Shown: positions 1 to 64,000 of the stretch, one piece after another
Position numbering within the stretch: position 1 is the stretch's first letter
Layout: each line of letters starts with the position of its first letter
Source of the DNA: Rhodothermales bacterium
GTDB lineage: Bacteria; Bacteroidota; Rhodothermia; Rhodothermales; JANQRZ01
Assembly: GCA_039944855.1 (NCBI GenBank)
Contig: JBDUXZ010000005.1
Location: 248,001-312,000, forward strand
Reading direction: 5' to 3'
Length of the DNA stretch: 64,000 nucleotides
Notes under the pieces: model-generated
Seen by the model: the letters and a program-made list of their open reading frames with translations, nothing else
Told to the model about the DNA's origin: nothing
Database searches by the model: none
Position numbers and translations under genes: made by a program

Positions 1-654
1 AACTGGGTCCGCAACGGTGCCATGCGCGACGCCGCCGACGCCTTCCTCAGCGAGATCATCTGGCGCGAGTTCTCCTACCACATCCTCTACCACTACCCGA
101 CGCTCCCGAGCGAGCCGCTCAAAGACAAGTTCGCCGCCTTCCCGTGGAAGTCCGACGCCGACGCGCTCCACCGCTGGCAGCGCGGCCAGACCGGCTACCC
201 CATCGTCGACGCCGGGATGCGGCAGCTGTGGGCGCTCGGGTGGATGCACAACCGAGTCCGCATGATCGTCGGCTCGTTCCTCACGAAAGACTTGCTGATC
301 TCGTGGCAAGAGGGCGAGGCATGGTTCTGGGACACGCTCGTCGACGGCGACCTCGCCAACAACGCGATGAACTGGCAGTGGATCGGCGGGAGCGGGCCGG
401 ACGCGCAGCCGTTCTTCCGCATCTTCAACCCCGTCAGCCAGGGCGAGAAGCACGACCCCGAGGGCGCCTACGTCCGCCGCTGGGTGCCGGAACTGAGCGA
501 CCTCCCGAACAAGTACCTCCACCGTCCGTGGGACGCGCCCGCCGACGTGCTCGACGAGGCTGGGATCGTGCTCGGCGACACCTACCCCGAACCCATCGTG
601 GATCACGCCGCCGCCCGCGACCGCGCCCTCGCGGCGTACAACGAAATCAAGTGA
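1..654 (+). CDS. phrB: Deoxyribodipyrimidine photolyase, C-terminal part (5' cut by window edge)
   Basis: This is the FAD-binding C-terminal part of a DNA photolyase/cryptochrome, the enzyme that uses blue light and FADH- to split UV-induced pyrimidine dimers. The reading frame is open from base 1, so the N-terminal alpha/beta antenna domain lies upstream of the window. Family hallmarks are visible: GYPIVDAGMR, the WMHNR(V/A)RM segment, WDTLVDGDLANN and NWQWIGGSG, all of the FAD pocket, followed by RIFNP and the tail with YP(E/K)PIVDH. A class I CPD photolyase fits best, although a (6-4) photolyase or cryptochrome cannot be excluded without the N-terminus. The following genes (SDR fusion, FAD oxidoreductase) are frequent companions of photolyases in light-responsive clusters. 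Confidence 0.93.
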   Translation, partial: NWVRNGAMRDAADAFLSEIIWREFSYHILYHYPTLPSEPLKDKFAAFPWKSDADALHRWQRGQTGYPIVDAGMRQLWALGWMHNRVRMIVGSFLTKDLLISWQEGEAWFWDTLVDGDLANNAMNWQWIGGSGPDAQPFFRIFNPVSQGEKHDPEGAYVRRWVPELSDLPNKYLHRPWDAPADVLDEAGIVLGDTYPEPIVDHAAARDRALAAYNEIK

Positions 655-663
655 GGCAGGTTG

Positions 664-936
664 TCCGTGGTCCTTAGTCCGTTGCACAGCCTTATATCGA
701 AGAGCCAGTTGCTCTGTCTTAAAGCTATCTACTCTTCCGTGTCATCCTGAGCGCAGCGCAGCGAAGTCGAAGGATCTTTCGGGGCACCGCGTTGCTCATC
801 AGAGATCCCTCGGCTGCGCTCGGGATGACACGGAGGAACGGAACCACTGAGCTTCACCCGAGCCCAACAACCACGGACCAACAACCAGCGACCACGGACC
901 ACGAACCACGGACTAACAACCAGTGACTACGGACTA
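664..936. repeat. Degenerate ACCACGGAC repeats bracketing a palindromic element
   Basis: The 288-base gap between the photolyase and the next gene holds no gene. Its right side (about 866-936) is a run of degenerate units of the form ACCACGGAC(C/T)AACAACCA. The left edge (about 664-684) carries the inverted form (TCCGTGGTCCTTAGTCCG). A similar ACCACGGAC element in both orientations occurs in the 22148-22275 gap. This looks like a dispersed intergenic repeat family. Its function is unknown. Confidence 0.55.
736..834. repeat. REP-like imperfect palindrome
   Basis: The two arms begin TCCGTGTCATCCTGAGCGC on the left and end GCGCTCGGGATGACACGG on the right. They are reverse complements over most of their length, with a short central spacer around 777-802. 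Elements built on GTCATCCTGAGCGCAGC and GATCCCTCGGCTGCGCTC are widespread intergenic palindromes in bacteria (REP/BIME-like). No coding capacity was seen. It could form a large hairpin in RNA downstream of the photolyase gene. Confidence 0.6.
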
Positions 937-942
937 ATCCTC

Positions 943-2346
943 ATGCCCAGCTTCACCCGCCGCCTCTCCGTCGACGTCTCCGCCGAGCGGCTCTTCGCGT
1001 GGCACGACCACCGGGGCGCATTCAACCGGCTCGTCCCGCCGTGGCAGCCCGTCCGCCTTGCCCGGTTCGACGGGATTCGGAGTGGCGACCGCGCCGTGCT
1101 CGAACTCGGACCCGGCCCGATCACCATTCGCTGGGTGGCCGAGCACCAGGATTTCATCGCGGAGCGGCAATTCCGCGACGTGCAGGTGAAGGGGCCGTTC
1201 GCGCGGTGGGAGCACACGCACCGCTTCGTGCCGAAGGACGCGGAGCGGTCGGTACTGGAGGACCACGTGACGTACGGGCTCCCGCTCGCCCCGCTCTCCG
1301 AATGGCTCGGCCGAGGGCCGGCGCAGAAGCAGATCGACCGGATGTTCGCGTACCGACACCGCGTGACGGGAGAGGACATCGCACGGCACGCGGCGTACGA
1401 TCTGCCCTCACAGACTATTGCAATAACGGGCTCGACAGGCTTGCTCGGCGAAACCCTCGTCGCCTTCCTCACGACGGGCGGCCACCGCGTCGTCCGCCTC
1501 GTCCGCTCCCGCAAAGAAGTCACCCGCTACGCCGACCGGAAGGACGAGCGCGCGGCGTACTGGAATGTCGAGCGCGGCGAGATCGACGAGGCCGCGTTCG
1601 ACGGCGTCGACACCGTGATCCACCTCGCGGGCGAGAGCGTCTACGGCCTCCGCTGGACGGACGAGAAAAAGCGCCGGATCGAGGAGAGCCGGACGCGGGG
1701 GACGCGGCTGCTGAGCGAGACGCTCGCCAAGCTCGACCACCCGCCGACGACGCTGCTCTCGGCCTCGGCGAGCGGGATCTACGGCGACCGGGGCGATACG
1801 CGGCTCGACGAGTCCGCCCCGCCCGGCGACGGCTTCCTCGCGGACGTGTGCGCCCAGTGGGAGGCCGCCACCGCGCCCGCCGCTGAGGCCGGTATCCGCG
1901 TCGTCAACCTCCGCATCGGGCTCGTGCTGACGCCGGCCGGCGGCCTGCTCAAAACCAGCCTCCCCGCGTTTTACCTCGGCCTCGGCGGGACGGCGGGCAG
2001 CGGCGAGCAATACCTCCCGTGGATCGCGCTCGACGACGTGCTCTACGCCGTGCTCCACCTCCTCGCCACGCCCGACATGCACGGCCCGGTCAACGTCGGC
2101 GCGCCGGAGCCGGTGCAGCAGCGCGACTTCGTCCGCACGCTCGGGCGCGTCCTCCGGCGGCCGACGTTCCTCCGCGTCCCGACGCCGCTGCTCCGCGCCG
2201 TGTCCGGCGAGTTCGCCGACGAGACGGTCCTCAAGAGCATGAAGATGATGCCCGACGCGCTCGTGAACTCCGGCTTTTCGTTCGCGTATCCCCACCTCGA
2301 ACCGGCCCTCCGCCACCTGCTCGGCAAAATGCCCGCCACCGCATGA
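943..2346 (+). CDS. SRPBCC-SDR fusion, TIGR01777 family NAD(P)-dependent epimerase-like protein
   Basis: A 467-residue two-domain protein. Residues 1 to about 150 resemble an SRPBCC/START-like ligand-binding domain (FTRRLSVDVSAERLFAWH...). Residues 158-460 form an extended short-chain dehydrogenase with the Rossmann motif GSTGLLG at 163-169, the HLAGESV motif and SASGIYGDRG, all typical of the TIGR01777/YfcH (SDR39U1) family. The reaction is not known for this family. The fused form is common in Bacteroidota and cyanobacteria. The stop overlaps the next start as ATGA, so the two genes are translationally coupled. Its position next to a photolyase and an FAD oxidoreductase suggests a light or oxidative stress cluster, which is inference. 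Confidence 0.88.
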   Translation: MPSFTRRLSVDVSAERLFAWHDHRGAFNRLVPPWQPVRLARFDGIRSGDRAVLELGPGPITIRWVAEHQDFIAERQFRDVQVKGPFARWEHTHRFVPKDAERSVLEDHVTYGLPLAPLSEWLGRGPAQKQIDRMFAYRHRVTGEDIARHAAYDLPSQTIAITGSTGLLGETLVAFLTTGGHRVVRLVRSRKEVTRYADRKDERAAYWNVERGEIDEAAFDGVDTVIHLAGESVYGLRWTDEKKRRIEESRTRGTRLLSETLAKLDHPPTTLLSASASGIYGDRGDTRLDESAPPGDGFLADVCAQWEAATAPAAEAGIRVVNLRIGLVLTPAGGLLKTSLPAFYLGLGGTAGSGEQYLPWIALDDVLYAVLHLLATPDMHGPVNVGAPEPVQQRDFVRTLGRVLRRPTFLRVPTPLLRAVSGEFADETVLKSMKMMPDALVNSGFSFAYPHLEPALRHLLGKMPATA

Positions 2347-2996
2347 CCGCCCTCCGCTCCCTCGTCGTCCTTTCCCTCGTCGCGCTGCTCTCGACTGGCT
2401 GCGCGAGCCTCGATAAGACTGCACAGCCCGCCCTCGACCAAGCCGCCGTGGACCTCGGCGACCAACTCGACGCACCCGGCCTGCTGGCCGCGACGGCCCT
2501 CCTCTACCACGAGGTCAACGGCCGCTATCCGGCGACGCCGTTCGACCTCCTCGGCTCGGCGGCGGCGCGTGAAACCGGGCTGCAACGGCTCGGGCTGAGC
2601 GCGCTCGACCTCGCGCCCGAAGGCGATGGGCTCGCGATGCGCTACACCCTCCTCCCCACCGCCGCCGACCCGACCGACCGCTTCGGCACCGTCACCGTCG
2701 CCGAGACGGACACGGCGGGGACGTACGACGTGGGCCTCCTGCTCGAACGGACCGCCGACCCCGACTTCTCCTCGCGCTCGCTCCCGCTCACCGAGCAGGG
2801 GCACTACGCCGTCGTTCGGGCGCGGGGCTCGCTCTGCGCCGAAGTCGCGACGGTGCGCCAGCGCATCCGCGAGGGCGAGGCCGTCGGGCAACCGCCGCTC
2901 GAAACGGGCAAGGCATACACGGTCACCTTCACCTCGGCCGACGGCGCCGCGTCGGAGCTCGCGCGCGATGGCTATACTGTGACCCTCCCCCGCTGA
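2343..2996 (+). CDS. Predicted lipoprotein of unknown function
   Basis: A 217-residue protein with a lipoprotein signal peptide: hydrophobic run at residues 7-16, then the lipobox STGC with Cys20. The start is chosen at the ATG that overlaps the previous stop (ATGA), because it gives a perfect lipoprotein signal; upstream codons in the same frame lie inside the preceding gene. The mature part has no motif I recognise. It contains an LYHEVNGRYP segment similar in feel to pilin-like or type II secretion G-like N-termini, but without the hydrophobic helix needed for that. It probably sits in the outer membrane and is co-transcribed with the SDR fusion. Confidence 0.8.
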   Translation: MTALRSLVVLSLVALLSTGCASLDKTAQPALDQAAVDLGDQLDAPGLLAATALLYHEVNGRYPATPFDLLGSAAARETGLQRLGLSALDLAPEGDGLAMRYTLLPTAADPTDRFGTVTVAETDTAGTYDVGLLLERTADPDFSSRSLPLTEQGHYAVVRARGSLCAEVATVRQRIREGEAVGQPPLETGKAYTVTFTSADGAASELARDGYTVTLPR

Positions 2997-3040
2997 GGCC
3001 ACGCGCCCCCCGATTCTAGCTCTCGCCCCGCCGCCGACTT

Positions 3041-4312
3041 ATGCCTACTCACGACGTCCTCATCGTCGGCGCGGGACTCGCCGGGCTCTGCTGCGCGCGC
3101 GAACTGAACCGGCACGGCGTCACGTTCAAAGTCGTCGAGGGATCGGACGGCATCGGCGGGCGCGTCCGCACGGACGAGGTCGACGGCTTCCTGCTCGACC
3201 GAGGCTTTCAGGTCCTGCTGACGGCGTACCCCGAGGCGCAGCGCGTGCTCGACTACGACGCGCTCGACCTCCGCTCGTTCTACGACGGCGCGCTCGTCCG
3301 CTTCGACGGCGGCTTCCACCGCGTCGCGGACCCGCTGCGCGAGCCGCTCGCCGCGCCGCAGACGGCGTTCTCTCCGATTGGCACGCTCGCCGATAAGCTC
3401 CGCGTGCTGAAGCTCCGGCAGGGCGTCCGCTCGCCGTCGCTCGATGCGCTGTGGGCGCGGCCCGAGGTCTCGACGCGCGCCGCGCTCACCGAGCGGTACG
3501 GGTTCTCCGACGTGATGCTCCAGCGGTTCTTCCAGCCGTTCCTCGGCGGCATCCTCCTCGACCGCGACCTCGGCACGTCGAGCCGGGCGTTCGAGTTCTA
3601 CTTCCGCATGTTCACCGAGGGCGAGACGGCCGTGCCTGCGCGCGGGATGCAGCAGATCCCCGAGCAGCTCGCCGCCGCGCTTCCCGATCACGCGATCCAG
3701 CTCAACACGCGCGTCCAGCACGCCGAGCCGTATTCGATCACGCTCGAACACGGCGGGACCGTCGAGGCCCGCGCCGTCGTCGTCGCCACGGACGGGCCGG
3801 AGGTGGCGTACCTCCTCGACAGCTTCGATCCGCCGGCCTCGCGCAGCGTGCTCTGCCTGTATTACGCCGCCCTCGACGCGCCGCACACCGAGCCGGTCCT
3901 CGTGCTCGACGGCGACGGCGACGGGCCGGTGAACAACCTCACGGTGATGAGCACGGTCTCGCCGTACTACGCGCCTACCGGGCAGTCGCTCGTCTCCGTC
4001 TCCGTCGTCGGCAACCCGTCGCAGCCGGACGCCGAGGTCGAAACCCGCGTGCGCGCCCACCTCCGCCGGTGGTACGGCGACGCGGTCGATGCGTGGCGGC
4101 ACCTCAAGACGTACCGGATTCTGCACGCGCAGCCCGCGCAGCCGCCGACCGCGCTCACCCCGCCCGAGCGCCCCGCCCGCCTCGCAGACGGCCTCTACGT
4201 CGCGGGCGACCACCGCACGAACGCCTCCATCAACGGCGCGATGGTGTCGGGCCGCCGCGCCGCCGAGGCCGTACTCGCCGACCTCGGCATCCCCCTCGTT
4301 GCTCAGCCGTGA
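3041..4312 (+). CDS. FAD-dependent NAD(P)/amine-oxidase-like oxidoreductase
   Basis: A 423-residue flavoprotein. The N-terminus has the dinucleotide-binding motif VGAGLAGL (Gly10, Gly12, Gly15) and an acidic strand-end residue (KVVEG), followed by GGRVRT, the second flavin-contact motif. The C-terminus carries the closing FAD motif GLYVAGDHRTNASINGAM. This arrangement is that of the protoporphyrinogen oxidase / phytoene desaturase / amine oxidase superfamily. The substrate is not evident. Homologues near photolyases are often annotated simply as NAD(P)/FAD-dependent oxidoreductases. Its stop TGA shares its final A with the next ATG. Confidence 0.88.
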   Translation: MPTHDVLIVGAGLAGLCCARELNRHGVTFKVVEGSDGIGGRVRTDEVDGFLLDRGFQVLLTAYPEAQRVLDYDALDLRSFYDGALVRFDGGFHRVADPLREPLAAPQTAFSPIGTLADKLRVLKLRQGVRSPSLDALWARPEVSTRAALTERYGFSDVMLQRFFQPFLGGILLDRDLGTSSRAFEFYFRMFTEGETAVPARGMQQIPEQLAAALPDHAIQLNTRVQHAEPYSITLEHGGTVEARAVVVATDGPEVAYLLDSFDPPASRSVLCLYYAALDAPHTEPVLVLDGDGDGPVNNLTVMSTVSPYYAPTGQSLVSVSVVGNPSQPDAEVETRVRAHLRRWYGDAVDAWRHLKTYRILHAQPAQPPTALTPPERPARLADGLYVAGDHRTNASINGAMVSGRRAAEAVLADLGIPLVAQP

Positions 4313-4755
4313 TGGAGACCGGACACTGGCTCGTCCTCGGCAACCTGCTCGGCACGCTTGCGATGTCCGGGGTGATCTGGATGGTACAACTCGTCCACTA
4401 CCCGCTGTTCGCGGGCGTCGGCTCGGACGGGTTCGTCGCGTACGAAGCGGCGCATCAGACCCGCATCACGTGGATCGTCTTCCCGGCGATGGTGCTGGAG
4501 TTAGGGACGGCGGCGGCGCTCGTCTGGCTCCGCCCCGACGCCGTGCCGCCGTGGATGGTGTGGGTCGGCCTCGGGCTCGTCGGCGTCGTGTGGCTCTCGA
4601 CGGCGTTCGTGCAGGTCCCGCTCCACACCGCGCTCTCCGCCGGGTTCGACGGCGACGCCCACGCCCGCCTCGTCACGACGAACTGGATCCGGACGGCCGC
4701 GTGGACGCTCCGCGCCGGCCTCGTGCTGTGGATGACGGCACTGCTGATGCGCTGA
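4312..4755 (+). CDS. Small four-helix integral membrane protein
   Basis: A 147-residue protein that starts at the ATG sharing one base with the upstream stop (TGATG). Four hydrophobic segments are visible, at about residues 7-30, 45-67, 75-100 and 125-145. The conserved-looking feature is MVQLVHYPLF at the end of helix 1 with a QTRITWIVFP entry to helix 2. This layout resembles DUF1772/anthrone-oxygenase-like small membrane proteins, but that match is by eye. It is the last gene of the 943-4755 run and probably translated with the oxidoreductase. Confidence 0.75.
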   Translation: METGHWLVLGNLLGTLAMSGVIWMVQLVHYPLFAGVGSDGFVAYEAAHQTRITWIVFPAMVLELGTAAALVWLRPDAVPPWMVWVGLGLVGVVWLSTAFVQVPLHTALSAGFDGDAHARLVTTNWIRTAAWTLRAGLVLWMTALLMR

Positions 4756-4790
4756 GTGGCGTTGCGCACAGAACGAATATGGCGCAGTTG

Positions 4791-5522
4791 TTAGTGATCC
4801 CGAGCATCCAAGCTCTGCGGCCAAGCGCCTCCAACGATGTCGTACGCATAGACCTCGGACGGCTCAATCATTCGCCAGCCGTCTCCGTGGTTCGCTTCAT
4901 ACCACTCTGCTAACGACTGCCTTTCGGCAAGTCTGATCCCTCTGGGATGACGCACAATCTCCGCTACAGGCGTGAGGTCTCCGACGCAGCCCATCTGGGT
5001 GGACACCGAGTCTTGCGATGTCTCGTAGCTACCGACGACGATGTAAAAGGCGCCTCGGTCGGTCAGGTAAAGTCCACTCAGCGCGTAGAGCTGACCAGCG
5101 GGGTAGGCGCGGCGGAGAAGCGCACTGAAAACTTCCGGTGCATCGGCGCGGCGGAGGAGCGTGTTGAACGCTTCGTACTGCTCGGAAGGACTCCCCGCGA
5201 TACCAACGTGACTACTCGCAAAGGTTCGTGTGTTCAGCAACAAAGCAAATGCTGCTTCCGGGTCCCGCAACTGGTCGTAGTTGAGGAAATACTCGTATTC
5301 AAGTGGCAGCCCCGACCAGTCTCGACCCAACGAGTCCGACCGCGCTTTGCTTCGCCGTTCGGCCTCCTCCGCCCCTGCAATCTGGCTGGCCTGCTCCAGC
5401 GTGACTATGGGACGCCACCAATCGGACGACTGACGAATTTCCTCATGCTGAAGCTCGCTGTTTGATGTAGCGCAGCCCGTCATGAACGCAGCGAGGAAAA
5501 GGATAGCAGCGACTTTCATCAT
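4791..5522 (-). CDS. Predicted lipoprotein of unknown function
   Basis: A 243-residue protein with start MMKVAAILFLAAFMTGCATS: a short charged N-terminus, a hydrophobic stretch and lipobox MTGC (Cys17). A longer open frame reaches 5579, but the added residues would spoil the signal peptide, so the ATG at 5522 (or the adjacent one at 5519) is preferred. The mature part is rich in charged residues with no recognised domain. Base composition is visibly less GC-rich than in neighbouring genes, which may indicate later acquisition. It converges with the 943-4755 operon. Confidence 0.7.
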   Translation of the reverse strand: MMKVAAILFLAAFMTGCATSNSELQHEEIRQSSDWWRPIVTLEQASQIAGAEEAERRSKARSDSLGRDWSGLPLEYEYFLNYDQLRDPEAAFALLLNTRTFASSHVGIAGSPSEQYEAFNTLLRRADAPEVFSALLRRAYPAGQLYALSGLYLTDRGAFYIVVGSYETSQDSVSTQMGCVGDLTPVAEIVRHPRGIRLAERQSLAEWYEANHGDGWRMIEPSEVYAYDIVGGAWPQSLDARDH

Positions 5523-5603
5523 GATGAAGGCGGCAGGGCTGAATATCCATTGATGATGCGAAACGATTCCAAATAGCACGACAGGAAGTTACAGTATCGA
5601 GCC

Positions 5604-5665
5604 TCACACCGCGCGGTCCACGAAAGTGTCGAGACGGGCGAGGGTGTCGCGGAGGGTGCGGGCGG
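5604..5665 (-). repeat. Duplicated 3' end of the patatin gene
   Basis: About 62 bases are roughly 90% identical to 6098-6159, the last codons of the patatin-like gene. Read on the minus strand the copy still encodes RTLRDTLARLDTFVDRAV and a stop, against RTLRDTLARLDAFVDRAA in the real gene. Similarity ends abruptly on its upstream side (near 5666), where the antitoxin module begins. It is a gene-tail remnant, not a gene. It may be the footprint of an insertion or of a deleted tandem copy. Confidence 0.75.
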
Positions 5666-5679
5666 GCTGCGCTAGCACT

Positions 5680-5895
5680 CTATGTGCCCTGCTCTCGGTC
5701 GAGCCGCCGGGCTTGTTCGAACAGCTCCTCCAACGGCGGGTCCGTGAGGAAGCTGTGCCGCTCGGCCGTGTAGTCGCCTTGCCCGGTGCGGTACTGCCCG
5801 AGGAACCGGAGCGTGCGGGCCACGCCGAGTTCGCGCACGAGCACCGCTACGGCCTCGCGCGTGATCTCGTTGAGCGGCTGTACTGGGACAGTCAT
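5680..5895 (-). CDS. Antitoxin-like small protein of a PIN-type toxin-antitoxin module
   Basis: A 71-residue protein with an N-terminal helical part (PLNEITREAVAVLVRELG) followed by RFLGQYRTGQGDYTAERHSF. Small proteins of this type, with a GxGDYTxER segment, are commonly found beside PIN-domain proteins and are presumed antitoxins; I make this assignment from memory of the family pattern. Only an N-terminal fragment of a PIN toxin is present next to it, and that fragment lies upstream rather than downstream. The gene may therefore be an orphan. The ATG start is unambiguous, since the preceding toxin remnant runs into it. Confidence 0.6.
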   Translation of the reverse strand: MTVPVQPLNEITREAVAVLVRELGVARTLRFLGQYRTGQGDYTAERHSFLTDPPLEELFEQARRLDREQGT

Positions 5896-6073
5896 GGGAG
5901 GTCGAGTTCTGCGCGTTCTCTATCTCGTGAGCAGCAGAGACCACGAGTTCGAGCACGCCTGTTTCGCACAGTTGGATAAGCGTTACAACGGCCTCCGCTT
6001 CAATCCGCACGCGGAGTTGCGCGTGGTCGTCGAGTGGGCGTTGGATAGCACAGATGTCGAAGTAGACACGCAT
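5896..6073 (-). pseudogene. PIN-domain toxin, truncated after about 56 residues
   Basis: Starting at the ATG at 6073 the frame reads MRVYFDICAIQRPLDD..., the classic first strand of a PIN-domain ribonuclease with its first acidic residue (Asp6). It continues with RIEAEAV and SAAHEIENAQN, the region that carries the next conserved acidic residue. The PIN similarity ends at about 5905, ten bases before the antitoxin start. Beyond that the frame is only the antitoxin gene read out of phase. The C-terminal half with the remaining catalytic Asp residues is missing, so the nuclease should be inactive. A deletion or recombination joining toxin and antitoxin copies is the likely cause. Confidence 0.65.
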
Positions 6074-6097
6074 GTATCCAAGCTACGCATTGCCCGC

Positions 6098-7396
6098 TCA
6101 CGCCGCGCGGTCCACGAAGGCGTCGAGGCGGGCGAGGGTGTCGCGGAGCGTACGGGCGACGGGGCTCCCCCGGTCCTCGTCGTCGATCTGCGCCGGCTCC
6201 TCCATCAGGTCGAGGTTCACGCTCGGCCAGAGGCGCGGCGCGGGGTCGTCGATCACGGCGTCGTTGAGGCGGAGGCCGTGGCGGGCGAGGATCGGCCCGA
6301 GCGTGTCGCGGCGCGCCCGCAGGTTCTCTAGCGTCGCGTGATAAGCGTGCTCCACGACCGACTTCCGCGAGTCGAACGAGAAGATGTTGGTGAAGAACAT
6401 CTGGTAGTCGTCGCGGCTCGGCTCGAAGAGGACGACGTCGGCGTTGCGGTAGCGCGATTCGTAGGCGGCGATGCCGGTCGTGAGGCGAGAGTGGATGAGC
6501 GTGCGGAACGTCTGCGCGAGCACGCCCGGCATCCCGCGGTCGATCAGCTTGCCGCGCCGCATGATCCCCTCCTCCACCGCCCGCGCCGTGTCGACGGGGA
6601 CGATGGGGTTGACGCAGAGCACGAGGTCGGCCCCGGCGTCGAGCGCGACGGAGGCGTGGACTGTCTTCAGCAGCACGCCGTCCATGTAGTCCCGCCCCTC
6701 GATGCTCACTGGCGGATACACGACCGGCAGCGCCGTCGACGCCTGCACCGCGAGCGAGATCGGGATGTGGCCGAAGCCGGGGTTGCCGAAGCGCACGGCC
6801 TCGCCCGAGTTGAGGTCGGAGGCGACGATGCGGAGCTGCACGCCACGCGCGTCGAGGTCGCGGAAGTCATCGGTTCGCCCCTCGAACGTGAACACTTTTT
6901 CGAGGTACTCGCGGATGCCGTCGTTGTTGAACAGCCCGACGGGAAGCGCCCGCCCGAGCCGCCCGATGAGCGCCGAGAGGATGCCGCCCTCGTGGTCGTG
7001 CTTGAACACGTAGTCGGCGAGGGCTTCGACGAGGTGCTGCGGGACCGACGCCCCGCGCCGGACCCACTCGCCGAACGCCGGGGTGAGGAAGAGCTCGGGT
7101 CGGAACGGGTGCTCGCCTGGCTCGTCGCGGACGACGCTGCGGCAGAGCTGCGCCGTCGATATCCCGTTCGCGAGGCAGGACCCGATAAAGGCCCCGGCCG
7201 AGACGCCGACATAGATTGGCAGCGCGGTGAAGTCCACCGTGAAGCCGTCGCCGACGATGGCTTCTTCGAGCGCCCGCAGCGCGCCGATCTCGTAGATGGC
7301 CCCCTCGGGCCCGCCGCCGGCGAGGGCAAGGGCGATCACGGGGCGGGAGCCCCCGGAAGCGGTTCCGTTCGCACGGATGGAGGAAGGCGAGGTCAT
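6098..7396 (-). CDS. Patatin-like phospholipase
   Basis: A 432-residue serine lipase/acyl hydrolase of the patatin family. The oxyanion-hole glycine-rich motif GGGPEGAIYEIG is at about residues 28-39, the nucleophile elbow GVSAG (Ser66) follows, and the catalytic Asp sits in YMDGV. The start is placed at the ATG at 7396; a longer frame to 7471 exists but adds a low-complexity leader. No signal peptide is seen, so a cytoplasmic or peripheral membrane enzyme acting on phospholipids or acyl esters is likely. Its last 60 bases are duplicated at 5604-5665. Confidence 0.88.
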   Translation of the reverse strand: MTSPSSIRANGTASGGSRPVIALALAGGGPEGAIYEIGALRALEEAIVGDGFTVDFTALPIYVGVSAGAFIGSCLANGISTAQLCRSVVRDEPGEHPFRPELFLTPAFGEWVRRGASVPQHLVEALADYVFKHDHEGGILSALIGRLGRALPVGLFNNDGIREYLEKVFTFEGRTDDFRDLDARGVQLRIVASDLNSGEAVRFGNPGFGHIPISLAVQASTALPVVYPPVSIEGRDYMDGVLLKTVHASVALDAGADLVLCVNPIVPVDTARAVEEGIMRRGKLIDRGMPGVLAQTFRTLIHSRLTTGIAAYESRYRNADVVLFEPSRDDYQMFFTNIFSFDSRKSVVEHAYHATLENLRARRDTLGPILARHGLRLNDAVIDDPAPRLWPSVNLDLMEEPAQIDDEDRGSPVARTLRDTLARLDAFVDRAA

Positions 7397-7447
7397 AGCG
7401 GATCGGGGGGTGCGGGGAGAAGGGAGACGCTGTGCAGAAAACGCAGC

Positions 7448-7498
7448 GAGGCGCGAGCGGGGGGCCGCCAAAGCGTACCCGGACCCCGCTCGCGCCTC
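7448..7498 (-). terminator. Probable Rho-independent terminator of the PHA operon
   Basis: A perfect 15-base inverted repeat (GAGGCGCGAGCGGGG at 7448-7462 and its complement at 7484-7498) with a 21-base loop. On the minus strand the stem is followed shortly by GCGTTTTCTGC, a modest U-rich tail. It lies downstream of the phasin gene at 7534 and upstream of the patatin gene, so it would end the phaR-phasin transcript. Confidence 0.6.
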
Positions 7499-7533
7499 TG
7501 CAGTCTCACGGCCGGGGCCGTAAGGTAGGCGAT

Positions 7534-8316
7534 TTACGCCTGGGCTTCCAGCCGGGCCACCTCGGTATCGGCGGCCTCTTTGCCCTGCACCTTGTCGACG
7601 ACGAGGCCGTTGAGCTTGATCTGGTACCAGCCGCCGCCGCCCTTCACGGCTTCGACGCCGGAGGAGCGCTGGGCCTCGGTGAGGGTCGCGTTCTCCTTCT
7701 GGAGCCGGGAGATCTCTTCGATCGCCTCTTCCTCGCCGTGGGCTTTGCTGACGACCCGGTCGTAGACCGTGATGTCGTACCAGCCGTTGCCGGTCTCGAC
7801 GGCGACGATCTCGGGCTGCGCCTGCGCTTCGATCTTCCGCTCGTGGCTCAGCGCGTCGAGGTTCTTCGAGAGCTGCTGGACGCTCTTGCGGAGGCCGGCG
7901 ATCTCTTCCTTCGTCGGGATGCCGAGGGTCTGGAGGGCCGTGGTGAGGGCCTCCTGCACGCGGTGCTCGAGGGAGCTGAACGTGTCGTCGGCCGCCTTGC
8001 GCACCTTGTCCACCTGCGTGTCCGCGGCCTTGCGGACGCGGTCGACCTGGGTGTCGATGGTCTTCATCACCTTGTCGGCCTGCTGGTCGACGTCCTTCTT
8101 GACCTGGCCGACCTGGCCCTCGACCTGCTTGCGCATCTGCTCGACTTCCTTGCGGGCTTCGCCGTCGTACTTCTTGCCTTTCTTGACGAGCTTCTTGAAG
8201 AGCTTGCTACCCTCCTCTTCCGCGACAGAAAGGGCGCCGATGCCGGCGAGGAATACGTTCTGCGTGGCTTCCTGCATGTCCTTCGGAAGCGAGTTCTTGT
8301 TCTTCTTCTTAGCCAT
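7534..8316 (-). CDS. Phasin family protein with duplicated C-terminal GWY modules
   Basis: A 260-residue basic, coiled-coil protein. The N-terminus (residues 1-45) has the phasin-type segment DMQEATQNVFLAGIGAL. It is followed by a long heptad-rich region with repeated (V/T)DTQVDRVRKAAD and DTQVDKVRKAAD units at about 85-115, reminiscent of PhaF/PhaI-type granule proteins. The C-terminus carries two similar modules, GNGWYDITVYDRVVSKAHG and GGGGWYQIKLNGLVVDKVQG. Phasins coat polyhydroxyalkanoate granules. The gene is third in a minus-strand run with phaR and another phasin. The role of the C-terminal modules is unknown. Confidence 0.82.
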   Translation of the reverse strand: MAKKKNKNSLPKDMQEATQNVFLAGIGALSVAEEEGSKLFKKLVKKGKKYDGEARKEVEQMRKQVEGQVGQVKKDVDQQADKVMKTIDTQVDRVRKAADTQVDKVRKAADDTFSSLEHRVQEALTTALQTLGIPTKEEIAGLRKSVQQLSKNLDALSHERKIEAQAQPEIVAVETGNGWYDITVYDRVVSKAHGEEEAIEEISRLQKENATLTEAQRSSGVEAVKGGGGWYQIKLNGLVVDKVQGKEAADTEVARLEAQA

Positions 8317-8377
8317 GGTGTCTACCTCTTCTACGGTTGGGTGAATGCGTCGGAGCGCGGCCGTGCGGGTTGCGGCC

Positions 8378-8797
8378 TTACGCGGCGCGGAGTTCGACGG
8401 CCTTCTTGTTGAGCCGGTCCACGCTCTTCTTCAGCGAGTCGATGTCGTCACGGGTGGGGACGTTCATCCGGTTCAGCACGGTGCCGACGGTCTCGACGAC
8501 GCGGGCCTCGAAGTCTTTGCCGAAGGCCTCGACCTTGCGGCCGGCCTCTTTCACGTCGCGCTTCGCCTCACGGGCGTCGTCTTCAACTTCGACGACGGCC
8601 TTCGCGGTGAGCGTGTTCGGGCGGCCTTTCTCGACCTGCTTGCCTTCGCGGACGAGGGCGTCGAACGCGTCGCGCGCCTCCTCTTCGAGCATCGCGAAGA
8701 CGCCGAGGCCGGCGTACCACACGTCGCGGGTTGTGCCGAGCAGCATCTCAGCGGTGTTCTGGAGCGTGGTGGTGGTGTTCTTGATCGTGGTATTCAT
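8378..8797 (-). CDS. Phasin family protein
   Basis: A 139-residue protein. Its N-terminal segment TAEMLLGTTRDVWYAGLGVFAMLEEEARDAFD follows the phasin/PHA granule-associated pattern of an amphipathic helix with a G-x-G-(V/A)-F core. The remainder is a charged coiled coil ending with VPTRDDIDSLKKSVDRLNKK, which is also present in similar form (PTKEEIAGLRKSVQQLSKN) in the next gene, so the two phasins are paralogues. The start is set at ATG 8797 (MNTTIKN); the frame is open to 8851, but the extra residues are proline-rich and unlikely. It lies between phaR and the larger phasin. Confidence 0.82.
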   Translation of the reverse strand: MNTTIKNTTTTLQNTAEMLLGTTRDVWYAGLGVFAMLEEEARDAFDALVREGKQVEKGRPNTLTAKAVVEVEDDAREAKRDVKEAGRKVEAFGKDFEARVVETVGTVLNRMNVPTRDDIDSLKKSVDRLNKKAVELRAA

Positions 8798-8850
8798 CGG
8801 AGTAGGGGTTGGGGGTGTCGGAGGCCCGTCTCGCCGGAGCGGAACAGGCA

Positions 8851-9315
8851 TTAGTCGGAGGATGGGGAGTCGGTACGGTCGTCGGTCGGCTCCTCGCCGA
8901 GACGGCCGAGCGATTGTTCGAGGGCTTCGAGGCGGGCGCGGAGGTTCGCCATCTCGTCCTGCATCGGGCTCGGCTGCTTGAGCCGGCCCGCCGCCTTCTG
9001 CACGAAGCCTTCGACGCCCTGCTGGATCTGTTTTACGCCGCTCGTCACAGCGTCCTCGCCTGCCTGCAGTGCGCCCTCGCCGACCCGGATCAGGTCGTGG
9101 AGGAGACCGCTCGGAAACGAGCTGCCGCGCCGGCCCTGCTCGGAGATCACCTGGGTGAGAACCTGTACGGTGACATCTTCGCCCGTCTTGTTGTCCACAA
9201 CCTGAACCTGTTGTCCGTCGCGGATCATGGCGGCCACCTCCTGCATGGAGACGTACTGGCTCTCGACGGAGTCGTAGAGCTTGCGGCTGCCGTATCGCTT
9301 GATCTGTCGGGCCAT
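8851..9315 (-). CDS. phaR: Polyhydroxyalkanoate synthesis regulator PhaR
   Basis: A 154-residue regulator. The N-terminal 60 residues match the PHB/PHA accumulation regulator DNA-binding domain: IKRYGSRKLYDSVESQYVSM, then the region with IRDGQQVQVVDNKTGEDVT and LTQVISEQ. In other bacteria PhaR binds both DNA and PHA granules and represses phasin genes until polymer is present. The C-terminal part is helical with a coiled coil near the end. It heads a minus-strand operon with two phasins. Palindromic sites that could be its operators lie at 9349-9364 and 9382-9396. Confidence 0.92.
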   Translation of the reverse strand: MARQIKRYGSRKLYDSVESQYVSMQEVAAMIRDGQQVQVVDNKTGEDVTVQVLTQVISEQGRRGSSFPSGLLHDLIRVGEGALQAGEDAVTSGVKQIQQGVEGFVQKAAGRLKQPSPMQDEMANLRARLEALEQSLGRLGEEPTDDRTDSPSSD

Positions 9316-9348
9316 CGGTGCGGGGCGTTGGTGGCGGGTGCAGGGGTA

Positions 9349-9396
9349 TTGACGCGCTGCGGCATAGCGAGTTTCAAGCCTTGACGCATTGCGTCA
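9349..9396. promoter_or_regulatory. Two TGACGC palindromic sites upstream of phaR
   Basis: TGACGCATTGCGTCA at 9382-9396 is a perfect 7-base inverted repeat around one base. TTGACGCGCTGCGGCA at 9349-9364 is a weaker copy 33 bases closer to the gene. They lie 34-81 bases upstream of the phaR start. Since PhaR proteins are usually autoregulated, these are candidate operators. This is inference from position and symmetry. Confidence 0.45.
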
Positions 9397-9457
9397 CGAT
9401 TCACCGCTTCTCCCCACAGAAATCCCCCCTTGTCTCCTCCACGCTATGCCGCAGCAC

Positions 9458-9495
9458 GGAAAACAAGCAGGCCGTCCCGGAGTGGAGCGGCCTGC
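9458..9495 (-). terminator. Rho-independent terminator of the T9SS-sorted protein gene
   Basis: The stem GCAGGCCG (9467-9474) pairs with CGGCCTGC (9488-9495). On the minus strand the stem is followed by TTGTTTTCC. It sits 21 bases past the stop of the 9517-10617 gene. Confidence 0.75.
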
Positions 9496-9516
9496 TGTAC
9501 GGCGGATCGGGGTGGT

Positions 9517-10617
9517 TCAGCGCGCGATCGTCAGCCGCCGGGTCCAGTGCTGCCCGTCCACGGTCAACCGAGCGATGTAGACGCCCGGAGCGAGACCGCC
9601 CGTGTCCAGCGTCTCGGCGTAGCGGCCTGCCGGCTGCGCCCCGTCGACGACGCGTAGCACGTCACGGCCCAGCACGTCGTACACGACGAGCGCGACGGCC
9701 CCGGCCTGCGGTACGTCATACGTCAGCGTGACCGCATCGCGCGCGGGGTTCGGAAACGCTGGCGCAAGCGCCGCGACGAGTGGCTCGCTGCCTACCTCTC
9801 CCGCAGTGGACACGGATCCGAGCCGGGCGATATCCGCTGTCGGCGGCTCCTCAACCATCTCGTCACCTTCACAGACCGAGGCCGCGACGGGCTGGTTCGA
9901 ACGGAGTTCGTAACACACATCGGTCGTCGTGATGCCGTTCGTTGTGATCGTCGTCGTGACCTTGACGCGCAGGGCTGGAACGCCGGCTTCGATGCCGGGG
10001 ACGAGGAGCGTCCCCCAGCCGTCCACCTCGGCCGTCTCGCTCACGTCGGACTCGATCTCGAACCCGTCGAAGTTGATGACTTGGGTGAAATCACTACTCC
10101 ACATGCTACCGAACGCCGTGGGGAAGGTGGCGTCGAGCTGCCCGTCCGGCGTGTTCAGAATCGCCAGCGCGATGTTCATCCCGCCCGATTCCCCGAGGAA
10201 GAACGAGCCCAACTCGACGGAGGCTTCCTCCGTAACGAGGTGGTAGAAATAGATCGTCCCCTCCGCCGTCACTCCGCCCTCATCGACCATGAACGGGAAC
10301 GTAGCCGTGAGCGAGGCCTGGTTGAGGGGTTCGGCCGCCGCTGCCGGCCCGGTCGCTCCCGCCTCCACCGTGATCTCGCCGTCGATCTGGTCCTCGAACG
10401 TAACACCGGTGAAATCGTAGGTCTGGTTGGGACCGACTTGCGCGATGAGCGTCTCCAGCGCAACGGTGTTGCTGCCGTCTACGTTCGACGTAGAGAGACT
10501 CACGTACGGGTTCGTCCCGATTCGGAGAGGGAAATCTGATTCATCGAGGGTGATTTGGGCTTCCGCCTGGAACGGCAGGACGAGCAAGGCGAAGAGGTAA
10601 ACGTAGCGCAGTCGCAT
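9517..10617 (-). CDS. Secreted protein with type IX secretion C-terminal sorting domain
   Basis: A 366-residue exported protein. A Sec signal peptide is visible (MRLRYVYLFALLVLPFQAEA, cleavage after AEA). The middle is a beta-rich region without recognised domain and with one pair of Cys residues (VCYEL and VCEG). The last 80 residues form a type A T9SS sorting domain: PAFPNPARDAVTLTYDV, VVYDVLGRDV, GLAPGVYIARL and a basic end. T9SS cargo is moved across the outer membrane and anchored or released after cleavage of this domain. A terminator follows immediately downstream. Function is otherwise unknown. Confidence 0.85.
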   Translation of the reverse strand: MRLRYVYLFALLVLPFQAEAQITLDESDFPLRIGTNPYVSLSTSNVDGSNTVALETLIAQVGPNQTYDFTGVTFEDQIDGEITVEAGATGPAAAAEPLNQASLTATFPFMVDEGGVTAEGTIYFYHLVTEEASVELGSFFLGESGGMNIALAILNTPDGQLDATFPTAFGSMWSSDFTQVINFDGFEIESDVSETAEVDGWGTLLVPGIEAGVPALRVKVTTTITTNGITTTDVCYELRSNQPVAASVCEGDEMVEEPPTADIARLGSVSTAGEVGSEPLVAALAPAFPNPARDAVTLTYDVPQAGAVALVVYDVLGRDVLRVVDGAQPAGRYAETLDTGGLAPGVYIARLTVDGQHWTRRLTIAR

Positions 10618-10700
10618 GGCCGTAGGGGTTTGTATTGATAGTAGTTAATAACACCCTCCATACGTATGACGAGGAATAGCGGCGCGACGGTTCACAAAAA

Positions 10701-10726
10701 AGGCCGCCCGGTCCTCCGAGCGGCCT
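10701..10726 (-). terminator. Rho-independent terminator of the EF-G gene
   Basis: AGGCCGC (10701-10707) pairs with GCGGCCT (10720-10726). On the minus strand the stem runs into a T-rich tract (complement of CACAAAAAA at 10693-10701). It is placed 26 bases past the EF-G stop. Confidence 0.75.
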
Positions 10727-10751
10727 GCATGTGCGTTCTGGGCGTTCGGCC

Positions 10752-12869
10752 CTAGGCCTCTTCCAGCGCCGTGTTCTGCGAGACGACCTCCTCCTGCACG
10801 TGGCGCGGCATCGTGTCGTAGTGGCTGAACTCGGCGTGGTGGAGCCCGCGGCCCTGCGTCATCGAGCGGAGCGAGGTCGCGTACCGGTAGAGCTCCGACT
10901 CCGGCACTTGCGCGATCACCTTCTGGAACGGCCCCTCAGCCTCCATCCCCTGCACGCGTGCACGCCGCGTGTTGAGGTCGCCGAGCACGTCGCCCATGTG
11001 GTCCTCCGGCACGAGGACTTCGAGGTGGAAGATCGGCTCGAGGAGGGCCGGGCTCGCCTGCCGGAACGCATCGCGGAAGCAGCGGCGGCTGGCCGACTTG
11101 AACGCGTTCTCGTTCGAGTCCACGGCGTGCATCCCACCGTCGTAGATCACGATGCGGACGTCGCCCACGGGGTAGCCCGCGATCGGCCCCTGCTGCAGCG
11201 CCTCGGCGACGCCCTTCTGGATCGCCCCGAAGAACCGCCGCATGTCGATCACACCGCCGACGATCGCGTCGATGTACTCGATCTTCGAGCCCCACTCCGT
11301 CTCGACGGTCTCGACGTTGCGGACTTTGATGTCGGCCGGCGGATGGAACTCGTCGCTGATCGGCTCCACCATCATCGAGATGTCGGCGAACTGGCCGGCG
11401 CCGCCCGTCTGCTTCTTGTGGCGGTACGAGGCGCGGGCGTTCGAGCGGACGGTCTCGCGGTAGCCCACCTTCGGCCGGTCGAACTCGACGTCGACGCCGA
11501 AGTTGTTCTTGAGCCGGAAGCGGGCGACTTCGAGGTGCATCTCGCCCTGGCCGGAGAGCGTCATCTGGCTGAGCGAGGCATCGTGCTCGACGTGGAGGCT
11601 CGGGTCTTCCTTCTGGAGCTGCGTGAGGCCCTGGGCGAGCTTGTCCTCGTCGCCGCTCTTGGCCGCGCGGATGGCGACGCGCATCCGCGCCTCAGGGAAC
11701 GCGATCGGCCGGCGGATGGCGTGCGAGCCCTTGCGGCGGAGGGTGTGGTTCGTCGCTGTATCGCGGAGCTTCACGACGGCGCCGATGTCGCCCGCGACGA
11801 GCTTCTGGACGGGGTCGCGCTCGTGGCCGTTGATCGAGAAGAGCTGGCCGAGGCGCTCCATGCTGCCGGTCTGCGCGTTCTCGAGGTCCATGTTCGCCTC
11901 GAGCGTGCCGCTGTGGACGCGGAAGAACGAGTACTCGCCGACGTGCGGCTCGGCCATCGTGCGGAAGACGAACGCGACGGGCTCGGCGTTGGGATCGTAC
12001 GACGACGCGCCCGACTCCATGTGCGCGGGCGGCATCATCGCCGGGCTCGGGCAGACGTTGTCGATGAACCCCATCAGCCGGCCGACGCCGACCTCGTCTT
12101 TGGCGACGGTGAGGAAGACGGGAAAGAGGTCGCGCTTGATCATCGCCTTGCGCAGCCCTTTTCGCATCTCGTCCTCGCTCAGCTCGCCCTTCTCGAAGTA
12201 GAGCTCCATCAGCCCCTCGTCGTTCTCGGCGATGTTCTCGACGAGCTCGTTGTGGAGCCGCTCGGCCTCCTCGCGGAACTCGTCGGGGATCTCTCCCTGC
12301 GTGGCGTTGCCCTTTTCGTCGAAGAGGAGCGCCTTCATCAGGAGCACGTCGATGATGGTACGCGAGCCCTTACCGCCGGGGATCTGGACGACGGTCGCCG
12401 CCCGCCCGAAGCGGTCGTGCATCTGGCGGACCATCTCGTGGAAGTCGGCCTTCTCCTGGTCGAGCTTGTTGATGACGAACATCGACGGCGTGCCCGTCTT
12501 CTCGCAGTAGCGCCAGGCCTGCTCGGTCCCGACCTGCACGCCTTCGACGGCGTCGAGCACGAAGATCGCCGTGTCGGCCACCTTCAGCGCCGTCACGACC
12601 TCGCCGACGAAATCGAGGTAGCCGGGCGCGTCGAGGATGTTGATCTTGTGCCCCTTCCACTCGGCGTGCAGCAGTGACGTGAAGATCGACATCTCGCGCT
12701 CGTGCTCGCTGGCGTGGTAGTCCGAGACCGTGTTGTGCTCTTCGACCGAGCCCATCCGGTTGATCGCGCCGGAGGCGTAGAGCATGGCCTCGGCGAGCGT
12801 GGTCTTCCCGCTGCCCTGGTGGCCCACGAGGGCGACGTTACGGACGTGGTCGGCATCATAAACGTTCAT
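10752..12869 (-). CDS. fusA: Elongation factor G, EF-G2-type paralogue
   Basis: A 705-residue translational GTPase with the complete EF-G domain set. The G1 loop is GHQGSGKT (residues 16-23) rather than the canonical AHIDAGKT, G3 is DAPGY (80-84) and G4 is NKLD (134-137). The C-terminal domains IV-V include RVVIYDG-like and LEVLVPEDHMGDVLGDLNTRR motifs. The GHxGSGKT loop is characteristic of the second EF-G subgroup (EF-G2 / EF-G-like protein), so this may be a paralogue of a main fusA elsewhere. It is monocistronic, divergent from tsaB, and ends at a terminator. Confidence 0.9.
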   Translation of the reverse strand: MNVYDADHVRNVALVGHQGSGKTTLAEAMLYASGAINRMGSVEEHNTVSDYHASEHEREMSIFTSLLHAEWKGHKINILDAPGYLDFVGEVVTALKVADTAIFVLDAVEGVQVGTEQAWRYCEKTGTPSMFVINKLDQEKADFHEMVRQMHDRFGRAATVVQIPGGKGSRTIIDVLLMKALLFDEKGNATQGEIPDEFREEAERLHNELVENIAENDEGLMELYFEKGELSEDEMRKGLRKAMIKRDLFPVFLTVAKDEVGVGRLMGFIDNVCPSPAMMPPAHMESGASSYDPNAEPVAFVFRTMAEPHVGEYSFFRVHSGTLEANMDLENAQTGSMERLGQLFSINGHERDPVQKLVAGDIGAVVKLRDTATNHTLRRKGSHAIRRPIAFPEARMRVAIRAAKSGDEDKLAQGLTQLQKEDPSLHVEHDASLSQMTLSGQGEMHLEVARFRLKNNFGVDVEFDRPKVGYRETVRSNARASYRHKKQTGGAGQFADISMMVEPISDEFHPPADIKVRNVETVETEWGSKIEYIDAIVGGVIDMRRFFGAIQKGVAEALQQGPIAGYPVGDVRIVIYDGGMHAVDSNENAFKSASRRCFRDAFRQASPALLEPIFHLEVLVPEDHMGDVLGDLNTRRARVQGMEAEGPFQKVIAQVPESELYRYATSLRSMTQGRGLHHAEFSHYDTMPRHVQEEVVSQNTALEEA

Positions 12870-13048
12870 GAGAGGTGGGGGTCGGGTGAGCGAAAGGCGT
12901 AGGCCAGAGCGTAAGGGGGAAGTAAGATAGCCGGAGCCGATTAATAGTCAAGGTGGGGAGGAAGCGCACGGCGATGTAGGGCGAAGGAGCGCCCGAGCTG
13001 GCGCACCGCCGAGCCGTATTTTACCCTTTTCCCTCTACCCCCTCTCCC

Positions 13049-13753
13049 GTGCTCCTCGCGATCGAAACGGCGACCGACGTGTGCAGCGTCGCCCTCCTCG
13101 ACGGCGGCCGGCCCATCGGTATCGCCGAGGTGCTGCGGCCCCGCGCCCACGCCGCCCTCCTCGCCCCCCTCATCCGCGACGTGCTCGCGCAGGCGGACCG
13201 CTCCGTCGGCGACCTCACCGCGATCGCCATCTCGGCCGGACCCGGTTCGTACACCGGCCTCCGCATCGGCGCGAGCACGGCGAAGGGTCTCGCCTACGTC
13301 AACGGCGCCGCGCTCGTCGCCGTCCCCTCGCTGGAGGCGCTCGCCTTCGGCGCGCAGGATGTCCTCGCCGACGGCGACCTCCTCGTCGCGGCGTTCCGGT
13401 CCCGCCGCGATGAGGTCTACGCCGCCGCGTTTCGTCGCACGCCCGACGGCCTCGCCTCCGTTGCCGACGCCGCGGCCGTCGAAGTCGGCGATCTCACGGG
13501 CTGGCTACCCGAGCACGCGGGCGCGCTGTGGATCGCGGGCGAGGCGGGCGCGGTCGTCGCCGACGCCGTGGGCAGCGCGGCACGCGTGCTCGACCCCGGG
13601 CGGTTCCGGCCGTCGGCGGCGCACGTTGGCGCGCTCGGGGTGGCGAAGCTCGCGGCGGGCGAGACCGTCGACGTGGCCGCGTTCGAGCCGGAGTACCTCA
13701 AGGACTTCGTCGCCAAGCGCGCACGTCCTATCTTTGAGCGCCTGCCGAAATGA
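13049..13753 (+). CDS. tsaB: tRNA threonylcarbamoyladenosine biosynthesis protein TsaB
   Basis: A 234-residue ASKHA-fold protein that starts with GTG. MLLAIETATDVCSVAL and SAGPGSYTGLRIGASTAKGLA match the universal TsaB motifs. TsaB pairs with TsaD and TsaE to transfer the threonylcarbamoyl group onto A37 of ANN-decoding tRNAs in the cytoplasm. It ends with a YLKDFVAK segment typical of the family C-terminus. It precedes accD on the same strand with a 60-base gap. Confidence 0.92.
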   Translation: MLLAIETATDVCSVALLDGGRPIGIAEVLRPRAHAALLAPLIRDVLAQADRSVGDLTAIAISAGPGSYTGLRIGASTAKGLAYVNGAALVAVPSLEALAFGAQDVLADGDLLVAAFRSRRDEVYAAAFRRTPDGLASVADAAAVEVGDLTGWLPEHAGALWIAGEAGAVVADAVGSAARVLDPGRFRPSAAHVGALGVAKLAAGETVDVAAFEPEYLKDFVAKRARPIFERLPK

Positions 13754-13813
13754 ACCCTCGGCGGCCCCGCCACGTTGTCCCTCCCCCGCCTCCCCCACCC
13801 ATCCCCCCTCCCC

Positions 13814-14716
13814 ATGTCCTGGTTCCAGCGCAAGACGGCCGGCATCCAAACCAAACGCGCCGAACAGAACGAGTCGCCCGAAGGGCTCTGGCGTAAGGAC
13901 CCGAAGACGGACGAGATGGTGAGCCTCCGCACCCTCGAGGAGAACCACATGGTGAGCGAGTCCGGCCACCACTTCCCGCTCAGCGGCCTCGGCTACTGCC
14001 GGATGCTCTTCGACGACGGCGCCTTCACCCGCTTCGACGACACCCTCGTCTCGACCGACCCGCTCGATTTCCATGACCGGAAGCCGTACGACGCCCGACT
14101 CCAGGCGGCCCAGCAGAAGACCGGGCTCAACGACGCCGCCGTCGCCGCGCTCGGGACCGTCGGCGGGCACAAGCTCTCCCTCGCGGCGATGGACTTTTCG
14201 TTCATCGGAGGCTCGATGGGGTCCGTCGTCGGCGAGATCGTGGCGCGGGCGATCCGCCGCGCCGTGGACGAGCGGTGTGCGCTCCTCATCATCTCGCAGA
14301 GCGGCGGGGCGCGGATGATGGAGGGCGCGCTGAGCCTGATGCAGATGGCCAAAACCTCGGCCAACCTCGCTGTCCTCGCCGAGCAGGGCCTCCCGTACAT
14401 CTCGCTCATGACGTACCCCACGACGGGCGGCGTGACGGCCTCGTTCGCCATGCTCGGCGACTTCAACGTGGCCGAGCCGGGCGCGCTGATCGGGTTCGCC
14501 GGGCCGCGCGTGATCCGCGAGACGATCGGCCGCGACTTGCCGAAGGGGTTCCAGAGCTCGGAATTCCTCTTAGAGCAGGGCTTCCTCGACGACATCGTGC
14601 CGCGCCCGAAGCTGCGCGAGTCGCTGATCCACATGCTCGACCTCCTCTTCGAAGACGCCGCCACCGACCGCCAGCGCCCCGCCCCCGAGCCCGCCACCGC
14701 CGACTCGACGGCGTGA
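13814..14716 (+). CDS. accD: Acetyl-CoA carboxylase carboxyltransferase subunit beta, without zinc-ribbon cysteines
   Basis: A 300-residue carboxyltransferase beta subunit of acetyl-CoA carboxylase, the first step of fatty-acid synthesis. The crotonase-fold core is well conserved: MDFSFIGGSMGSVVGEI, SQSGGARMMEGALSLMQM and TTGGVTASFAMLGD, with the acyl-CoA-binding GALIGFAGPRVI. The N-terminal region normally holds a four-cysteine zinc ribbon. Here the aligned stretch (GLWRKDPKTDEMVSLRTLEE then MVSESGHHFPLSG) has no cysteine at all: CxxC becomes DPKT and the second pair becomes SESG. The start is set at ATG 13814 (MSWFQRKTAGIQ), typical for AccD. The frame is intact, so the loss looks genuine. 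Confidence 0.92.
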   Translation: MSWFQRKTAGIQTKRAEQNESPEGLWRKDPKTDEMVSLRTLEENHMVSESGHHFPLSGLGYCRMLFDDGAFTRFDDTLVSTDPLDFHDRKPYDARLQAAQQKTGLNDAAVAALGTVGGHKLSLAAMDFSFIGGSMGSVVGEIVARAIRRAVDERCALLIISQSGGARMMEGALSLMQMAKTSANLAVLAEQGLPYISLMTYPTTGGVTASFAMLGDFNVAEPGALIGFAGPRVIRETIGRDLPKGFQSSEFLLEQGFLDDIVPRPKLRESLIHMLDLLFEDAATDRQRPAPEPATADSTA

Positions 14717-14841
14717 CCCTACCGCCGCACCTTGTGGTATTGCCGCCACCGAGATGGGGTTAACGGCTTCATCGCCCGAGCCCAGAGTGTGAAGAGACAG
14801 GGTGGCAATTTCACATTATTAATGGTTGGGCATTCTTCCTC

Positions 14842-15411
14842 ATGGCACATCGCACGAAATCCGGGATCACCGTACAGGCAGGGCCGAGGATGATTCTGCA
14901 ACGTCCGCAGATGGCGGCTCTCCTAGGGACAGTGGCAGCGGAATGGTCGCTCCTTGAGCGTTGGATCACAAGCCTATACGCGTACCTAATGGGGGTGTAC
15001 CTCCCTCGGACCCCAGGCTTCTTCCCCCCAGTCCACCCCGTCGCACTCCAGGTGTTCGACACGCTCCAAACATTGCACCTCCGGCTCGAACTGCTCACGA
15101 AGCTAGCGGATTGGGTGGTGAAGGACGACGGTCTTCGGGAAGAGTTGAAGGGGCCGGTCGTTGCCTCCATCCGTAGAGCAGCGAAGGACCGCAACAAGTG
15201 GGTCCACGCCCAGTGGGGCATCGCTCCCGAGTACCCCGATTCACTCATCTTCATGCCCACCTTTGGACATCAGCTAGTCGTCAGCGAATCCGACCTCAAC
15301 GAAGCCATCGATCGGATCATAGGAGCGCGCGATGTGATCGGAAAACTCGAAACACGTGTTCGGGACTCTATCGACGGCATAAGGACCGGTGACGACTCGC
15401 GCCCCTTGTAA
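14842..15411 (+). CDS. Hypothetical protein, possible HEPN-like helical domain
   Basis: A 189-residue, mostly helical protein with no membrane segment or signal. Residues 117-122 read RNKWVH, an R-x4-H pattern like the catalytic motif of HEPN-domain RNases, located on a long helix after a charged DRN. That is suggestive but not proof. Base composition is less GC-rich than in the flanking genes, and the gene has no obvious operon partner, hinting at acquisition. No function is assigned. Confidence 0.6.
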   Translation: MAHRTKSGITVQAGPRMILQRPQMAALLGTVAAEWSLLERWITSLYAYLMGVYLPRTPGFFPPVHPVALQVFDTLQTLHLRLELLTKLADWVVKDDGLREELKGPVVASIRRAAKDRNKWVHAQWGIAPEYPDSLIFMPTFGHQLVVSESDLNEAIDRIIGARDVIGKLETRVRDSIDGIRTGDDSRPL

Positions 15412-15541
15412 ATGGCGAGTGCGTCCGAAACAAGCCGCCAAGTAGCTCGGGCGATGTTGGAGCCTCGCCATCCAGGATGCCTATCCCGCAACTGCACACC
15501 GAAGAAGAGCGCGCCTCACCTGATCGGCAAACCACTGGACC

Positions 15542-15949
15542 ATGAGATTGCTGTCGGGCATCGTCGTGGTGGCCTTTGCCCTCTTCCTGATCGGGCTCGC
15601 CGTGACGATCCTCGCTCGACCTGCGCGCGCCGAACGGTTCCTCCACGCCTTCGCGAGTTCGGCCCGCGCGCACTACCTCGAACAAGCTGTGCGCCTCGTA
15701 GTAGGCGGCGCGCTCGTCCTGTTCTCCCCAGCAATGTGGCAGCCCGACGTGTTCCGCGTCTTCGGCTGGGTCGTCGTTGGGACGACGGTCGTGCTCCTCT
15801 GTATCCCCTGGCGGTGGCATCACCGATTCGCGACGTGGGTCGTGCCGCCGGTCATCCGGTACATGAAGCTCTACGGCGTCGGGGCCGTCGTGCTGGCCGC
15901 GCTCCTGCTCTACGGGGTGTGCGCCGGCAGCGCGAGCGGCGCGGTGTAG
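15542..15949 (+). CDS. Small integral membrane protein
   Basis: A 135-residue protein with four hydrophobic segments (about residues 4-24, 48-65, 73-90 and 108-128). Short loops contain RPARAERFLHAFASSARAHYLEQ and RWHHRFATWVVPP. I recognise no family. It stands alone, followed by a strong GC-rich hairpin. The 130 bases upstream (15412-15541) show nothing codable that I can support. Confidence 0.7.
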   Translation: MRLLSGIVVVAFALFLIGLAVTILARPARAERFLHAFASSARAHYLEQAVRLVVGGALVLFSPAMWQPDVFRVFGWVVVGTTVVLLCIPWRWHHRFATWVVPPVIRYMKLYGVGAVVLAALLLYGVCAGSASGAV

Positions 15950-15985
15950 TCTTCGGTCTGTAGCACGCGGGACGCCCGACCGCAC

Positions 15986-16012
15986 GCGGGACGCCGGAAT
16001 CAGGCGTCCCGC
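15986..16012. terminator. GC-rich perfect hairpin, possible terminator
   Basis: GCGGGACGCC (15986-15995) and GGCGTCCCGC (16003-16012) form a perfect 10-base stem around a 7-base loop. A direct partial copy, ACGCGGGACGCCC, precedes it at 15964-15975. No U-tract follows on the plus strand, so it may be a weak terminator or a repeat element. Confidence 0.45.
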
Positions 16013-16109
16013 TCGCAACGGCGGCGAGCCCGTGCGCATCATCCGGCCGCCGCGCACGAGGCGGCAGGCTGTATCCTTAGGTTTCGCCCTCGGCCAACGA
16101 CGCCTCCCG

Positions 16110-17288
16110 ATGCCCGACCTCGCCCCTCCCCTCCGCCCGATGCCGCCGATCCGGCCGCTCGTCATCTTCGCCGCGTGGAACGGCGTGTGGCTCGTGGCGA
16201 CGGCGCAGTACCTGCTGGCGTACGCGTTCGCCGACGTCCCGCTGGAGTGGGAGCGGATCGGCTGGAACCTCCTCATCTTCAACCTCTGGGCGCTGGCGAC
16301 GCCGCTGATCCTCCGGCTCGTCCAGCGCTACCCGGTCGGCGGGCGGCAGGCCGTACCCCACGCGCTCGTCCACCTCGGCGCCGCGCTCGCCGTCAGCGTC
16401 GGCACGACGCTCGTGTACTTCGGGCTGCGCGGGGCGTTCGAGGCGTTCGTGGGCAACCCTTATGATGCCCTCGCCGAGTTCAAGTCGGCGCAGGTCCGGA
16501 CCCTCTTCCTCGACCTCATCTTCTACACCGCCGTCGCGGCCGTGCTCCACGCGCTCAGCTACCGGCAGCAGTACCTCGAGCGCGAGCTCCGCGCGGCCCA
16601 GCTCGAAGGCCAGCTCGCGCAGGCGCAGGTCGCCGCGCTGCGGATGCAGCTCAACCCCCACTTCCTCTTCAACACGCTCCACGCCATCTCGTCGCTCATG
16701 GACGACGACGTGAAGCGCTCGCGCCGGATGCTCGTCGACCTCTCGGACCTCCTCCGCCTCTCGCTCGACAGCGTGGGCGAGCAGGAGGTCCCGCTCGAAC
16801 AGGAGCTCGCCTTCCTCGACCGCTACCTCCAGATCGAGCGCGTCCGCTTCGGCGACCGGCTGACGGTGGAGATCGACGTGGACGAGAACGCGCTCGACGC
16901 CTTCGTGCCGAACCTCATCCTCCAGCCCCTCGTCGAGAACGCGCTGAAGCACGCCGTCGCGCCGTTCGCCGGGCCCGGCCACGTCGCCATCCGCGCCCGG
17001 CGCAGCGGCGCCACGCTCCGGCTCGAGGTCGAGGACGACGGCCCCGGCCTCCCCATCACGTTCCCCTCCGGCGATGGGGCCTCCGGCGACGGCGCGCTGC
17101 CATCGGGCGACGGCGCGCCCGCCCCCGGCTCGGCGCGCGGCGGGCTCGGCCTGCGCAACACGCGCGAGCGGCTCGAACGGCTCTACGGCGACGCCCACCA
17201 CTTCGCCCTCCGCAGCCGCCCCGGCCACGGCCTCACGATCTCGCTCGTCGTCCCCTTCCACACCACCCCGACCTTCGTCTCCGCGTGA
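16110..17288 (+). CDS. LytS/YehU-type sensor histidine kinase
   Basis: A 392-residue membrane kinase. Four hydrophobic segments occupy about residues 17-40, 52-70, 83-106 and 130-150. A short coiled coil follows, then the His_kinase domain with LNPHFLFNTLHAISSLM (phospho-acceptor His184), then a HATPase domain with NALKHAV and DDGPGL, and GLGLRNTRERL at 345-355. An odd low-complexity stretch, SGDGA repeated three times (320-336), lies between the G1 and G2 boxes, in the ATP lid. ATG 16110 is preferred over the earlier GTG. Its stop overlaps the GTG start of the cognate LytR regulator. Confidence 0.9.
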   Translation: MPDLAPPLRPMPPIRPLVIFAAWNGVWLVATAQYLLAYAFADVPLEWERIGWNLLIFNLWALATPLILRLVQRYPVGGRQAVPHALVHLGAALAVSVGTTLVYFGLRGAFEAFVGNPYDALAEFKSAQVRTLFLDLIFYTAVAAVLHALSYRQQYLERELRAAQLEGQLAQAQVAALRMQLNPHFLFNTLHAISSLMDDDVKRSRRMLVDLSDLLRLSLDSVGEQEVPLEQELAFLDRYLQIERVRFGDRLTVEIDVDENALDAFVPNLILQPLVENALKHAVAPFAGPGHVAIRARRSGATLRLEVEDDGPGLPITFPSGDGASGDGALPSGDGAPAPGSARGGLGLRNTRERLERLYGDAHHFALRSRPGHGLTISLVVPFHTTPTFVSA

Positions 17289-18136
17289 CCCAACCCGCCC
17301 CGACCGTGCCGTCCGACCCGAACCCCCTCGACCGCCCCATCCGCGTCCTCATCGTGGACGACGAGCCGCCTGCCCGCAAGCGCATCACGAAGCTGCTCGC
17401 CGACCAGGACGGGTTCGAGACCGTCGGCACATGCACGAACGGAAAAGAGGCCCTCGCCGCCATCCAGTCCGAGGAGCCGGATCTCGTGCTCCTCGACGTG
17501 CAGATGCCCGAGATGAGCGGGCTCGACCTGCTCGAAGCGCTCGACCCCGATACGATGCCCGCCGTCATCTTCGTCACGGCCTACGACCAGCACGCCCTCC
17601 GCGCCTTCGAGCTCCACGCCGTCGACTACCTCCTCAAGCCGTTCGACGACGAGCGGTTCGAGCAGGCGCTCCAGCGGGCGCAGGCGCGGATCGAGCGCGG
17701 CCACCTCGCCGGGCTCAGCCACCGCCTCCTCGCCCTCCTCCGCACCGTGCAGGAGGGGCGCGACGAGCCCGTCGGCCTCGTGGACCGCCCGCCCCAACAG
17801 CCGACCGACCGCCTCGCGATTCGCTCCGGCGACCGCATCCTCATCGTGAAGGTCGACGACATCGACTGGATCGAGGGCGCCGGCGTCTACGCCCGGCTCC
17901 ACGTCGGCGCCAAGACGCACCTCCTCCGCGAGACGCTGACGAACCTCGCCGAGCAGCTCGACCCCGAGCGCTTCGTCCGCATCCACCGCTCGACGATCGT
18001 CAACCGCGAGCGCGTGCGCGAGCTGCGGAGCTACTTCCACGGCGAGTACATCGTGCTCCTCGACGACGGCACGCAGCTCAAGCTCAGCCGGACCTACCGC
18101 GACAGCCTCGAGAGCATCGCCGGGCGGCTCGGCTGA
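17285..18136 (+). CDS. LytR/AlgR-family response regulator
   Basis: A 283-residue regulator. The receiver domain (residues 18-135) has the acidic pair VDDE, phospho-acceptor Asp71 in LLDVQMPEMSG, and Lys in YLLKPF. A linker then leads to a LytTR DNA-binding domain (about 178-283) with FVRIHRSTIVNRERVREL and LKLSRTYRDSL. The GTG start overlaps the upstream kinase stop, so the pair is coupled. LytTR regulators bind paired short direct repeats. The target is not evident here. Confidence 0.92.
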   Translation: MTQPAPTVPSDPNPLDRPIRVLIVDDEPPARKRITKLLADQDGFETVGTCTNGKEALAAIQSEEPDLVLLDVQMPEMSGLDLLEALDPDTMPAVIFVTAYDQHALRAFELHAVDYLLKPFDDERFEQALQRAQARIERGHLAGLSHRLLALLRTVQEGRDEPVGLVDRPPQQPTDRLAIRSGDRILIVKVDDIDWIEGAGVYARLHVGAKTHLLRETLTNLAEQLDPERFVRIHRSTIVNRERVRELRSYFHGEYIVLLDDGTQLKLSRTYRDSLESIAGRLG

Positions 18137-18236
18137 GCGGCCCGTTCGTATCAGCGCCGGGCGGGCTCGTGACACCGACGCATCCCACCGATGACCGCTC
18201 CGTAGCACTGCGTGTGCGCCTCTCCCGAGGGGCCGG

Positions 18237-18271
18237 CCCGACCGAGGGGCTGAGCAGGACTCCCGGTCGGC
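18237..18271. terminator. Possible hairpin terminator after the LytSR pair
   Basis: CCGACC (18238-18243) can pair with GGTCGG (18265-18270), with further G-C pairing towards the loop. No clear U-tract follows, so this is tentative. Confidence 0.3.
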
Positions 18272-18314
18272 CGCCCTCGGTGGAGGCGCTTTCTATTTCC
18301 CAAATCCGACCTCC

Positions 18315-18851
18315 ATGCGCGCGCTCGTCCTCGCCGTTCTCCTGACCCTCGCGCCCGCTGCCGCCGCGCAGCCCGACGCCGATCTCCCGACCGCCAACGC
18401 AGCCGACGTCGCCTCAGTCGATGCCATCCTCACCGCGCTCTACGACGTGATCTCGGGGCCGCCCGCCGAACTCCGCGACTGGGACCGGATGCGGACGCTG
18501 TTCCTCCCCGGCGCCCGCCTCATCCCGACCGGCCCGCAACGCGACGGCGGCAACGCAGCCCGCGTCTGGACCGTCGAGGAGTACATCGAGCGGGCCGGGC
18601 CACAGCTCATGCAGAACGGGTTCTGGGAGACGGAGATCGGCCGGAAGACGGAGCGGTTCGGGGCCGTCGCCCACGCGTTCAGCGCTTACGAGAGCCGGAT
18701 CGAGACGCCGGACTCGGACCCGGTCATGCGCGGGATCAACTCCATCCAGCTCTTCGACGACGGGAGCCGGTGGTGGATCGTGTCGGTGCTGTGGGACAAC
18801 GAGCGGCCCGGCCAGCCGATCCCCGAGCGCTACCTCTCCACCGGCGACTGA
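18315..18851 (+). CDS. Secreted NTF2-like (SnoaL/DUF4440-type) protein
   Basis: A 178-residue exported protein with a signal peptide (MRALVLAVLLTLAPAAAA, cleavage before QPDA). The mature part reads as an NTF2-like cone fold: an opening helix with VDAILTALYDVISGP, then WDRMRTLFLPGARLIPTG, a central AHAFSAYESR strand and a final WWIVSVLWDNE strand. This fold family includes ketosteroid-isomerase-like proteins, and the substrate here is unknown. It converges with a small minus-strand gene 15 bases away. Confidence 0.8.
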   Translation: MRALVLAVLLTLAPAAAAQPDADLPTANAADVASVDAILTALYDVISGPPAELRDWDRMRTLFLPGARLIPTGPQRDGGNAARVWTVEEYIERAGPQLMQNGFWETEIGRKTERFGAVAHAFSAYESRIETPDSDPVMRGINSIQLFDDGSRWWIVSVLWDNERPGQPIPERYLSTGD

Positions 18852-18866
18852 CGCTCGCTCGGGCCG

Positions 18867-19091
18867 CTAGCCCCGGCGCGCTCGCCGCCGCCGCCGCGCG
18901 GCCTCCTTCCGAAGCGCTTCGAGCTGAGTCGCGTAGCTCTCCGCCGCGATCTGCACGGCGCTCCGCACCGCCGCGTCCTCGACGCAGGCGCGCTCGACCT
19001 CGTCGATCTTGGCGCGGAGCCGGGCGAGCGCGACGTAGTACGCCTCGCGCTCCCGCCCCTCTTCTTCGGTGATCGTATTATTGAGCGGCAT
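18867..19091 (-). CDS. Small charged coiled-coil hypothetical protein
   Basis: A 74-residue protein: acidic N-terminus (NNTITEEEGRERE), a predicted long helix through the middle with one Cys, and a very basic C-terminus (RKEAARRRRRARRG). No family is recognised. The start ATG at 19091 is the only one that keeps the helix whole. The basic end could bind nucleic acid, which is speculation. Confidence 0.5.
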   Translation of the reverse strand: MPLNNTITEEEGREREAYYVALARLRAKIDEVERACVEDAAVRSAVQIAAESYATQLEALRKEAARRRRRARRG

Positions 19092-19205
19092 CCCGCCTCC
19101 ACAGTGGTGACGGACCCGAAACTACGCTGTGCCCGGACGGCTGCACTAGCACCATCGGCGCGACGGGATCACTAAATTTTCCACGCCCCGGCTCGTGGTA
19201 TCGCC

Positions 19206-21590
19206 ATGGCCTCCCCCACCGATCCGTTCCCCTTCGCGACCTCGCTGAGCCTCCAGCGCCTCGCCGATTTCTGGGAAGACGCCGGGGCCGACGGGCAAAC
19301 ATGGAGCCCCTTCGCCCGCGTCGTCGCCGAGCGGCTCGCTGCCACGCCCGCCGCCCTCGCCGCCGACCTCGACCCCGCGTTCCTCCGCGACCACGGCTCC
19401 CTCGCCGACCTCCTCCTCAGCGCCGTCTTCCCCCGCGCCCACTGGGACGAGACCGTCGCTGCCGTCATGCCCGTCTTCGGCACCGACGTGCTCTACGCCA
19501 CGCCGACGTGCGAGCGGCTCGGGCTCTTCGACGCCGAGCTCCACCGCCGGATGAGCCTCGACCGGGGCGGCTTCGAGTTCGGCCGGACGATGATGGCGTA
19601 CTACCTCCTCCTCGAGCACTGCTACGGCATCCGCGTCCCGTACGACGTGCCGCTCATCGTCACGCTCGACGACGCGGAGACGGGGCTGGAGCGCTATTTC
19701 AAGCTCGACGTCGACACGCGCTTTGCGTGGGTAGACACCGACGGCCCGTGCCCGGCGCTCAGCGAGACCGACCTCGCCCGCCTCGTCGCCGCGCCGGTCG
19801 ACCGCGCGCTGTGGCAGCGGCTCCTCCCGCCCGAGCGGTTCACGCTCCGCGGCTTCGGCATCGTCAGCGCCCTCGACGTGACCGATCAGCAGGTGCTCTC
19901 GGCGCTGAAGGACGACCTCTTGCAGAAGGGGGCGATGACGTCGGAGGCGAGCGTGGCGCTCCTCGAGCCCCGCCTCCGCTCGCTCCTCGGCTGCCCGAGC
20001 GCGCGGTTCGGGCTGATCTGCCTCGAAGAGGGCGAGCTGAGCGACGACGACGCGCGCGACCCCGCCGTGCGCCGCGTCCGCGCCGTCGGCCGGAGCCTGC
20101 TGCTCTCGTCGGGCGAGGTCCCGTTCTGCCCGAACAAAGGCCACTCGGTGTACGCCCGCGCGATCGAGCAGCGTTACCCCGTCGTCGTCCCCGACCTCAC
20201 GGTGCACGAGCCGCAGACGGGCTACGAGGCGCACCTGCTGGCCGAGGGCTTCCAGAGCGTGATGGTGGCCCCGCTGCGCGCCGGGTCGCGGACGGTCGGG
20301 CTGCTGGAGCTGGCCTCGCCCGAGGTCGGAGCGATCAACGCATTCAACACGATGAAGGTGGATGAGGTGGCGGGCCTCTTCGCCACGGCGATGCGCCGGA
20401 GCCTCGACGAGCGGCGCGACCACGTGCAGGCCGTCATCAAATCCCAGTGCACGGCCATCCACCCCGTCGTCGAGTGGCGCTTCCGCGAGGCGGCGATCCG
20501 CTACCTCGACGCCGAGGGCGGCGCGGCGCGCGTGATGGAGCCCATCGTGTTCCCCGGCGTCGTCCCGCTCTACGGGCTCTCCGACATCCGCCGCTCCTCG
20601 TCGCACCGGAACGAGGCGATCGCCGAGGACCTCACCGAGCAGCTCAGCCTCGCCTTCTCCGTCGTCGTCGAGGCGGCGTCGTACCGCCCGCTGCCGGGGC
20701 TCGACGAGATCGGTTTCCGCCTCCAGCGCCTCATCGAAGAGATCGAAGAGGGGCTGAGCACCGAGCACGAGGTGGGCGTGCTGGAGTTTCTGCGACGCGA
20801 CGTCGAGGGGCTCTTCGACCACCTCGCCCGCTACGGGCCGCGCGTCGGCGAGCGTGTGGCGACGTACCGCGCCGCGCTCGACCCCGCCCTCGGGATGCGG
20901 TACGGCGCCCGACAGCGTTACGAAGCGTCGGTGACGAAGATCAACGAGACGATCTCGTGCCACCTCGAACGGCAGGAGGCGTACGCGCAGGCCCTCGTCC
21001 CCCACTACTTCGAGAAGTACAAGACCGACGGCGTCGAGTACACGATCTACGTCGGCGACGCCATCCTCGAAACGGGCGAGGCGGACCCGCTCGCCCTCCG
21101 CAACCTCCGCCTCTGGCAGCTCATGACGACGTGCAGTACGGCGTGGGCGCTCGACCGCATCGCACCGGACCTCCCGATGCCGCTTGAAACGGCCCACCTC
21201 CTCCTCGTCCAGAGCACGCCCCTCGCCATCCGCTTCCGCTACGACGAGAAGCAGTTCGACGTGGACGGCGCGTACAACACGCGCTACGAGATCGTCAAAA
21301 AGCGGATCGACAAGGCGACCGTCGCCGGAACCAAGGAGCGGCTCACGCAGCCGGGCCGCCTCGCGATCGTGCTCTCCCACCAACGCGACCTCGCCGAGTA
21401 CCGCACCTACCTCGACTACCTCCGCGCGGCGGGCTACGTCGGCGGCCCCGTCGAGGAACTCGGGCTGGAGCCGATGCCGGGCGTGCAGGGCCTCCACGCG
21501 CTCCGCGTCCCGATCGCGTCACAGCCGCGGGGGATGGAGTTGGACGTGACGCCCGAGCACGCGCGCCGCGCCGCGATGGAAACGGCGTAG
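19206..21590 (+). CDS. Large GAF-domain protein of unknown function
   Basis: A 794-residue cytoplasmic protein. Residues of about 255-400 read as a GAF domain: an ...RFGLICLEEGEL opening, VYARAIEQRYPVVVPDL, GFQSVMVAPLRAGSRTVGLLEL and a closing helix. The flanking regions are long, with conserved-looking aromatic segments (VPYDVPLIVTLDD; HPVVEWRFREAAIRYL; HYFEKYKTDGVEYTIYVG) but no catalytic motif I can name. No transmitter, cyclase or HTH domain follows the GAF, unlike typical sensors. Similar long GAF proteins occur in Bacteroidota genomes and are uncharacterised. It is monocistronic and ends at a 17-base perfect hairpin. Confidence 0.8.
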   Translation: MASPTDPFPFATSLSLQRLADFWEDAGADGQTWSPFARVVAERLAATPAALAADLDPAFLRDHGSLADLLLSAVFPRAHWDETVAAVMPVFGTDVLYATPTCERLGLFDAELHRRMSLDRGGFEFGRTMMAYYLLLEHCYGIRVPYDVPLIVTLDDAETGLERYFKLDVDTRFAWVDTDGPCPALSETDLARLVAAPVDRALWQRLLPPERFTLRGFGIVSALDVTDQQVLSALKDDLLQKGAMTSEASVALLEPRLRSLLGCPSARFGLICLEEGELSDDDARDPAVRRVRAVGRSLLLSSGEVPFCPNKGHSVYARAIEQRYPVVVPDLTVHEPQTGYEAHLLAEGFQSVMVAPLRAGSRTVGLLELASPEVGAINAFNTMKVDEVAGLFATAMRRSLDERRDHVQAVIKSQCTAIHPVVEWRFREAAIRYLDAEGGAARVMEPIVFPGVVPLYGLSDIRRSSSHRNEAIAEDLTEQLSLAFSVVVEAASYRPLPGLDEIGFRLQRLIEEIEEGLSTEHEVGVLEFLRRDVEGLFDHLARYGPRVGERVATYRAALDPALGMRYGARQRYEASVTKINETISCHLERQEAYAQALVPHYFEKYKTDGVEYTIYVGDAILETGEADPLALRNLRLWQLMTTCSTAWALDRIAPDLPMPLETAHLLLVQSTPLAIRFRYDEKQFDVDGAYNTRYEIVKKRIDKATVAGTKERLTQPGRLAIVLSHQRDLAEYRTYLDYLRAAGYVGGPVEELGLEPMPGVQGLHALRVPIASQPRGMELDVTPEHARRAAMETA

Positions 21591-21593
21591 TAC

Positions 21594-21643
21594 GGAGGTG
21601 CGGGGGTGTGGATGTGGTTGGACTTTCACACCCCCGCACCTCC
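21594..21643. terminator. 17-base perfect inverted repeat between convergent genes
   Basis: GGAGGTGCGGGGGTGTG (21594-21610) is matched exactly by its reverse complement at 21627-21643, around a 16-base loop. It sits three bases past the stop of the GAF gene and six bases before the stop of the convergent phosphatase gene, so it can serve as a bidirectional terminator. The stem is unusually long and perfect. Confidence 0.7.
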
Positions 21644-21649
21644 ACACGT

Positions 21650-22147
21650 TCACACGTCGCCGAGCGCTTTCGGGGGGACGAGGAAGACGAGTTCGCCGCG
21701 CCCGAACGCCACGTCGCGCCACCGCGATACGCCGACTTCGACGCACGCCAGCGCCGCCGTCGGGAAGCGCACGGCCCCACCACCGATGAGCCGGCCGACG
21801 GTCTCACCCCACCCCGGCTGGTGCCCGACGAGGAGGAGCACGTCTGCCGCCTCATCCGCCGCGTGGATCTCGCCGAGGAGGTCGCCCGGCCCCGCGCCGT
21901 AGAGGTCGCGCGTCGCCCGCACCGGGGCCGTGAACCCGCCGGCCTCGCGTGCGAGGTCGAGCGTCGCGAGGGCCCGCACGGCCGTCGAGGTCACGATTTG
22001 GTCGGGAATCACGCCGCTCGCGGCGAGGAAGCGACCCATCGTTTTGGCCGCCTGCCGGCCACGTTTGTTGAGGGGCCGGTCGTGGTCGTGGCTGTAGTCG
22101 GCGTCCCAATCGGACTTGCCGTGGCGGAGGAGGAGGATCGTTTTCAT
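21650..22147 (-). CDS. SixA-like histidine phosphatase
   Basis: A 165-residue member of the histidine phosphatase (phosphoglycerate-mutase-like) superfamily. The catalytic signature LLRHGKSDW contains His9 within RHG, and the second catalytic His lies in LLVGHQPGWG. NKRGRQAAKTMG matches the SixA subgroup, whose founding member dephosphorylates phosphohistidine on ArcB or Npr. The start is set at ATG 22147 (MKTILLLRHGK); the longer open frame to 22237 lies in repeat-bearing intergenic DNA. Confidence 0.85.
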   Translation of the reverse strand: MKTILLLRHGKSDWDADYSHDHDRPLNKRGRQAAKTMGRFLAASGVIPDQIVTSTAVRALATLDLAREAGGFTAPVRATRDLYGAGPGDLLGEIHAADEAADVLLLVGHQPGWGETVGRLIGGGAVRFPTAALACVEVGVSRWRDVAFGRGELVFLVPPKALGDV

Positions 22148-22307
22148 GGGTGGTGGTCCGTTGTCAGTGGTCGGTAGTCCGCTGTCACGGGAGTAGGGGC
22201 GTGGAGGGAAAGAGCGGGCTTCTCTTCTAGCTCCCACCGCGGCCTCCGGGGGCGCGATCCCGACGGACCACGGACCTCGATTCCGGCTTCGGCGCTGAAG
22301 CCAGCGC
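22148..22307. repeat. Intergenic gap with inverted ACCACGGAC-type repeats
   Basis: This 160-base gap has GTGGTCCGTTGTCAGTGG near its left edge and GACGGACCACGGACC near 22259-22274, in opposite orientation. They are related to the repeat array at 664-936. No gene or clear terminator is seen. Confidence 0.4.
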
Positions 22308-23363
22308 TCATCGTGCTCCCGGATTCGGTTTGGCCGGTCGGTGGAAGCGGTAGCTGCGGAACGTCGTCACGAACTCCTGCACGAGCACCTTCAGCACGGC
22401 GGCGGCGGGGACGGCGAGGAGCAGCCCGAGCAGGCCGAACGCATCGCCCGCCGCCAGGAGGACGAGGAGGATCACGAGCGGGTGCAACTCTACGTTCCGC
22501 GACAACAGGAGCGGCTGCGAGCCGAAATTGTCGATGAGTTGGATCACGAAAAAGGCGACGACGATGGGGAGCACCTGATCGAGCCCGCCCGTCGTCACGG
22601 CCGAGACCGCGACGGCGATGACGCCGCCGATGAAGGGGCCGAGGAATGGGATGAGGTTCGCCACGCCTGCCGCCGCGCCGACGAGGAAGTAGTACTCGAC
22701 GCCGATGAGCCACAGCGCGAACGTGGCGAGGAGGCCGACGATAAACGCGGCGAGGAGTTGGCCGCGGAGGTAGCCGCCGAGTTGGGCGTCGGCTTTGCGC
22801 AGCGCGTTGAGGGTGAACTCGAAGTAGCGGTTCGGGACCGCGCCGATGAACGCCCGCCGGAAGCGGCGCCCGTCTTTGAGCAGGAAGAACGCGATCACGG
22901 GGACGATCACGAACTGCGTCGCAAGGCCGAGCACGCCCGGCACGAACCCCACGACGTCGTCCAGGTGCTCGGTCGTGAACACCGCCACGCGCTCTCGCAG
23001 GTCGGGCCGGGGGACGCCGAGCGGGGCGAGCCGGTCGCCGAGCCACCGCTCGATGTCGCCGAGCACCTCGGACGCGACTTCGAGGTCGATCCCCTCTTGC
23101 AGCCCAGCGACCTGCGCCGCCAGCGACGGGAACAGGAGCGCGAGCGGCACGCCGATTAGCACGAGCAGCCCGCCGAAGACGGTGACCGACGCCCAGAGCC
23201 GGCTCATCCCGCGCGCTTCGAGCCGTACGGCGAGCGGGTCGAGGAGGTACGCCAGCAGCCCGCCGAGCACCACGAGCTGCACGACGCCGCGGACTGGCCA
23301 CAGCAACGCAACGGCAGCCACCGCCGCCGCGGCCAGCAAGAGAGCCTTACCCCATCGCGGCAT
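22308..23363 (-). CDS. AI-2E family transporter
   Basis: A 351-residue integral membrane protein of the AI-2E/UPF0118 family. Hydrophobic helices are at about residues 7-45 and 58-85; after a soluble loop (90-145) come five or more helices, at 148-330. The family signature near the middle is seen in GVANLIPFLGPFIGGV and PLLLSRNVELHP. Members export or exchange small solutes (autoinducer-2, or Na+/H+), and the substrate here is unknown. It is the last gene of a six-gene minus-strand operon and overlaps the upstream cNMP-binding gene by 17 bases. Confidence 0.88.
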   Translation of the reverse strand: MPRWGKALLLAAAAVAAVALLWPVRGVVQLVVLGGLLAYLLDPLAVRLEARGMSRLWASVTVFGGLLVLIGVPLALLFPSLAAQVAGLQEGIDLEVASEVLGDIERWLGDRLAPLGVPRPDLRERVAVFTTEHLDDVVGFVPGVLGLATQFVIVPVIAFFLLKDGRRFRRAFIGAVPNRYFEFTLNALRKADAQLGGYLRGQLLAAFIVGLLATFALWLIGVEYYFLVGAAAGVANLIPFLGPFIGGVIAVAVSAVTTGGLDQVLPIVVAFFVIQLIDNFGSQPLLLSRNVELHPLVILLVLLAAGDAFGLLGLLLAVPAAAVLKVLVQEFVTTFRSYRFHRPAKPNPGAR

Positions 23364-23883
23364 CGTCGTCCGGTTCGGTGCCCGCTTCCAACGTAGCGAG
23401 ACGCTCGTGCAGACGCTGGAGCTCGCCGTCGGCGTGGACGAGGCGGGTGCCGAGGTTCTGCGCGAGCGGCAGCAGCAGCTTCACGCCCACGCGCGGCGAG
23501 CGCTCCAGCAGGTCGAAGAGTTCGGGCTGGAAGAGGCCGTGGAGCACGGTCGGCGCCGTGGCCGTCGCCCGCGCCGAGCGCGGTGTCTCGTTGAGGAGGG
23601 CGATCTCGCCGAAGAAGTCGCCGCCGCGGAGCTCGGCCAGCAGGCGCTCCGTCGGCTCGTAGACGATCGCGACGGAGCCGCTCTCGACGACGTACATCCC
23701 CACGCCGGGGTCGCCCTGCCGGAAGATCACCTCGCCGGTGCGGTACTCCCTCCGGTAGAGGATCTTCTCCAACTCGGCGAGCTCGCGCCGGTCGAGGTCG
23801 GTGAACATCGGCACCCGCCGGAGCAGCGCCTCGGTACCCGCGACAGGCCGCACGCGGAAGACGTTGCCCCAGAGGCTATCCAT
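23347..23883 (-). CDS. Cyclic-nucleotide-binding (cNMP/CRP-like) domain protein
   Basis: A 178-residue protein made almost entirely of one cNMP-binding domain (about residues 22-135), with no HTH, so it is not a CRP transcription factor. The phosphate-binding cassette is intact: GDFFGEIALLNETPRSARAT, with Glu93 and Arg102 in the positions that contact the ribose 2'-OH and the cyclic phosphate. A short coiled coil (150-168) and acidic tail follow. Overlaps with both neighbours show operon membership. The operon also encodes a nucleotide cyclase, so it is a natural receptor for that second messenger (inference). Confidence 0.9.
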   Translation of the reverse strand: MDSLWGNVFRVRPVAGTEALLRRVPMFTDLDRRELAELEKILYRREYRTGEVIFRQGDPGVGMYVVESGSVAIVYEPTERLLAELRGGDFFGEIALLNETPRSARATATAPTVLHGLFQPELFDLLERSPRVGVKLLLPLAQNLGTRLVHADGELQRLHERLATLEAGTEPDDDAAMG

Positions 23884-24892
23884 CGCGGCGCTCCTCCCCG
23901 CTGCGGCTCTCTTCCGAGCGCGCGCGCGGGATCGTGAGGATGAACGTCGTCCCCTGCCCCTCGCGCGACTCGACCTCCATCGCCCCGCCGTGCGCCTTCG
24001 TGATGATCTCGTAGGAGAGCGAGAGGCCGAGGCCGGTCCCCGTGCCCGGCGGCTTCGTCGTAAAGAACGGCTCGAAGACCTGGGCGCGGACCTCGGCCGG
24101 AATCCCCGTCCCGTTGTCCTCCACGCGGATGACCACCTCGCCGTCCCGCGCCACCGTCCGCAGCGCGACCACGGGGTCGAACGCCTCGTCGGCGTCGGCC
24201 TTTTCGGTGACGGCGTAGAACGCGTTGTTGAACAGGTTGATGCACACGCGGCCGAGGTCCTGCGGCACGACCTCCACCTCGCCCACGGTCGGGTCGAGGT
24301 CGTACTCGATCGTCACGTTGAAGTGGGGGTCGGCGGCGCGCATGCCGTGGTAGGCGAGGTTCGCGTAGTCGGCGACGAGCTTGTTGAGGTCGGTGGGCTG
24401 GCGCTGGCTGGCGTTCGTGCGCGCGTGCATCAGCATGTTGCGGACGGTCGTGTCGGCGCGCTCACCGTGCTCGGAGATCTTCTGGGCGTTGTGGGCGAGG
24501 TCGTCGAGGAGGTCGTTCACCTCGTCCAGCACCTCAGAGACGGGAGCGTCGCGGTGCTCTTCGAGCGTCTCCTTCAACTCGCCCGCGAGGTCGACGGAGA
24601 GGCGCGCGAAGTTGTTGACGAAGTTGAGCGGGTTCTTGATCTCGTGCGCGATGCCGCCGGTGAGCTGCCCGAGCGAGGCGAGCTGCCGGGCGCGGACGAG
24701 CTGGTCCTGCTTGATCCGCAAGTCCTCGCGCGCGGATTCGAGCGCGGCGTCGCGCTCGCGCAGCGCCTCCGCATGGGCCTCGGCCTCGGCCCGCAGTTCG
24801 GCGTTCGCCTTCGCCAGCCGCCGGCTCGACCACCAGAGGTAGCCGGCGAGCCCGAGCACGGCGATGCGGAAAACGAGGAGGAGCGGGTCCAT
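23876..24892 (-). CDS. Membrane-anchored sensor histidine kinase
   Basis: A 338-residue kinase with one N-terminal hydrophobic helix (residues 4-22) and almost no periplasmic part. A long coiled coil (24-70) leads to the HisKA-like box [17 protein letters not shown] with His83, then a four-helix region with [11 protein letters not shown]. The HATPase domain has [19 protein letters not shown] and GTGLGLSL. It is of the type with a cytoplasmic coiled-coil input. It sits directly downstream of the receiver-cyclase gene (95-base gap) and overlaps the cNMP protein by 8 bases, so it is the obvious kinase for that receiver. Confidence 0.9.
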
Positions 24893-24987
24893 GAGCGCGA
24901 TGAGAAGAGCGGGGAGCGAGCGGCGGCGGCCCGAGATCGCTACGGCCTAAACGTACGGCGCCGCGCGTTGCGACGGGGCACCCGACA

Positions 24988-26487
24988 CTACGATGCCTCG
25001 CGCCGCGCGCACGAGCGCAGCACGTCGGCGACGTCGTCCGCCATCGCCGTGAAGTGAACGGCGTAGCCGTCGTCGGAGGCTTCGAGCACCTTCGCGTAGG
25101 CGTGCCCCTGCGCCGACGCATCGGGCAGCGGGACGTGGAGCTTGAGGTCGGCGAAGGGGTCGAGCGGGCGGTCGGTACGGAGGAGGCCGCCCGCCTCGGA
25201 GAGCGCGACGAAGTCGGCGTCGACGGCGTCGTCACCGAGCCGCTTCCCGTCGAGCACGTAGAAGCGGACGGGGAGCGGGCGGGCGAGCGGCTGCAGCGCG
25301 TGGTTCTGCTCCGGCAGGGCGAGCCCGACCGGCCCGCCGATGCCCTCGATCTCGAAGAGCGGGATCGGATCGGCGAAGCCCTTCGCCCCGAGGTGGAGAG
25401 CGCGGCGGACCTTCACGTCCGGCCCGGCCTCGGAGAGCGTCGACTCCGAGACGAGGATCTGCCCGCCGACCGTGGCCGACTCGATCCGCCCCGTCTCGTT
25501 CACCGGGCTCCCGACGACGCCGTACTTCATCCGCTTCTCGGACCCGATGTTGCCCACGACGACGTCGCCCGTATTAATGCCGATCCCCATCTGCAGGCGC
25601 GGCAGCCCCATCGCGGCGGCGCGCTCGTTCACTTCGTCCATCGCGAGCTGCATCGCAATCGCGCAGGCGACGGCGCGGCGGGCGTGGTCCTCCCGCGCGA
25701 CGGGCGCGCCGAAGAGCACGAGGATCCCATCGCCGATGTACTCGTCGATCGTGCCGCCGTACTCGGCGATGACGCCGGCCATGACGCCGAGGTGGATGTT
25801 GAGCACGTCCACGACGCGTTCGGGCGCGAGCCGCTCGCTGAGGGCGGAGAACCCGCGGAGATCGGACATGAGGATCGTCACGCGCCGGCGCTCGCCGCCG
25901 AGCTCCGTCGCCTCCGGCCCGGCGAGGAGCGTCTCGGCCACCTCGTCGGAGAGGTAGCGGCCGACGGTCTCGCGCGCGTGCGCCGCCTGCTTCCGTTCGC
26001 CGACGCGCTCGAGGGCTTTGTCGAGCGTGACTTCGAGGTCGTCGAGGTCGATGGGCTTCGTGAGGAAGTCGAACGCGCCCCGGTTCATCGCCGTGCGGAT
26101 GTTCATCATGTCGCCGTAGGCGGTGACGACGACGGCACCGGGCTGGCCCTCGCCCCCGCCGAGCCGCGTCAGCTCGGCGAGGAGGGTGAGCCCGTCCATC
26201 CGCGGCATGTTGATGTCGGTCAGCACGAGATCCACGTCGGGGTGCGACCGGAGTTGGTCGAGCGCCTCGTGCCCGTCGCCCGCGAAGAGGAAGTCGAGCT
26301 CACCCTTGCGGATGCGGCGGCGGAACTTCTGGCGGATCAGCGCGGCGAGGTCCGGCTCGTCGTCGACGACGAGGACGAGGGCCTCGGGCCGCGCCGTCTT
26401 CTCGGCGTGGGCCGCTTCCTCGGCGGGTGCCGCCTGCTGGTCGTCGGCCGGTGGCGCGGCGGTGTCGGGGGTCGTCTCTTCGCTCAT
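24988..26487 (-). CDS. Response regulator fused to class III nucleotide cyclase and a PilZ-like C-terminus
   Basis: A 499-residue protein. After a low-complexity acidic/Ala-rich leader (1-35) comes a receiver domain (36-155) with Asp42/Asp43, phospho-acceptor Asp91 in [11 protein letters not shown] and Lys144. A linker helix leads to a class III cyclase catalytic domain (about 200-380). The metal-binding Asp209 (MSDLRGFS) and Asp253 ([10 protein letters not shown]) are present, as are the Asn/Arg pair in VNETGRIES, so it should be active. The usual base-selecting Thr/Asp position before GSPVN is Gly, so ATP versus GTP (or another base) is open. Residues 395-495 resemble a PilZ-like beta domain. 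The start ATG overlaps the upstream MBL gene stop (ATGA); the longer frame is rejected. Confidence 0.9.
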
Positions 26488-27368
26488 GCGCTCTCGGCTT
26501 TCGTGGCAATCAGGGCGGGGGGCGGCAGGACGACGTCGCCGTTGCCGAAATCGAACGTCAGCCCCTCGAACGCCACCGTGCACCCGATGTCGTGCGGCGC
26601 GAGCCGCTCGTTCGCGTCGGCCTGGATGGCGTCGAGTTCGTCGTCGGTCCGGTCGGGGTCGTGGTGGAACAGGACGGCGTTCCGAACCCCCGCCTCAATC
26701 GCCAGTTCCGCCGCCTGCGCGACGCTGCTGTGGCCCCACCCGCGCCGCGCCGCGATCTCGGTGTCGAGGTACTGCGCATCGTGGCAGAGCACGTCGGCGT
26801 CCCGGCAGAACGCGACGATGGCGTCGTGGTCGACCTCGCGGGCGGGCGGGTCGAGTTCGTTGTCCGGGATGAACACGAAGGACCGGCCCTCGTGCGTGAC
26901 GCGGTAGCCGAACGCGCCGCCGGGGTGGTTCAGCGCCTGCCGCGCGAGGTCGATCCCATGCTCGGCGAGGAACGCGACGGGGTCGCCGCCGACGCGCCGG
27001 ACGGCACACGGGAGGTCGCCGGGGTGGAGCGGGTAATGGACGCCGTCGAAGAGGGAGAGCGGCGACCACGAGCCCTCGTCCTCGTCCCGGTGGTCGAGGA
27101 GGTGGACGAGCCGGCCGTCCTCGTAGAGCGGGGCGAAGAACGGGAAGCCGATGACGTGGTCGGCGTGGAGGTGCGTGAGGAGGACGAAGAGCTCCTCGCT
27201 CCGCCCGACGAGCGCGCGGCCGAGCGGTCGGATCCCGGTCCCCGCGTCGAGCACGAGGACGCGGTCCCCGACCACGACCGAGACGCACGTCGTGTGGCCG
27301 CCGTAGCGCGCGAACGGCGCGCCCGGTGCCGGCGTCGAGCCTCGGACTCCCCACAGGGTGACGCGCAT
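26484..27368 (-). CDS. MBL-fold metallo-hydrolase, possible cyclic phosphodiesterase
   Basis: A 294-residue metallo-beta-lactamase-fold hydrolase. The start [16 protein letters not shown] and GGHTTCVSV with [10 protein letters not shown] are typical of the PhnP/RNase Z-like and class II phosphodiesterase-like branch. The metal site THLHADH (His66, His68, Asp70, His71) is intact. Further ligands are in IPDNEL, CHDAQY, GHSSV and FHHDPDR. Enzymes of this branch cut phosphodiester bonds, including cyclic ones. In an operon with a nucleotide cyclase and a cNMP receptor, a role in degrading the messenger is plausible but unproven. It overlaps both neighbours by 1-4 bases. Confidence 0.88.
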
Positions 27369-28189
27369 CAGGGCTGGGGGATGAGGTTCGGGAACGTCGG
27401 AGCCGTCTCCACGACCGGGACTGGCTCCGACCCGATCACGTCGGTCGCGATGAGGTAGTACGTCCCGATGAAGAGGAGCACGCCCGTCACGATCGCGATC
27501 ATGAACACGGTGTACGAGGTCCGGAGCAATTTGAACTTCAACGTCAGCACGCTGCCGAGCCCGTAGAGGTCGCGGATCATGTTTCGGTAGAGCCGGTCGT
27601 TGTCAAGCATCAGCTCCGTCATCCCCTCCTCGAACTCGTCGCGCCGCATGTTGGCAAAGTGGCCGAAGAAGAGGATGTTCGCGGTGTTGGCCCGCACCTG
27701 ATCGAGCGTGATCGGGTCCTCGTTGACGCGGGGCCGCGCCGATCGGATGGCGAACACCATCGAGATCAGGCACCCGATCATCAGCACCGACGTCGGGATG
27801 AGCAGCCACGGGTTCGAGTCGATCTTCGGCGAGATCGCCCCGAGGAGGATCGGGAGGATGAGGCCGTTGATCGAGATCATGATGTTGGCCTTCGTGTCGG
27901 CCAGCGACGAGAGGTCCATGTGGACGCGGTACGACGTGCGGAACATGGTCTCGACGCCGCGGCTCGACCCGAGCGACGTGTCCTTTTTCTTCTTCTCCTT
28001 CTTCTTCCGCTTCTTCTCGGCCTTCCGCTCGGCGCGGGCCTCCTCCACCGCCACGGCCGCCGCCTCGGCGACGGCCTCGACGTCGGCGGATTCGAGGACT
28101 TCGGGCTCGGGCATGTCGGGCTCGGGGCCGGCGCTGCCGTCGGACTCGGCCGGCTGCGCCTCGGGAGAGACGGGTTCGTCAGACTGCAT
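27368..28189 (-). CDS. Pycsar-type transmembrane effector homologue (DUF5706)
   Basis: A 273-residue protein. Residues 1-75 are disordered: acidic/Ala-rich, then a dense Lys/Arg block (56-69). The rest matches the Pycsar effector TM family: VHMDLSSLADTKANIMISIN (90-108) leading into helix 1, helix 2 at 128-147, then NILFFGHF, EEFEEGM-like acidic helix and IRDLYGLGSVL, and helix 3 at 226-248. In Pycsar systems such proteins disrupt the inner membrane when a cyclase makes cCMP or cUMP. The cyclase here is a receiver-linked class III enzyme, not the usual stand-alone PycC. It is the first gene of the operon 28189-22308. Confidence 0.85.
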   Translation of the reverse strand: MQSDEPVSPEAQPAESDGSAGPEPDMPEPEVLESADVEAVAEAAAVAVEEARAERKAEKKRKKKEKKKKDTSLGSSRGVETMFRTSYRVHMDLSSLADTKANIMISINGLILPILLGAISPKIDSNPWLLIPTSVLMIGCLISMVFAIRSARPRVNEDPITLDQVRANTANILFFGHFANMRRDEFEEGMTELMLDNDRLYRNMIRDLYGLGSVLTLKFKLLRTSYTVFMIAIVTGVLLFIGTYYLIATDVIGSEPVPVVETAPTFPNLIPQP

Positions 28190-28243
28190 GGGGATGGGGG
28201 CTGGGGAGTGGGAACGGCAGGTTAGGACGCTGTCTGCGCACGA

Positions 28244-31200
28244 CTAGTACAAAAATCCGAGGCCGATGTTCACGAGGGCCCCCTCCGGCGACACGCCGAC
28301 GGTCCCGCGCAGCAGGGCGAGGTCGAAGAGGTTGACCCACAGCCCGCCGCCGTAGCCCTGGTGCCACGTCGAGGAGCCCTCGCCGTCGGCCCAGACCCGG
28401 CCGTTGTCGACGAAGCCGAGCACGCCGAGCGTACCGCCCGCCGCGTACGTCCGGAAGTCGAGCAGCGCGATGCGGAGTTCGGCGTTCTGGTAGAACGCGG
28501 AGCGGCCCGCGAACCGCGTCGACCGATAGCCGCGCAGGTTCTCGACGCCGCCGAGCGTGGCGGCGCGGTAGAACGGGAAGTCCCCCGCCACGTGCTCGGC
28601 CCCGACGCGAAGCGCGAGCGTGACCTGGGGGCTCAGGCTCGGCGAGAGGTAGACGGCGAGCGCCGACGAGAGCGGCGCGAACGTATCCCCCGCGTTCGCT
28701 ACGCCGGTGCGGATGCCCGCCCGGTTCTCCCACCGGAAGCCCCGCTGCGGGTTCACCAGCCGATCCTCGTAGTGAAGCACGGCGAAGGCATCGCCCCCGA
28801 CGAACGCTTGGCCGTCGAACACCTCGGCGTCGGCCGGGAGGTCGCCGAGGATGCGGCCCTCGGTCTGCTCGACGAACGTGACCTCGGCCGCCGGCCCGAG
28901 CCCGAACGCGGCCCCCTCACGGAACGTGAGGCCAAGCGCGAAGGCGGCGGCGGCGCTCGCCTGCCGCACGCGGTAGAACTCCTCGTCGAGGTCATCGGTC
29001 GTCTCGTTCCCGAGCCCGTAGAAGTTGTACACGTCCTGCGGCGTCGCGCCCTCGACCTCGGTAAAGACGTCGAACCGACCGACCCCTTCGACCCAGTGAC
29101 TCCGGTAGGCGGCGCTGACAGCGCCCGTCCCCGTCGCCACGGTCGCCGTAATCTGGTGCTGGATGCCGTAGGGCTCGCGCCGGAACTTCGGCCGCGTCCA
29201 GATCACACTTGCTCCCACCGCCACCCCTTCCGTGGCGCTGTAGCCGACGACGGGGAGGTACGAGCGCTCCGGGTAGGAGAATTCCTGGGGGTCGTACCGG
29301 TTGACGGCGGGGTCGTCGGAGAGCGTGACGCGGGCACGACCGGCCCCGATCTCGTTCCCGCGCTCGGTGTCGTAGACGTGGAGCCGTCCGCTCGCCCCGC
29401 CCTCGGCGTCGACCTCGTCCTCGTCCGTCCCGCCGACGACGCGGACGTACGGACCGCCACCGTCGCCCCGGATCTCGAAGCGGTCGCGCCCGCCGAGCCC
29501 GTAGAGCCGGATCTCGTCGGTCTCGCCGTCGAAGAACGTGCGGCGGTAGAGCTGACGGCGGTCCTCCCCTTTCTTGCTCGTCTTGGAGACCGTCACCGTC
29601 GTCGCCTCCCCCTCGCGCTCGACGACGAACCGCTCGTGCTTGTCCGACCCGACGATGTCGACGGTGCCCGCGAGCAGCTCGTAAAACTCGTCGGCGACCT
29701 CGGGGAGCCGGTCGCGGCGGCTCTGGAGCGTGCGCAAGACGCGCTCGCCGTGGAGCGCATCGACTTCGTCGGGCCAGGCGTCGAGCGCGTCGCGGAGCAC
29801 GTCGTCCGTCATCCGAGCCTGGAGGTCGCGGGCAATCGCTTGCCAGTCGTCGCGCGTCAGTTCGTTGAGGAAGCGGCGGTCCTGGAACAGCCCGTTGTCG
29901 GTGAGCCCGATGAGATCGCCGTACTCGGGGTCGAAGTCTTGGAGGCCGCGGACGGCCTTCTGCGCGATGCTCGGCAGGAGCCCGGTGAGGCGGAAGAACA
30001 CCTGGTCGCGGTCGCGCGGGATCGGACGGTACACCTTGCCTTCGGTGCGGGCGTCGCCTTCGAGCGTGGCGTCGAGCATGAACGGCTCGAACTGCGCCCA
30101 CCGCCACTGGTCCTCGTGCCGGTCCCAGTCGCCGATGAGGAGGTCGAAGAGCCGGTTCCGCAGGAAGAACGGCTGGTCGACGCGGGTGTCGTTGTCCTCG
30201 CGCAGCTCCCGAAACAGCGTCGCCGACCCGTCGATGTCCTCGGCATTCCCGAACTTATCGAGCCCGGCCGCTTCGTCCGTGGGCCGCTCCTCGAAGAGGA
30301 CGAGCGTGTTTGCGAACGTCTCGCGGTAGACGCCGAGGCGGGGGTCGTCGGGGACGACGACGATCTGCGGGTTCGTGTGGTAGATGCCGGCGGCGTCGGC
30401 GAGGCGCGGGACGACGAGGGCGCCGTACGGGTTCGAGCTCGAGATCTGGTCGGAGAGGACATCGGCCGCGAATGTGTTGCGGAGCGCGGGCGGGAGCAGG
30501 AGGTCGGGCCGCTTCTGAACCTGCCGGAGCACAAACTCGCGCCCCTCCGGGTTGGCGAGCCGGAGCGAGACGGTCTGGTAGCCACCGCCGCGCTTGAGCG
30601 GGGTCAGCCCGCCGTACGCCCTCCCGAGATCGAGCACGGGCACAGCGACGGGCGCCGTCCAGACATCGCGGTAGTTGTCGCCGAAGAAGAACCGCTTGAC
30701 CGGCCCCGCGCCGAGCGTCGGATCGGCCACGGCAACGCGCGTGCTGTCGGTGTAGTCGGGCAGCGCGGCGGGGTCGATGTCGGGCACCTCGGGGTCGACG
30801 GCTTCACCACGGGGCTCTTCGAGTTTCGTGCGGAAAGCGAGCGATCCGCCGGGCGTGCCGTCGGGCTCCCAGAACTCCAGCCACATCGTGTCGTCCTCGT
30901 AGAACTGGAGCGAGGCGAAGCCCGCCGTCCCCTGCGTGAACCCGGCGCCCGAGCCCCCGGCGAGGGGCCCGCCCCGCGCCCCTCCGCCGCTCACGACGTG
31001 ATGCTGCAACTCCAGGGCGTCGGTGCGGAAGGGGATGTACTGGAGGCCGTACTCGTGCGACGCGGCATAGACCACGCCGTCGTGCTCGCTGAGCACCTCG
31101 GGGAGCGCGTCCCGCAGCTCGCGGTAGTCCTCATTCGAGAAGTCCTGCCGCCCGCCGAAATAGCTCCGAAACAGCGGGTACGCCGAGCCGATGATGGGAA

Positions 31201-31987
31201 GCGGAACGTAGAGCGGACGCCACAGGTCGGTCAGCGGGAACAGGTGCTGACGGAGGGCGAACTGACCTGCACGCGCCCCCGTCGAGAACACGGGGTGGTG
31301 CCCGGCGACGACGATCCGCTCGTCGTCGTACTCCTCGATGATCTCGTTGAGCCGGACGACCACGTCCACCTCCGATTCGATCTCGTCCCCATCAATCTCG
31401 CCCGTCGGCCGGTCGTCGGGGTCGCGGAGCCACCACTCGGTGTCGAGGGCGACGAGGATGAGGTCGTCCGTCAGCTCGATGACGCTCGGCCCGGCGAGGC
31501 CGCCTTCGGGCCGGAGCACGTCGCGGCCGAGGCGGTCGGCGAGCCCGTCGGCCTGCCGTTCGAGGGCGTCGCCGTCGCCCCGGTCCCGGTCGCCGGGGAG
31601 CACGACGACGCGGCCGGGGTAGCCCTCGACGAGCGCGGCGACGCGGTCCAGCGAGGCGTCGCCCGCTGCCCGGTTCGCCGCGAGGGAATCGGGCAGCGGG
31701 CGGAGGAGTTGGTCGCCGAGGAGCACGACGGCACTCTGCTCGCCCGCCTCGGCGAGTTGGGCGCGGAGGGCGTCGAGCGCGGGCGTCTCCTCCCCCGCCT
31801 CCGCCGCGACGTTCCCGACGAGGAAGAGGCGGTACGCGAGGTCGGTGCGCGGCGGGGGCTGCACGCCGTCCCACGACGCGAGCGGGTCGCTGACGTAGGT
31901 CCCGGACGAGGCGCACGCGCCGAGCGTGAAGGCGAGCGCGAGCAGGACGAAGAGGGGTCGCACGGGCGAGGAATACGGAGGTGTCAT
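28244..31987 (-). CDS. Lipoprotein fusion of a degenerate metallophosphoesterase domain and an Omp85-type barrel
   Basis: A 1247-residue protein with a lipoprotein signal (lipobox LGAC, Cys25). Residues of about 55-360 follow a calcineurin-like phosphoesterase, seen in VLLGDQLL, LPGDRDRGD and AGHHPVFSTG. Several metal ligands are altered, though: the first GD is GN (LVGNVA), GNHD is GDRD, and GHDH is SHEY. A long central region follows with RPIPRDRDQVFFR and SKKGEDRRQLYRR. The last 350 residues form a BamA/TamA-like (Omp85, bacterial surface antigen) barrel with ATLGGVENLRGYRSTRFAG and a C-terminal aromatic (GLGFLY). It is outer-membrane located. The start overlaps the previous gene stop (ATGA). 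Confidence 0.85.
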   Translation of the reverse strand: MTPPYSSPVRPLFVLLALAFTLGACASSGTYVSDPLASWDGVQPPPRTDLAYRLFLVGNVAAEAGEETPALDALRAQLAEAGEQSAVVLLGDQLLRPLPDSLAANRAAGDASLDRVAALVEGYPGRVVVLPGDRDRGDGDALERQADGLADRLGRDVLRPEGGLAGPSVIELTDDLILVALDTEWWLRDPDDRPTGEIDGDEIESEVDVVVRLNEIIEEYDDERIVVAGHHPVFSTGARAGQFALRQHLFPLTDLWRPLYVPLPIIGSAYPLFRSYFGGRQDFSNEDYRELRDALPEVLSEHDGVVYAASHEYGLQYIPFRTDALELQHHVVSGGGARGGPLAGGSGAGFTQGTAGFASLQFYEDDTMWLEFWEPDGTPGGSLAFRTKLEEPRGEAVDPEVPDIDPAALPDYTDSTRVAVADPTLGAGPVKRFFFGDNYRDVWTAPVAVPVLDLGRAYGGLTPLKRGGGYQTVSLRLANPEGREFVLRQVQKRPDLLLPPALRNTFAADVLSDQISSSNPYGALVVPRLADAAGIYHTNPQIVVVPDDPRLGVYRETFANTLVLFEERPTDEAAGLDKFGNAEDIDGSATLFRELREDNDTRVDQPFFLRNRLFDLLIGDWDRHEDQWRWAQFEPFMLDATLEGDARTEGKVYRPIPRDRDQVFFRLTGLLPSIAQKAVRGLQDFDPEYGDLIGLTDNGLFQDRRFLNELTRDDWQAIARDLQARMTDDVLRDALDAWPDEVDALHGERVLRTLQSRRDRLPEVADEFYELLAGTVDIVGSDKHERFVVEREGEATTVTVSKTSKKGEDRRQLYRRTFFDGETDEIRLYGLGGRDRFEIRGDGGGPYVRVVGGTDEDEVDAEGGASGRLHVYDTERGNEIGAGRARVTLSDDPAVNRYDPQEFSYPERSYLPVVGYSATEGVAVGASVIWTRPKFRREPYGIQHQITATVATGTGAVSAAYRSHWVEGVGRFDVFTEVEGATPQDVYNFYGLGNETTDDLDEEFYRVRQASAAAAFALGLTFREGAAFGLGPAAEVTFVEQTEGRILGDLPADAEVFDGQAFVGGDAFAVLHYEDRLVNPQRGFRWENRAGIRTGVANAGDTFAPLSSALAVYLSPSLSPQVTLALRVGAEHVAGDFPFYRAATLGGVENLRGYRSTRFAGRSAFYQNAELRIALLDFRTYAAGGTLGVLGFVDNGRVWADGEGSSTWHQGYGGGLWVNLFDLALLRGTVGVSPEGALVNIGLGFLY

Positions 31988-32910
31988 CGAGCGGGTTGGT
32001 AGTCGTAACGGAGGAGGCGGGCCGCGTCGCCGTCGGCTTCGCTGGCGAGGAAGAGCGTGCCGTCGGGGAAGAAGGCGATGGCTTCGGGCTGCGGCAGGAG
32101 TCGCTCGGGGAGCGGCCACACCGCCGTGACGCTGCCCGCGCGGTCGAGCACGGCGAGCGCTTTCCGCACGGACGAGAGGACGTAGACCTCGCCGGTCACC
32201 GGGTGCACCCCGAGCGCCGACGGCTTGAAGGTGTTGATGTCGACGAGCGGCCGGACGAGCGCGCGCACGGTTTCGTCGACGGCCCGTTCGCCGTCACTCG
32301 CGGCGAGCGATTCGGCAGCGATCACGAACGCCGGCTCCGGGTCGAGCGTGTTCGTGGCGAGATCGAAGGCGTAGACGGCGCGTACCCCGCGGAGTCCGCG
32401 ACCGGGCGACTCCTTGCACGCGATGAGGAGGCGGGCCGCGTCGGCGTCGTAGCCTAACCCCTCCGCGTCGCACGAGCCGTGGAGGCCGGGGTCGAGCGTC
32501 GGCGCTCTGGCTTTCTCGGCCTGCCAATCCTCGATCACCGCGAGTTCGCCGTCGCTGCGGAGCACGACGACGCGCTCGCCCACCCGCTCGACGCCCTCGT
32601 AGTCGCCGTCTTTCCCGAAGTCGTGCTCGTGCGTTACCTCGCCCGTCGCCGCGTCAATCACGTAGAGCACGCCGTCCTCGTCCTGCACAGCGCCGAGGCG
32701 GTCGCCGTCGAGCGCGGTCAGGCCGGAGATCTCGTCGAGCCGGCCGGGCAGTTCGAACTGCGCCGTCGGCGCGTCGAAGCGGTACGGCGGAGCGGCTCCG
32801 TCGGCCCGCGCGGGGGATGCCGTGGAGGCGGACGCGCCGGGGGGCTCCCCGTTGCCGCAGCCGCTCGTCACGAGCGCGATCAGCAGAAGTCCTGCGAGGG
32901 GACGCAGCAC
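31984..32910 (-). CDS. SdiA-regulated / SMP-30-like beta-propeller lipoprotein
   Basis: A 308-residue lipoprotein (lipobox VTSGC, Cys18). The mature protein reads as a six-bladed beta-propeller of the SdiA-regulated family: ELPGRLDEISGLTAL, EDGVLYVIDAATGEV, DYEGVERVGERVVVL, DAEGLGYDADAARLL, FKPSALGVHPVTGEVYVLSS and PQPEAIAFFPDGTLFLASE. Such propellers often bind Ca2+ and act as esterases or carriers, but no active site can be assigned here. It is coupled to the downstream phosphoesterase/Omp85 fusion by an ATGA overlap. Confidence 0.85.
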   Translation of the reverse strand: MLRPLAGLLLIALVTSGCGNGEPPGASASTASPARADGAAPPYRFDAPTAQFELPGRLDEISGLTALDGDRLGAVQDEDGVLYVIDAATGEVTHEHDFGKDGDYEGVERVGERVVVLRSDGELAVIEDWQAEKARAPTLDPGLHGSCDAEGLGYDADAARLLIACKESPGRGLRGVRAVYAFDLATNTLDPEPAFVIAAESLAASDGERAVDETVRALVRPLVDINTFKPSALGVHPVTGEVYVLSSVRKALAVLDRAGSVTAVWPLPERLLPQPEAIAFFPDGTLFLASEADGDAARLLRYDYQPAR

Positions 32911-33121
32911 GAAGCGTTCGGAGTTGGTGGGAGGAGGACAGCGGCGGCGCGGCCGGCGAGGCAGCCCGCGATGGGAGAAAGGTACGTCGCCCGCCGCTCC
33001 CGCCCTCCGGCGCCGGCGACGAACGATAGGCGGAGGGCGGCGTAGACCGTATCGGCCGGCGCGCCGCCTTCTTCACCGCGCCGCCCCTTCTTCCCTCTCT
33101 TCGCTCCCGACGTTCCCGCCC

Positions 33122-33793
33122 GTGCCTGCCCCTCGCGAAATCGTTACGCCAACTGTCGTTCTGCTCCACGGCCTCGGCCGAACTGCCCGCTCGATGGCCC
33201 CGCTCGCCGCACGCGTCGCACGCGCGGGGTTCGACCCTGTCAACCTCGACTACCCCTCGACGTGCCACGCCATCGAAACGCTCGTGGACGAGCATGTCCG
33301 ACCCGTCGTCGAGTCGGCCGGCGCGCGCGGGCCGGTCCATTTCGTCACGCACTCGCTCGGCGGCATCCTCGTCCGCGCCCTCGCCGAGCGGCACGGGCTC
33401 CCCGACGGGACCCGCGCCGTGATGCTCGCGCCGCCGAACGCGGGCAGCGAGATCGCCGACGCCCTCCGCGACCGGTGGCCGTTCACGCGGTTCTGCGGAC
33501 CGGCCCTCGCGGAGTTGGGGACCGATGACGGGTGCGTCCCCCCACGCCTCGGCCCCGTCACGGCTGAGGTTGGCGTGATCGCGGGCGTCCGTAGTCTTTA
33601 CCCGTGGTTCTCGCCCCTTTTCGATGGGCCGAGCGACGGGCTCGTCGCCGTCGAGCGGACGCGCGTGGAGGGGATGGCCGACTTCGCCGTCGTGCACGCC
33701 GGGCACGCGTTCATCATGCGGAACCGGACCGTCGCCGAGCAGACGGTCCACTTCCTCCGCCACGGGCGCTTCCGGAACGGTGAGGCAGGCTAG
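33122..33793 (+). CDS. Alpha/beta-hydrolase, triacylglycerol-lipase-like
   Basis: A 223-residue hydrolase of the EstA/LipA-like minimal lipase type. VVLLHGLGRTARSM supplies the oxyanion region, VTHSLGG the nucleophile (Ser78), and a C-terminal HAGHAFIM the catalytic His. An Asp is provided around FDGPSDGLV. No signal peptide is seen with the chosen GTG start at 33122, which begins just before the first beta strand; the longer open frame upstream is low-complexity. It lies divergent from the propeller lipoprotein gene across a 211-base gap without other genes. Confidence 0.82.
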   Translation: MPAPREIVTPTVVLLHGLGRTARSMAPLAARVARAGFDPVNLDYPSTCHAIETLVDEHVRPVVESAGARGPVHFVTHSLGGILVRALAERHGLPDGTRAVMLAPPNAGSEIADALRDRWPFTRFCGPALAELGTDDGCVPPRLGPVTAEVGVIAGVRSLYPWFSPLFDGPSDGLVAVERTRVEGMADFAVVHAGHAFIMRNRTVAEQTVHFLRHGRFRNGEAG

Positions 33794-33836
33794 CGACGTT
33801 TACGTGGATTAGAGACCTCACGGTATCTTCCATCGC

Positions 33837-33850
33837 GTGAAAGCGCTTCC
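33837..33850 (+). promoter_or_regulatory. LacI-type half-palindrome upstream of fabH
   Basis: GTGAAAGCGCTTCC contains the 8-base palindrome AAGCGCTT and the half-site TGAAAGCG typical of LacI/GalR operators. It is 21 bases before the fabH start. Similar AAGCGCTT elements accompany the operator sites at 38039 and 54528. Confidence 0.3.
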
Positions 33851-33870
33851 TCCCACCAACGACGGTCCTT

Positions 33871-34929
33871 ATGAACACGCTGCGCCAGAGCACGATCACG
33901 GGATGGGGCCTCTACGCCCCCGAACGCATCGTCACGAACGACGAGCTCGCTCAAACCCTCGACACCACGGACGAGTGGATCCGCACGCGCTCCGGCATCG
34001 CCCAGCGCCACGTCGTCGGGCCCGACGAGTTCACGTCCACGATGAGCACCGCCGCCGCGCAGCGGGCGATGGACCAGGCCGGCGTCACCGCCGACGACCT
34101 CGACCTCATCCTCGTCGCGACCTCGACGCCGGACTACCTCACGCCGCCCGTCTCCAGCCAGATCCAGGACATGCTCGGGGCGAACTGCGGGGCGATGGCG
34201 CTCGTCGTCGGCTGCACCGGGTTCGTCTACGCCGTCGTCACCGCGCACCAGTTCATCGCGACGGGCGCGGCGAAGACGGTCCTCGTCATCGGCGCGGAGA
34301 CGATCACGCGCAACCTCAACTGGGAGGACCGGTCGACGTGCGTGCTCTTCGGCGACGGCGCGGGCGCCGTCGTGATGCAGGCCACCGACGAGACCGACGC
34401 GGGCGTGCACGCGTTCGTGCTCGGCTCCGACGGCTCGGGCGCCGAGCACCTCATCCAGTATTCCGGCGGCACACGGACGCCGCCAACGGCGGAGACGATC
34501 GCCGCCGGCGACAACTACCTCCGGATGAACGGCCGCGAGGTGTTCAAATTCGCGACGACGAAGATGGTCCAATCGCTCGATCAAGTGATGAGCGACGCCG
34601 GCATCACGGCCGACGACATCGACCTGTTCATCCCGCACCAGGCCAATGCCCGCATTATCGAGTACGCGGCGCAACAGGCCGGCATCCCGATGGAGAAGGT
34701 GGTGATGAACGTCGAACGCTACGGCAACACGTCGGCCGCGACGATCCCGATCGCGCTCGCCGAGGCGTTCGACGCAGGCCGGGCGAAGCCGGGCGACACG
34801 CTCGCGCTCGTCGGATTCGGCGCGGGGCTGACGTGGGCCGCCTGCATCTTCCAGCTTGCCGCCACGTCCGTCGCTCCGTCGAAGGCGAAGCAGCATCCGC
34901 ACCCGGCCGTCGAAGGGTTCATCGCGTAG
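33871..34929 (+). CDS. fabH: Beta-ketoacyl-ACP synthase III family protein
   Basis: A 352-residue thiolase-fold condensing enzyme. The Cys-His-Asn triad of KAS III is complete: Cys115 in VVGCTGFVYA, His256 in FIPHQANARI and Asn286 in RYGNTSAATI, plus the closing GFGAGLTWA motif. It would join acetyl-CoA (or another acyl-CoA) to malonyl-ACP to start fatty-acid chains. It is slightly longer than typical FabH, with a C-terminal tail rich in Ala, Ser and His. It is not in the usual plsX-fabH-fabD cluster, so a secondary or specialised KAS III is possible. Confidence 0.92.
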   Translation: MNTLRQSTITGWGLYAPERIVTNDELAQTLDTTDEWIRTRSGIAQRHVVGPDEFTSTMSTAAAQRAMDQAGVTADDLDLILVATSTPDYLTPPVSSQIQDMLGANCGAMALVVGCTGFVYAVVTAHQFIATGAAKTVLVIGAETITRNLNWEDRSTCVLFGDGAGAVVMQATDETDAGVHAFVLGSDGSGAEHLIQYSGGTRTPPTAETIAAGDNYLRMNGREVFKFATTKMVQSLDQVMSDAGITADDIDLFIPHQANARIIEYAAQQAGIPMEKVVMNVERYGNTSAATIPIALAEAFDAGRAKPGDTLALVGFGAGLTWAACIFQLAATSVAPSKAKQHPHPAVEGFIA

Positions 34930-35051
34930 GCCGGCGGGTCGGTTTAATGCTCCGTGTCAATCCGACGATGCCGAAGGAGCCCTCGGCCGGGATACACAGC
35001 ATGCACGCCCGCGCCGACGGCATCACTGGCTTGCAGGATAGCGGATAACCC

Positions 35052-36959
35052 ATGAGCGGGATTGCGGGCCTTTTCCAACCCAACGGCCCGGCCGTCGCGG
35101 AGAGCGACCTACGGCGCATGACGGAAGCGTTGGCCCACCGAGGCGGCCACGCTGCATGTTGGTCACACGCCGCGGTCGGGCTCGGGCTCCAGTCGAGGAC
35201 CGCGGCGGCGGGGCCCATCACCTCCGGCCCGCTTGCCCTTGTCGCAGACGCCCGAATCGACAACCGGGTGGAGCTGATCGCAGCACTGTCGCTCCCCGGC
35301 CCGGCGTCGGAGGTCACCGATGAGGCCCTGATCCTCGCGGCCTACGAGCGATGGGGCGACGACTGTCCCGCGCACCTCATCGGAGCCTTCGCGTTCGCGC
35401 TCTGGGACGAGCGCCGCCGCACGCTCCTCTGCGCGCGCGACCACCTCGGCATTCGCCCGTTTTACTACCATCGCACGGACGCCCACTTCGCGTTCGGCTC
35501 GGAGATCAAAGCGCTCCTCGCACTCGGCGTGCCCCGGCAGGTGCGCGCGGCGAGCGTGGCCGACTTCCTCCTGCTGCAGCCTGAGGACAAGGAGGCGACG
35601 TTCTATGAAGGGGTCCTTCGGCTCCCACCGGCCCACACGCTCACGGTGACGCCGGACGGCCTGCAACGACGCCGCTACTGGTCGCTCGACCCGGACCGCA
35701 CCCTCGACCTCGGCTCCGACGAAGCCTACGCCGAAGCGTTCTACGAGCTGTTCGACGAAGCTGTGCGCTGCCGCCTGCGCGGCCCTGCCCCCGTCGGCTC
35801 CACGCTCAGCGGCGGGCTCGACTCGTCGTCCATCACCGTCCTCGCGCGGGATCGGCTGGCGGCGACGGGCCGCGACCCGCTCGACACGTTCTCGCTCGTC
35901 TTCGACGAGGTGACGGCGAGCGACGAGCGGCGCTACATCCAGTCCGTGCTGGACCAGGGCGGCCTCCGTCCGCACCTCGTCCACGGCGACCGCATCGGCG
36001 TGTTCGAGGAACTCGACCGGATGCTCGCGCACCTCGACGAGCCGTTCTTCGGGCCCAACCTGTTCCTCCACTGGGGCCTCTACCGATCCGCGCAGCAGCA
36101 GGGCGTCGGCGTGTTGCTGGATGGCGTGCTCGGCGACAGCGTCGTCTACCACGGCGACGTGTACCTCACCGAGTTGGTCGCGCGGGGCCGCTGGCTCGCC
36201 TTCGGACGAGAGCTGCGTCCCACGGCGAGGAAGTGGGGCCGCGGGTGGAAGGGGCTCCGGTACGTCGCGCGCCGGTACGTGTGGACCCCGCTCGTCTCCG
36301 AGCCGCTGCGCCGCACGTTCCCGTCCCTCCCCTGGCGTCCGCACCCGAACGACTTCGCCAGCACGCTCTTGAACCCGGAGTTCGCGCGGAACTTGCGAGA
36401 TTCAGAGCAGGCGGACTTCGTCGGGACCGACAGCCATCGGTCTCCTCGCTCGGTGCGCGCCGCACACTACGACGAGTTGACCTCCGGGCTGCTGCCGGCG
36501 GCGCTCGAAGTCATGGACCGCGCCGTAGCCGCATTCGGCATCGAAGCCCGCTACCCCTTCGCCGACCGCCGCCTCGTCGAGTTCTGCCTCGCGCTGCCTC
36601 CGACGCAGCGGTTCCGCCAGGGCCGGACACGCGATATTCTGCGCCGCGCGATGCACAGCCACTTGCCCGAGCCCATTCGGACGCGGAACACGAAGGGCAA
36701 CCTCAGCCACGTCCTCGCTCACAGCCTGCGCGATCCGTCGACCGGCCTCCGGGACTTCGTGGAGGACCGCCTCTCCATCGCCGAACCGTATCTCGACGTC
36801 GACGTCGTGCGGCGCGCGTATCGCGCGGTCGTCGACGACCGCGCGACCGGCCAGGCGCGCATGGCGCTGTGGCAGGCCGCCGTCCTCGTGCGGTGGCTGG
36901 AGCGAGAACGGGAAGCTCCGTCCCGCGCGAACCACCCTGACCTTCACCCCAGCACCTGA
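35052..36959 (+). CDS. Asparagine synthetase-like ATP-dependent ligase lacking Cys2 (lasso-cyclase-like)
   Basis: A 635-residue two-domain protein of the AsnB fold. The N-terminal glutaminase-like domain starts MSGIAGLFQ: the nucleophile Cys2 of true AsnB is Ser, so glutamine hydrolysis should not work. The rest of the domain (RRGG-like turn, GAFAFALWDE, RDHLGIRPFYY) is kept. The synthetase domain has an intact PP-loop, SGGLDSSS (253-260), and EARYPFADRRLVEFCLALP. Loss of Cys2 is typical of lasso peptide macrocyclases, which activate an Asp/Glu side chain. The next gene, an HPr-kinase-like protein, is another lasso-cluster hallmark, but no leader peptidase or clear precursor is seen. Confidence 0.82.
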   Translation: MSGIAGLFQPNGPAVAESDLRRMTEALAHRGGHAACWSHAAVGLGLQSRTAAAGPITSGPLALVADARIDNRVELIAALSLPGPASEVTDEALILAAYERWGDDCPAHLIGAFAFALWDERRRTLLCARDHLGIRPFYYHRTDAHFAFGSEIKALLALGVPRQVRAASVADFLLLQPEDKEATFYEGVLRLPPAHTLTVTPDGLQRRRYWSLDPDRTLDLGSDEAYAEAFYELFDEAVRCRLRGPAPVGSTLSGGLDSSSITVLARDRLAATGRDPLDTFSLVFDEVTASDERRYIQSVLDQGGLRPHLVHGDRIGVFEELDRMLAHLDEPFFGPNLFLHWGLYRSAQQQGVGVLLDGVLGDSVVYHGDVYLTELVARGRWLAFGRELRPTARKWGRGWKGLRYVARRYVWTPLVSEPLRRTFPSLPWRPHPNDFASTLLNPEFARNLRDSEQADFVGTDSHRSPRSVRAAHYDELTSGLLPAALEVMDRAVAAFGIEARYPFADRRLVEFCLALPPTQRFRQGRTRDILRRAMHSHLPEPIRTRNTKGNLSHVLAHSLRDPSTGLRDFVEDRLSIAEPYLDVDVVRRAYRAVVDDRATGQARMALWQAAVLVRWLEREREAPSRANHPDLHPST

Positions 36960-36990
36960 ATCCCGCAGCGCCTTGCCCCCCTCCGCTTCG

Positions 36991-37884
36991 ATGCACCGCT
37001 ACGTAGCCTACGGGCTCTCGATCGCGACGAGTATCCCGCTCCCCGAACTCCCCCCCGCAGACCCGAGTGTGAGCGGCGCGCCGGACATCCAGTTCTTTGG
37101 GGAGCCGCTGGGGACGCCGCCCGAGCCCGGCTCCGTGCCCGCGTCCACCGACGGACAGCAGGTCGTGATCGCGTGGGGCGACTACGTGACGCTGCGGATG
37201 CGCGGCGGGCACGAGTGCGCGTTCGACACCTCCGAAGCCCTCGCCGAAGCCATGCTCCGGCGGTACCTGCTCGGCCCCGGCCTCGGCATCCTCCTCCATC
37301 AACGCGGCCTGCTCGTCCTCCACGCCAGCGCCGTCAACCTCGGCGGCGAAGCCGTCCTGTTCATCGGCGAGAAGGGAGCCGGCAAGTCGACGACGGCCGC
37401 CGGCCTCCTCGCCCGGGGACACACGCTCCTCTCCGACGATGTCGTCGCCATCGACCTCACCGACCCGGCGCGCCCGCTCGTCCTCCCGGCGTTCGCCCAG
37501 ATCCGGTTGCGGCCGGACTCCGCCGCCGCCGTCGAGGTGCCCGACGACGAACTCGCGACGACCAATCTCACGCTCGACAAGCGGCTGTGGCAGGTGCACG
37601 ACCGGTTCCAGTCCGCCCCGGTGCCGCTGCGGGAGATCAACGTGCTCGACCGTGGCGTGCCAGGCGCCGTGGAGAGGCTCGCGAGCGATGCCGCCCTCGC
37701 CCAACTCCTCACGCACCTCTACGCGCCACGGTTTGCCGGCACGTCCGTGATGACGGGCGCCCACCTCCAGGCGTGCGCGACGCTCCTCGGCGCGGTCATC
37801 GTCCGGCGGCTCTCGCGCTCGGAATCGATGCGGGACCTCCCGATTTTGCTGGATACGGTCGAAGGCGACGGGCGGGCCGCCTAG
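36991..37884 (+). CDS. HPr kinase-like P-loop protein
   Basis: A 297-residue protein of the HprK-related family. LVLHASAV precedes the Walker A loop GEKGAGKST, followed by LLSDDVVAIDL, the order seen in HPr kinase-like proteins of RiPP (lasso) gene clusters and of PqqD-type neighbourhoods. The N-terminal 90 residues are not HPrK-like. The start ATG at 36991 is preferred to an upstream TTG. It follows the Cys2-less asparagine synthetase by 31 bases, so the two are one transcript. In paeninodin-type clusters such kinases phosphorylate the precursor C-terminus. Confidence 0.8.
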   Translation: MHRYVAYGLSIATSIPLPELPPADPSVSGAPDIQFFGEPLGTPPEPGSVPASTDGQQVVIAWGDYVTLRMRGGHECAFDTSEALAEAMLRRYLLGPGLGILLHQRGLLVLHASAVNLGGEAVLFIGEKGAGKSTTAAGLLARGHTLLSDDVVAIDLTDPARPLVLPAFAQIRLRPDSAAAVEVPDDELATTNLTLDKRLWQVHDRFQSAPVPLREINVLDRGVPGAVERLASDAALAQLLTHLYAPRFAGTSVMTGAHLQACATLLGAVIVRRLSRSESMRDLPILLDTVEGDGRAA

Positions 37885-37964
37885 CGCGGCGCGCGGGCCG
37901 GCGGCGGCGTACCCGGACGCCGAGAGAACGCACGACGTCCGCGCGGCTGCTAAGATCAGACGTG

Positions 37965-37992
37965 TATTGCAAGTACGCCTGTCCTGTAATAT
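37965..37992 (+). promoter_or_regulatory. Possible promoter of the sugar-porter operon
   Basis: A TATTGC-like element at 37965-37970 and TAATAT at 37987-37992, 16 bases apart, lie just upstream of the palindromic operator at 38005. The -35 match is weak. Confidence 0.35.
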
Positions 37993-38004
37993 CATAGCCC
38001 TGAC

Positions 38005-38020
38005 GTGAAAAGGTTTTCAC
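38005..38020 (+). promoter_or_regulatory. LacI-type operator, GTGAAAAGGTTTTCAC
   Basis: Perfect 7-base arms (GTGAAAA / TTTTCAC) surround GG. The 14-base core TGAAAAGGTTTTCA recurs, in the same orientation relative to transcription, in front of the opposite operon at 54514-54527. A further AGCGCTTTCAC element lies at 38039-38049. It is a likely operator of the LacI-family regulator at 54716-55738. Confidence 0.7.
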
Positions 38021-38120
38021 ACCGGGGCTCCCTCCGGTAGCGCTTTCACAACGCAGCCCTTGGCGCGGTACGGTTGGGGGACGTGTGCGACCATCCTCTC
38101 TCCCAACCGCTTCGAAACCG

Positions 38121-39680
38121 ATGCCGAACCGCCTCTACGTCATCCGGACCGCCCTGATCGTCGCGCTCGGCGGCTTCCTCATGGGGTTCGACGCCTCCGT
38201 GATCTCCGGCGTCGTCAAGTTCATCGAGCCCGAGTTCAACCTGACGAAGCTGCAGCTCGGCTGGTCGGTGAGTTCGCTCACGCTCACGGCCACGCTGGCG
38301 ATGATGCTTTCGGGCCCGCTCAGCGACCGCTACGGCCGGAAGTCGATCCTCGTGCTCGCCTCGATCCTCTACGCGGTCTCGGCGATTGGGTCGGCCATCG
38401 CGCCCTCGTTCTGGTTCCTCGTCGTCGCGCGCATGATCGGCGGGCTGGGCGTCGGCGCCTCCCTCATCATCGCGCCGATGTACATCGCCGAGATCGCGCC
38501 GCCGGCGATGCGCGGGCAGATGGTGTCGTTCAACCAGCTCAACATCGTCCTCGGCATCACCGTCGCGTTCTTCACGAACTACCTCATCCTGCAACTGGCG
38601 GACTCCCCCGCGGCGTGGGCGCAGTCGCTCGGATTCGCCGGCAACGAGTGGCGCTGGATGCTGGGGCTGGAGACGCTCCCCGCCGTGCTCTACTTCGTCG
38701 GGCTGTTCTTCGTGCCGCAGAGCCCGCGGTGGCTGGTGATGCAGGGCCGGCACCAGGAGGCCCTGCCCATCATGGAGATGGCGGTCGGGAACGTCGCGGC
38801 CATGCAGGAGCTCTCCGACATTCAGAAGAGCATGGTGAAGGACGAGGTGCAGGAGAAGGCCTCGGTGCGCGACCTCTTCGCCCCCGCCATGCGCCTCGTC
38901 ATCACGATCGGCGTCGTGGTCGGCGTGCTCCAGCAGATCACCGGGATCAACTCGGTGTTCTTCTACGCCCCGATCATCTTCGAGCAGTCGGGCATCGGGA
39001 CCGACGCGTCGTTCGTGCAGGCGATCCTCGTCGGCGTGATCAACCTCGTGTTCACGATCGCCGCGATCGCGCTCATCGACCGGCTCGGGCGGAAGCCGCT
39101 CCTGGGCATCGGGCTGACCGGCATCACGATCGCCATGTTCGTGCTCGCCTACGGGTTCGGGCAGGCGACGTATACGCTCAGCCCCGAGTCCCCGGCCGTC
39201 GTCGTCGAGCGGCCCGAGGCCCTCATCCCGCTCGTCGGCCAGACGTACGACAGCGACGTCGCCTTCAAGGGCGCGCTGCAAGAGGCGCTCGGTGTGGACG
39301 ACGCGACGGTCTACGAGTCGCAGCTCATCACCGAGGCGATCTCGATGAACCCGACGCTGATCCTGTTCGGGATTCTCGGCTTCGTCGCCTCGTTCGCGAT
39401 CTCGATCGGGCCGGTGATGTGGGTGCTGTTCTCCGAGATGTTCCCCAACCGGATCCGTGGACTGGCGATCTCGTTCGTCGGCCTCATCAACTCGGCGGTC
39501 AGCTTCCTCGTGCAGCTCGTCTTCCCGTGGGAGCTCGCCACACTCGGGAGTTCGCTGACGTTCCTCATCTACGGGCTCTTCGCCGCCGTCGGGCTCGTGT
39601 TCGTCCTCCTCGTCGTGCCCGAGACGAAGGGCAAGTCGCTCGAAGAGCTCGAAGCCCAGCTCGTCCGGACGCCCACGTAG
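38121..39680 (+). CDS. Sugar porter, MFS family (XylE/GLUT-like)
   Basis: A 519-residue, 12-helix transporter. Sugar-porter signatures are present: GFLMGFDASVISG in helix 1, GPLSDRYGRKS in loop 2-3, RMIGGLGVGA, PQSPRWLVMQGR, QQITGINSVFFYAP in helix 7, and PETKGKSLEELE at the C-terminus. Such proteins import hexoses or disaccharides, usually with H+. Between helices 9 and 10 it has an enlarged loop (about residues 345-410). The start is set at ATG 38121 (MPNRLYVIR). It opens an operon with a glycosidase and a beta-glucan phosphorylase, and an operator palindrome lies 100 bases upstream. Confidence 0.92.
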   Translation: MPNRLYVIRTALIVALGGFLMGFDASVISGVVKFIEPEFNLTKLQLGWSVSSLTLTATLAMMLSGPLSDRYGRKSILVLASILYAVSAIGSAIAPSFWFLVVARMIGGLGVGASLIIAPMYIAEIAPPAMRGQMVSFNQLNIVLGITVAFFTNYLILQLADSPAAWAQSLGFAGNEWRWMLGLETLPAVLYFVGLFFVPQSPRWLVMQGRHQEALPIMEMAVGNVAAMQELSDIQKSMVKDEVQEKASVRDLFAPAMRLVITIGVVVGVLQQITGINSVFFYAPIIFEQSGIGTDASFVQAILVGVINLVFTIAAIALIDRLGRKPLLGIGLTGITIAMFVLAYGFGQATYTLSPESPAVVVERPEALIPLVGQTYDSDVAFKGALQEALGVDDATVYESQLITEAISMNPTLILFGILGFVASFAISIGPVMWVLFSEMFPNRIRGLAISFVGLINSAVSFLVQLVFPWELATLGSSLTFLIYGLFAAVGLVFVLLVVPETKGKSLEELEAQLVRTPT

Positions 39681-39742
39681 CGAGCTGGCACCCGATCTGA
39701 CTCCGTGCTCGTCCCGGCTTTCCCCGACCCACGCCTAGCCCT

Positions 39743-41119
39743 ATGTCCTCTCTCCCCTCCGCCGCACCGCTCGTCCCGGCACTGTGCTGCCTGCTCGCAC
39801 TCCTCCCCCTCGCCGCCTGCGACGCTCCGCCGCCGACCCCGCAGGGCGGCGCGCTTCCCGACACGTCCGAGGCCGGCCCCGTAAAGGTCGAGCTACGCGA
39901 CGACGACGGCCGCTACCAGCTCTACGTCGACGGCGAGCCGTTTTACATCAACGGCGCCGGGCTGGAGTTCGGCGACGTCGAGCGGCTGGCCGCGCACGGC
40001 GCGAACTCGTTCCGCACGTGGCGGACCGACAACGGCGAAGCCACCGGGCGGGAAGTGCTCGACCGCGCGCACGCGAACGGCCTCCTCGTCACGATGGGGC
40101 TCGAGATCGCCCGCGAACGCGAGGGGCAGGGCCGCGGCGTCTTCGGCTTCGACTACGACGACTCGACGGCCGTGGCCGCCCAACTCGAACGCGTCCGCGC
40201 CGAGGTGATGCAATACAAGGACCACCCGGCGCTCCTCATCTGGGGCATCGGCAACGAACTCAACCTCGGCGCCGAGAATCCTGCCGTGTGGGACGCAGTC
40301 AACGAGATCTCGGAGATGATCCACGAGATCGACCCGAACCACCTCACGACGACGATGCTGGCCGGGATCGGCCCTGAACTCGTCGACGATATCAAAGCGC
40401 GCGCGCCGGACCTCGACCTGCTCAGCATCCAGATGTACGCCGACATCGAGAACCTCCCGCAGCGGCTCGACGACGCGGGGTGGGACGGGCCGTACATGGT
40501 CACCGAGTGGGGCGCGACCGGCCACTGGGAGGTCGAGAAGACGCCGTGGGGCGCGCCCATCGAGAACAACAGCTCGGTCAAGGCCGACCTCTACCGCTCG
40601 CGCTACGAGACGGCGATCGCCTCGGACACGACGCACGGGCTGGGCTCGTACGTCTTCCTCTGGGGCCAGAAGCAAGAGCGCACCCCGACGTGGTACGGCC
40701 TGTTTCTCCCGACCGGCGAGGAGACTGAGACGGTCGACGTGATGGAGTCGCTGTGGACCGGGGAGATGCCGGACAACCGGACGCCCCGCCTCGAATCGGC
40801 CACGCTCGACGGCCGGACGGCGGATGACGGGATCACGCTCTCCCCCCGCCAGTCCGTCCCCGCTCGCGTGGTCTCGACAGACGCCGACGGCGACGCGCTC
40901 CGCTACGCATGGGAGGTCCGCGAGGAGCAGACCGACCTCAGCGAAGGCGGCGACGACGAGTCGGTGCCCGCGCTCATCCCCGACGTGATCGACGCGCCGG
41001 ATTCCGCCGAGATCACCGTCACCGCTCCCGACGAGCCCGGGGCCTATCGCCTCTTCGTGTACGTGTACGACGGCCAGGGCCACGCCGCGCACGCCAACAT
41101 TCCCTTCTATGTCGAGTGA
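39743..41119 (+). CDS. GH2/GH5-like TIM-barrel glycosidase lipoprotein with C-terminal Ig-like domain
   Basis: A 458-residue surface lipoprotein (lipobox LAAC, Cys26). A TIM barrel of the clan GH-A type spans about residues 50-340. The acid/base is Glu172 in IWGIGNELN and the nucleophile Glu255 in VTEWGATGHWE. The C-terminal 110 residues form an Ig-like module (PRLESATLDG ... YRLFVYVYDGQGHAAHANIPFYV). A close paralogue lies on the other strand at 45684-47087. The locus context suggests a beta-1,3-glucan exo-enzyme or transglycosylase, though the exact family is not certain. Its end overlaps the next gene by 11 bases. Confidence 0.8.
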   Translation: MSSLPSAAPLVPALCCLLALLPLAACDAPPPTPQGGALPDTSEAGPVKVELRDDDGRYQLYVDGEPFYINGAGLEFGDVERLAAHGANSFRTWRTDNGEATGREVLDRAHANGLLVTMGLEIAREREGQGRGVFGFDYDDSTAVAAQLERVRAEVMQYKDHPALLIWGIGNELNLGAENPAVWDAVNEISEMIHEIDPNHLTTTMLAGIGPELVDDIKARAPDLDLLSIQMYADIENLPQRLDDAGWDGPYMVTEWGATGHWEVEKTPWGAPIENNSSVKADLYRSRYETAIASDTTHGLGSYVFLWGQKQERTPTWYGLFLPTGEETETVDVMESLWTGEMPDNRTPRLESATLDGRTADDGITLSPRQSVPARVVSTDADGDALRYAWEVREEQTDLSEGGDDESVPALIPDVIDAPDSAEITVTAPDEPGAYRLFVYVYDGQGHAAHANIPFYVE

Positions 41120-44100
41120 GTCCCCAGCCCCCGCCGAACGCACATCCCCCGGCCGCACCGAGCCCCCCATCTTCGTAGGCTCTGCGCGCCGGCAACCGAA
41201 CGCCCGCGCTGTCGAGGGCGACTTCGTCGACGTGGACGGAGAGGCGATGTACCGGATCGAGAATTACGACCGGATGCCGCCGTTCTTCATCTCGCTCGTG
41301 AGCGACGCGGACCACTGGCTGTTCATTTCCAGCAACGGGGCCCTGACGGCCGGGCGGCGAAGCCCGGATCACGCCCTCTTCCCGTACACCACCGTCGACA
41401 AGATCCACGACTCGCTCGACCTGACGGGCAGTAAGACGCTCATCCTGGCGACCCTGCACGACGAGCGTGACGGGAGCGGGGACGGCACAGCGCACGGGAA
41501 ACAGCGGCTCTGGGAGCCGTTCTCGGACCGCTACGACGGCCTTTACGCGCTCCGGCGTAGCCTCTACAAAAGCCTCCAGGGCGACACGCTCCGCTTCGAG
41601 GAAGTCAATGAGAACCTCGGTCTCACGTTCGCCGTCACGTGGAGTACGAGCGAGCGGTTCGGGTTCGTGAAGCGCTCGGAGTTGGTGAACCACGGCGCGA
41701 GCGGCACTACGGTCCGCGTGCTTGACGGCGTACAGAACCTGATGCCGTACGGGATCAGCCGCGAACTGCAGACGTCGCGGAGCGTCCTCGCCGACGCGTA
41801 CAAAAAGAACGAACGAGTCCCCGACACGACGCTCGGGCTGTTCACGCTCAGCGCGATCCCCGTCGACCGGGCGGAGCCGAGCGAGGCGTTGAAGGCCACG
41901 ACGGTGTGGTCGGCCGGGCTGGAGCCCGATGCCCTCCTCCTGTCGAGCCGGCAGCTCGACCGCTTCCGCGCCGGGCACGCCGTCGAAACCGAGACGGCAA
42001 TCCGTGCCGAGCGCGGGGCCTACTTCGTCTCTGCCACCCTCGACCTCGCCGCCGGGGCATCGCAGCGCTGGGACCTGGTCGCTGACATCGAGCAGGATGC
42101 GGCCGACGTGATCGCGCTCGCCGACGCCCTCGCCGACCCCGAGGCCCTGATAGCAGAAGTCCATGCCGACGTGGCGGCGGGCACCGAGCGCCTCCGTCAA
42201 CTCGTGGCCGGGACCGACGGCGAGCAAGTCACGGCCGAGCCGATGACGACGGCCCGCCACCGCATGAACGTCCTGTTCAACATCATGCGCGGCGGCGTCT
42301 TCGACGAGGGCTACAGCATCGTCCGCGAGGACGTGCGCGCCTTCGTTGCGCACCACAATGCGGCCGTCGCCGAGGCCCACGCCGACCGGTTCGACGCGCT
42401 CCCGGAGCGGATCACGTTTCAGGCGCTGATGGAGATGGCGGCGGCCGGCGGCCCGCAGCTCGAACGGCTCTGCTCGTCGTACCTCCCGCTCAGCTTCAGC
42501 CGCCGCCACGGCGACCCGAGCCGCCCCTGGAACCACTTCACGATCGACCTCAAGCAAGCCGACGGGTCCACCAAGCGGGGCTACGAAGGCAACTGGCGCG
42601 ACATCTTCCAGAACTGGGAAGCCCTCGGCCGCTCGTACCCCGGCTACCTCGAAGGGATGATCGCCACCTTCGTCAACGCCTCCACCGCCGACGGCTACAA
42701 CCCGTACCGAATCACCGACGAGGGCATCGACTGGGAGACCATCGAGCCAGACGATCCGTGGTCGTACATCGGATACTGGGGCGACCACCAACTGATCTAC
42801 CTCCTCCGGCTCCTCGTCCTCTCGCGCGCGCATCATCCGGGGCTGCTCGAAGGCCTGCTCTCGCGGCGGCTCTTCAGCTACGCGAACGTCCCCTACCGCA
42901 TCAAGCCCTACGCCGATCTCCTCCGCGACCCGCACGACACAGTCGAGTTCGACGAGGCTCTGGAGCACGCCATCGAGCGGCGCGTGGCGGCCGTCGGCGC
43001 CGACGGGAAGCTGCTCTGGGATGCCGACGGCGCCGTCCGCCTCGTGACCCTCGCTGAGAAGCTGCTCGTGCCCCTGCTGGCGAAGCTGACCAACTTCATC
43101 CCCGAAGGCGGCATCTGGATGAACACGCAGCGCCCGGAGTGGAACGACGCCAACAACGCCCTCGTGGGCTACGGCGTCTCGATGGTGACGCTCTTCGCGC
43201 TCCGCCGCACTCTGACCGTCCTCCGCGACCTGTTCTCGGACGCACCGGAGGAGACCTTCACCCTCTCCTCCGAGGTCGCCGACCTGCTCGATGCGGTCTC
43301 GGGTGCCTTCGATCGGTTCGCGGAGTACGCAGACCGCACACTCTCCGACGCCGAGCGCAAAGAGGTCGTCGACGCCCTCGGCGAGGCGGGCTCGGCCTAT
43401 CGCCAGACGCTCTACGCTGACGGCCTCTCGGGCGCGACCCGCGCCGTCGCCGTGGCCGACGTGCACGCGATGATCGACCGGGCGGAAGTCTTCGCCGACC
43501 ACACGATCTCCGTCAACCGTCGTGAGGATGGGCTCTTCCACGCCTACAACCTGATGGCGGCCGACGCCGAAGGCATCTCGGTGAGCCACCTCTACGCGAT
43601 GCTGGAGGGGCAGGCGGCGGCGCTCGATGCGGGCGTGCTCTCGCCCGACGCCTCCGTCGGCGTCCTCGAAGCGCTCCGCGCCAGCGCGATCTACCGGCCC
43701 GACCAGCATAGCTACCGGCTCTACCCGGACCGAGAACTGCCGAGCTTCCTCGAGAAGAACAACCTCCCGCCGGAGGCCGTCGAGGCGTCCTCGCTCCTCC
43801 GCACGCTCATCGCCGACGGCGACCGGTCCCTCATCGTGCAGGACGTCCGCGGTGGGGTTCACTTCAATGGTGCCTTCCGCAACAAGACCGACGTGCAGGC
43901 GGCGCTCAACGGGCTCCGTACGCAGGGCTACGCCGACGCCGTCGACCGCGAAGGGCAGCACGTGCTCGACGTGTTCGAGCAGGTCTTCGACCACCGCTCG
44001 TATACGGGCCGCTCCGGGACGTTCTTCGGCTACGAGGGGCTCGGCAGCATCTACTGGCACATGGTCTCCAAGCTGGCCCTCGCGGCGCAGGAGACGTTCC

Positions 44101-44648
44101 TCCGCGCCCACGCCGCCGACACCGACCCGACCGTGCTCCGCCGGCTCGGCGACGCCTACTACGACCTCCGCGCCGGGCTCGGCGTCGCCAAATCGCCCGA
44201 GGAGTACGGGGCCTTCCCCAGCGATGCTTACTCGCACACGCCCGGCGGCGGCGGCGCCAAGCAGCCCGGCATGACAGGCCAGGTGAAGGAAGACATCCTC
44301 TGCCGCTGGGGCGAACTTGGCGTGCTCATCGAGGACGGGCGCATCGTCTTCCGCCCGGCCCTCCTCCGCGCCGAGGAGTTCCTGACCGCCCCCGCCACGT
44401 TCCGCTTCGTCGATGTGGGCGGTGAGGACCAAGTGCTCGACCTCAACGCAGGGGCACTGGCGTTCACCTACTGCCAGATGCCTGTCGTCTACCGACGCTC
44501 CACCATCCCTGCGATTCGCATCGTTGGTGCAGACGGCACCGTCACCGAGGCGCAGGGCGACGCCCTATCTCCCGAGGTCAGCGACGAAGTCTTCCGCCGC
44601 TCCGGCGCGTTCACCCGGATCGAAGTCGACCTGATGCCGGGGCGCTGA
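41109..44648 (+). CDS. Beta-1,3-oligoglucan phosphorylase-like protein (GH149/GH161 type)
   Basis: A 1179-residue cytoplasmic enzyme without signal peptide. Its length and motifs, such as PNHFTID-like WNHFTIDLK, YEGNWRDIFQNWEAL, GYWGDHQLIYLLRLL, RPEWNDANNALVG, HSYRLYPDRELPSFLEKNN and SGTFFGYEGLGSIYWHMVSKL, fit the large (alpha/alpha)6-barrel phosphorylases of families GH149/GH161. These split beta-1,3-oligoglucosides with phosphate, giving glucose 1-phosphate and saving ATP. The Asp in GDHQLIYLL and the NxxR/EW(N)DANN region would be catalytic. It overlaps the preceding glycosidase gene and ends 19 bases from the convergent GH16 gene. Confidence 0.8.
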   Translation: MSSESPAPAERTSPGRTEPPIFVGSARRQPNARAVEGDFVDVDGEAMYRIENYDRMPPFFISLVSDADHWLFISSNGALTAGRRSPDHALFPYTTVDKIHDSLDLTGSKTLILATLHDERDGSGDGTAHGKQRLWEPFSDRYDGLYALRRSLYKSLQGDTLRFEEVNENLGLTFAVTWSTSERFGFVKRSELVNHGASGTTVRVLDGVQNLMPYGISRELQTSRSVLADAYKKNERVPDTTLGLFTLSAIPVDRAEPSEALKATTVWSAGLEPDALLLSSRQLDRFRAGHAVETETAIRAERGAYFVSATLDLAAGASQRWDLVADIEQDAADVIALADALADPEALIAEVHADVAAGTERLRQLVAGTDGEQVTAEPMTTARHRMNVLFNIMRGGVFDEGYSIVREDVRAFVAHHNAAVAEAHADRFDALPERITFQALMEMAAAGGPQLERLCSSYLPLSFSRRHGDPSRPWNHFTIDLKQADGSTKRGYEGNWRDIFQNWEALGRSYPGYLEGMIATFVNASTADGYNPYRITDEGIDWETIEPDDPWSYIGYWGDHQLIYLLRLLVLSRAHHPGLLEGLLSRRLFSYANVPYRIKPYADLLRDPHDTVEFDEALEHAIERRVAAVGADGKLLWDADGAVRLVTLAEKLLVPLLAKLTNFIPEGGIWMNTQRPEWNDANNALVGYGVSMVTLFALRRTLTVLRDLFSDAPEETFTLSSEVADLLDAVSGAFDRFAEYADRTLSDAERKEVVDALGEAGSAYRQTLYADGLSGATRAVAVADVHAMIDRAEVFADHTISVNRREDGLFHAYNLMAADAEGISVSHLYAMLEGQAAALDAGVLSPDASVGVLEALRASAIYRPDQHSYRLYPDRELPSFLEKNNLPPEAVEASSLLRTLIADGDRSLIVQDVRGGVHFNGAFRNKTDVQAALNGLRTQGYADAVDREGQHVLDVFEQVFDHRSYTGRSGTFFGYEGLGSIYWHMVSKLALAAQETFLRAHAADTDPTVLRRLGDAYYDLRAGLGVAKSPEEYGAFPSDAYSHTPGGGGAKQPGMTGQVKEDILCRWGELGVLIEDGRIVFRPALLRAEEFLTAPATFRFVDVGGEDQVLDLNAGALAFTYCQMPVVYRRSTIPAIRIVGADGTVTEAQGDALSPEVSDEVFRRSGAFTRIEVDLMPGR

Positions 44649-44667
44649 TCAGCACCCCGCATCGGGT

Positions 44668-45600
44668 TTACTCCGCGCGCTGATAGACGCGAACGTAGTC
44701 GACTTCCATCTGCTGCGGGAGGAGCGTCGTCTCGTCCGGCTGCCCCGGCAGGTTGCCCCCGACGGCCACGTTGAGCAGCAGGTGGAAGTCCTGATCGAAC
44801 GGGGCTGGGAAAGGCGCGGTCTCCGGGGCCTCGGGGTCGTCGGTGACCGGAGGCCCAGCGGTGGTCCACTCGTTCTGCGTCGCGTAGAGCACGTTGTTGA
44901 TGTACCAGCGGATCTCGCCGGCTTCCCATTCGAGTGCGAAGACAAAGAAGTCGTCGGCGTACGTGCCCGCTGCGAACTCGAAGGATTCGCCCGTGAAGAC
45001 GTTGTTCGGGATGTCATCACCGTAGTGGAGCGTCCCGAAGATCTCGCCGGGCTCGCGCCCGACCGCTTCCATGATGTCGATTTCGCCGCTCTTCGGCCAC
45101 GTTCCATAGACCTCTTCGGTCGAGAGCATCCAGATCGCGGGCCAGAGTCCCTGTTCCGGCCGCGGCAGCTTCGCGCGGATCTCGAAGCGCCCGTACGTCC
45201 AGTCGCCCATGCCTTTCGTGCGGAGGCGTGCGGAGGTATAGGTGGTGTCCACGACCGTCGTGTCGGAACCAGCGATCACCGTGTCTCGCTCGGTGAGGAA
45301 CTGGCGCGCGGTGATGGTGAGAAAGCCATCGCTGACCTCCGCGTTCTCTGCCCGGTATCGCTGCTGCTCGTTGTTCCCCCAGCCGCAGAGGCTCGGGCAG
45401 CCGTCGCCGAGTTGCGCCTCCCACTTCGACGCGTCCAGTTCGGTCCCGTCGAACTCGTCGGCCCAGACGAGCGTCCAGCCCTCCGGCGTCTCCAGCGGGT
45501 CCGGGAAGGTCTGGTCGACCGAGTTGTCACAGCCGGTGCCGAAGGCGATCAGAACAGCGACGAGCGCGAGAGCGCGGGCAGAAGCGAAGGAGGATGACAT
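44668..45600 (-). CDS. GH16 family beta-glucanase (laminarinase-like) lipoprotein
   Basis: A 310-residue lipoprotein (lipobox FGTGC, Cys24). The GH16 fold starts at WTLVWADEFDGTELD; the catalytic box is GEIDIMEAVG, with nucleophile Glu173, Asp175 and acid/base Glu178. WTYGRFEIRAKLP and GLWPAIWMLS complete the family core. The GEIDIMEAVG box with the extra Met (beta-bulge form) is that of laminarinases (endo-beta-1,3-glucanases), in line with the beta-1,3-glucan phosphorylase next door. It would cut polymer at the cell surface. It is the last gene of the minus-strand operon. The start is chosen at the ATG giving the lipoprotein signal. Confidence 0.92.
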   Translation of the reverse strand: MSSSFASARALALVAVLIAFGTGCDNSVDQTFPDPLETPEGWTLVWADEFDGTELDASKWEAQLGDGCPSLCGWGNNEQQRYRAENAEVSDGFLTITARQFLTERDTVIAGSDTTVVDTTYTSARLRTKGMGDWTYGRFEIRAKLPRPEQGLWPAIWMLSTEEVYGTWPKSGEIDIMEAVGREPGEIFGTLHYGDDIPNNVFTGESFEFAAGTYADDFFVFALEWEAGEIRWYINNVLYATQNEWTTAGPPVTDDPEAPETAPFPAPFDQDFHLLLNVAVGGNLPGQPDETTLLPQQMEVDYVRVYQRAE

Positions 45601-45683
45601 CGTACTAAGTCCGGCAAAGTGGAATCGACTGGAGCGCCTCTCAGCGGCGTACAGCACTGATACCCGCGAGGCCCGTCACAGGC

Positions 45684-47087
45684 CTACGGCGTGGGCTGCC
45701 CGACGAAGAAGGGGAAGTTGGCCGTCGCGACGTTGTCGTGGTTGTCGTACACGTAGACGAACATGCGGTACGGCCCTTCCTTACGAGGTACGCGGATGGC
45801 CAGGGTGCCGTTCTCCTGGTTCACGACATCCAGTTCCACCGCGTCGGGCCGCGTCTCCGCGTCGCCGCCGGCGCGGATGTCGGTGCTCTCGGGGAGCAGC
45901 TCCCACTCGTAGCGCAGCGCCTCGCCCTCGGGGTCCGTGACGCTCGCCACGAACGTGGCGACCTCGCGTGGCTCGACATATACGTCGTTGAACGCCGTCT
46001 CCCCATTCGCCGTCAGGCTCTCCAGGCTCGGCGCCCGGTTTTCGGGCCACTCGCCGGTCCACATTTGCTGGAGCACGTCGGAGACTTCGGTCTCGTAGCC
46101 GCCCGGCGTGAAGATGCCGTACCACGTCGGCGTCGTCTCCTGTTTCTGACCCCAGAGGAAGACGTACGACCCGATGCAGTGCGACGAATCGGCGGCGATG
46201 CCACGCTCGTAGCGGAGGCGGTACATCTGCGCCTTCTCGCGGCTCGTCTGCTCGATGGGGACACCCCACGCCGTCTTCGGCACTTCCCAGTGGCCGTCGG
46301 GGCCCCACTCCGCGATGACGTACGGCCCGTCCCAACCCGCCCGCCGAAGGTTCGTGCCGACGTCGGGGCCCGCGTAGCCGTACGAGCGGAACGCCCGGCT
46401 CCCGCCGACGAGTTCGCCGTACGTGTTGATGCCGTAGACGTCGATGGCCGGCGCGCGTTCTTTGATGAGTTGCACCTCCGCCACGTCGAGGCCGGCGGTG
46501 ACGTGCATCACCGGGTGGTTGGGATCCTCCTCGTGGATCATCTCCGCGATGTCGTTGAGCGCGTCCCAGACTTTGAAGTCCGAGTAGAAGAGGTCGTTCT
46601 CGTTGCCCAGCCCCCACATCAGAATCGCCGGGTGGTCCTTGTAGGCGCGGACGACTTCGCGGAAGCGCGCCAACTGCGCCTCGACGGCGCGCCCATCGTT
46701 GTAGTCGAAGCCCTGCCGCTCCTGGCCGGCCCAGAGCCCGAAGGTGACGCTGAGCCCCTTCGCGTGTGCCTCGTCGAGGACGGCGATTGCCTCGCCCGCC
46801 CCCCACGTCCGAATCGAATTCGCGCCGTAGGCGACTGCGCGGTCGAGGTACTGCTGCCCGCCGACGCCGCGGATGTAGTACGGTTCGCCGCCCCGGTACA
46901 TCGTCCAGTTGCCCTCCGCATCCTGCCGAAGTTCGACGGGGATGGCCCCCTCGTTCACGAGAGACTCCGTGACAACGCCCGACGTGGCGGGACGCTCGGT
47001 AACGGACCGGTCCTCGTTGACCTGGGCTCGGACAGACCCGGCTGTGAGAAGGAGCGTGGTGAGGGCGAAAAAGGCAGAGACTCTCAT
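45684..47087 (-). CDS. GH2/GH5-like TIM-barrel glycosidase, secreted, paralogue of 39743-41119
   Basis: A 467-residue protein with a Sec signal peptide (MRVSAFFALTTLLLTAGSVRA), not a lipobox. The barrel (about residues 48-340) has acid/base Glu163 in MWGLGNEND and nucleophile Glu260 in VIAEWGPDGHWEV. C-terminal Ig-like module: RAPSLESLTANGE ... YRMFVYVYDNHDNVATANFPFFV. It aligns over its full length with the plus-strand paralogue, sharing GSYVFLWGQKQE(R/T)TPTWYG(L/I)F. One paralogue is a lipoprotein and this one appears soluble, so they may act at different places on the same glucan. Confidence 0.8.
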   Translation of the reverse strand: MRVSAFFALTTLLLTAGSVRAQVNEDRSVTERPATSGVVTESLVNEGAIPVELRQDAEGNWTMYRGGEPYYIRGVGGQQYLDRAVAYGANSIRTWGAGEAIAVLDEAHAKGLSVTFGLWAGQERQGFDYNDGRAVEAQLARFREVVRAYKDHPAILMWGLGNENDLFYSDFKVWDALNDIAEMIHEEDPNHPVMHVTAGLDVAEVQLIKERAPAIDVYGINTYGELVGGSRAFRSYGYAGPDVGTNLRRAGWDGPYVIAEWGPDGHWEVPKTAWGVPIEQTSREKAQMYRLRYERGIAADSSHCIGSYVFLWGQKQETTPTWYGIFTPGGYETEVSDVLQQMWTGEWPENRAPSLESLTANGETAFNDVYVEPREVATFVASVTDPEGEALRYEWELLPESTDIRAGGDAETRPDAVELDVVNQENGTLAIRVPRKEGPYRMFVYVYDNHDNVATANFPFFVGQPTP

Positions 47088-47131
47088 AACAGATCGGATC
47101 GAGAAAGAACGGCGAGGCGACAGCGGCGGAG

Positions 47132-48406
47132 CTAGTAGGTGTCCACCAGCCGCACGTTGTCGATGAACACGTCCCCCTGCTCGTCCATAAAGAAAACGAG
47201 TTGCTTGACGTTCGACACGTCGAATTCGCCTCGTGTGGGGGCGCCCCCAACAGTCGCGGGACTGGCTGCCAGTTGGCGCCCACCGGGGCGAAGGTCACTC
47301 AAGGGGATCGTCACGGTCTGCCACTCCGCCGTGAACTGACCGGACGGGGTAGATCGGCCATCGAGCGTGGCCCCCAAGAACTGCCGGCTGTAGTCCTCCA
47401 GCCCGACGCGGATTGGGAGGCTGCTGGCCGTTCCCGATGGGAGGCGGATGTCGAACTGCACTGCGGCCCGCTGAAAAATCGGCGTCAGGTTGACCGGATA
47501 CCACCGGTCCCAGCTCACACCCATCGCGGCCTCGTAGCACCCCTCCGGCCGGACGTCCCACTGCAAATGTAGCGCCGTAGATCCCGTCGACGGGTTGGCC
47601 TGCGTGGGCTCGATGGACTGGCACGCGTCGGTCACGAGCCCCCAGCCGTTGCTGTTGATGAACGCATCGTCGAAGAGTTGGATGGGGAGCGCCGTCGGGC
47701 TCGGGCGCGGCGCTTCGACGAGCCAGGGCTCCTGCTCCTGTGCCTCGTAGAACACCAGTTGGATGTCGTCGAGGTAGATGCTCCCGCTCCCCTGCAACTC
47801 CATCATGAGCTGCTTCACGTTCGTCGCGTCGAGGTTCTCCACGTCCATGTCGAAGGCCGACAGGGGCACGACCACCTTCTGCCACTCCTCGTCGATGAAG
47901 GTCCGCTCGAAGTACTTGTTGTCGGTGTAGGCGAACCCCATCCCTCCCGAATAGTCTTCCAGCGTCAGGACGATGGGCAGGCCGTACATCGTGCCTTCTT
48001 TGGAGCGGACCTGCATCTCGAAGGCGGCGTACGGGAGGAGCTGCGAGAGGTCTTTGCCGGCCCAGCCGTCCCACCCGAATCCGAGCCCGGCCCAGTCGCA
48101 GCCCTCGGCACCGCGGTCCCACGAGACCTCGACCGCGCGCCGCCCTTCGTAGACGACGTCCTGCGTGACGCGGCCCTGGGTGCAATTGGTGTCTTCCTGG
48201 AACCAGACCGTGTCGTCGTTCTGGTCCTCGTACACCACGGGCTCGACGGCGAGGGACAGCATCCGCGGGCGCTCCGGCACGGGCGCAGGCTCGACGCCGG
48301 AGTAGAGCACGGCGGGCTGGAACTGCACGCACGCGGGCAGCATCACGACCGCGACGAGCAGTGCGGCGGGGGCGAGCAGAGAAAGAGCGGAGCGTCGGGC
48401 AGTCAT
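47132..48406 (-). CDS. Surface lipoprotein with two tandem CBM-like domains
   Basis: A 424-residue lipoprotein (lipobox MLPAC). The mature protein has two copies of a beta-sandwich domain of about 150 residues, resembling CBM11/CIA30-type galactose-binding-like modules. Shared landmarks are W(D)GW or WDRW, (L)PI(V/R)(L/V)(T/G)LEDYS, EWQ(K/T)V(V/T)(V/I)PLS, NVKQL(M/V) and (I/F)(Y/I)(L/I)D(D/N)(I/V)(Q/R)LV. No catalytic residues are seen. It is probably a surface glycan-binding protein that holds beta-glucan for the glycosidases of the operon. The start is set at ATG 48406 to give the lipoprotein signal. Confidence 0.78.
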   Translation of the reverse strand: MTARRSALSLLAPAALLVAVVMLPACVQFQPAVLYSGVEPAPVPERPRMLSLAVEPVVYEDQNDDTVWFQEDTNCTQGRVTQDVVYEGRRAVEVSWDRGAEGCDWAGLGFGWDGWAGKDLSQLLPYAAFEMQVRSKEGTMYGLPIVLTLEDYSGGMGFAYTDNKYFERTFIDEEWQKVVVPLSAFDMDVENLDATNVKQLMMELQGSGSIYLDDIQLVFYEAQEQEPWLVEAPRPSPTALPIQLFDDAFINSNGWGLVTDACQSIEPTQANPSTGSTALHLQWDVRPEGCYEAAMGVSWDRWYPVNLTPIFQRAAVQFDIRLPSGTASSLPIRVGLEDYSRQFLGATLDGRSTPSGQFTAEWQTVTIPLSDLRPGGRQLAASPATVGGAPTRGEFDVSNVKQLVFFMDEQGDVFIDNVRLVDTY

Positions 48407-48425
48407 GGGCGCCGTGGGGCGGTGG

Positions 48426-49454
48426 TTAGAGTTGCAACGGGCCACCGGTGGTGAAGTTGAGATAGTCGATCCCGAAATCCACCGGCAGCGGCGGCGTGGG
48501 CTGACCGTTGTCATCCGAGATGAGCAATACACGGATCGCGACGATCTCCTCCGTCTGCGCCTGGGTGATAGCGGTCGCGCTCAGCGGCGCCGAGAACGCT
48601 TGCCATCCCTCCCCCTCGATAGGCTGGTCGAGGATCGAGAACGTAGCGTCCTGCCCATCTTCGTAGGCCCCTGACCCGTTCGTGTCGACCGCTAGCTGCA
48701 CGACGGCAATCGTGTTCGGGCTGCCGAAGCTGTAGAGGAACGCGTTGAAGAAGAGGTCCTCCGGTACCGTAGTCGGGACGGGGAAGTAGGTCTCTCCGGT
48801 GATCGAGGCGTTGATGCTGATCAGGCCGATGAAGAACGGATCGGCTACCACCGGGCCACCGGTGCTGCGGAGCAGGTAGAAAAAATCGCCCTGCGCGGGC
48901 GGCACTTCGGCACTGCGGCCCGTAGCCGTCAAATCGAACTCGAACTCGAAATTGCCGATCATGATCGAGGGGCTCGCTTGCTCGAAGTCGGCGATGACGG
49001 TCACGTCGTAAGCGCGGGGGGTCACCACCTCGACGGTCGTCCGCAGGGTGTCGGCGTTTTCGTCATCGATGAGGAGCACGGCGTCAGCCACCTCCGTCTT
49101 GAACAGGGGGAGGTCGGTCGTCCCCCCGTTCCATCGGGCGTTCTCAGCCGACAACTCATTCGAGAAGCCCTCGATGCGCTTCACCGCCCCGCTCTCCTGC
49201 CCGGTGATCTCCAGCACCCACGCCACCTGCTTGTTGAACTGGGCCGTGAAGGTGACGAATTCACCCGCCGCGAAATCGACCTCCTCCTGGCTCGCCATGA
49301 GCGAATCGACGACGAAGAAGTCGCCGAAGCGGTCGGTGAGGTTGGGGCCTTCCGCATCGGTGACGTGGTCGCAGCCGGCGGCGGCGAGGCCGACGAGGAG
49401 GAAGAGGGCGGCGGCGTACCCCGTACGGGACTTCGTTGCAATCATAGCGGGCAT
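48426..49454 (-). CDS. Surface lipoprotein of the glucan locus, SusE-like position
   Basis: A 342-residue lipoprotein (lipobox AAAGC followed by DHVTD). Beta-rich mature region of unknown family with an early FVTFTAQFNKQVAWVLEITG segment that resembles an Ig-like start and a later carbohydrate-binding-like half (FEQASPSIMIGNFEFEFDLT ... FGIDYLNFTT). By position and type it could be a SusE/F-like glycan-binding lipoprotein. No sequence motif proves it. The neighbours (12 and 19 bases away) belong to the same operon. An alternative start lies at 49445. Confidence 0.7.
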   Translation of the reverse strand: MPAMIATKSRTGYAAALFLLVGLAAAGCDHVTDAEGPNLTDRFGDFFVVDSLMASQEEVDFAAGEFVTFTAQFNKQVAWVLEITGQESGAVKRIEGFSNELSAENARWNGGTTDLPLFKTEVADAVLLIDDENADTLRTTVEVVTPRAYDVTVIADFEQASPSIMIGNFEFEFDLTATGRSAEVPPAQGDFFYLLRSTGGPVVADPFFIGLISINASITGETYFPVPTTVPEDLFFNAFLYSFGSPNTIAVVQLAVDTNGSGAYEDGQDATFSILDQPIEGEGWQAFSAPLSATAITQAQTEEIVAIRVLLISDDNGQPTPPLPVDFGIDYLNFTTGGPLQL

Positions 49455-49466
49455 CGGTCCGACGGA

Positions 49467-51269
49467 TTAAAAGGACATGCTGTAGAGGGCGAAGATCTGG
49501 TCGAGGCTGTAGTCTTCGGCCGGGGTAGCGTCATCGCTGTAGTTGAAACGCTGGTACTGCACGGTGAGGTATATCCCCTCCTTGAAGCGGTAGCGAAGCC
49601 CGGCGCCCACGAGGGACTCCTGATCGTCTGTGACGAACTCCCCGGGGAAGTCGCGGATGTCGTTGAAGTTCTCTAGGAGGGGCACGTAGTCGCGCCCGCT
49701 CGACGAGCGGAGCTTCGTCCCGAGGAGCACGTCGAGCCGGTCGTAGACCTCGACCGACACCCCGGCCTCGACGAGCGTGGAGGTGAGATCGACCTGCTCG
49801 ACCTCTTCCCCGCCGCGGCTCGTGTCTTCGTACTGGAGTCCGAGCGTCACGCCAAGCATCTTGTCCCAGCCGATGAGTTGGTCGACACGCACGTCGGCCT
49901 CGGCCCGGAGGAGGAGGAAGTCCTTCAGCTCGGTCGTGCCCTGCCCGCGAATCTCGCGCAGCACCGCCGTCGTGAGCGCGGCGTTGACCGGGCTCTCTGC
50001 CGGGGCGTAGGCCGCTTCGAGGCGCACGCCCCGGCGGTTCGGCGTCGCCCGCCCGTACGGGAGGACGTTGTTGTAGCGCGGGTCGTAGCGCATCAGCTGG
50101 TTCGCCACGCGGAACGTGTAGACGGCCGGGTCGCGCGTGAGGTCGAAGAGCGTCACACGCCGGAGGTCGCGCTCGTTGCCGACGCGGTTGTAGAAGCTGC
50201 GGGGACGCGTGTAGTCGACGCGCTTGCTCTGGGCGGCGACGCTGTAAAACTCCGGCCCCACGTCGACGAACATCGCCGAGACGTCGAGCCCCAACTCCTT
50301 GAGTTCGCCCCGCAGCCCGACCTCGATGAACGTATCGCTGTCGCGGACGAGGGTCGTATCCATCTCGACGAGCACGCTATCCACGAGCGATTCGGTCTCG
50401 GTCCGCTGCTTCACGACCGACCACCCTGTTTCACCGAGGAGGTGGACGGCGTAACGATCCTCGTCGAGCAGGGTCACGTCCGTGTCGAACGAGACGACGG
50501 AGTTGCGGATGCCCGTGTTGGCGTTCCCCGAGCCGAGGTCGTCCCACGTGTAAGCGAGGTTGACGCCGAGCCGGCCCTGCGACCGGTACGGCCCGAAGCG
50601 CGCCGAGGTCGCCCCGACCCGGCCGCCGCCGATGAACCGGGTGGGCGTATCCGTAAAGTTTGTCGCCCGGAGCCGGGCGAGGAAGCTCCGCACCTCGACC
50701 GCGTCGAGGCCCTCGTCGAAGGCGAGGCCGAAGTCGAGCTTGCCGCCCTGGAGCCGCCGCGTGTTGAAGCCGGTGTAGAACTCCTCGTAATAGATGATCT
50801 CCTTCTGCGGGACGAACACCTCGGGCTCGTTGACGGAGCCATCCTCGTCGGGCAGGAAGAGGGTGTACGGCGTCAGCGCCATGTCCATGTCGCCGACGCG
50901 GTAGCTAAGCACGTCGGCGATGATGCCGCGCGCCCACAGCTCGCGCACCTCGACTGTCACGCCGGACCCGAAGAACCCGCCGAACTCGTTCCGCAGCCGG
51001 ACGACGCCCTGCACCTCGGTCACGTCGTTGGGCTGGCCGTTGACGGCGAGGTCGAGCACGAACTCCCCGTCGGTGAGGTTCTCCACGCTCGTCGTGTCGG
51101 TGTCGAGGAGGTCGCCGCCGATGCCGACTTGCTGGATGAGGCTACGGCCGAGGCCGTTGAACCGGATGCCCGGCCCCTCGTCGGCGTCGGGAGCCCCCTG
51201 CGCGAGGGCGGGCGCCGACGGCACCACGAGGGCGAGGACGAGCAGGCACGAAGGTAGGAGTGGCCTCAT
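49467..51269 (-). CDS. Outer-membrane beta-barrel protein of the glucan locus
   Basis: A 600-residue exported protein (signal peptide MRPLLPSCLLVLALVVPSAPALA). Alternating hydrophobic/polar strands run throughout, with aromatic girdle residues, and the chain ends in IFALYSMSF, a C-terminal Phe as in Bam-dependent barrels. There is no TonB box, plug or carboxypeptidase-like N-terminal domain, so it is not SusC. It may be a porin or an assembly partner for oligosaccharide uptake (inference). It lies between the second barrel gene and the lipoprotein gene with gaps of about 12 bases. Confidence 0.75.
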   Translation of the reverse strand: MRPLLPSCLLVLALVVPSAPALAQGAPDADEGPGIRFNGLGRSLIQQVGIGGDLLDTDTTSVENLTDGEFVLDLAVNGQPNDVTEVQGVVRLRNEFGGFFGSGVTVEVRELWARGIIADVLSYRVGDMDMALTPYTLFLPDEDGSVNEPEVFVPQKEIIYYEEFYTGFNTRRLQGGKLDFGLAFDEGLDAVEVRSFLARLRATNFTDTPTRFIGGGRVGATSARFGPYRSQGRLGVNLAYTWDDLGSGNANTGIRNSVVSFDTDVTLLDEDRYAVHLLGETGWSVVKQRTETESLVDSVLVEMDTTLVRDSDTFIEVGLRGELKELGLDVSAMFVDVGPEFYSVAAQSKRVDYTRPRSFYNRVGNERDLRRVTLFDLTRDPAVYTFRVANQLMRYDPRYNNVLPYGRATPNRRGVRLEAAYAPAESPVNAALTTAVLREIRGQGTTELKDFLLLRAEADVRVDQLIGWDKMLGVTLGLQYEDTSRGGEEVEQVDLTSTLVEAGVSVEVYDRLDVLLGTKLRSSSGRDYVPLLENFNDIRDFPGEFVTDDQESLVGAGLRYRFKEGIYLTVQYQRFNYSDDATPAEDYSLDQIFALYSMSF

Positions 51270-51281
51270 TCCGCAAGCGGG

Positions 51282-53492
51282 TTAGATGAATATCTTGAGC
51301 TCGACCGTCAACTCACGGCCTCGGTAGGTGTCAATCGCGAAGCTCTGGTCCTCGAAGTGCATCCACCGGTGGCGGACGTAGAGCCCCACGTTGGGCGCGA
51401 TCGTCCAGTCGAAGCCGAGCCCGATGCCCGTGGCGTTCTGGTCGCGCGGCTCCCCGCTCTCGTCGTCGAGAGCCGTGAAGCGCCCGCCCTGGGCGTTTTC
51501 GAGGCCGAGGTAACCGGCCACGATGAAGTTGTTCACGAGTTCGTAGTAGATGTCGAACTCGTGGTACTGGACGAAGACGTACGTGTCGTCGTCACGCGGC
51601 ACGCCGGTGAAGCTGCGGTTCGCCGAGCCGAAGCTGCCGAGGTAGAAGAAGTAGAGCGGGCGGTCGAGCACCTCCGCTCGCAGCTTGGCCTGGAGATCGA
51701 CCGCGTGGTAGTACTTGCGACCCGGAGCGACGCCCGTGACCTGGTCCACGTCGGTCGTCTGGACGCGCTCGAAGACGCCACGGAAGAAGGAGAACTGCCG
51801 GGCGAAGGGCCCGAAGGAGGTCGCGCACACGGCCTCGGCGGGGAACGGGTTGTAGACGCGCGACACGGCCAGCCCGTTGATGCGGTGGACGTATGACAGC
51901 TCCGTCGTCGTCGGGGCGAGTTCGTGGGCGACGCCCCACCCGACGCCGAGCTTGGCCGGACCTGCCTCCCACGCCGTGTTGAAGTTGACGCCGCGCCGGT
52001 TGTGCGCGAGTTGGTTCACCTGCGTAATCGCCCCGCCCGTCGAGCCGGAGCCGGCCGTCACGGCGCAGCGCGGGTCTACGCGGAGGTCGGGGTTATTGCC
52101 GGTAGCAATCTCGCCGTTCTCGTTGAAGAAGTGCCGGCCGACCTGGTAGAGCTGCACGTCGAGCGGGAAGTACGTCATCGCGGCCGGCACGCGGGCGCGC
52201 ACCATCAGCGCCTCGCCCCACGGCGGCGACAGGTCCGGGCTCTCGAACTTGCTCGCGCCGAGTTCGCCGCTCACGTTCACGCCTTTCACGTAGGTGTCGA
52301 ACGAGACGGTGTGGACCTGGTACTCGCGCCGGTCGGTGCTCAGGCTGTCGAGCGCGCGGTAGCTGTAGATCCCGTTGTAGCCGACGAGGTTATCGCCGAA
52401 GGCCTTCTGCAACCGGCCGCCGGAGATGAAGCTGGGGAGCGCGCGCGCCTCGCCGTTGAAGCCGAGATAAGTCGGCACGTCGCCCGCCGGGTCCCCGTCC
52501 ACGCCGGATTCGCTCGGGTCGGTGATCGCGCCCGGCAGGCCGCCGTTGGGCTGCGTCTTGCCCCAGAACGCGTCGAATCCAATCTCGCCGGGTAGCCGCC
52601 GTCCGTCGAGGATCAGCCCCTGGAAGGCCTGGTAGTTCCAGCGCTGGTCGCCGGGGTTCGCCTGTCCCGTCTCGTAGTAGCTGTTGTACTTCGCCAGGCC
52701 GTTCACGCCTTCCCACGGCGTCCGGTCGAAGATCGTAAAACGGTCCAGCACCTGGTAGACGCCGATCGTGAACGGGCTGAGGTTGTACCAGTGGATCCCG
52801 CCGGCTCGGACGCCGAAGGTGCCAACCTCCGTGCGGAAGTTGCCGTAGAAGTTGACGCCGAGGTTGAGCGAGACCACGTTGTTGACGGTCCCTTCTTCCC
52901 CATCGTACGGCGTGAACACGAACAGCTCGGTGCCGAAGCTCGACCGGCCGCTGGGCCGCCCGAGGATGTTGATGGAGAGCATCGGCTCGCGGTAGCCGTC
53001 GCCAACACCGTACGTCCGCTCGAAGGGGGCGAGGTTCGGGTAGGGGTCGGTGATGTCGCGGTAGTAGAGGAACAGCCGGTAATAGCCGAAGACCGTCAGC
53101 GGCAGCGGCCGTTCGCGCAACGCCGCCGTCGTGTCCTCGGCCGGATAGTCGCGATAGGTCGAGTCCGGGTCGATCGCCCGTGAGGCGAGGAGCCCCGGCG
53201 TTCGCTCGACGAGCGCCCTCGTAGTCTCCGAAGCGAGCTCAACGTTCGAGGTTGACCCCGTCGCCGCCCGTCCGGTAAGCCCGATCTGTGCAGCGAAGGT
53301 CCCCTCCCACTCCGCGTCAGCCCCAGCGATGTCCTGCGCAGCGGCCGGGCGAGACGCCCCGGCGGCCAGGCCAAGGACCACGGCCATCACTACGATCACC
53401 CCAGCCCCTCGGCTGGCGACGGCGCGGAGGCCGCCGCCAGCCGAGGCTGGACGAATACGTTGCCGGTACGGACGGAGAGGCTGCATCGCCAT
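51282..53492 (-). CDS. Outer-membrane beta-barrel protein of the glucan locus, larger
   Basis: A 736-residue exported protein with a long basic N-region and a hydrophobic signal (GVIVVMAVVLGLAAGASRPAAA, with cleavage near AAAQD). The mature chain is tyrosine/asparagine/glycine-rich beta structure typical of outer-membrane barrels, ending ELTVELKIFI. It contains two isolated Cys that could pair (PRCAVTAG and EAVCATSFG). No TonB-dependent receptor plug motif is seen. It follows the T9SS-sorted protein by 18 bases. An alternative ATG lies two codons in. A role as a porin for the locus is inferred from context only. Confidence 0.75.
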   Translation of the reverse strand: MAMQPLRPYRQRIRPASAGGGLRAVASRGAGVIVVMAVVLGLAAGASRPAAAQDIAGADAEWEGTFAAQIGLTGRAATGSTSNVELASETTRALVERTPGLLASRAIDPDSTYRDYPAEDTTAALRERPLPLTVFGYYRLFLYYRDITDPYPNLAPFERTYGVGDGYREPMLSINILGRPSGRSSFGTELFVFTPYDGEEGTVNNVVSLNLGVNFYGNFRTEVGTFGVRAGGIHWYNLSPFTIGVYQVLDRFTIFDRTPWEGVNGLAKYNSYYETGQANPGDQRWNYQAFQGLILDGRRLPGEIGFDAFWGKTQPNGGLPGAITDPSESGVDGDPAGDVPTYLGFNGEARALPSFISGGRLQKAFGDNLVGYNGIYSYRALDSLSTDRREYQVHTVSFDTYVKGVNVSGELGASKFESPDLSPPWGEALMVRARVPAAMTYFPLDVQLYQVGRHFFNENGEIATGNNPDLRVDPRCAVTAGSGSTGGAITQVNQLAHNRRGVNFNTAWEAGPAKLGVGWGVAHELAPTTTELSYVHRINGLAVSRVYNPFPAEAVCATSFGPFARQFSFFRGVFERVQTTDVDQVTGVAPGRKYYHAVDLQAKLRAEVLDRPLYFFYLGSFGSANRSFTGVPRDDDTYVFVQYHEFDIYYELVNNFIVAGYLGLENAQGGRFTALDDESGEPRDQNATGIGLGFDWTIAPNVGLYVRHRWMHFEDQSFAIDTYRGRELTVELKIFI

Positions 53493-53510
53493 GAGAGGGA
53501 CCCGGGCTCG

Positions 53511-54449
53511 TTATTTCAGCAGGACGAGGCTGCGCGTCTGCACAGCGGTTTCGCCCGTGACGCGGTAGAGGTACATCCCGCTCGGCAAGTCCTGCCCGTC
53601 GATCTCGAAGGTGTGCGGGGTCTGGGCCGCCAGCGTCCCCTCGTGCAGCACGCCAACCCGGCGCCCGAGCACGTCGAACACCTCGACGCGCACCGACTGC
53701 GCGCGCTCCACAGTCACGTCGAACCGCGACAGCGAGGTGAACGGGTTGGGGTACGCCCCGCCCAAAACGATGGCGTCCGGCAGGCCCGAGGCGTCCGACT
53801 CGTTCGCGACCGTCATCCCGGTACTGAACCCGATCTCGTCGAAGGCGAGGGCGAACTCGGGCCCGGCCGGGATCCCCCCGAAGGCGAACACCACGTTGAT
53901 CACGCGCGAGAAGTCGAAGCCGTCGTCGGACCCGGCGTTCACCGAGTTGTCGTCGGCGAACGACGCCAGCGGGATCTGCACGAGCTCGTACTCGCTCCCG
54001 AGCGAGAGCCGGTAGTTCGCCTGGTACTCGTCCTCCGTCGCCCCCTCGTACACCCCGTCGCCGTCGGCGTCCTCCTGGAGGTTGATCTCGAGCGTCAGCG
54101 GGAGGTTCGACGCCTGCACCGTCGTCGGGCGGACGTAGAGCGTGAGGTACTCCGAGGCGCTCGCGTCGACGCCGGCGGCGAGGACGACGGCGGCCCCGGC
54201 GAAGCCCCCGCCACCGCCGGGGTTGATCCCGAGCGCGAGCCCGGTGTTCTCGGCGCCGCCGAGCCCGTCGATGGGCCCGACGCCGGCGCCGATCTCGGGG
54301 GCGCCGCCGGAGAACGCCGAGACGTTGGCCACGTCCCCGTCGTCGAACGTATCGAAGACCACTTGGGCCGAGGCCGTGTGCGGGACGACAGCAGCGGCGG
54401 TCAGCAGCACGAGCGCGGTGAAGGAGAGGTGCCGTAGCGAGTGTTTCAT
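53511..54449 (-). CDS. T9SS-sorted CBM-like secreted protein, first gene of the glucan operon
   Basis: A 312-residue protein with a signal peptide (MKHSLRHLSFTALVLLTAAA..., cleavage after ASA). A beta-sandwich domain (about residues 29-215) opens with VVFDTFDDGDVANVSAFSGG and resembles the CBM-like modules of the 47132 lipoprotein. The C-terminal 85 residues are a T9SS sorting domain: LGGAYPNPFTSLSRFDVTVE, VFDVLGRRVG, LPSGMYLYRVTG and SLVLLK. It would be exported and fixed on the cell surface. It is the promoter-proximal gene of the minus-strand operon, 45-80 bases from the operator and promoter. Confidence 0.85.
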   Translation of the reverse strand: MKHSLRHLSFTALVLLTAAAVVPHTASAQVVFDTFDDGDVANVSAFSGGAPEIGAGVGPIDGLGGAENTGLALGINPGGGGGFAGAAVVLAAGVDASASEYLTLYVRPTTVQASNLPLTLEINLQEDADGDGVYEGATEDEYQANYRLSLGSEYELVQIPLASFADDNSVNAGSDDGFDFSRVINVVFAFGGIPAGPEFALAFDEIGFSTGMTVANESDASGLPDAIVLGGAYPNPFTSLSRFDVTVERAQSVRVEVFDVLGRRVGVLHEGTLAAQTPHTFEIDGQDLPSGMYLYRVTGETAVQTRSLVLLK

Positions 54450-54500
54450 GACAGGAGAGAGGGCTTGGTGTGGTGTGACGAAACTGTTAAGGCGTTGGAC

Positions 54501-54528
54501 AAGATAGCAGGCATGAAAACCTTTTCAA
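54501..54528 (-). promoter_or_regulatory. Promoter of the minus-strand glucan operon
   Basis: On the minus strand TTGAAA (54523-54528) and TATCTT (54501-54506) are separated by 16 bases, a good sigma70-like match that also fits a Bacteroidota TAnnTTTG-type -7 box (TATCTTGT). The spacer contains the operator palindrome, so a bound repressor would block polymerase. Confidence 0.5.
54514..54527 (-). promoter_or_regulatory. LacI-type operator, TGAAAAGGTTTTCA
   Basis: A perfect 6-base inverted repeat around GG (minus-strand reading), identical to the core at 38005-38020 in front of the convergent operon. AAGCGCTT (54528-54535), another LacI-like palindrome, abuts it. It is 65 bases upstream of the 53511-54449 gene. 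Confidence 0.7.
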
Positions 54529-54715
54529 AGCGCTTCCATGAAGTTTGAGCGGGACGAAGCGAAAGTCACCCTCAGCCACACGACAAGATGCCCACCCCGG
54601 CGGCAGGGGTCGTACTTCCACCCGGCTATCTCCCACAATAATACGCCCAGCCTCGTTACGTGAAGCAGGGCTCCCGCAACACGCGCCACTCGTTCAGCCT
54701 GATGCCCGGCTCCGG

Positions 54716-55738
54716 CTAGCCGTCTCCCCCCTCGGCCGGCGACGCCGTCGACTTGCGGACGACGAGTTCGACGGGCGTGACGTGTCGGAGCGGCGGCTCC
54801 GCCCGCTCCTCGTTCTCCAGACACTCGGCGAGGCGGCGGATCGCGCGGTACCCGATCTCGCGCATGGGGACGTGGACGGACGTCAGCGGCGGCAGGGTGT
54901 ACTGCGTGCTCCCGATGCCGTCGAACCCCGCCACGGCCATCTCCTCAGGCATGGCGATGCCGGCCTCGTGGAGCGCGCGCATGACCCCGATCGCGCAGTA
55001 GTCGTTCGCTGCCACGATCGCCGTCGGGCGTGGGGTGGCGCAGAGGAGGACCCGCGCCGCGCCGTAGCCTCCTTCGCGGGTGTACTCGCCCTGATACTCC
55101 AACCGGCTGGTGTCGGCAAACCCGGCCTCGGCCATCGCCGCCCGATACCCCCGCGTCCGCTCCTCCGCATCGCGCGCGTGGACGGGCCCTTTGATGAGTG
55201 CGATGCGGCGGTGCCCGAGCCCGAGGAGGTGCTGCGTGAGGGCGTAGCCCCCGCCGTAGTTGTCGAAGTTGATGACGTCGAAGGCGGGATCGTCGACGTA
55301 GGTATTGACGAAGACGACGGGGCCCTTGGTCTCGGAGATGGATGCGGCATCCCGGGGCTGGAGTTCGGGCGCCATGATGACCATGCCGTCCACGCGCTTG
55401 TCCATCGCCTGCATCGCGGCGTCGAACTCGTCGGTATGGCGGTGCGAGGTCGAGATCATCAGGAAGAACCCCGTCTCCTGCGCGGCCTCGTCGAGCCCCG
55501 TCAGGAACTCCGAGAAGAACTCGGCCCCGACGAAGGGCAGCAGCACGCCGAGCCCGCCGGTCTTCTTGCTGAGGAGGCTGCGGGCCACGAGGTTCGGCGT
55601 GTACCCGAGCGCCCGCGACGCGTCGAGGACCAGCCGCCGCTTGTCTTCGTGAACGGGGCACGTGCCGTTCAGCACCCGCGAGACGGTAGCGGTCGAGACA
55701 CCCGCCCGGCGCGCAACGTCACGGATAGTGGCACTCAT
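54716..55738 (-). CDS. LacI-family transcriptional regulator of the glucan locus
   Basis: A 340-residue regulator. The N-terminal LacI HTH is textbook: ATIRDVARRAGVSTATVSRV followed by the hinge helix with NLVARSLLSKK. The periplasmic-binding-like ligand domain follows, with GLGVLLPFVGAEFFSEF, GMVIMAPEL and IVAANDYCAIGVMRAL. It lies upstream of the minus-strand operon in the same direction, about 190 bases from the operator. LacI proteins bind a sugar, usually a breakdown product, and leave the operator. It is the best candidate to read both TGAAAAGGTTTTCA sites. Confidence 0.93.
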   Translation of the reverse strand: MSATIRDVARRAGVSTATVSRVLNGTCPVHEDKRRLVLDASRALGYTPNLVARSLLSKKTGGLGVLLPFVGAEFFSEFLTGLDEAAQETGFFLMISTSHRHTDEFDAAMQAMDKRVDGMVIMAPELQPRDAASISETKGPVVFVNTYVDDPAFDVINFDNYGGGYALTQHLLGLGHRRIALIKGPVHARDAEERTRGYRAAMAEAGFADTSRLEYQGEYTREGGYGAARVLLCATPRPTAIVAANDYCAIGVMRALHEAGIAMPEEMAVAGFDGIGSTQYTLPPLTSVHVPMREIGYRAIRRLAECLENEERAEPPLRHVTPVELVVRKSTASPAEGGDG

Positions 55739-55845
55739 GGTTGGCAGTTTCTTGGTCCTGGATCCTGGATCAATACGCGGCCTAAACTACGCTAACCGCT
55801 CGCCTCCTGAAACGTCCCGCCTTCAGAGGCACCGCGAGTGGGGCC

Positions 55846-56769
55846 TCATTCCCGCTCGCCGAGCCCTTTGAGGATGTGCCACACGGTGAGCGCTGCCAGC
55901 TTCGCCGTCCGCCCGTCCGCGTCGAACGACGGGTTCAGTTCGACCACGTCGAAGGACGTGACGCGCGGCGAGCGGCCCATCACGTAGGCGGCGTAGAGCC
56001 ACAGCGAGGCCGGCAACCCGCCCGCGTTGGGAGCGCTCACGCCGGGCGCGTGGGCCGCATCCACGGCGTCGAGGTCGAACGTGGCGAGCGTGGGCTTGAC
56101 GAGGCCGATGCCGATGGAGCGGACGCGGACCTCGTTGAGGTTGCGCTGCCAGATCACCTCCCCGCCCCACTCGTCGATGAAGTCGAGGTGGGCGCGGGCG
56201 ACGGCGTGCGGTTGCAGCCCGGCGACGGCGTAGCGGAGGCAGCGGCCGGAAGCGTGCTCGACGGCCTGCCGAAACGGCGAGCCCGAATGCGCCTGCCCGT
56301 CCTTCAGCGGACGCACGTCGGCGTGTGCGTCCCAGTTCAGAATCTCCACATCCTGTTCGGCGCCGACGTAGCCGAGGAAGTGGCCGAAGCTCGTCTCGTG
56401 CCCCCCGCCGAGCAAGATCGGCACGACGCCACCGGCGAGGAGCGGCGCGAGCACGTCGCCGAGCGCCCGTTGATCGGCTTCGACATCACCGGTGATGGGC
56501 ACGTCGCCGAGGTCGGCGGTGTCGTCGAGGAGGTCAGCGAAGAGCCCGTGTTCGGCGTCGGGCGTGAGCCGGTAGAGCGCCTGCCGGATCGCGGTAGGAC
56601 CGACCGCCGCGCCGGGCCGACCCCCATTGCGCCGCACGCCCTCGTCCGATGGGAAGCCGACGAGCGCGACCCGGGCGCCCTCGGCCGAGCGTCGCTGCGC
56701 GAGCCAACGGCCGAGGCGGGGATCATCCTCGGCGGTGTCGGGAGCGGGAACGTCAGGGGGCGTAAGCAT
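55846..56769 (-). CDS. hutG: Formimidoylglutamase (HutG), ureohydrolase family
   Basis: A 307-residue Mn-dependent ureohydrolase. Metal-binding motifs are GGGHETSFGH, NWDAHADVRP and FDLDAVDAAHAPG; VVELNPSFD closes the site. In the histidine pathway it splits N-formimidoyl-glutamate to glutamate and formamide. The assignment over arginase or agmatinase rests on the neighbouring hutI, hutH and hutU and on the HutG-like N-terminus (DPRLGRWL). ATG 56769 is preferred to an upstream TTG. A plus-strand Bor-like gene separates it from hutI. Confidence 0.85.
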   Translation of the reverse strand: MLTPPDVPAPDTAEDDPRLGRWLAQRRSAEGARVALVGFPSDEGVRRNGGRPGAAVGPTAIRQALYRLTPDAEHGLFADLLDDTADLGDVPITGDVEADQRALGDVLAPLLAGGVVPILLGGGHETSFGHFLGYVGAEQDVEILNWDAHADVRPLKDGQAHSGSPFRQAVEHASGRCLRYAVAGLQPHAVARAHLDFIDEWGGEVIWQRNLNEVRVRSIGIGLVKPTLATFDLDAVDAAHAPGVSAPNAGGLPASLWLYAAYVMGRSPRVTSFDVVELNPSFDADGRTAKLAALTVWHILKGLGERE

Positions 56770-56916
56770 GCGGGGCAAGATAGGGCGTCATGCGGGATTG
56801 GAAATTTCCTCGTCTAACCGCTCGACGCTTGAGATTGGTCACGCGGGCTTTTAGCTTCCCGCCTCCTCCGGGGACCCCTGCCCCGCACTCCTATAGTTTC
56901 CCTGACCCAACTCTCG

Positions 56917-57348
56917 ATGTCCATTACCCGCTCCGCCGTCCTCCTCGCCGTCGTGCTCGTCGCGTCCGGCTGCTACCACGCCCGCATTGAAACGGGCCTC
57001 ACGCCCTCTGCCCAAGTGGTCGAGAAATCCTTCGCCTCGGGCTGGATCTACGGCCTCGTCCCGCCCAGCACTGTCGAAGCAGGCGAGCAGTGCCCCAACG
57101 GCGTCGCGGTCGTCGAGACGCAGCTGAGCTTCGTGAACCAGCTTGTCACCGCGATCACGTTCGGGATCTACACGCCGATGCACATCAAAGTGACGTGTGC
57201 CACGGGTGGTACGTCCTCGCTCGCCGCCCCGGCCGAGTCTGTCGCCGTCGCCCACGGGGCGAGCGCCGAGGAGATTTCGGCGGCGTTCATGCACGCCGCC
57301 GACCTCGCGGTCGCGACCGAGCAAGCAGTGACCGTGCAGTTCGAGTAG
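56917..57348 (+). CDS. Bor-like lipoprotein
   Basis: A 143-residue lipoprotein (lipobox VASGC, Cys19, followed by YHARIETG). The mature part matches the lambda Bor family: SFASGWIYGLVPP then QCPNGVAVVETQLSFVNQLV and the hydrophobic TAITFGIYTPMHIKVTC with a terminal Cys. Bor-type proteins sit in the outer membrane. Their role outside phage lambda (serum survival) is unknown. A strong Rho-independent terminator follows. It is an isolated plus-strand gene inside the hut region. Confidence 0.82.
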   Translation: MSITRSAVLLAVVLVASGCYHARIETGLTPSAQVVEKSFASGWIYGLVPPSTVEAGEQCPNGVAVVETQLSFVNQLVTAITFGIYTPMHIKVTCATGGTSSLAAPAESVAVAHGASAEEISAAFMHAADLAVATEQAVTVQFE

Positions 57349-57370
57349 CGCCACCACCCCGTTGGCGACG

Positions 57371-57407
57371 AGGCCGGGCGACGACGTTTCGCTCGGCCTT
57401 ATTTCTT
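57371..57407 (+). terminator. Rho-independent terminator of the Bor-like gene
   Basis: AGGCCGGGCG (57371-57380) pairs with CGCTCGGCCT (57390-57399), a 10-base stem with one G-U pair, followed by TATTTCTT. It overlaps the stop of the convergent hutI gene and might end both transcripts. Confidence 0.75.
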
Positions 57408-58663
57408 CAGGCACCCCAGACCGTTTCGCCGCCGATGACGGTGCGGACGCAGGCGTTCGGGCGGAAGTGGTAGAGCCAGTGGTTTACGTCGGGCGCGTCG
57501 ATGACGGCGAAGTCAGCGCGCTTGCCTGGTTCGAGCGAGCCGACCTCGTCCTCCATCCCCACTGCGCGGGCGGCGATCACCGTCGCCCCCTTCAGCGCCT
57601 CGGCCGGCGTCATCCGCTGGAGCGTACAGGCGAGCATCAGGGCGAGCGGGAGGTGGAAGCTCGGCGCGCTGCCGGGGTTGAAGTCCGTCGCCACGGCGAC
57701 GGCGACGCCCGCGTCGATCAGCTTCCGCGCGGGAAGCGGATGAACATTCAAATAGAGCGTAGCGAGCGGGAGCGACACGGCGACGACGCCCGACTCCGCC
57801 ATCGCCGTTATCCCCGCGTCGGAGATGTATTCGAGGTGATCAGCCGAGATGGCGCCGACTTCGGCCGCGAGGGCGGCTCCTCCCCCATCGCTGAGTTGAT
57901 CGGCGTGGAGCTTGGCGCGGAGCCCGTGACGGGCGGCGGCGGCAAAGATCGTCCGCGCTTCTTCTACCGAGTACGCCGTGTCCTCGACGAACACGTCGCA
58001 GAAGCGAGCGAGGCCGTCGGCGGCCTGCGGGATGACCGTCTCGGTGAGCAAGCGGACGTAGCCGGCGCGGTCCTCTTTGAACTCCGGCGGGACGATGTGC
58101 GCGCCGAGGAGCGTCGGGACGACGCGGGTCGGCTGCGACGCGGCGAGGCGGCGGTAGACGCGGAGCGTCTTCAGCTCATCGGCCTCGCTCAGCCCGTAGC
58201 CGCTCTTCGCCTCGACCGTCGTCACGCCGAGCGTGCGCATCTCGGCGAGGAAGCCGGAGGCCCGTGCTGTTAGCTCGTCCTCGGTGGCGGCCCGCGTGTG
58301 GCGCATCGTGCTCGCGATGCCGCCACCGGCCCGGGCGATGTCGAGGTAGCTCGCGCCCGCGATCCGCTGCGCGAACTCGTCCCCGCGCCAGCCGCCGAAG
58401 GCGAGGTGGGTGTGGCAGTCGACGAGGCCAGGGACGACGAGGCGCCCGCCCGCGCTCTGCCGGTCTTCATCCGCGAACTCCGCCGGAAGCTCCGCCGCCG
58501 GGCCGACCCACCGGATCGTATCGCCGGTCCACGCGAGCGCGGCGTCGGGAACCGTATGGATTTCAGCCTGCCCACCGTCGGCGCGGCAGGTGGCAAGCGT
58601 GGTGATATCGGTGAGAACGGGCACGTGCGAGAGCGGCTGGACAATGTCCCCGCAATATCGCAT
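57407..58663 (-). CDS. hutI: Imidazolonepropionase
   Basis: A 418-residue amidohydrolase of the histidine pathway. It hydrolyses 4-imidazolone-5-propionate to N-formimidoyl-glutamate. The metal motif DCHTHLAFGG (His84, His86) follows VVPGL. The family-specific EAKSGYGL, KLHADQLSDGG, SADHLEYISD and ATDFNPGSAPS are all present. The start at ATG 58663 gives a slightly long N-terminus (typical HutI begins near VLTDITTLATC), and an in-frame start further in is possible. Confidence 0.93.
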   Translation of the reverse strand: MRYCGDIVQPLSHVPVLTDITTLATCRADGGQAEIHTVPDAALAWTGDTIRWVGPAAELPAEFADEDRQSAGGRLVVPGLVDCHTHLAFGGWRGDEFAQRIAGASYLDIARAGGGIASTMRHTRAATEDELTARASGFLAEMRTLGVTTVEAKSGYGLSEADELKTLRVYRRLAASQPTRVVPTLLGAHIVPPEFKEDRAGYVRLLTETVIPQAADGLARFCDVFVEDTAYSVEEARTIFAAAARHGLRAKLHADQLSDGGGAALAAEVGAISADHLEYISDAGITAMAESGVVAVSLPLATLYLNVHPLPARKLIDAGVAVAVATDFNPGSAPSFHLPLALMLACTLQRMTPAEALKGATVIAARAVGMEDEVGSLEPGKRADFAVIDAPDVNHWLYHFRPNACVRTVIGGETVWGA

Positions 58664-58691
58664 ACTGAGGCTTCACGAACTCACACCGCCC

Positions 58692-59273
58692 GTGTCCGAA
58701 TCCCGCCGCATTCGCCTCGCCCCGATCCTGCTCGAAGCTGGGTTCGTCGTGCTCGGCGTCTTCCTCGCCCTCGTCGCCAACGAATGGCGGGCCGACGCGA
58801 ACGCCCGCGAACGAGCCGCTTCGGCCCGAGCCGGCGTCATCGAGGAAATCCGTAACAACCGCGAGACCGTGCGGCAGATGCGCGACTACCACGCTCACCT
58901 CATCGACACGCTCCGCACGTTCCCTTCCGACGGCCCCGCTCCCTCGCCTCGCGTATTCCACCGGGGGTTCGCGAACGCCGCGACCACGCTGTCCACCGCG
59001 TGGGAGGCCGCGAATGCTACCGACGCCGTGAGCCATATGAACTTCGACGACGTGCTCGCCTTCTCCGCGCTCTACGCCGAGCAGCGCCGGTACGAGCAGG
59101 TCACGCAAGAGATCGGCTCCGTCATCTTCGGCGAACTCTTCGCGCGCGGCACCTTCGGCGTCACCGAGCGCTACCGGAGCCTCGCCGACCTCAACGGCTC
59201 GCTGCTCTACCTCGAACACGCGCTCGTCTCCGCCTACGACAGCGTGCTCGTCCACCTCGACGAGCCCGACTAG
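58692..59273 (+). CDS. Single-span membrane protein, DUF6090-like layout
   Basis: A 193-residue protein starting at GTG 58692 (an in-frame ATG at 58644 would overlap hutI). A single N-terminal helix, LLEAGFVVLGVFLALVANEW, is followed by a charged coiled coil (ARERAASARAGVIEEIRNNR) and a helical domain. This layout (LxVxGxxxALxxxxW then basic/acidic coil) resembles DUF6090-type proteins of Bacteroidota, of unknown role. It sits between hutI and hutH on the opposite strand, and its stop overlaps that of hutH by four bases. Confidence 0.7.
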   Translation: MSESRRIRLAPILLEAGFVVLGVFLALVANEWRADANARERAASARAGVIEEIRNNRETVRQMRDYHAHLIDTLRTFPSDGPAPSPRVFHRGFANAATTLSTAWEAANATDAVSHMNFDDVLAFSALYAEQRRYEQVTQEIGSVIFGELFARGTFGVTERYRSLADLNGSLLYLEHALVSAYDSVLVHLDEPD

Positions 59274-60802
59274 CGCAGCCGGCCGACCGCGGCCTCGGCC
59301 GCTTCGACGAGGGCCCCGGTCTGGATGAGGTCGAGGCAGCGGGCGACGTCGCCCTGGAAGTCCTCGTCATGCTCGCGGTGCGGGACTTCGGCGCGGAGGA
59401 ACCGGTGGGCGGCCTCGACCCCGCGCCCTGGCCGGAGCGGCTTGCGGTAGTCGAGGGCCTGCGCCGCCGTCAGCAGCTCGATCGCGAGGACGTACTCCAC
59501 GTTCCGCAGCACGTCGAACAGCTTGAGCGCGGCGACGCTCCCCATCGAGACGTGGTCCTCCTGCCCCCGGCTGCTCGGGATCGAGTCGACGGACGCGGGG
59601 TGGCAGAGCACCTTGTTCTCGGAGACGAGCGACGCCGCGGTGTACTGCGGCATCATGAACCCGGAGTTCAGCCCGGTCTCGCGCATGAGGAACATCGGTA
59701 GCCCGTCGTTACCCTCGACGAGCAAATAGGTCCGGCGCTCGGCGATGCTGGCGAGCTCGGCGAGGGCAATGGCCGCGTAGTCCATCGCGAGGGCGAGCGG
59801 CTGCCCGTGGAAGTTGCCGCCGGAGATGATGGCCGGCTCGCCGTCCTCGAACACGAGCGGGTTGTCGGTCACGCTGTTGATCTCGGTCTCGATGACCGAT
59901 GCGGCGTGGGCGAGCGCGTCGCGGCTGGCGCCGTGGACCTGGGGCACGCAGCGGAGCGAGTACGGGTCCTGCACCTTCCCGCAGTTCCGATGGCTCTCCA
60001 GGATCTCGCTCTCGGCGAGGAGCGCACGGACGTTATCGGCGACGAGCCCCTGCCCCCGGTGCGGCCGGATCGCCTGGATCCGCGCGTCGAACGGTTTGAT
60101 CGATCCCTGCAGCGCTTCCAAACTCATCGCCGCGAGCACGTCGACGGCTTTGACGAGCCAGCCGGCGCGTTCGAGCACGAACGTCCCGTAGGCGCTCATC
60201 ATCTGCGTGCCGTTGATGAGCGCGAGCCCGTCCTTGGCGTGGAGCGGGATCGGGTCGAGCCCATGCTCGGCGAGCACGTCGGCAGCGGGGCGGGTGCGCT
60301 CACCGTCGGCGTCCCAGAACTGGCCGCGACCGAGGAGGGGAAGGCTGAGGTGGGCGAGCGGCGCGAGGTCGCCCGACGCGCCGAGGCTGCCCCGGCTCGG
60401 CACGGCCGGGATGAGGTCGCGCTCGGCGAAGACGAGGAGCCGGTCGAAGGTGGATGCGGAGACGCCGGAGAACCCGAGCCCGAGGGCGTGGACTTTGAGC
60501 CGGAGCATCAGCCGCGTCACCGCCTTCGGGACGAGGGGTCCAACGCCGACGGCGTGCGAGACGACGAGGTTGTGCTGGAGCCGTTCGAGGTCGGCGTCGG
60601 AGACGCGGACGCGGGCGAGCGCGCCGAAGCCGGTGTTGATCCCGTAGAAGGTGTCCCCGCTCGTCAGCGCGTTCTCGACGATTTGCCGCGAGGCGCGGAC
60701 GCGCCCGGCGTCGGCGCGGAGCGCGCCGAGGCTGCGGTCGAGGTCGGCGTAGACCGAGGCGAGGGTGAGCGGGTGCGAGGGGGCGGCGAGGGTCGGATTC
60801 AT
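59270..60802 (-). CDS. hutH: Histidine ammonia-lyase
   Basis: A 510-residue member of the aromatic amino-acid lyase family. The MIO cofactor precursor is Ala142-Ser143-Gly144 in SRGSLGASGDLAPLAHL, and the catalytic Tyr is in YGINTGFG (Tyr53). NGTQMMSAYG, QDPYSLRC(V)PQVHGA and SSRGQEDHVSMG follow in the usual order. It turns L-histidine into urocanate and ammonia. ATG 60802 (MNPTLAAPSH) is chosen over the upstream non-ATG extension. It is preceded on the same strand by a methyltransferase gene 30 bases away. Confidence 0.95.
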   Translation of the reverse strand: MNPTLAAPSHPLTLASVYADLDRSLGALRADAGRVRASRQIVENALTSGDTFYGINTGFGALARVRVSDADLERLQHNLVVSHAVGVGPLVPKAVTRLMLRLKVHALGLGFSGVSASTFDRLLVFAERDLIPAVPSRGSLGASGDLAPLAHLSLPLLGRGQFWDADGERTRPAADVLAEHGLDPIPLHAKDGLALINGTQMMSAYGTFVLERAGWLVKAVDVLAAMSLEALQGSIKPFDARIQAIRPHRGQGLVADNVRALLAESEILESHRNCGKVQDPYSLRCVPQVHGASRDALAHAASVIETEINSVTDNPLVFEDGEPAIISGGNFHGQPLALAMDYAAIALAELASIAERRTYLLVEGNDGLPMFLMRETGLNSGFMMPQYTAASLVSENKVLCHPASVDSIPSSRGQEDHVSMGSVAALKLFDVLRNVEYVLAIELLTAAQALDYRKPLRPGRGVEAAHRFLRAEVPHREHDEDFQGDVARCLDLIQTGALVEAAEAAVGRLR

Positions 60803-60831
60803 GCAGGCAGGAGGCGTAAGACTGCCCGAAT

Positions 60832-62307
60832 CTAACCCCACGCGCCCTCTCCCGCGACGAGCAGGGCGTCCTCGGCGAGCCGGCAGAGCACGCCGTCGAG
60901 GTCGGCCGCCCTCACCGGCTCCGCGACGCCGTTTGCCCCAGCGAGCGCGGCGAGGAGGGCGCTCCGGTCCCGCGTCCCGTCGAGAAGCGGGACAACCCGG
61001 CGCGCGACGCCGTCGAGCGGGATCGCCCGGTGCCAGCCGTTCGTCACGACCTCTCCGACCTCCGCCTCTCGCCGCGCCGACGGAAGCGCCTCGGGCTGCG
61101 CCGACGGTTCGCTCGCGAGCGCCGGGGCGTGGGCGTGCAGGGAGATGAAGCCATCGGCGTAGAAATCGAGCAGCATCTGCGCGAGCAGCGTGCCGTCATC
61201 GCCGTCGTCGCTCACCGCGCCGTGCAGTGCGTCGAACGCCGTCGCCCGCGGCCACTGCGCGCCGAGGGTTCGGCACACGGCCTGGGCAAACGGATGTCCC
61301 GTCCGAATCGACTTCCCGCCCGCGCTTGCGAACGTCGTCACGCCGTCGTCTTCCGCCACGGCACGGATCGGCGCGGCGACGGTGAGCGAGCGGACGCGCT
61401 CCGGGTCGGGTGTCCACTGCGCGTCGGCCTCGGCGCGGCAGAGGAGCGTCTGCCGGAAGAGGCGGTTGCGGAGGAAGTCGAGCATCTGCTCCCGGCGGAT
61501 CGGGTCGCCTTCGAGCTGGCGGAGTGCGACGCGGGTCGCGGGCGGAAACGTGCGGTCCTGCATCGCGGCGAAATCGGCCTCGGCGAGGTAGCGGAGCCCG
61601 TGGCGGCCCGCGTGCTCGGCGACTTCGTGGAAGTAGAACGGCCGGTTGTGCTCGGCGAGGTGGTCGTGGAAGAGGTGCTGGTCGGTGTACGCGCGGCTCA
61701 GCTCGCGTTCCTTTTCGAGGAGCACGCGGTAGTACGAGTCTGCGGGCTGCGCGTCGAGCACGAAGTCGAGGAGGGCGCGGGCCTGCTGCACCTGCCGCTC
61801 AGGCTCGTCGATGCCGGCGATGTGGTACTGCATCATCTCGCGCGTGTGGCGGCGGAGGTGGCCGCCGGGGAGCGCGTTGTAGCTCACGAACGCCACGCCC
61901 TGCGGGGCGAGGCAGCGGGCGATGAGCGCCATCAGCCCCTCGCGCACCGCGTCCGGCACCCACGAATAGACGCCGTGCGCGACGACGTAGTCGAACGTCC
62001 CGAGATCGCCCGCGTCGAGCAGGTCGAGCGCGCGGAGATCGAGGTTCGACACGCCCCACGCCTCGGCCCGCGCCCGCCCCTCGGCGATCGGCGTCGGCGC
62101 GATGTCGATCCCGACGAACGTGCTCTCGGGGAGCGCGAAGGCGGCGGGCAGCAGGCTCGCCCCATCGCCGCAGCCGACTTCGAGCACGCGGCATGCTGCC
62201 ACCGGCGCAGGCTCCAGCCCGAAGAGCCGAGCGTGCGTCGCCAGCCGGTCCGGGTGAAGTTGCGGCAGCGCGACGCTGCGATAGCGGACGCGGTCGTAGG
62301 CATGCAT
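60832..62307 (-). CDS. SAM-dependent methyltransferase with methyltransferase regulatory domain
   Basis: A 491-residue protein. The N-terminal class I methyltransferase fold has VLEVGCGDG (SAM motif I, about residues 40-50) and FDYVVAHGVYSWVPD. A middle region (about 180-290) resembles the methyltransferase regulatory domain (RPFYFHEVAEHAGRHGLRYLAEAD). The C-terminal 150 residues end in a winged-helix-like PKMT-type tail (LDGTRDRSALLAAL). Proteins of this build occur widely with unknown substrates. The start at ATG 62307 (MHAYDRVRYRS) is typical; the frame is open further upstream. It is probably read with YdeI-like gene 62322 and hutH. Confidence 0.82.
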   Translation of the reverse strand: MHAYDRVRYRSVALPQLHPDRLATHARLFGLEPAPVAACRVLEVGCGDGASLLPAAFALPESTFVGIDIAPTPIAEGRARAEAWGVSNLDLRALDLLDAGDLGTFDYVVAHGVYSWVPDAVREGLMALIARCLAPQGVAFVSYNALPGGHLRRHTREMMQYHIAGIDEPERQVQQARALLDFVLDAQPADSYYRVLLEKERELSRAYTDQHLFHDHLAEHNRPFYFHEVAEHAGRHGLRYLAEADFAAMQDRTFPPATRVALRQLEGDPIRREQMLDFLRNRLFRQTLLCRAEADAQWTPDPERVRSLTVAAPIRAVAEDDGVTTFASAGGKSIRTGHPFAQAVCRTLGAQWPRATAFDALHGAVSDDGDDGTLLAQMLLDFYADGFISLHAHAPALASEPSAQPEALPSARREAEVGEVVTNGWHRAIPLDGVARRVVPLLDGTRDRSALLAALAGANGVAEPVRAADLDGVLCRLAEDALLVAGEGAWG

Positions 62308-62321
62308 ACGTTCAGCCCTCG

Positions 62322-62882
62322 CTAGTAGTAGCTCTCGATCCCGTACCCGAACTGCTTCCCGGCCGCGCACTTGTCCACGAGATGCGCCAGCCGCTTGGCG
62401 AACACGTCAGGCTGCGCCCGCGCTCCGTCGACGTAGGCTGCACGAATCCGCTGATAGGACGGCGACGTGGATTGGAAGAAGTCCCACGCGCCCGCTTCGC
62501 GTTGCAGCGCGGCTCGGATATCGTCCGGGATGTGGAAGTCCTCGGCCCGCACGTCGCACACCGCCTCCGCCACGGACGCGACGACGCGGTCCCGGTCGAG
62601 CAGTCGGGCCAGGCGCTCTTTGTTCAGCTGCGAGTAGCCGCTCGTCGGCCTCCGCGGTGTGTACCGTTGGGCAAAGCGTTCGTCGTCGATCCCCTTCCGC
62701 GTGCTGTCGATCCACCCGAAGCAGAGCGCTTCTTCGACGGCGTCGTTGTACGGAACGCTCGGCCGCCCGACGTGCTGCCGGTACGACACGAGCCAGATCT
62801 CCGACGTCGTCTCGTGGTGCGCGGCGAGCCATGCGCGCCAGGCCTCGCGGGTCGCCACGTAGAGGGTTTCCGTGATGTCCAT
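62322..62882 (-). CDS. YdeI/OmpD-associated family protein
   Basis: A 186-residue protein. VATREAWRAWLAAHHETTSE, EIWLVSYRQHVGRPSVPY, YNDAVEEALCFGWIDST, RYTPRRPTSGYSQLNKERL and IPDDIRAAL mark the YdeI/OmdA family (YdhG/YjbR-like folds). Function in bacteria is not established. ATG 62882 is the right start: the open frame continues upstream, but there it translates a REP element (VIPAQAGTH) and the duplicated hutU tail, so it is not coding. Confidence 0.82.
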   Translation of the reverse strand: MDITETLYVATREAWRAWLAAHHETTSEIWLVSYRQHVGRPSVPYNDAVEEALCFGWIDSTRKGIDDERFAQRYTPRRPTSGYSQLNKERLARLLDRDRVVASVAEAVCDVRAEDFHIPDDIRAALQREAGAWDFFQSTSPSYQRIRAAYVDGARAQPDVFAKRLAHLVDKCAAGKQFGYGIESYY

Positions 62883-62920
62883 CAGCCGTTGATCATCGGG
62901 AGGTTGAAGCCGCGCTTCGG
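62883..62920 (-). repeat. Remnant copy of the hutU 3' end
   Basis: The sequence at 62882-62918 has 17 bases identical to the end of hutU (CCGTTGATCATCGGGAG, also at 63290-63306) and further matches upstream. Translated on the minus strand it gives RGFNLPMING and a stop, against [10 protein letters not shown] in hutU. It lies directly before the YdeI-like start codon. Confidence 0.65.
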
Positions 62921-62930
62921 CATTCGGCGT

Positions 62931-62972
62931 GCCGGTCCGGTGGGTCCCCGCCTGTGCGGGGATGACTTGGGT
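62931..62972. repeat. REP element (GTCCCCGCCTGTGCGGGGATGAC type)
   Basis: CCCCGC (62946-62951) and GCGGGG (62956-62961) form the stem. The flanks read TCATCCCCGCACAGGCGGGG on the other strand, the widespread REP whose chance translation is VIPAQAGTH. It is non-coding and sits between the small membrane-protein gene and the hutU-tail remnant. Confidence 0.7.
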
Positions 62973-63024
62973 AAAGGTGGAACTGCCTTCGGCATCGCAG
63001 TGCATACGTTCGTTGCACCTTCGG

Positions 63025-63273
63025 TCAGTTGGAACGCCCTCCCCAAGATGACACTATTGCATCGAGCCAGAACACTGCCAGCAGAAGCGCTGAGAAGACG
63101 AGCCAGATCAGCGTCCCGTAAAAGACGAAAGCCAGAATGGAACCGGATGCCCACTCGACCCAACTCGTCTCAACCGGCCACTCTTGCACAGCAGAGCCTA
63201 CGGCGGCGATAGTCATCACAACGATCGTAAAGATCCCTGTCCAAAAGACGATCGTAAGAGGTCGAGCTTTCAT
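63025..63273 (-). CDS. Small two-helix membrane protein
   Basis: An 82-residue protein (ATG 63273; a GTG one codon earlier is possible). There are two hydrophobic helices, at about residues 7-28 and 45-70, and a short basic end. No family is recognised. It follows the hutU stop by 12 bases, so it may be read from the same transcript. Together with the REP it lies between the true hutU end and a duplicated copy of that end, suggesting it arrived as a small insertion. Confidence 0.6.
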   Translation of the reverse strand: MKARPLTIVFWTGIFTIVVMTIAAVGSAVQEWPVETSWVEWASGSILAFVFYGTLIWLVFSALLLAVFWLDAIVSSWGGRSN

Positions 63274-63285
63274 CACGGGAAGTTG

Positions 63286-64000
63286 TTACCCGTTGATCAT
63301 CGGGAGATCGACGCCGCGCTCGTTGGCGGTGTCGACGGCGAGGTCGTAGCCGGCGTCGGCGTGGCGCATGACGCCGGTGCCGGGGTCGGCGGTGAGGACG
63401 CGGGCGAGGCGGCGCCCGGCGCTCGCGGTGCCGTCGGCGACGCAGACCATCCCGCTGTGGATCGAGTAGCCGATGCCGACGCCGCCGCCGTGGTGGAGGC
63501 TGACCCAACTCGCCCCGCACGCCGTGTTGAGGAGCGCGTTGAGGAGCGGCCAGTCGGCAATCGCGTCGGAGCCGTCCTTCATCGCCTCGGTCTCGCGGTT
63601 CGGGCTCGCGACGGAGCCGGTGTCGAGGTGGTCGCGGCCGATCACGAGCGGGGCCTCGACTTTCCCTTTCTCGACGAGCCAGTTGAAGCGCTCCCCCATC
63701 TCGGCGCGCTCGCCGTATTCGAGCCAGCAGATCCGCGCCGGCAGGCCCTGGAAGTGGACCTTCGCCTGCGCCTTACGAATCCACCGCGCGAGCGCCTCGT
63801 TCTCGGGGAAGGTGTCGAGCACGGCCGCGTCGGTCGCCGCGATGTCGGCGGGGTTGCCGGAGAGGGCGGCCCAGCGGAACGGGCCGGAGCCCTTGCAGAA
63901 GAGCGGGCGGATGAACTCCGGCACGAAGCCGGGGATCTCGAACGCCTCCGTCATCCCCCGGTGGTCGGCGACCTGCCCGCGGAGGTTGTTGCCGTAGTCG
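63286..64000 (-). CDS. hutU: Urocanate hydratase, C-terminal part (5' cut by window end)
   Basis: The C-terminal 238 residues of urocanase, which adds water to urocanate to give imidazolonepropionate using tightly bound NAD+. The frame is open to the window end ([16 protein letters not shown]...), and the ATG at 63954 is internal. Hallmarks: [21 protein letters not shown] with the catalytic Cys region, [31 protein letters not shown], and [17 protein letters not shown]. It ends [13 protein letters not shown]. With hutH, hutI and hutG it completes the pathway from histidine to glutamate and formamide. Confidence 0.95.

Follow-up and report, generated by a model that had tools for sequence, protein, structure and literature searches.

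The six-gene run at positions 22308 to 28189 of the window, the whole 64,000-nucleotide stretch of DNA analysed here, raises the question of whether it encodes a complete kinase-controlled cyclic-nucleotide circuit with a Pycsar-type membrane effector, as the original prediction proposed. All six genes were confirmed on the minus strand within this interval, and their predicted domains agreed with Pfam. The run is longer than six genes, extending both upstream and downstream:

31984..32910, minus strand: SdiA-regulated-like (PF06977) lipoprotein (Pfam, 34.1 bits)
28244..31987, minus strand: metallophosphoesterase plus Omp85-type outer-membrane protein (Omp85, 27.5 bits)
27368..28189, minus strand: DUF5706/PycTM-family membrane protein (TM) of the core, non-Pycsar clade (PF18967, tree)
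26484..27368, minus strand: MBL-fold hydrolase, candidate cyclic-nucleotide phosphodiesterase (Lactamase_B_2, 55.6 bits)
24988..26487, minus strand: receiver, class III nucleotidyl cyclase and PilZ-like C-terminal domain, predicted guanylyl cyclase
23876..24892, minus strand: histidine kinase, HisKA/HATPase (HATPase_c, 87.0 bits)
23347..23883, minus strand: stand-alone cNMP-binding protein, CNB (PF00027 cNMP_binding, 74.5 bits)
22308..23363, minus strand: AI-2E/PerM-family membrane protein (PF01594 AI-2E_transport, 198 bits)
21650..22147, minus strand: SixA-like histidine phosphatase (His_Phos_1, 48.6 bits)
19206..21590, plus strand: GAF-domain protein, convergent (GAF matches)

As originally described, most of the six genes overlap or lie less than 100 bases apart: the TM and MBL genes share 1 nt (TGATG), the MBL and cyclase genes share 4 nt (ATGA), the cyclase gene, which starts with the ATG at 26487, is separated from the kinase gene by 95 nt, and the kinase/CNB and CNB/AI-2E junctions are also overlaps. 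Upstream, the SdiA-regulated-like gene overlaps the metallophosphoesterase/Omp85 gene by ATGA, and the latter ends 54 nt ahead of the TM gene; in a distant homologue of its product, Pfam detected Metallophos at 44.2 bits. Downstream, the SixA-like gene continues the operon. The locus is chromosomal, with EF-G, TsaD-family, carboxyltransferase and FabH-type genes as neighbours, and no defence genes were seen among the neighbours. The active or binding motifs were intact in all parts.

The receiver-cyclase matched Response_reg (82.5 bits) and Guanylate_cyc (87.0 bits), and alignment showed the receiver residues to be intact (D91, T122, K144 and the acidic pair). The catalytic domain was 58-59% identical to that of Cya2, a guanylyl cyclase of Synechocystis (PDB 2W01), with a model superposition of about 1 Å. 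The metal-binding residues D209 and D253 and the transition-state residues N330 and R334 were invariant in 21 sequences. The base-selecting pair is E249-G323, assisted by K321; among the Rhodothermales orthologues, the glutamate was found in 17/18 and the glycine in 15/18. Both the E-G pair of Cya2 and the switch of that enzyme to ATP by the E488K substitution have been published (PMC4215837, PMC5995499). Cya2 shares this pair, the metal and transition-state residues and the conserved transducer element (GRYLSDE in the window) but has a CHASE2 input where the window cyclase has a receiver; the latter also differs in its PilZ-like C-terminal domain and in G333, which replaces the GC-enhancing tyrosine of Cya2 and is Ala, Ser, Gly or Gln in orthologues. 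The PilZ-like domain scored 22.0 bits against a cut-off of 22.5, was matched in 5/17 orthologues and was modelled as a β-barrel plus helix; at the RxxxR...(D/N)xSxxG motif of PilZ c-di-GMP receptors, the sequence reads ALSEAG, lacking the D/N. Because the cyclase is close to Cya2 and has the same E-G pair, its product is predicted to be cGMP, not cCMP or cUMP. The residues reported for PycC enzymes producing cCMP or cUMP are Y50/D94/R97 or F100/R142/Q144 (PMC11224242); by sequence signature, the window cyclase has a guanylyl-cyclase-type pair instead.

The kinase has one predicted N-terminal TM helix followed by a coiled coil, an H-box (HEIKNPLNF) in a HisKA domain that scored just below the cut-off (26.4 versus 26.9 bits), and the ATPase domain listed above. 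A domain search revealed no recognisable sensor domain in this kinase, and other kinases that adjoin the cyclase elsewhere have Reg_prop/Y_Y_Y or TPR regions. The residues and domains of the receiver and kinase conform to those of a two-component system, and the conservation of kinase and cyclase as a module is consistent with the coupling originally suggested. The cyclase is probably under sensor-kinase control. In the cNMP-binding protein, the phosphate-binding cassette FGEIALLNETPRSA is intact, its Glu and Arg being present in 15/15 orthologues; the sequence of the cassette does not tell a preference for cAMP from one for cGMP. The gene overlaps that of the AI-2E/PerM protein, and this pair is also conserved on its own. 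The MBL protein has an intact HxHxDH site (THLHADH), and its further His/Asp zinc ligands were conserved in the alignment. It matched the NF041851 cNMP-phosphodiesterase equivalog weakly (51 bits against a cut-off of 400). It shares the MBL fold, HxHxDH motif and RNase Z-like superfamily with the class II MBL phosphodiesterases Apyc1 and YhfI; a search of PDB sequences gave no significant match to either, only a weak one to RNase Z.

The DUF5706 protein matched PF18967 (PycTM/DUF5706) at 104.8 bits (cut-off 27.2), in agreement with the family originally assigned. Three TM helices were predicted (residues ~101-119, 130-148 and 229-247), the second and third separated by a predicted cytosolic stretch. 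In a structure model with a pLDDT of 85.7, no recognisable ligand pocket was found; the model matched no PDB fold with an E-value better than 0.077, and a PDB sequence search returned nothing relevant. No paper naming DUF5706 or PF18967 was found in the literature searched. In a phylogenetic tree, the protein fell within a core clade of 89 sequences (support 0.989) that follows taxonomy, usually with one copy per genome. All 17 sporadic effectors sampled, 12 of which have an adjacent cyclase by profile, fell outside it. The tree places the window protein in an old branch of the Pycsar effector family that stands apart and is inherited vertically: the family part of the Pycsar-type effector claim stood, and the link to the cyclase-paired effectors did not.

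Genomic linkage repeatedly associates the core clade with predicted cyclic-nucleotide enzymes. In Bacteroidia, it goes with HD phosphohydrolases. Of the other-phylum loci, 41/42 have an HD gene either joined to the DUF5706 gene or next to it, and 69 of 80 GTDB loci encode an HD-DUF5706 fusion. In Balneolaceae, a class III cyclase is linked to core-clade DUF5706 in 11/20 loci: in nine, its gene immediately precedes the DUF5706 gene in the same orientation, and in two, the genes are fused; two further named cyclase-DUF5706 fusions were found in this family. These independent ties of the clade to cyclases and to hydrolases agree with the tie between DUF5706 protein and cyclase proposed originally.

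The six-gene order was present in 3/3 sampled genomes of the window's own family (G000, G227 and G226, in the last of which contig ends divide the run, with the cyclase on one side and the kinase on the other), where it is maintained at 62-81% protein identity. It was absent from all other genomes sampled. The original prediction had offered conservation of the order as its check and a lack of it as grounds for refutation; conservation held throughout the family sampled and ended there, and the ground for refutation applies at the order level. An ancient six-gene operon was ruled out by this survey, and the "complete circuit" was assembled within this lineage. Outside the family, the genes occur as three separate units: DUF5706 with MBL, receiver-cyclase with kinase, and cNMP-binding protein with AI-2E permease, the last pair being found without the rest of the operon in loci L230-L234. 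In the 16 other genomes of the order that carry both orthologues, TM adjoined the cyclase in 0/16; therefore, neither gene requires the other nearby. Near TM, an SdiA-like gene occurs in 30/34 Rhodothermales loci and is a conserved neighbour across the phylum, the metallophosphoesterase/Omp85 gene occurs in 30/34 loci of Rhodothermales and in 31/42 elsewhere, and the GAF gene occurs in 12/34 and 20/42, respectively. MBL is immediately downstream of TM in 16/34 Rhodothermales loci, and SixA adjoins TM or MBL elsewhere, TM-SixA adjacency being seen in other families. The metallophosphoesterase/Omp85, SixA and GAF genes belong to the ancestral neighbourhood of the DUF5706 gene, from which the SixA gene is now parted by inserted genes. 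In other families, an MBL gene adjoins the CNB-AI-2E pair; identity of that MBL with the one in the window was ruled out because genome G233 has both, making them distinct paralogues.

The best reading of these data is that of a housekeeping cyclic-nucleotide membrane module that the window's own family has put under two-component cGMP control. In full, a cassette of receiver-cyclase, kinase, cNMP-binding protein and AI-2E permease would have been added to an old locus of SdiA-like, metallophosphoesterase/Omp85, DUF5706, MBL, SixA and GAF genes, yielding one signalling operon, a proposal to which we give about an even chance. The kinase would phosphorylate the receiver, whose state would set cyclase activity via the transducer element; the presumed cGMP would be read by the cNMP-binding protein, acting on its co-encoded permease, while the DUF5706 protein would serve as a second, membrane-level output and the MBL enzyme would lower the signal. 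This proposal draws on gene order, domains, motifs, the base-selecting pair, module histories and the recurrent linkage of DUF5706 to cyclases and hydrolases, all sequence-based, and the kinase-receiver-receiver-cyclase-DUF5706 operons of Bacteroidia described below also speak for it. Counting against it are the separation of TM from the cyclase in the 16 other genomes of the order, the Gly in place of the GC-enhancing tyrosine of Cya2, the failure to find a ligand pocket or a solved fold matching DUF5706, and the low NF041851 score of the MBL protein.

The strongest competitor, which we consider unlikely, is that the cGMP cassette was inserted by chance between MBL and SixA, the halves sharing a transcript at most and DUF5706 and MBL being blind to cGMP. 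Each half is indeed complete and is also conserved in places where the other is missing, their union is confined to one family, and SixA lies past the insert. However, the ATGA overlap of the MBL and cyclase genes suggests translational coupling, the order has been maintained as the proteins diverged within the family, and Balneolaceae DUF5706 proteins of the same clade independently gained a different cyclase, fusions included. Less probable still, the DUF5706-MBL pair would operate by itself, its signal being a cyclic or phosphate-ester compound with no relation to the window cyclase, and CNB would act on the permease only. The overlapping, conserved CNB-AI-2E pair and a conserved core (SdiA-like, metallophosphoesterase/Omp85, and DUF5706 with HD or MBL) that mostly lacks a cyclase fit this alternative, and the Balneolaceae cyclase fusions and adjacency speak against it. 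One such signal might come from envelope phosphate metabolism involving the metallophosphoesterase/Omp85 protein.

A regulated Pycsar-type antiphage system, in which the kinase would sense infection, the cyclase would answer with a cyclic mononucleotide and the cell would be killed by the DUF5706 protein, is very improbable: the PycTM family match, PADLOC PycC models matching the cyclase at 94 bits and the receiver-cyclase/DUF5706 pairs of Bacteroidia favour it, but PADLOC models match HD-DUF5706 proteins and unlinked cyclases equally well, the cyclase signature is guanylyl, the tree sets the TM protein apart from every sporadic effector paired with a cyclase, and no defence gene was seen among the neighbours. 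Like the window, Pycsar (PycC plus PycTM) combines a class III cyclase with a PF18967 membrane protein whose helices are arranged in the same way. The window is set apart by the clade of its DUF5706 protein, a base-selecting pair of the GC type, control by kinase and receiver, a cNMP-binding protein encoded separately, an MBL hydrolase, vertical inheritance and a lack of defence context. Membership of the window operon in Pycsar was rejected on clade and cyclase signature, and the chromosomal housekeeping setting and the restriction of the order to one family likewise count against that identity. The originally suggested "regulated or domesticated relative" was close in its first term; "domesticated" is not backed because it implies descent from Pycsar, evidence for which is absent.

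Going further, and tentatively, with somewhat less confidence than in the added-cassette reading, core-clade DUF5706 proteins may form a family that serves cyclic-mononucleotide signalling at the membrane throughout Bacteroidota, outside immunity and in parallel with Pycsar. Different lineages would plug into it an HD or MBL hydrolase, a TPR-type cyclase or a two-component guanylyl cyclase as writers and erasers, and in the window the cGMP circuit would run complete from kinase to membrane. In Bacteroidota, the majority of the PF18967 proteins found here lie outside Pycsar loci, so labelling them "Pycsar effector" would be misleading. Should the core clade respond to cyclic nucleotides, it would be a housekeeping counterpart of the immune effector, offering a direct route to the role of cGMP in these bacteria and to the relation between immune membrane effectors and ordinary signalling proteins.

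The HD-DUF5706 fusions of Bacteroidia share the window's DUF5706 clade and SdiA-like/Omp85/GAF neighbourhood but have an N-terminal HD hydrolase in place of a separate MBL and usually no cyclase nearby. In the Balneolaceae fusions and operons, too, core-clade DUF5706 lies behind an Omp85 gene and is accompanied by a class III cyclase; unlike that of the window, this cyclase is of a TPR-type lineage, has Gln at the base-selecting position and lacks a kinase. Being small and contained in one protein, the cyclase-DUF5706 fusions lend themselves to testing. Kinase/receiver control, originally said to be absent from the usual two-gene Pycsar layout, occurs in independent kinase-receiver-receiver-cyclase-DUF5706 operons of three distant Bacteroidia (L242-L244). 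These share with the window a receiver-cyclase under kinase control and an adjoining DUF5706 protein but have a sporadic, Pycsar-type effector and a K-T cyclase pair, and lack MBL, CNB and AI-2E; they are convergent with the window operon. A plasmid search returned two records, one with a Pycsar-like locus.

The six minus-strand genes of the original prediction, encoding a DUF5706/PycTM (PF18967) membrane protein (TM), an MBL-fold hydrolase, a receiver-cyclase, a kinase, a cNMP-binding (CNB) protein and an AI-2E permease, are present as described, with strong domain matches. The TM protein scored 104.8 bits against the DUF5706/PycTM profile (cut-off 27.2). Overlaps join TM and MBL (1 nt), MBL and cyclase (4 nt), kinase and CNB (8 nt), and CNB and AI-2E (17 nt), and 95 nt separate the cyclase and kinase genes. 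The proposed operon limits were too narrow because the minus-strand run goes on at both ends: an SdiA-regulated-like gene shares an ATGA overlap with a metallophosphoesterase/Omp85 gene, which lies 54 nt from the TM gene, and a SixA-like gene lies 160 nt beyond the AI-2E gene. The genes around the run are ordinary (EF-G, TsaD-family, carboxyltransferase and FabH-type).

In a survey of 114 Rhodothermales genomes, 37 had a TM orthologue and 19 a strong cyclase orthologue (E below 1e-120). Conservation of the gene order did not hold across the order: TM and cyclase adjoin only in the window's own family, f1 (G000, G226 and G227), and 16 further genomes carry both on separate contigs or far apart (for example, ∼394 kb in G233 and 2.3 Mb in G235). 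The ∼100 loci read contained a single old neighbourhood, consisting of SdiA-like, metallophosphoesterase/Omp85 and TM genes followed by MBL, SixA or both, plus a GAF gene in convergent orientation. Of the 34 TM loci from Rhodothermales, 30 had Omp85 within 6 kb of TM, 30 had SdiA-like, 22 SixA and 3 a cyclase within that distance; MBL adjoined TM in 16. In other families, the receiver-cyclase stands with a kinase bearing a Reg_prop/Y_Y_Y propeller or TPR repeats. CNB and AI-2E form a self-standing pair in families f4, f41 and f44, and are close to the cyclase-kinase genes in f45 (loci L054, L058, L059 and L063-L066). Family f1 has four genes (cyclase, kinase, CNB and AI-2E) separating MBL from SixA, an arrangement that looks like an insertion into this old neighbourhood. 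The G226 copy of this order is divided over contig ends (L033, L229), with ∼3.5 kb extra between AI-2E and SixA. The SdiA-like, Omp85 and DUF5706 genes occur together at 28244-32910 of the window and in ∼80 other loci, from Rhodothermales to distant Bacteroidota.

PF18967 matches in 198 genomes of the phylum formed two groups: one strong and typically single per genome, the other weak, sporadic and mostly of 163-210 aa. By profile search, a class III cyclase adjoins 12 of 17 sporadic effectors (16 from the phylum plus one Priestia plasmid locus), and these 12 appear to be genuine Pycsar-type loci. A FastTree tree placed all 17 outside a clade of 89 strong sequences (the core clade) that includes the window's (support 0.989) and within which sequences group by taxon. 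Pycsar membership was rejected on this tree position together with the residue signature of the window's cyclase. In the Priestia locus (L133, NZ_CP128553.1), which is of Pycsar type, an MBL-fold gene lies directly upstream on the opposite strand.

The partners of the core clade differ by taxon. Of 42 other-phylum loci, 41 have an HD domain fused or adjacent to DUF5706, and 69 of 80 GTDB loci have it fused; the Rhodothermales partner is MBL. The 20 Balneolaceae loci include 9 with a class III cyclase of TPR type directly upstream and 2 with it fused; two further named fusions from Balneolaceae are SLJB01000032 and PWLN01000073. The following Balneolaceae fusions are single proteins of ∼380 aa that combine a class III cyclase with a DUF5706 membrane domain:
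L131 (genome G042), 8421-9566: cyclase-DUF5706 fusion; both Guanylate_cyc and PycTM score
L183 (genome G119), 8351-9493: cyclase-DUF5706 fusion
L285 and L297: cyclase-DUF5706 fusions
The L131 and L183 cyclases have Gln at the base-selecting position. Together, these partner habits and the tree position tie the core clade to cyclic-nucleotide enzymes without its being Pycsar. Membrane-anchored class III cyclases with Gln at this position are also convergent with an HD-DUF5706 gene in two genomes (L078:7764-8885, L097:9302-10504). One locus (L174:6004-9331) contains a DUF5706 gene, a separate HD gene and a TPR-cyclase with a K-D pair, possibly a set of writer, eraser and effector.

By sequence and by model, the top PDB matches of the window's cyclase were 2W01 and 6FHT, both Cya2 of Synechocystis (58-59% identity to 2W01, ∼1 Å). 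The guanylyl cyclase Cya2 selects its base through an E-G pair (PMC4215837), and E488K alone turns it into an adenylyl cyclase (PMC5995499). E249, K321 and G323 of the window's cyclase correspond to Cya2; of 18 Rhodothermales orthologues, 17 retain the E and 15 the G. The alignment shows no variation at the metal Asp, Asn and Arg positions or at the acidic residues and Lys of the receiver. The window's cyclase differs at the residues reported for pyrimidine cyclases (PMC11224242), and the Tyr that raises guanylyl cyclase activity in Cya2 is Gly. The match to Cya2 and the differing pyrimidine residues therefore predict, by signature only, cGMP as the product. The last 100 residues are PilZ-like, with the domain at 24991-25245 of the window, and lack part of the ligand motif, which hints at crosstalk with c-di-GMP or at loss of the ligand site.

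Most likely, the kinase acts through the receiver on a guanylyl cyclase that makes cGMP, the first steps resting on intact motifs. The CNB protein would read cGMP and probably act on the co-encoded permease; the DUF5706 protein possibly reads it too, and the MBL enzyme is a candidate eraser. The main rival is that the two halves are merely juxtaposed. A defence role for the operon is unlikely and has no specific support.

The operon's components are of known kinds. In the literature searched, we found neither the gene combination, the core-clade DUF5706 context nor the cyclase-DUF5706 fusions, and no paper there names DUF5706 or PF18967; as subscription journals were mostly outside that literature, the evidence for novelty is weak.

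A kinase-REC-REC-cyclase module is common in Bacteroidota, with the kinase within 1.5 kb in 21 of 25 loci examined. A DUF5706 effector directly follows the cyclase in three of the 25 (L242, L243 and L244, from distant Bacteroidia). Two of these effectors were placed on the tree, and both fell in the sporadic group; the two cyclases examined have a K-T pair. Therefore, kinase control of a cyclase beside a DUF5706 protein arose more than once, in different clades and with different cyclases. The window's own genome also encodes, on contig C29 (L237:8842-13398), a single-chain protein of 1519 aa that reads as a beta-propeller sensor, histidine kinase, receiver and class III cyclase.

Follow-up and report, generated by a model that had tools for sequence, protein, structure and literature searches.

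A lasso-type cyclase and HprK-like kinase pair in a Rhodothermales genome, with candidate precursors encoded elsewhere

The window analysed here, a 64,000-nucleotide stretch of contig C5 (C5:248001-312000), contains a lasso-type cyclase gene followed by an HprK-like kinase gene (Table 1). We consider it probable that this pair consists of a lasso cyclase and a precursor kinase, both intact, that act in trans, with substrates encoded elsewhere and leader removal borrowed from the complete lasso cluster that the same genome carries on contig C30. As read from sequence, the arrangement suggests a peptide pathway whose genes are dispersed and which is linked to the secretion of surface proteins.

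Table 1. Features of the cyclase–kinase locus and of the unlinked precursors (window positions, unless a contig is named)
Feature	Location	Strand	Basis
Lasso-type macrolactam cyclase (C protein), 635 aa, Ser for Cys2	35052..36959	+	NF033535, tree clade 100/98
Ser2 codon at glutaminase Cys2 place	35055..35057	+	sequence reading
PP-loop SGGLDS, ATP pyrophosphatase motif, cyclase residues 253-258	35808..35825	+	alignment
HprK-like precursor kinase (putative), 297 aa	36991..37884	+	Pfam Hpr_kinase_C, 13-sequence alignment, tree
Conserved kinase His, H111 (count from ATG 36991)	37321..37323	+	invariant in 13 kinases
Walker A GEKGAGKST	37366..37392	+	13-kinase alignment
Asp-Asp pair D149-D150	37435..37440	+	invariant in 13 kinases
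33-codon ORF ending 3 bases before cyclase	34947..35048	+	rejected precursor candidate
Unlinked precursor, C5	C5:563055-563246		precursor-model match
Unlinked precursor, C20	C20:420045-420224		precursor-model match

The cyclase and kinase genes

The cyclase ORF is uninterrupted and begins MSGIAG, and its PP-loop is complete (SGGLDSS, residues 253-259); S253, G254, G255, D257 and S258 are invariant in an alignment of 13 lasso-type cyclases. The protein scores 647.7 bits against the curated NCBIfam lasso-cyclase model NF033535, well above the cut-off of 525. Pfam reports Asn_synthase (1.9e-59) and GATase_7 (4.9e-26), and the solved structures matched by the sequence are asparagine synthetases and one hydroxyamidotransferase.

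It is very improbable that the protein is instead an AsnB-like enzyme or an exopolysaccharide amidotransferase that has lost its glutaminase function. The fold family is shared, but the protein has Ser2 where asparagine synthases have Cys2 and falls below the cut-offs of both asn_synth_AEB (TIGR01536; 257 bits, cut-off 267.1) and eps_aminotran_1 (TIGR03108, XrtA/PEP-CTERM amidotransferase; 223 bits, cut-off 816.9). We built a maximum-likelihood tree from the 45 ORFs scoring >80 bits to either cyclase of this genome, with duplicates removed and a few of the sequences partial. The window cyclase lies among lasso-type cyclases (97/96 and 100/98), in a 100/98 clade with those of three other genomes (G021, G046 and G039). 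Five outgroup sequences, which we take to be AsnB-like or exopolysaccharide-like, are separated from it in a 100/100 clade of their own, and four of the five begin MCGI, with Cys2. The initial annotation had proposed a phylogeny against lasso cyclases and AsnB as one check, with placement in AsnB or exopolysaccharide clades as the refuting outcome: the tree placement and the kinase neighbour side with a lasso cyclase, but forced union of the window protein with the five outgroup sequences was not rejected (AU p=0.064). Forcing it into the lineage of the C30 cyclase was rejected (AU p=4e-5), which together with the tree rules out a recent duplication of that cyclase; both groups used in the AU tests were named after the tree had been inspected. 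Within the window clade, the G021 cyclase scores 517.9 against NF033535, slightly under the cut-off, and the partial G046 and G039 sequences score 292 and 316.

The kinase ORF matches Hpr_kinase_C (37.6 bits over 49 residues; cut-off 33.3), and the solved structures matched by its sequence are HprK proteins. A TTG at 36973 could serve as an alternative start (303 aa), but ATG 36991 agrees better with relatives in the 13-sequence alignment. Among these 13 kinases H111, G126, G131, K132, S133, T134, D149 and D150 are invariant and G129 nearly so, and the His, GxxGxGKS and Asp-Asp residue set of lasso kinases is present (motif from the available excerpt of PMC10368454, which also describes BsfK H148, the residue we take as the equivalent of H111). 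The window kinase groups with the G046 and G039 kinases in an unrooted split (93/92), whereas the kinase near the G021 cyclase comes from another lineage. Thus Ser in place of the glutaminase nucleophile, an intact PP-loop, likeness to lasso macrocyclases and an HprK-like next gene, all read from the sequence in the initial annotation, are borne out. By family match we assign the first protein as a putative lasso cyclase, predicted to form a Gly1-Asp isopeptide bond at the expense of ATP, and the second as a putative lasso precursor kinase.

Profile searches confirm that leader-peptidase (transglutaminase-type) and PqqD-like genes are absent from the window, with no PqqD or Transglut_core3 match at E<=0.001, and three precursor models likewise returned zero matches there. 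The A, B1, B2 and C genes of a complete cluster are not found side by side at the pair. Contig C5 is 633 kb long and the window lies in its interior, so this absence is not a contig-edge effect. The 33-codon ORF just before the cyclase gene was rejected as a local precursor: it shows no leader motif by eye and is unmatched by the three models. Two window ORFs from a regular-expression scan, of 32 aa (near 2248-2346, + strand) and 118 aa (near 22307-22665, - strand), are unrelated by eye. The genes flanking the pair presumably encode a KAS III-like protein and a sugar transporter, and by inspection no nucleotidyltransferase gene was seen beside it.

Precursors and maturation genes outside the window

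A single Transglut_core3 match exists in the genome, on C30. There are two PqqD matches, one on C30 and the other on C29, where a PqqD gene is paired with an HprK gene without a cyclase. The unlinked maturation genes that the initial annotation proposed to search for are therefore present. Of its two options, a precursor encoded elsewhere or a distinct ligase-kinase system, the first is supported at the level of sequence by matching precursors outside the window, one on C5 about 280 kb from the pair and one on a different contig, C20. Model A7 was built solely from the three precursors beside the G021, G046 and G039 cyclases. Searched against this genome, it places the C5 and C20 precursors on top (E=1.3e-5 and 5e-5), ahead of those on C30 (0.0105 and 0.0157). 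Because model A4 includes the C5 and C20 peptides, A7 alone is an independent test for them. Read by eye, both have a [YF]xxPxL leader, Thr(-2), Gly1 and an acidic residue at 7-9, and Thr(-2), Gly1 and Asp8/9 occur in all five precursors of the C5/C20 type. All five also end in Ser, an ending seen in 2 of the remaining 20 precursors of A2 (endings read by eye; Fisher p=4e-4).

We considered whether the pair might provide the C30-type precursors with an additional cyclase and kinase, which would make it a redundancy within one pathway. The C30, C5 and C20 precursors have identical leader spacing ([YF]xxPxLxxxG, five residues, T), and one of the three C30-type precursors is likewise unlinked: it lies at C1:55275, the other two being on C30. 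Such redundancy is nevertheless unlikely, given that the window cyclase falls outside the C30 lineage, that A7 favours the C5 and C20 precursors, and that C30-type cores, starting with D or Y and carrying Asp9, are by eye unlike the Gly1-Asp8/9 cores.

A precursor lies beside the cyclase in all three other genomes of the window clade, and the G046 and G039 cyclase–kinase pairs have no PqqD or transglutaminase match in a 19-kb stretch. The sole Transglut_core3 match lies ∼773 kb from the cyclase in G046, on another contig in G039, and likewise far from the cyclase in G018, G044 and G009. In G018 and G044 it belongs to a separate PqqD-bearing module and so need not serve the cyclase; the G018 module (L152) combines PqqD (RRE), the same kinase type, NTP_transf_5 and a transglutaminase. 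The G046 satellite includes a nucleotidyltransferase. Pseudomycoidin is reportedly made without a leader or leader peptidase, which makes a pair lacking B genes conceivable.

Could the pair be a decaying remnant, left without a product once the precursor and B genes of a former lasso cluster had disappeared? The neighbourhood yields no match to either kind of gene, and one of the three precursor copies elsewhere is broken, so the system may be eroding. Searches of two further members of the family gave no orthologue of the window cyclase: the best match in G001 groups with C30, and G002 has no match. However, both window ORFs are intact, retain the conserved residues and have a coding-like GC3 (0.88 and 0.91; neighbouring and C30 genes, 0.83-0.97), G046 and G039 share the arrangement without B genes, and two matching precursors are intact. 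We regard decay as distinctly unlikely. The C5 precursor has a GC3 of just 0.67. Synonymous and non-synonymous proportions (pS/pN) are 0.61/0.19 for the C5/C20 pair, 0.30/0.06 for G037/G051 and 0.25/0.08 for G018/G057, values that are no more than indicative given the very short ORFs.

A T9SS-linked pathway in trans

The C5 and C20 precursors, and likewise the broken third copy, each lie directly behind a gene whose product carries a T9SS sorting tail; tails were scored with a model made in this analysis from 27 tails of this genome. The link recurs in other genomes. Over 27 A4 loci (30 returned minus 3 holding A4 members) a binomial test gives p=3e-9 at a background of 4%, a round value above an estimate of 0.5-3% that presumes one gene per 1.1 kb; this p overstates independence because several loci are orthologous within one genus and some lie inside unrelated genes. 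The T9SS link may mark a wider peptide family, and the f3 and g4 genomes contain related T9SS-linked peptides whose cores are too short for a ring.

These short relatives are consistent with the C5 and C20 peptides being linear and phosphorylated by the C29 PqqD together with an HprK-like kinase, with the window cyclase serving something else. The cyclase-free pair on C29 and the G018 module, with its kinase of the same type beside PqqD, transglutaminase and NTP_transf_5, would fit such a scheme, and systems for linear polyphosphorylated peptides (LPPs) are described in Bacillota (PMC13381572, in excerpt). The C5 and C20 cores, however, keep Gly1 and Asp8/9, and the same peptide type adjoins a window-clade cyclase in G046, G039 and G021. 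Linear products are an improbable outcome here.

In the trans pathway that we favour, the C5 and C20 precursors would be co-produced with the secreted, T9SS-tailed product of the gene immediately upstream, and the window kinase would phosphorylate the C-terminal Ser. The leader would be bound by the PqqD of C30 (or that of C29), and the C30 transglutaminase would cut after the -1 residue; acceptance of the C5 and C20 leaders by C30 B1 and B2 is a step that we infer. The window cyclase would then activate Asp8 (C5) or Asp9 (C20) and join it to Gly1 to close a lasso ring. The least certain step is the last, in which the product may act together with the T9SS cargo, at the cell surface or close to it. 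As a plausible though tentative extension, there may be an order-wide RiPP family encoded behind T9SS surface-protein genes, with lasso-type leaders, whose maturation relies on dispersed enzymes acting in trans. A cyclase–kinase satellite would yield phosphorylated lassos with Gly1-Asp8/9 cores, a cyclase-less module of PqqD, kinase, nucleotidyltransferase and peptidase would yield short linear phosphopeptides (with cores such as GGFVFS) elsewhere, and each peptide would serve the surface protein produced with it as a dedicated partner, tag or signal.

Genome mining seeks lasso precursors near the cyclase. The most likely substrates here are ∼280 kb off or on another contig and are marked by a T9SS-tailed gene; if this is correct, such peptides escape detection wherever the layout occurs. 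The precursor location would also be a first testable clue to the role of phosphorylated lasso peptides, and whether two lasso lineages use a common RRE and leader peptidase becomes directly testable.

Comparison with known systems

Paeninodin-type systems (PadeA/K/C/B1/B2; ThcoK, SyanK) combine a lasso cyclase with an HprK-like kinase, and have a C-terminal Ser and conserved kinase residues in common with the presumed precursors and kinase here; PadeK-type kinases phosphorylate that Ser (PMC9266682, in excerpt). Unlike in those systems, the precursors, PqqD and leader peptidase here lie away from the cyclase, and the precursors follow T9SS-tailed genes. Paeninodins are described as restricted to Bacillota in the available part of PMC13381572. 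BsfA/BsfK of Bradymonas sediminis resembles the present case in its HprK-like lasso kinase with the H/GxxGxGKS/DD residues, its Gram-negative host and its YxxPxL leader, but BsfK phosphorylates core Ser3, the BsfA leader has Ile(-2) and the bsf genes are clustered (PMC10368454, in excerpt). The pseudomycoidin (psm) pathway joins a kinase and a nucleotidyltransferase to a lasso pathway (PMC9266682, in excerpt); psm is one cluster, whereas the window pair has no adjoining nucleotidyltransferase by inspection.

The LPPs of Bacillota are modified by an RRE, an HprK-like kinase and an NTP transferase, carry lasso-like YxxP leaders and often share a genome with lasso clusters; they use a signal-peptidase-like protease and, as far as the excerpt of PMC13381572 describes them, no cyclase. 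The window pair differs in having a cyclase and no RRE match, and the comparable module in this order has a transglutaminase, its related peptides following T9SS-tailed genes. Completion of a RiPP pathway by distant genes has a precedent in the unclustered proteases of lanthipeptides (PMC8960859, in excerpt). In that case the unlinked gene is a protease, whereas in the present genome the cyclase is separated from precursors, RRE and protease alike.

Enzymes of the pair and a complete lasso cluster elsewhere in the genome

The synthetase and the HprK-like ORF directly downstream are as first described in the initial annotation (Table), with 13 bases between them if the kinase starts at TTG and 31 bases if it starts at ATG. 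Pfam matches are Asn_synthase and GATase_7 for the synthetase and Hpr_kinase_C for the second ORF. The synthetase scores 647.7 bits against the NCBIfam lasso cyclase model (curated cut-off 525) and falls under the NCBIfam cut-offs of the asparagine synthase and exopolysaccharide amidotransferase models. The kinase stays below the cut-off of every NCBIfam model, its best score being 43.4 of 200 bits. It retains the His, Walker A and Asp-Asp residues that excerpts of PMC10368454 and PMC9266682 report for lasso kinases, and these are invariant or nearly so among 13 aligned kinases.

The gene arrangement of the pair is not that of a lasso cluster. The suggested search for unlinked genes was productive: the source genome (4.60 Mb, 41 contigs, 97.9% complete) holds one Transglut_core3 and two PqqD matches. 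Contig C30 carries a complete lasso cluster, in which PqqD and transglutaminase accompany a cyclase (its full-length protein scores 716.8 bits against the lasso cyclase model), an HprK-like kinase and two precursors. The window pair thus constitutes a second set, lacking the PqqD (RRE) and transglutaminase (leader peptidase) B genes. On contig C29, PqqD adjoins an HprK-related kinase, and neither a cyclase nor a Transglut_core3 match occurs at that locus.

Coordinates of the features discussed (G, genome, G000 being the source; C, contig; L, fetched region; window positions count from its start)
Feature	Location	Strand	Remarks
Window synthetase (lasso-type cyclase)	35052-36959	+	635 aa; N-terminus MSGIAG; PP-loop SGGLDSS
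Window HprK-like kinase	end 37884	+	
Window Por_Secre_tail matches	9526-9756; 53526-53753	-	no precursor-model match nearby
PqqD and HprK-related kinase	L005:7972-9302 (G000 C29)		
C5 precursor	C5:563070		A2 match, 9.6e-4
C20 precursor	C20:420066		A2 match, 1.8e-3
Unlinked C30-type precursor	C1:55275; L073:9276-9491 (G000 C1, ~55.3 kb)		A2 match, 2.6e-7
Frameshifted third type-2 copy	L110:8990-9140 (G000 C1, ~81.5 kb)		directly after T9SS-tailed gene
Ser/Thr kinase-TPR and ECF sigma factor genes (Pfam)	L074:10090-13642 (G000 C5)		upstream of C5 T9SS gene
C30-lineage loci, non-Gly first residue	L004:12923-13404; L055:10775-10966; L063:10375-10602; L118:12543-13225		
G021 locus	L044:5234-13606		two cyclases of different clades, ABC transporter, kinase, PqqD and type-2 precursor within ~8 kb
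Second precursor-like ORF, same ~8 kb	L044:7663-7866	-	
Peptidase vs cyclase, G018	C1:1840490 vs C1:1099450		
Peptidase vs cyclase, G044	C2:167093 vs C2:328146		
Peptidase vs cyclase, G009	C1:3726713 vs C1:2005177		
G018 module	L152:6208-9078		
G020 locus	L151:103-4047; C61:6563-6886		T9SS-tailed gene, precursor-like ORF (core AEYGGLD...), kinase-like ORF and Transglut_core3 close together
G030 locus	L155:7065-12699		comparable ORF with Transglut_core3, NTP_transf_5, HprK-like kinase and T9SS-tailed gene

Relatives and phylogeny

The window synthetase has matches in 79 of 148 genomes searched (own included). When the C30 proteins were run by tblastn on 20 regions fetched around the best matches, both PqqD and transglutaminase were matched in 10, one of the two in 7 and neither in 3 (L058 of G046, L059 of G039 and L049 of G022, where the cyclase begins at the contig end). 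G046 and G039 mirror the window, with cyclase and kinase present and neither B gene found within the fetched stretch; their sole Transglut_core3 match lies ~773 kb from the pair in G046 and on a different contig in G039.

In a tree of 45 cyclase-family proteins, the window protein groups with one protein each from G021, G046 and G039 (100/98), next to a G063 protein (97/96). The C30 cyclase is joined to G001 (100/99) and to the cyclase from G046's complete cluster (94/96). Placement of the window protein inside the C30 group is rejected by the AU test (p=4e-5). Its forced union with five outgroup rows, taken as AsnB-like (4/5 begin MCGI), is not rejected (p=0.064). The kinase tree agrees in outline with the cyclase tree, but is unrooted. 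The window cyclase forms its own lineage in the tree, and by the tests available the window enzymes are predicted lasso enzymes, except for the unrejected union with AsnB-like rows.

Candidate substrates and their T9SS link

Of the two alternatives raised initially, a precursor encoded elsewhere or a distinct ligase-kinase system, the first is the better supported. Model A2, built from 22 precursors located close to cyclases, matches five places in the genome: the two C30 precursors, an unlinked C1 copy, and peptides on C5 and C20, which A7, built from the G046, G039 and G021 precursors only, ranks first (1.3e-5 and 5.0e-5), above the C30 precursors (0.0105, 0.0157) and a single match at chance level (0.46). 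Identity is 61% between the C5 and C20 peptides and 30-35% between the C5 peptide and those of G046 and G039. By eye, Thr(-2), Gly1 and either Asp8 or Asp9 recur in all five type-2 peptides, whose cores start with GPGLGTED (C5), GPGMTGTQD (C20), GPDSGNLD (G046), GGGPVPLD (G039; GTG start, second in-frame start upstream) and GTAQGSAD (G021). A C-terminal Ser, the target of paeninodin-type kinases according to an excerpt of PMC9266682, ends 5/5 type-2 precursors vs 2/20 other A2 precursors (p=4e-4).

The C30-type C1 copy (MKTYEAPRLIPYGTVAHVTA...), far from the C30 enzymes, follows a 607-aa secreted-looking protein that Pfam does not match at E<=0.01. By eye, Thr-x in precursors of the C30 lineage is followed by D, T, A or Y (C1 copy) and not by Gly, and Asp stands at 9; they may form a group of lasso peptides whose first residue is unusual.

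A gene whose 861-aa product combines FG-GAP repeats with a type IX secretion (T9SS) sorting tail (Por_Secre_tail) ends 95 bases upstream of the C5 precursor, and a gene for a 671-aa NIDO protein that also bears this tail ends 88 bases upstream of the C20 precursor. The G046 precursor, convergent with its cyclase-kinase pair, also follows a T9SS-tailed gene (26.1 bits, slightly below Pfam's 27); T9SS-tailed gene, cyclase and precursor stand in succession in G021. The G039 precursor separates the cyclase from the kinase and has no T9SS gene immediately upstream. Tail matches number 126 in the source genome and 15 to 122 in each of 14 relatives. A tail-bearing ORF stands just upstream on the same strand at 13 of the 30 loci returned for the type-2 model A4, or 11 of 27 after removal of three with A4 members (p=3e-9 if 4% is taken as the chance rate, the loci not being independent). 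Most other T9SS-linked peptides have, by eye, no ring acid (f3/g4 genome cores: GGFVFS, GVFSFS, GVFVFS, GSFDFS), so the T9SS-linked family extends beyond lasso peptides. In G097 and G020 a T9SS-linked precursor-like ORF is present and no match to the window cyclase was found in either genome. The G020 and G030 loci are possible cyclase-less T9SS-coupled clusters. Sigma-factor-like and kinase-like genes stand beside the T9SS gene and peptide ORF in G097 (L114).

Proposed pathway and known systems

In the most likely working of the pathway, in which we infer every enzymatic step, the window kinase would phosphorylate the C-terminal Ser of the precursor, the C30 (or C29) PqqD would present the leader, the C30 transglutaminase would cut it off, and the window cyclase would close the ring from Gly1 onto Asp8/9. 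Leader spacing is identical in the C30, C5 and C20 peptides, which makes sharing of the C30 B genes plausible; lasso RREs outside Bacillota retain relaxed specificity, as stated in an excerpt of PMC13381572. Peptidase and cyclase also lie apart in G018, G044 and G009. The transglutaminase of G018 and G044 is within a separate PqqD-bearing module and may not serve the cyclase. Transglut_core3 was not found in 3 of 15 relatives searched (G097, G103 and G021, of which the G021 genome is 83% complete).

The interest of the window pair lies in where its candidate substrates are encoded, rather than in a missing cluster. We found nothing in the open-access papers searched that joins lasso peptides and T9SS, which is not proof of being unpublished; titles and abstract openings of Rhodothermales-related open-access papers on lasso peptides show nothing on such a link. 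The cyclase-less G018 module (PqqD, C29-type HprK-like kinase, transglutaminase, NTP_transf_5) resembles the linear polyphosphorylated peptide systems described in Bacillota in 2026 (PMC13381572, in excerpt), although their peptidase differs from that of the module.
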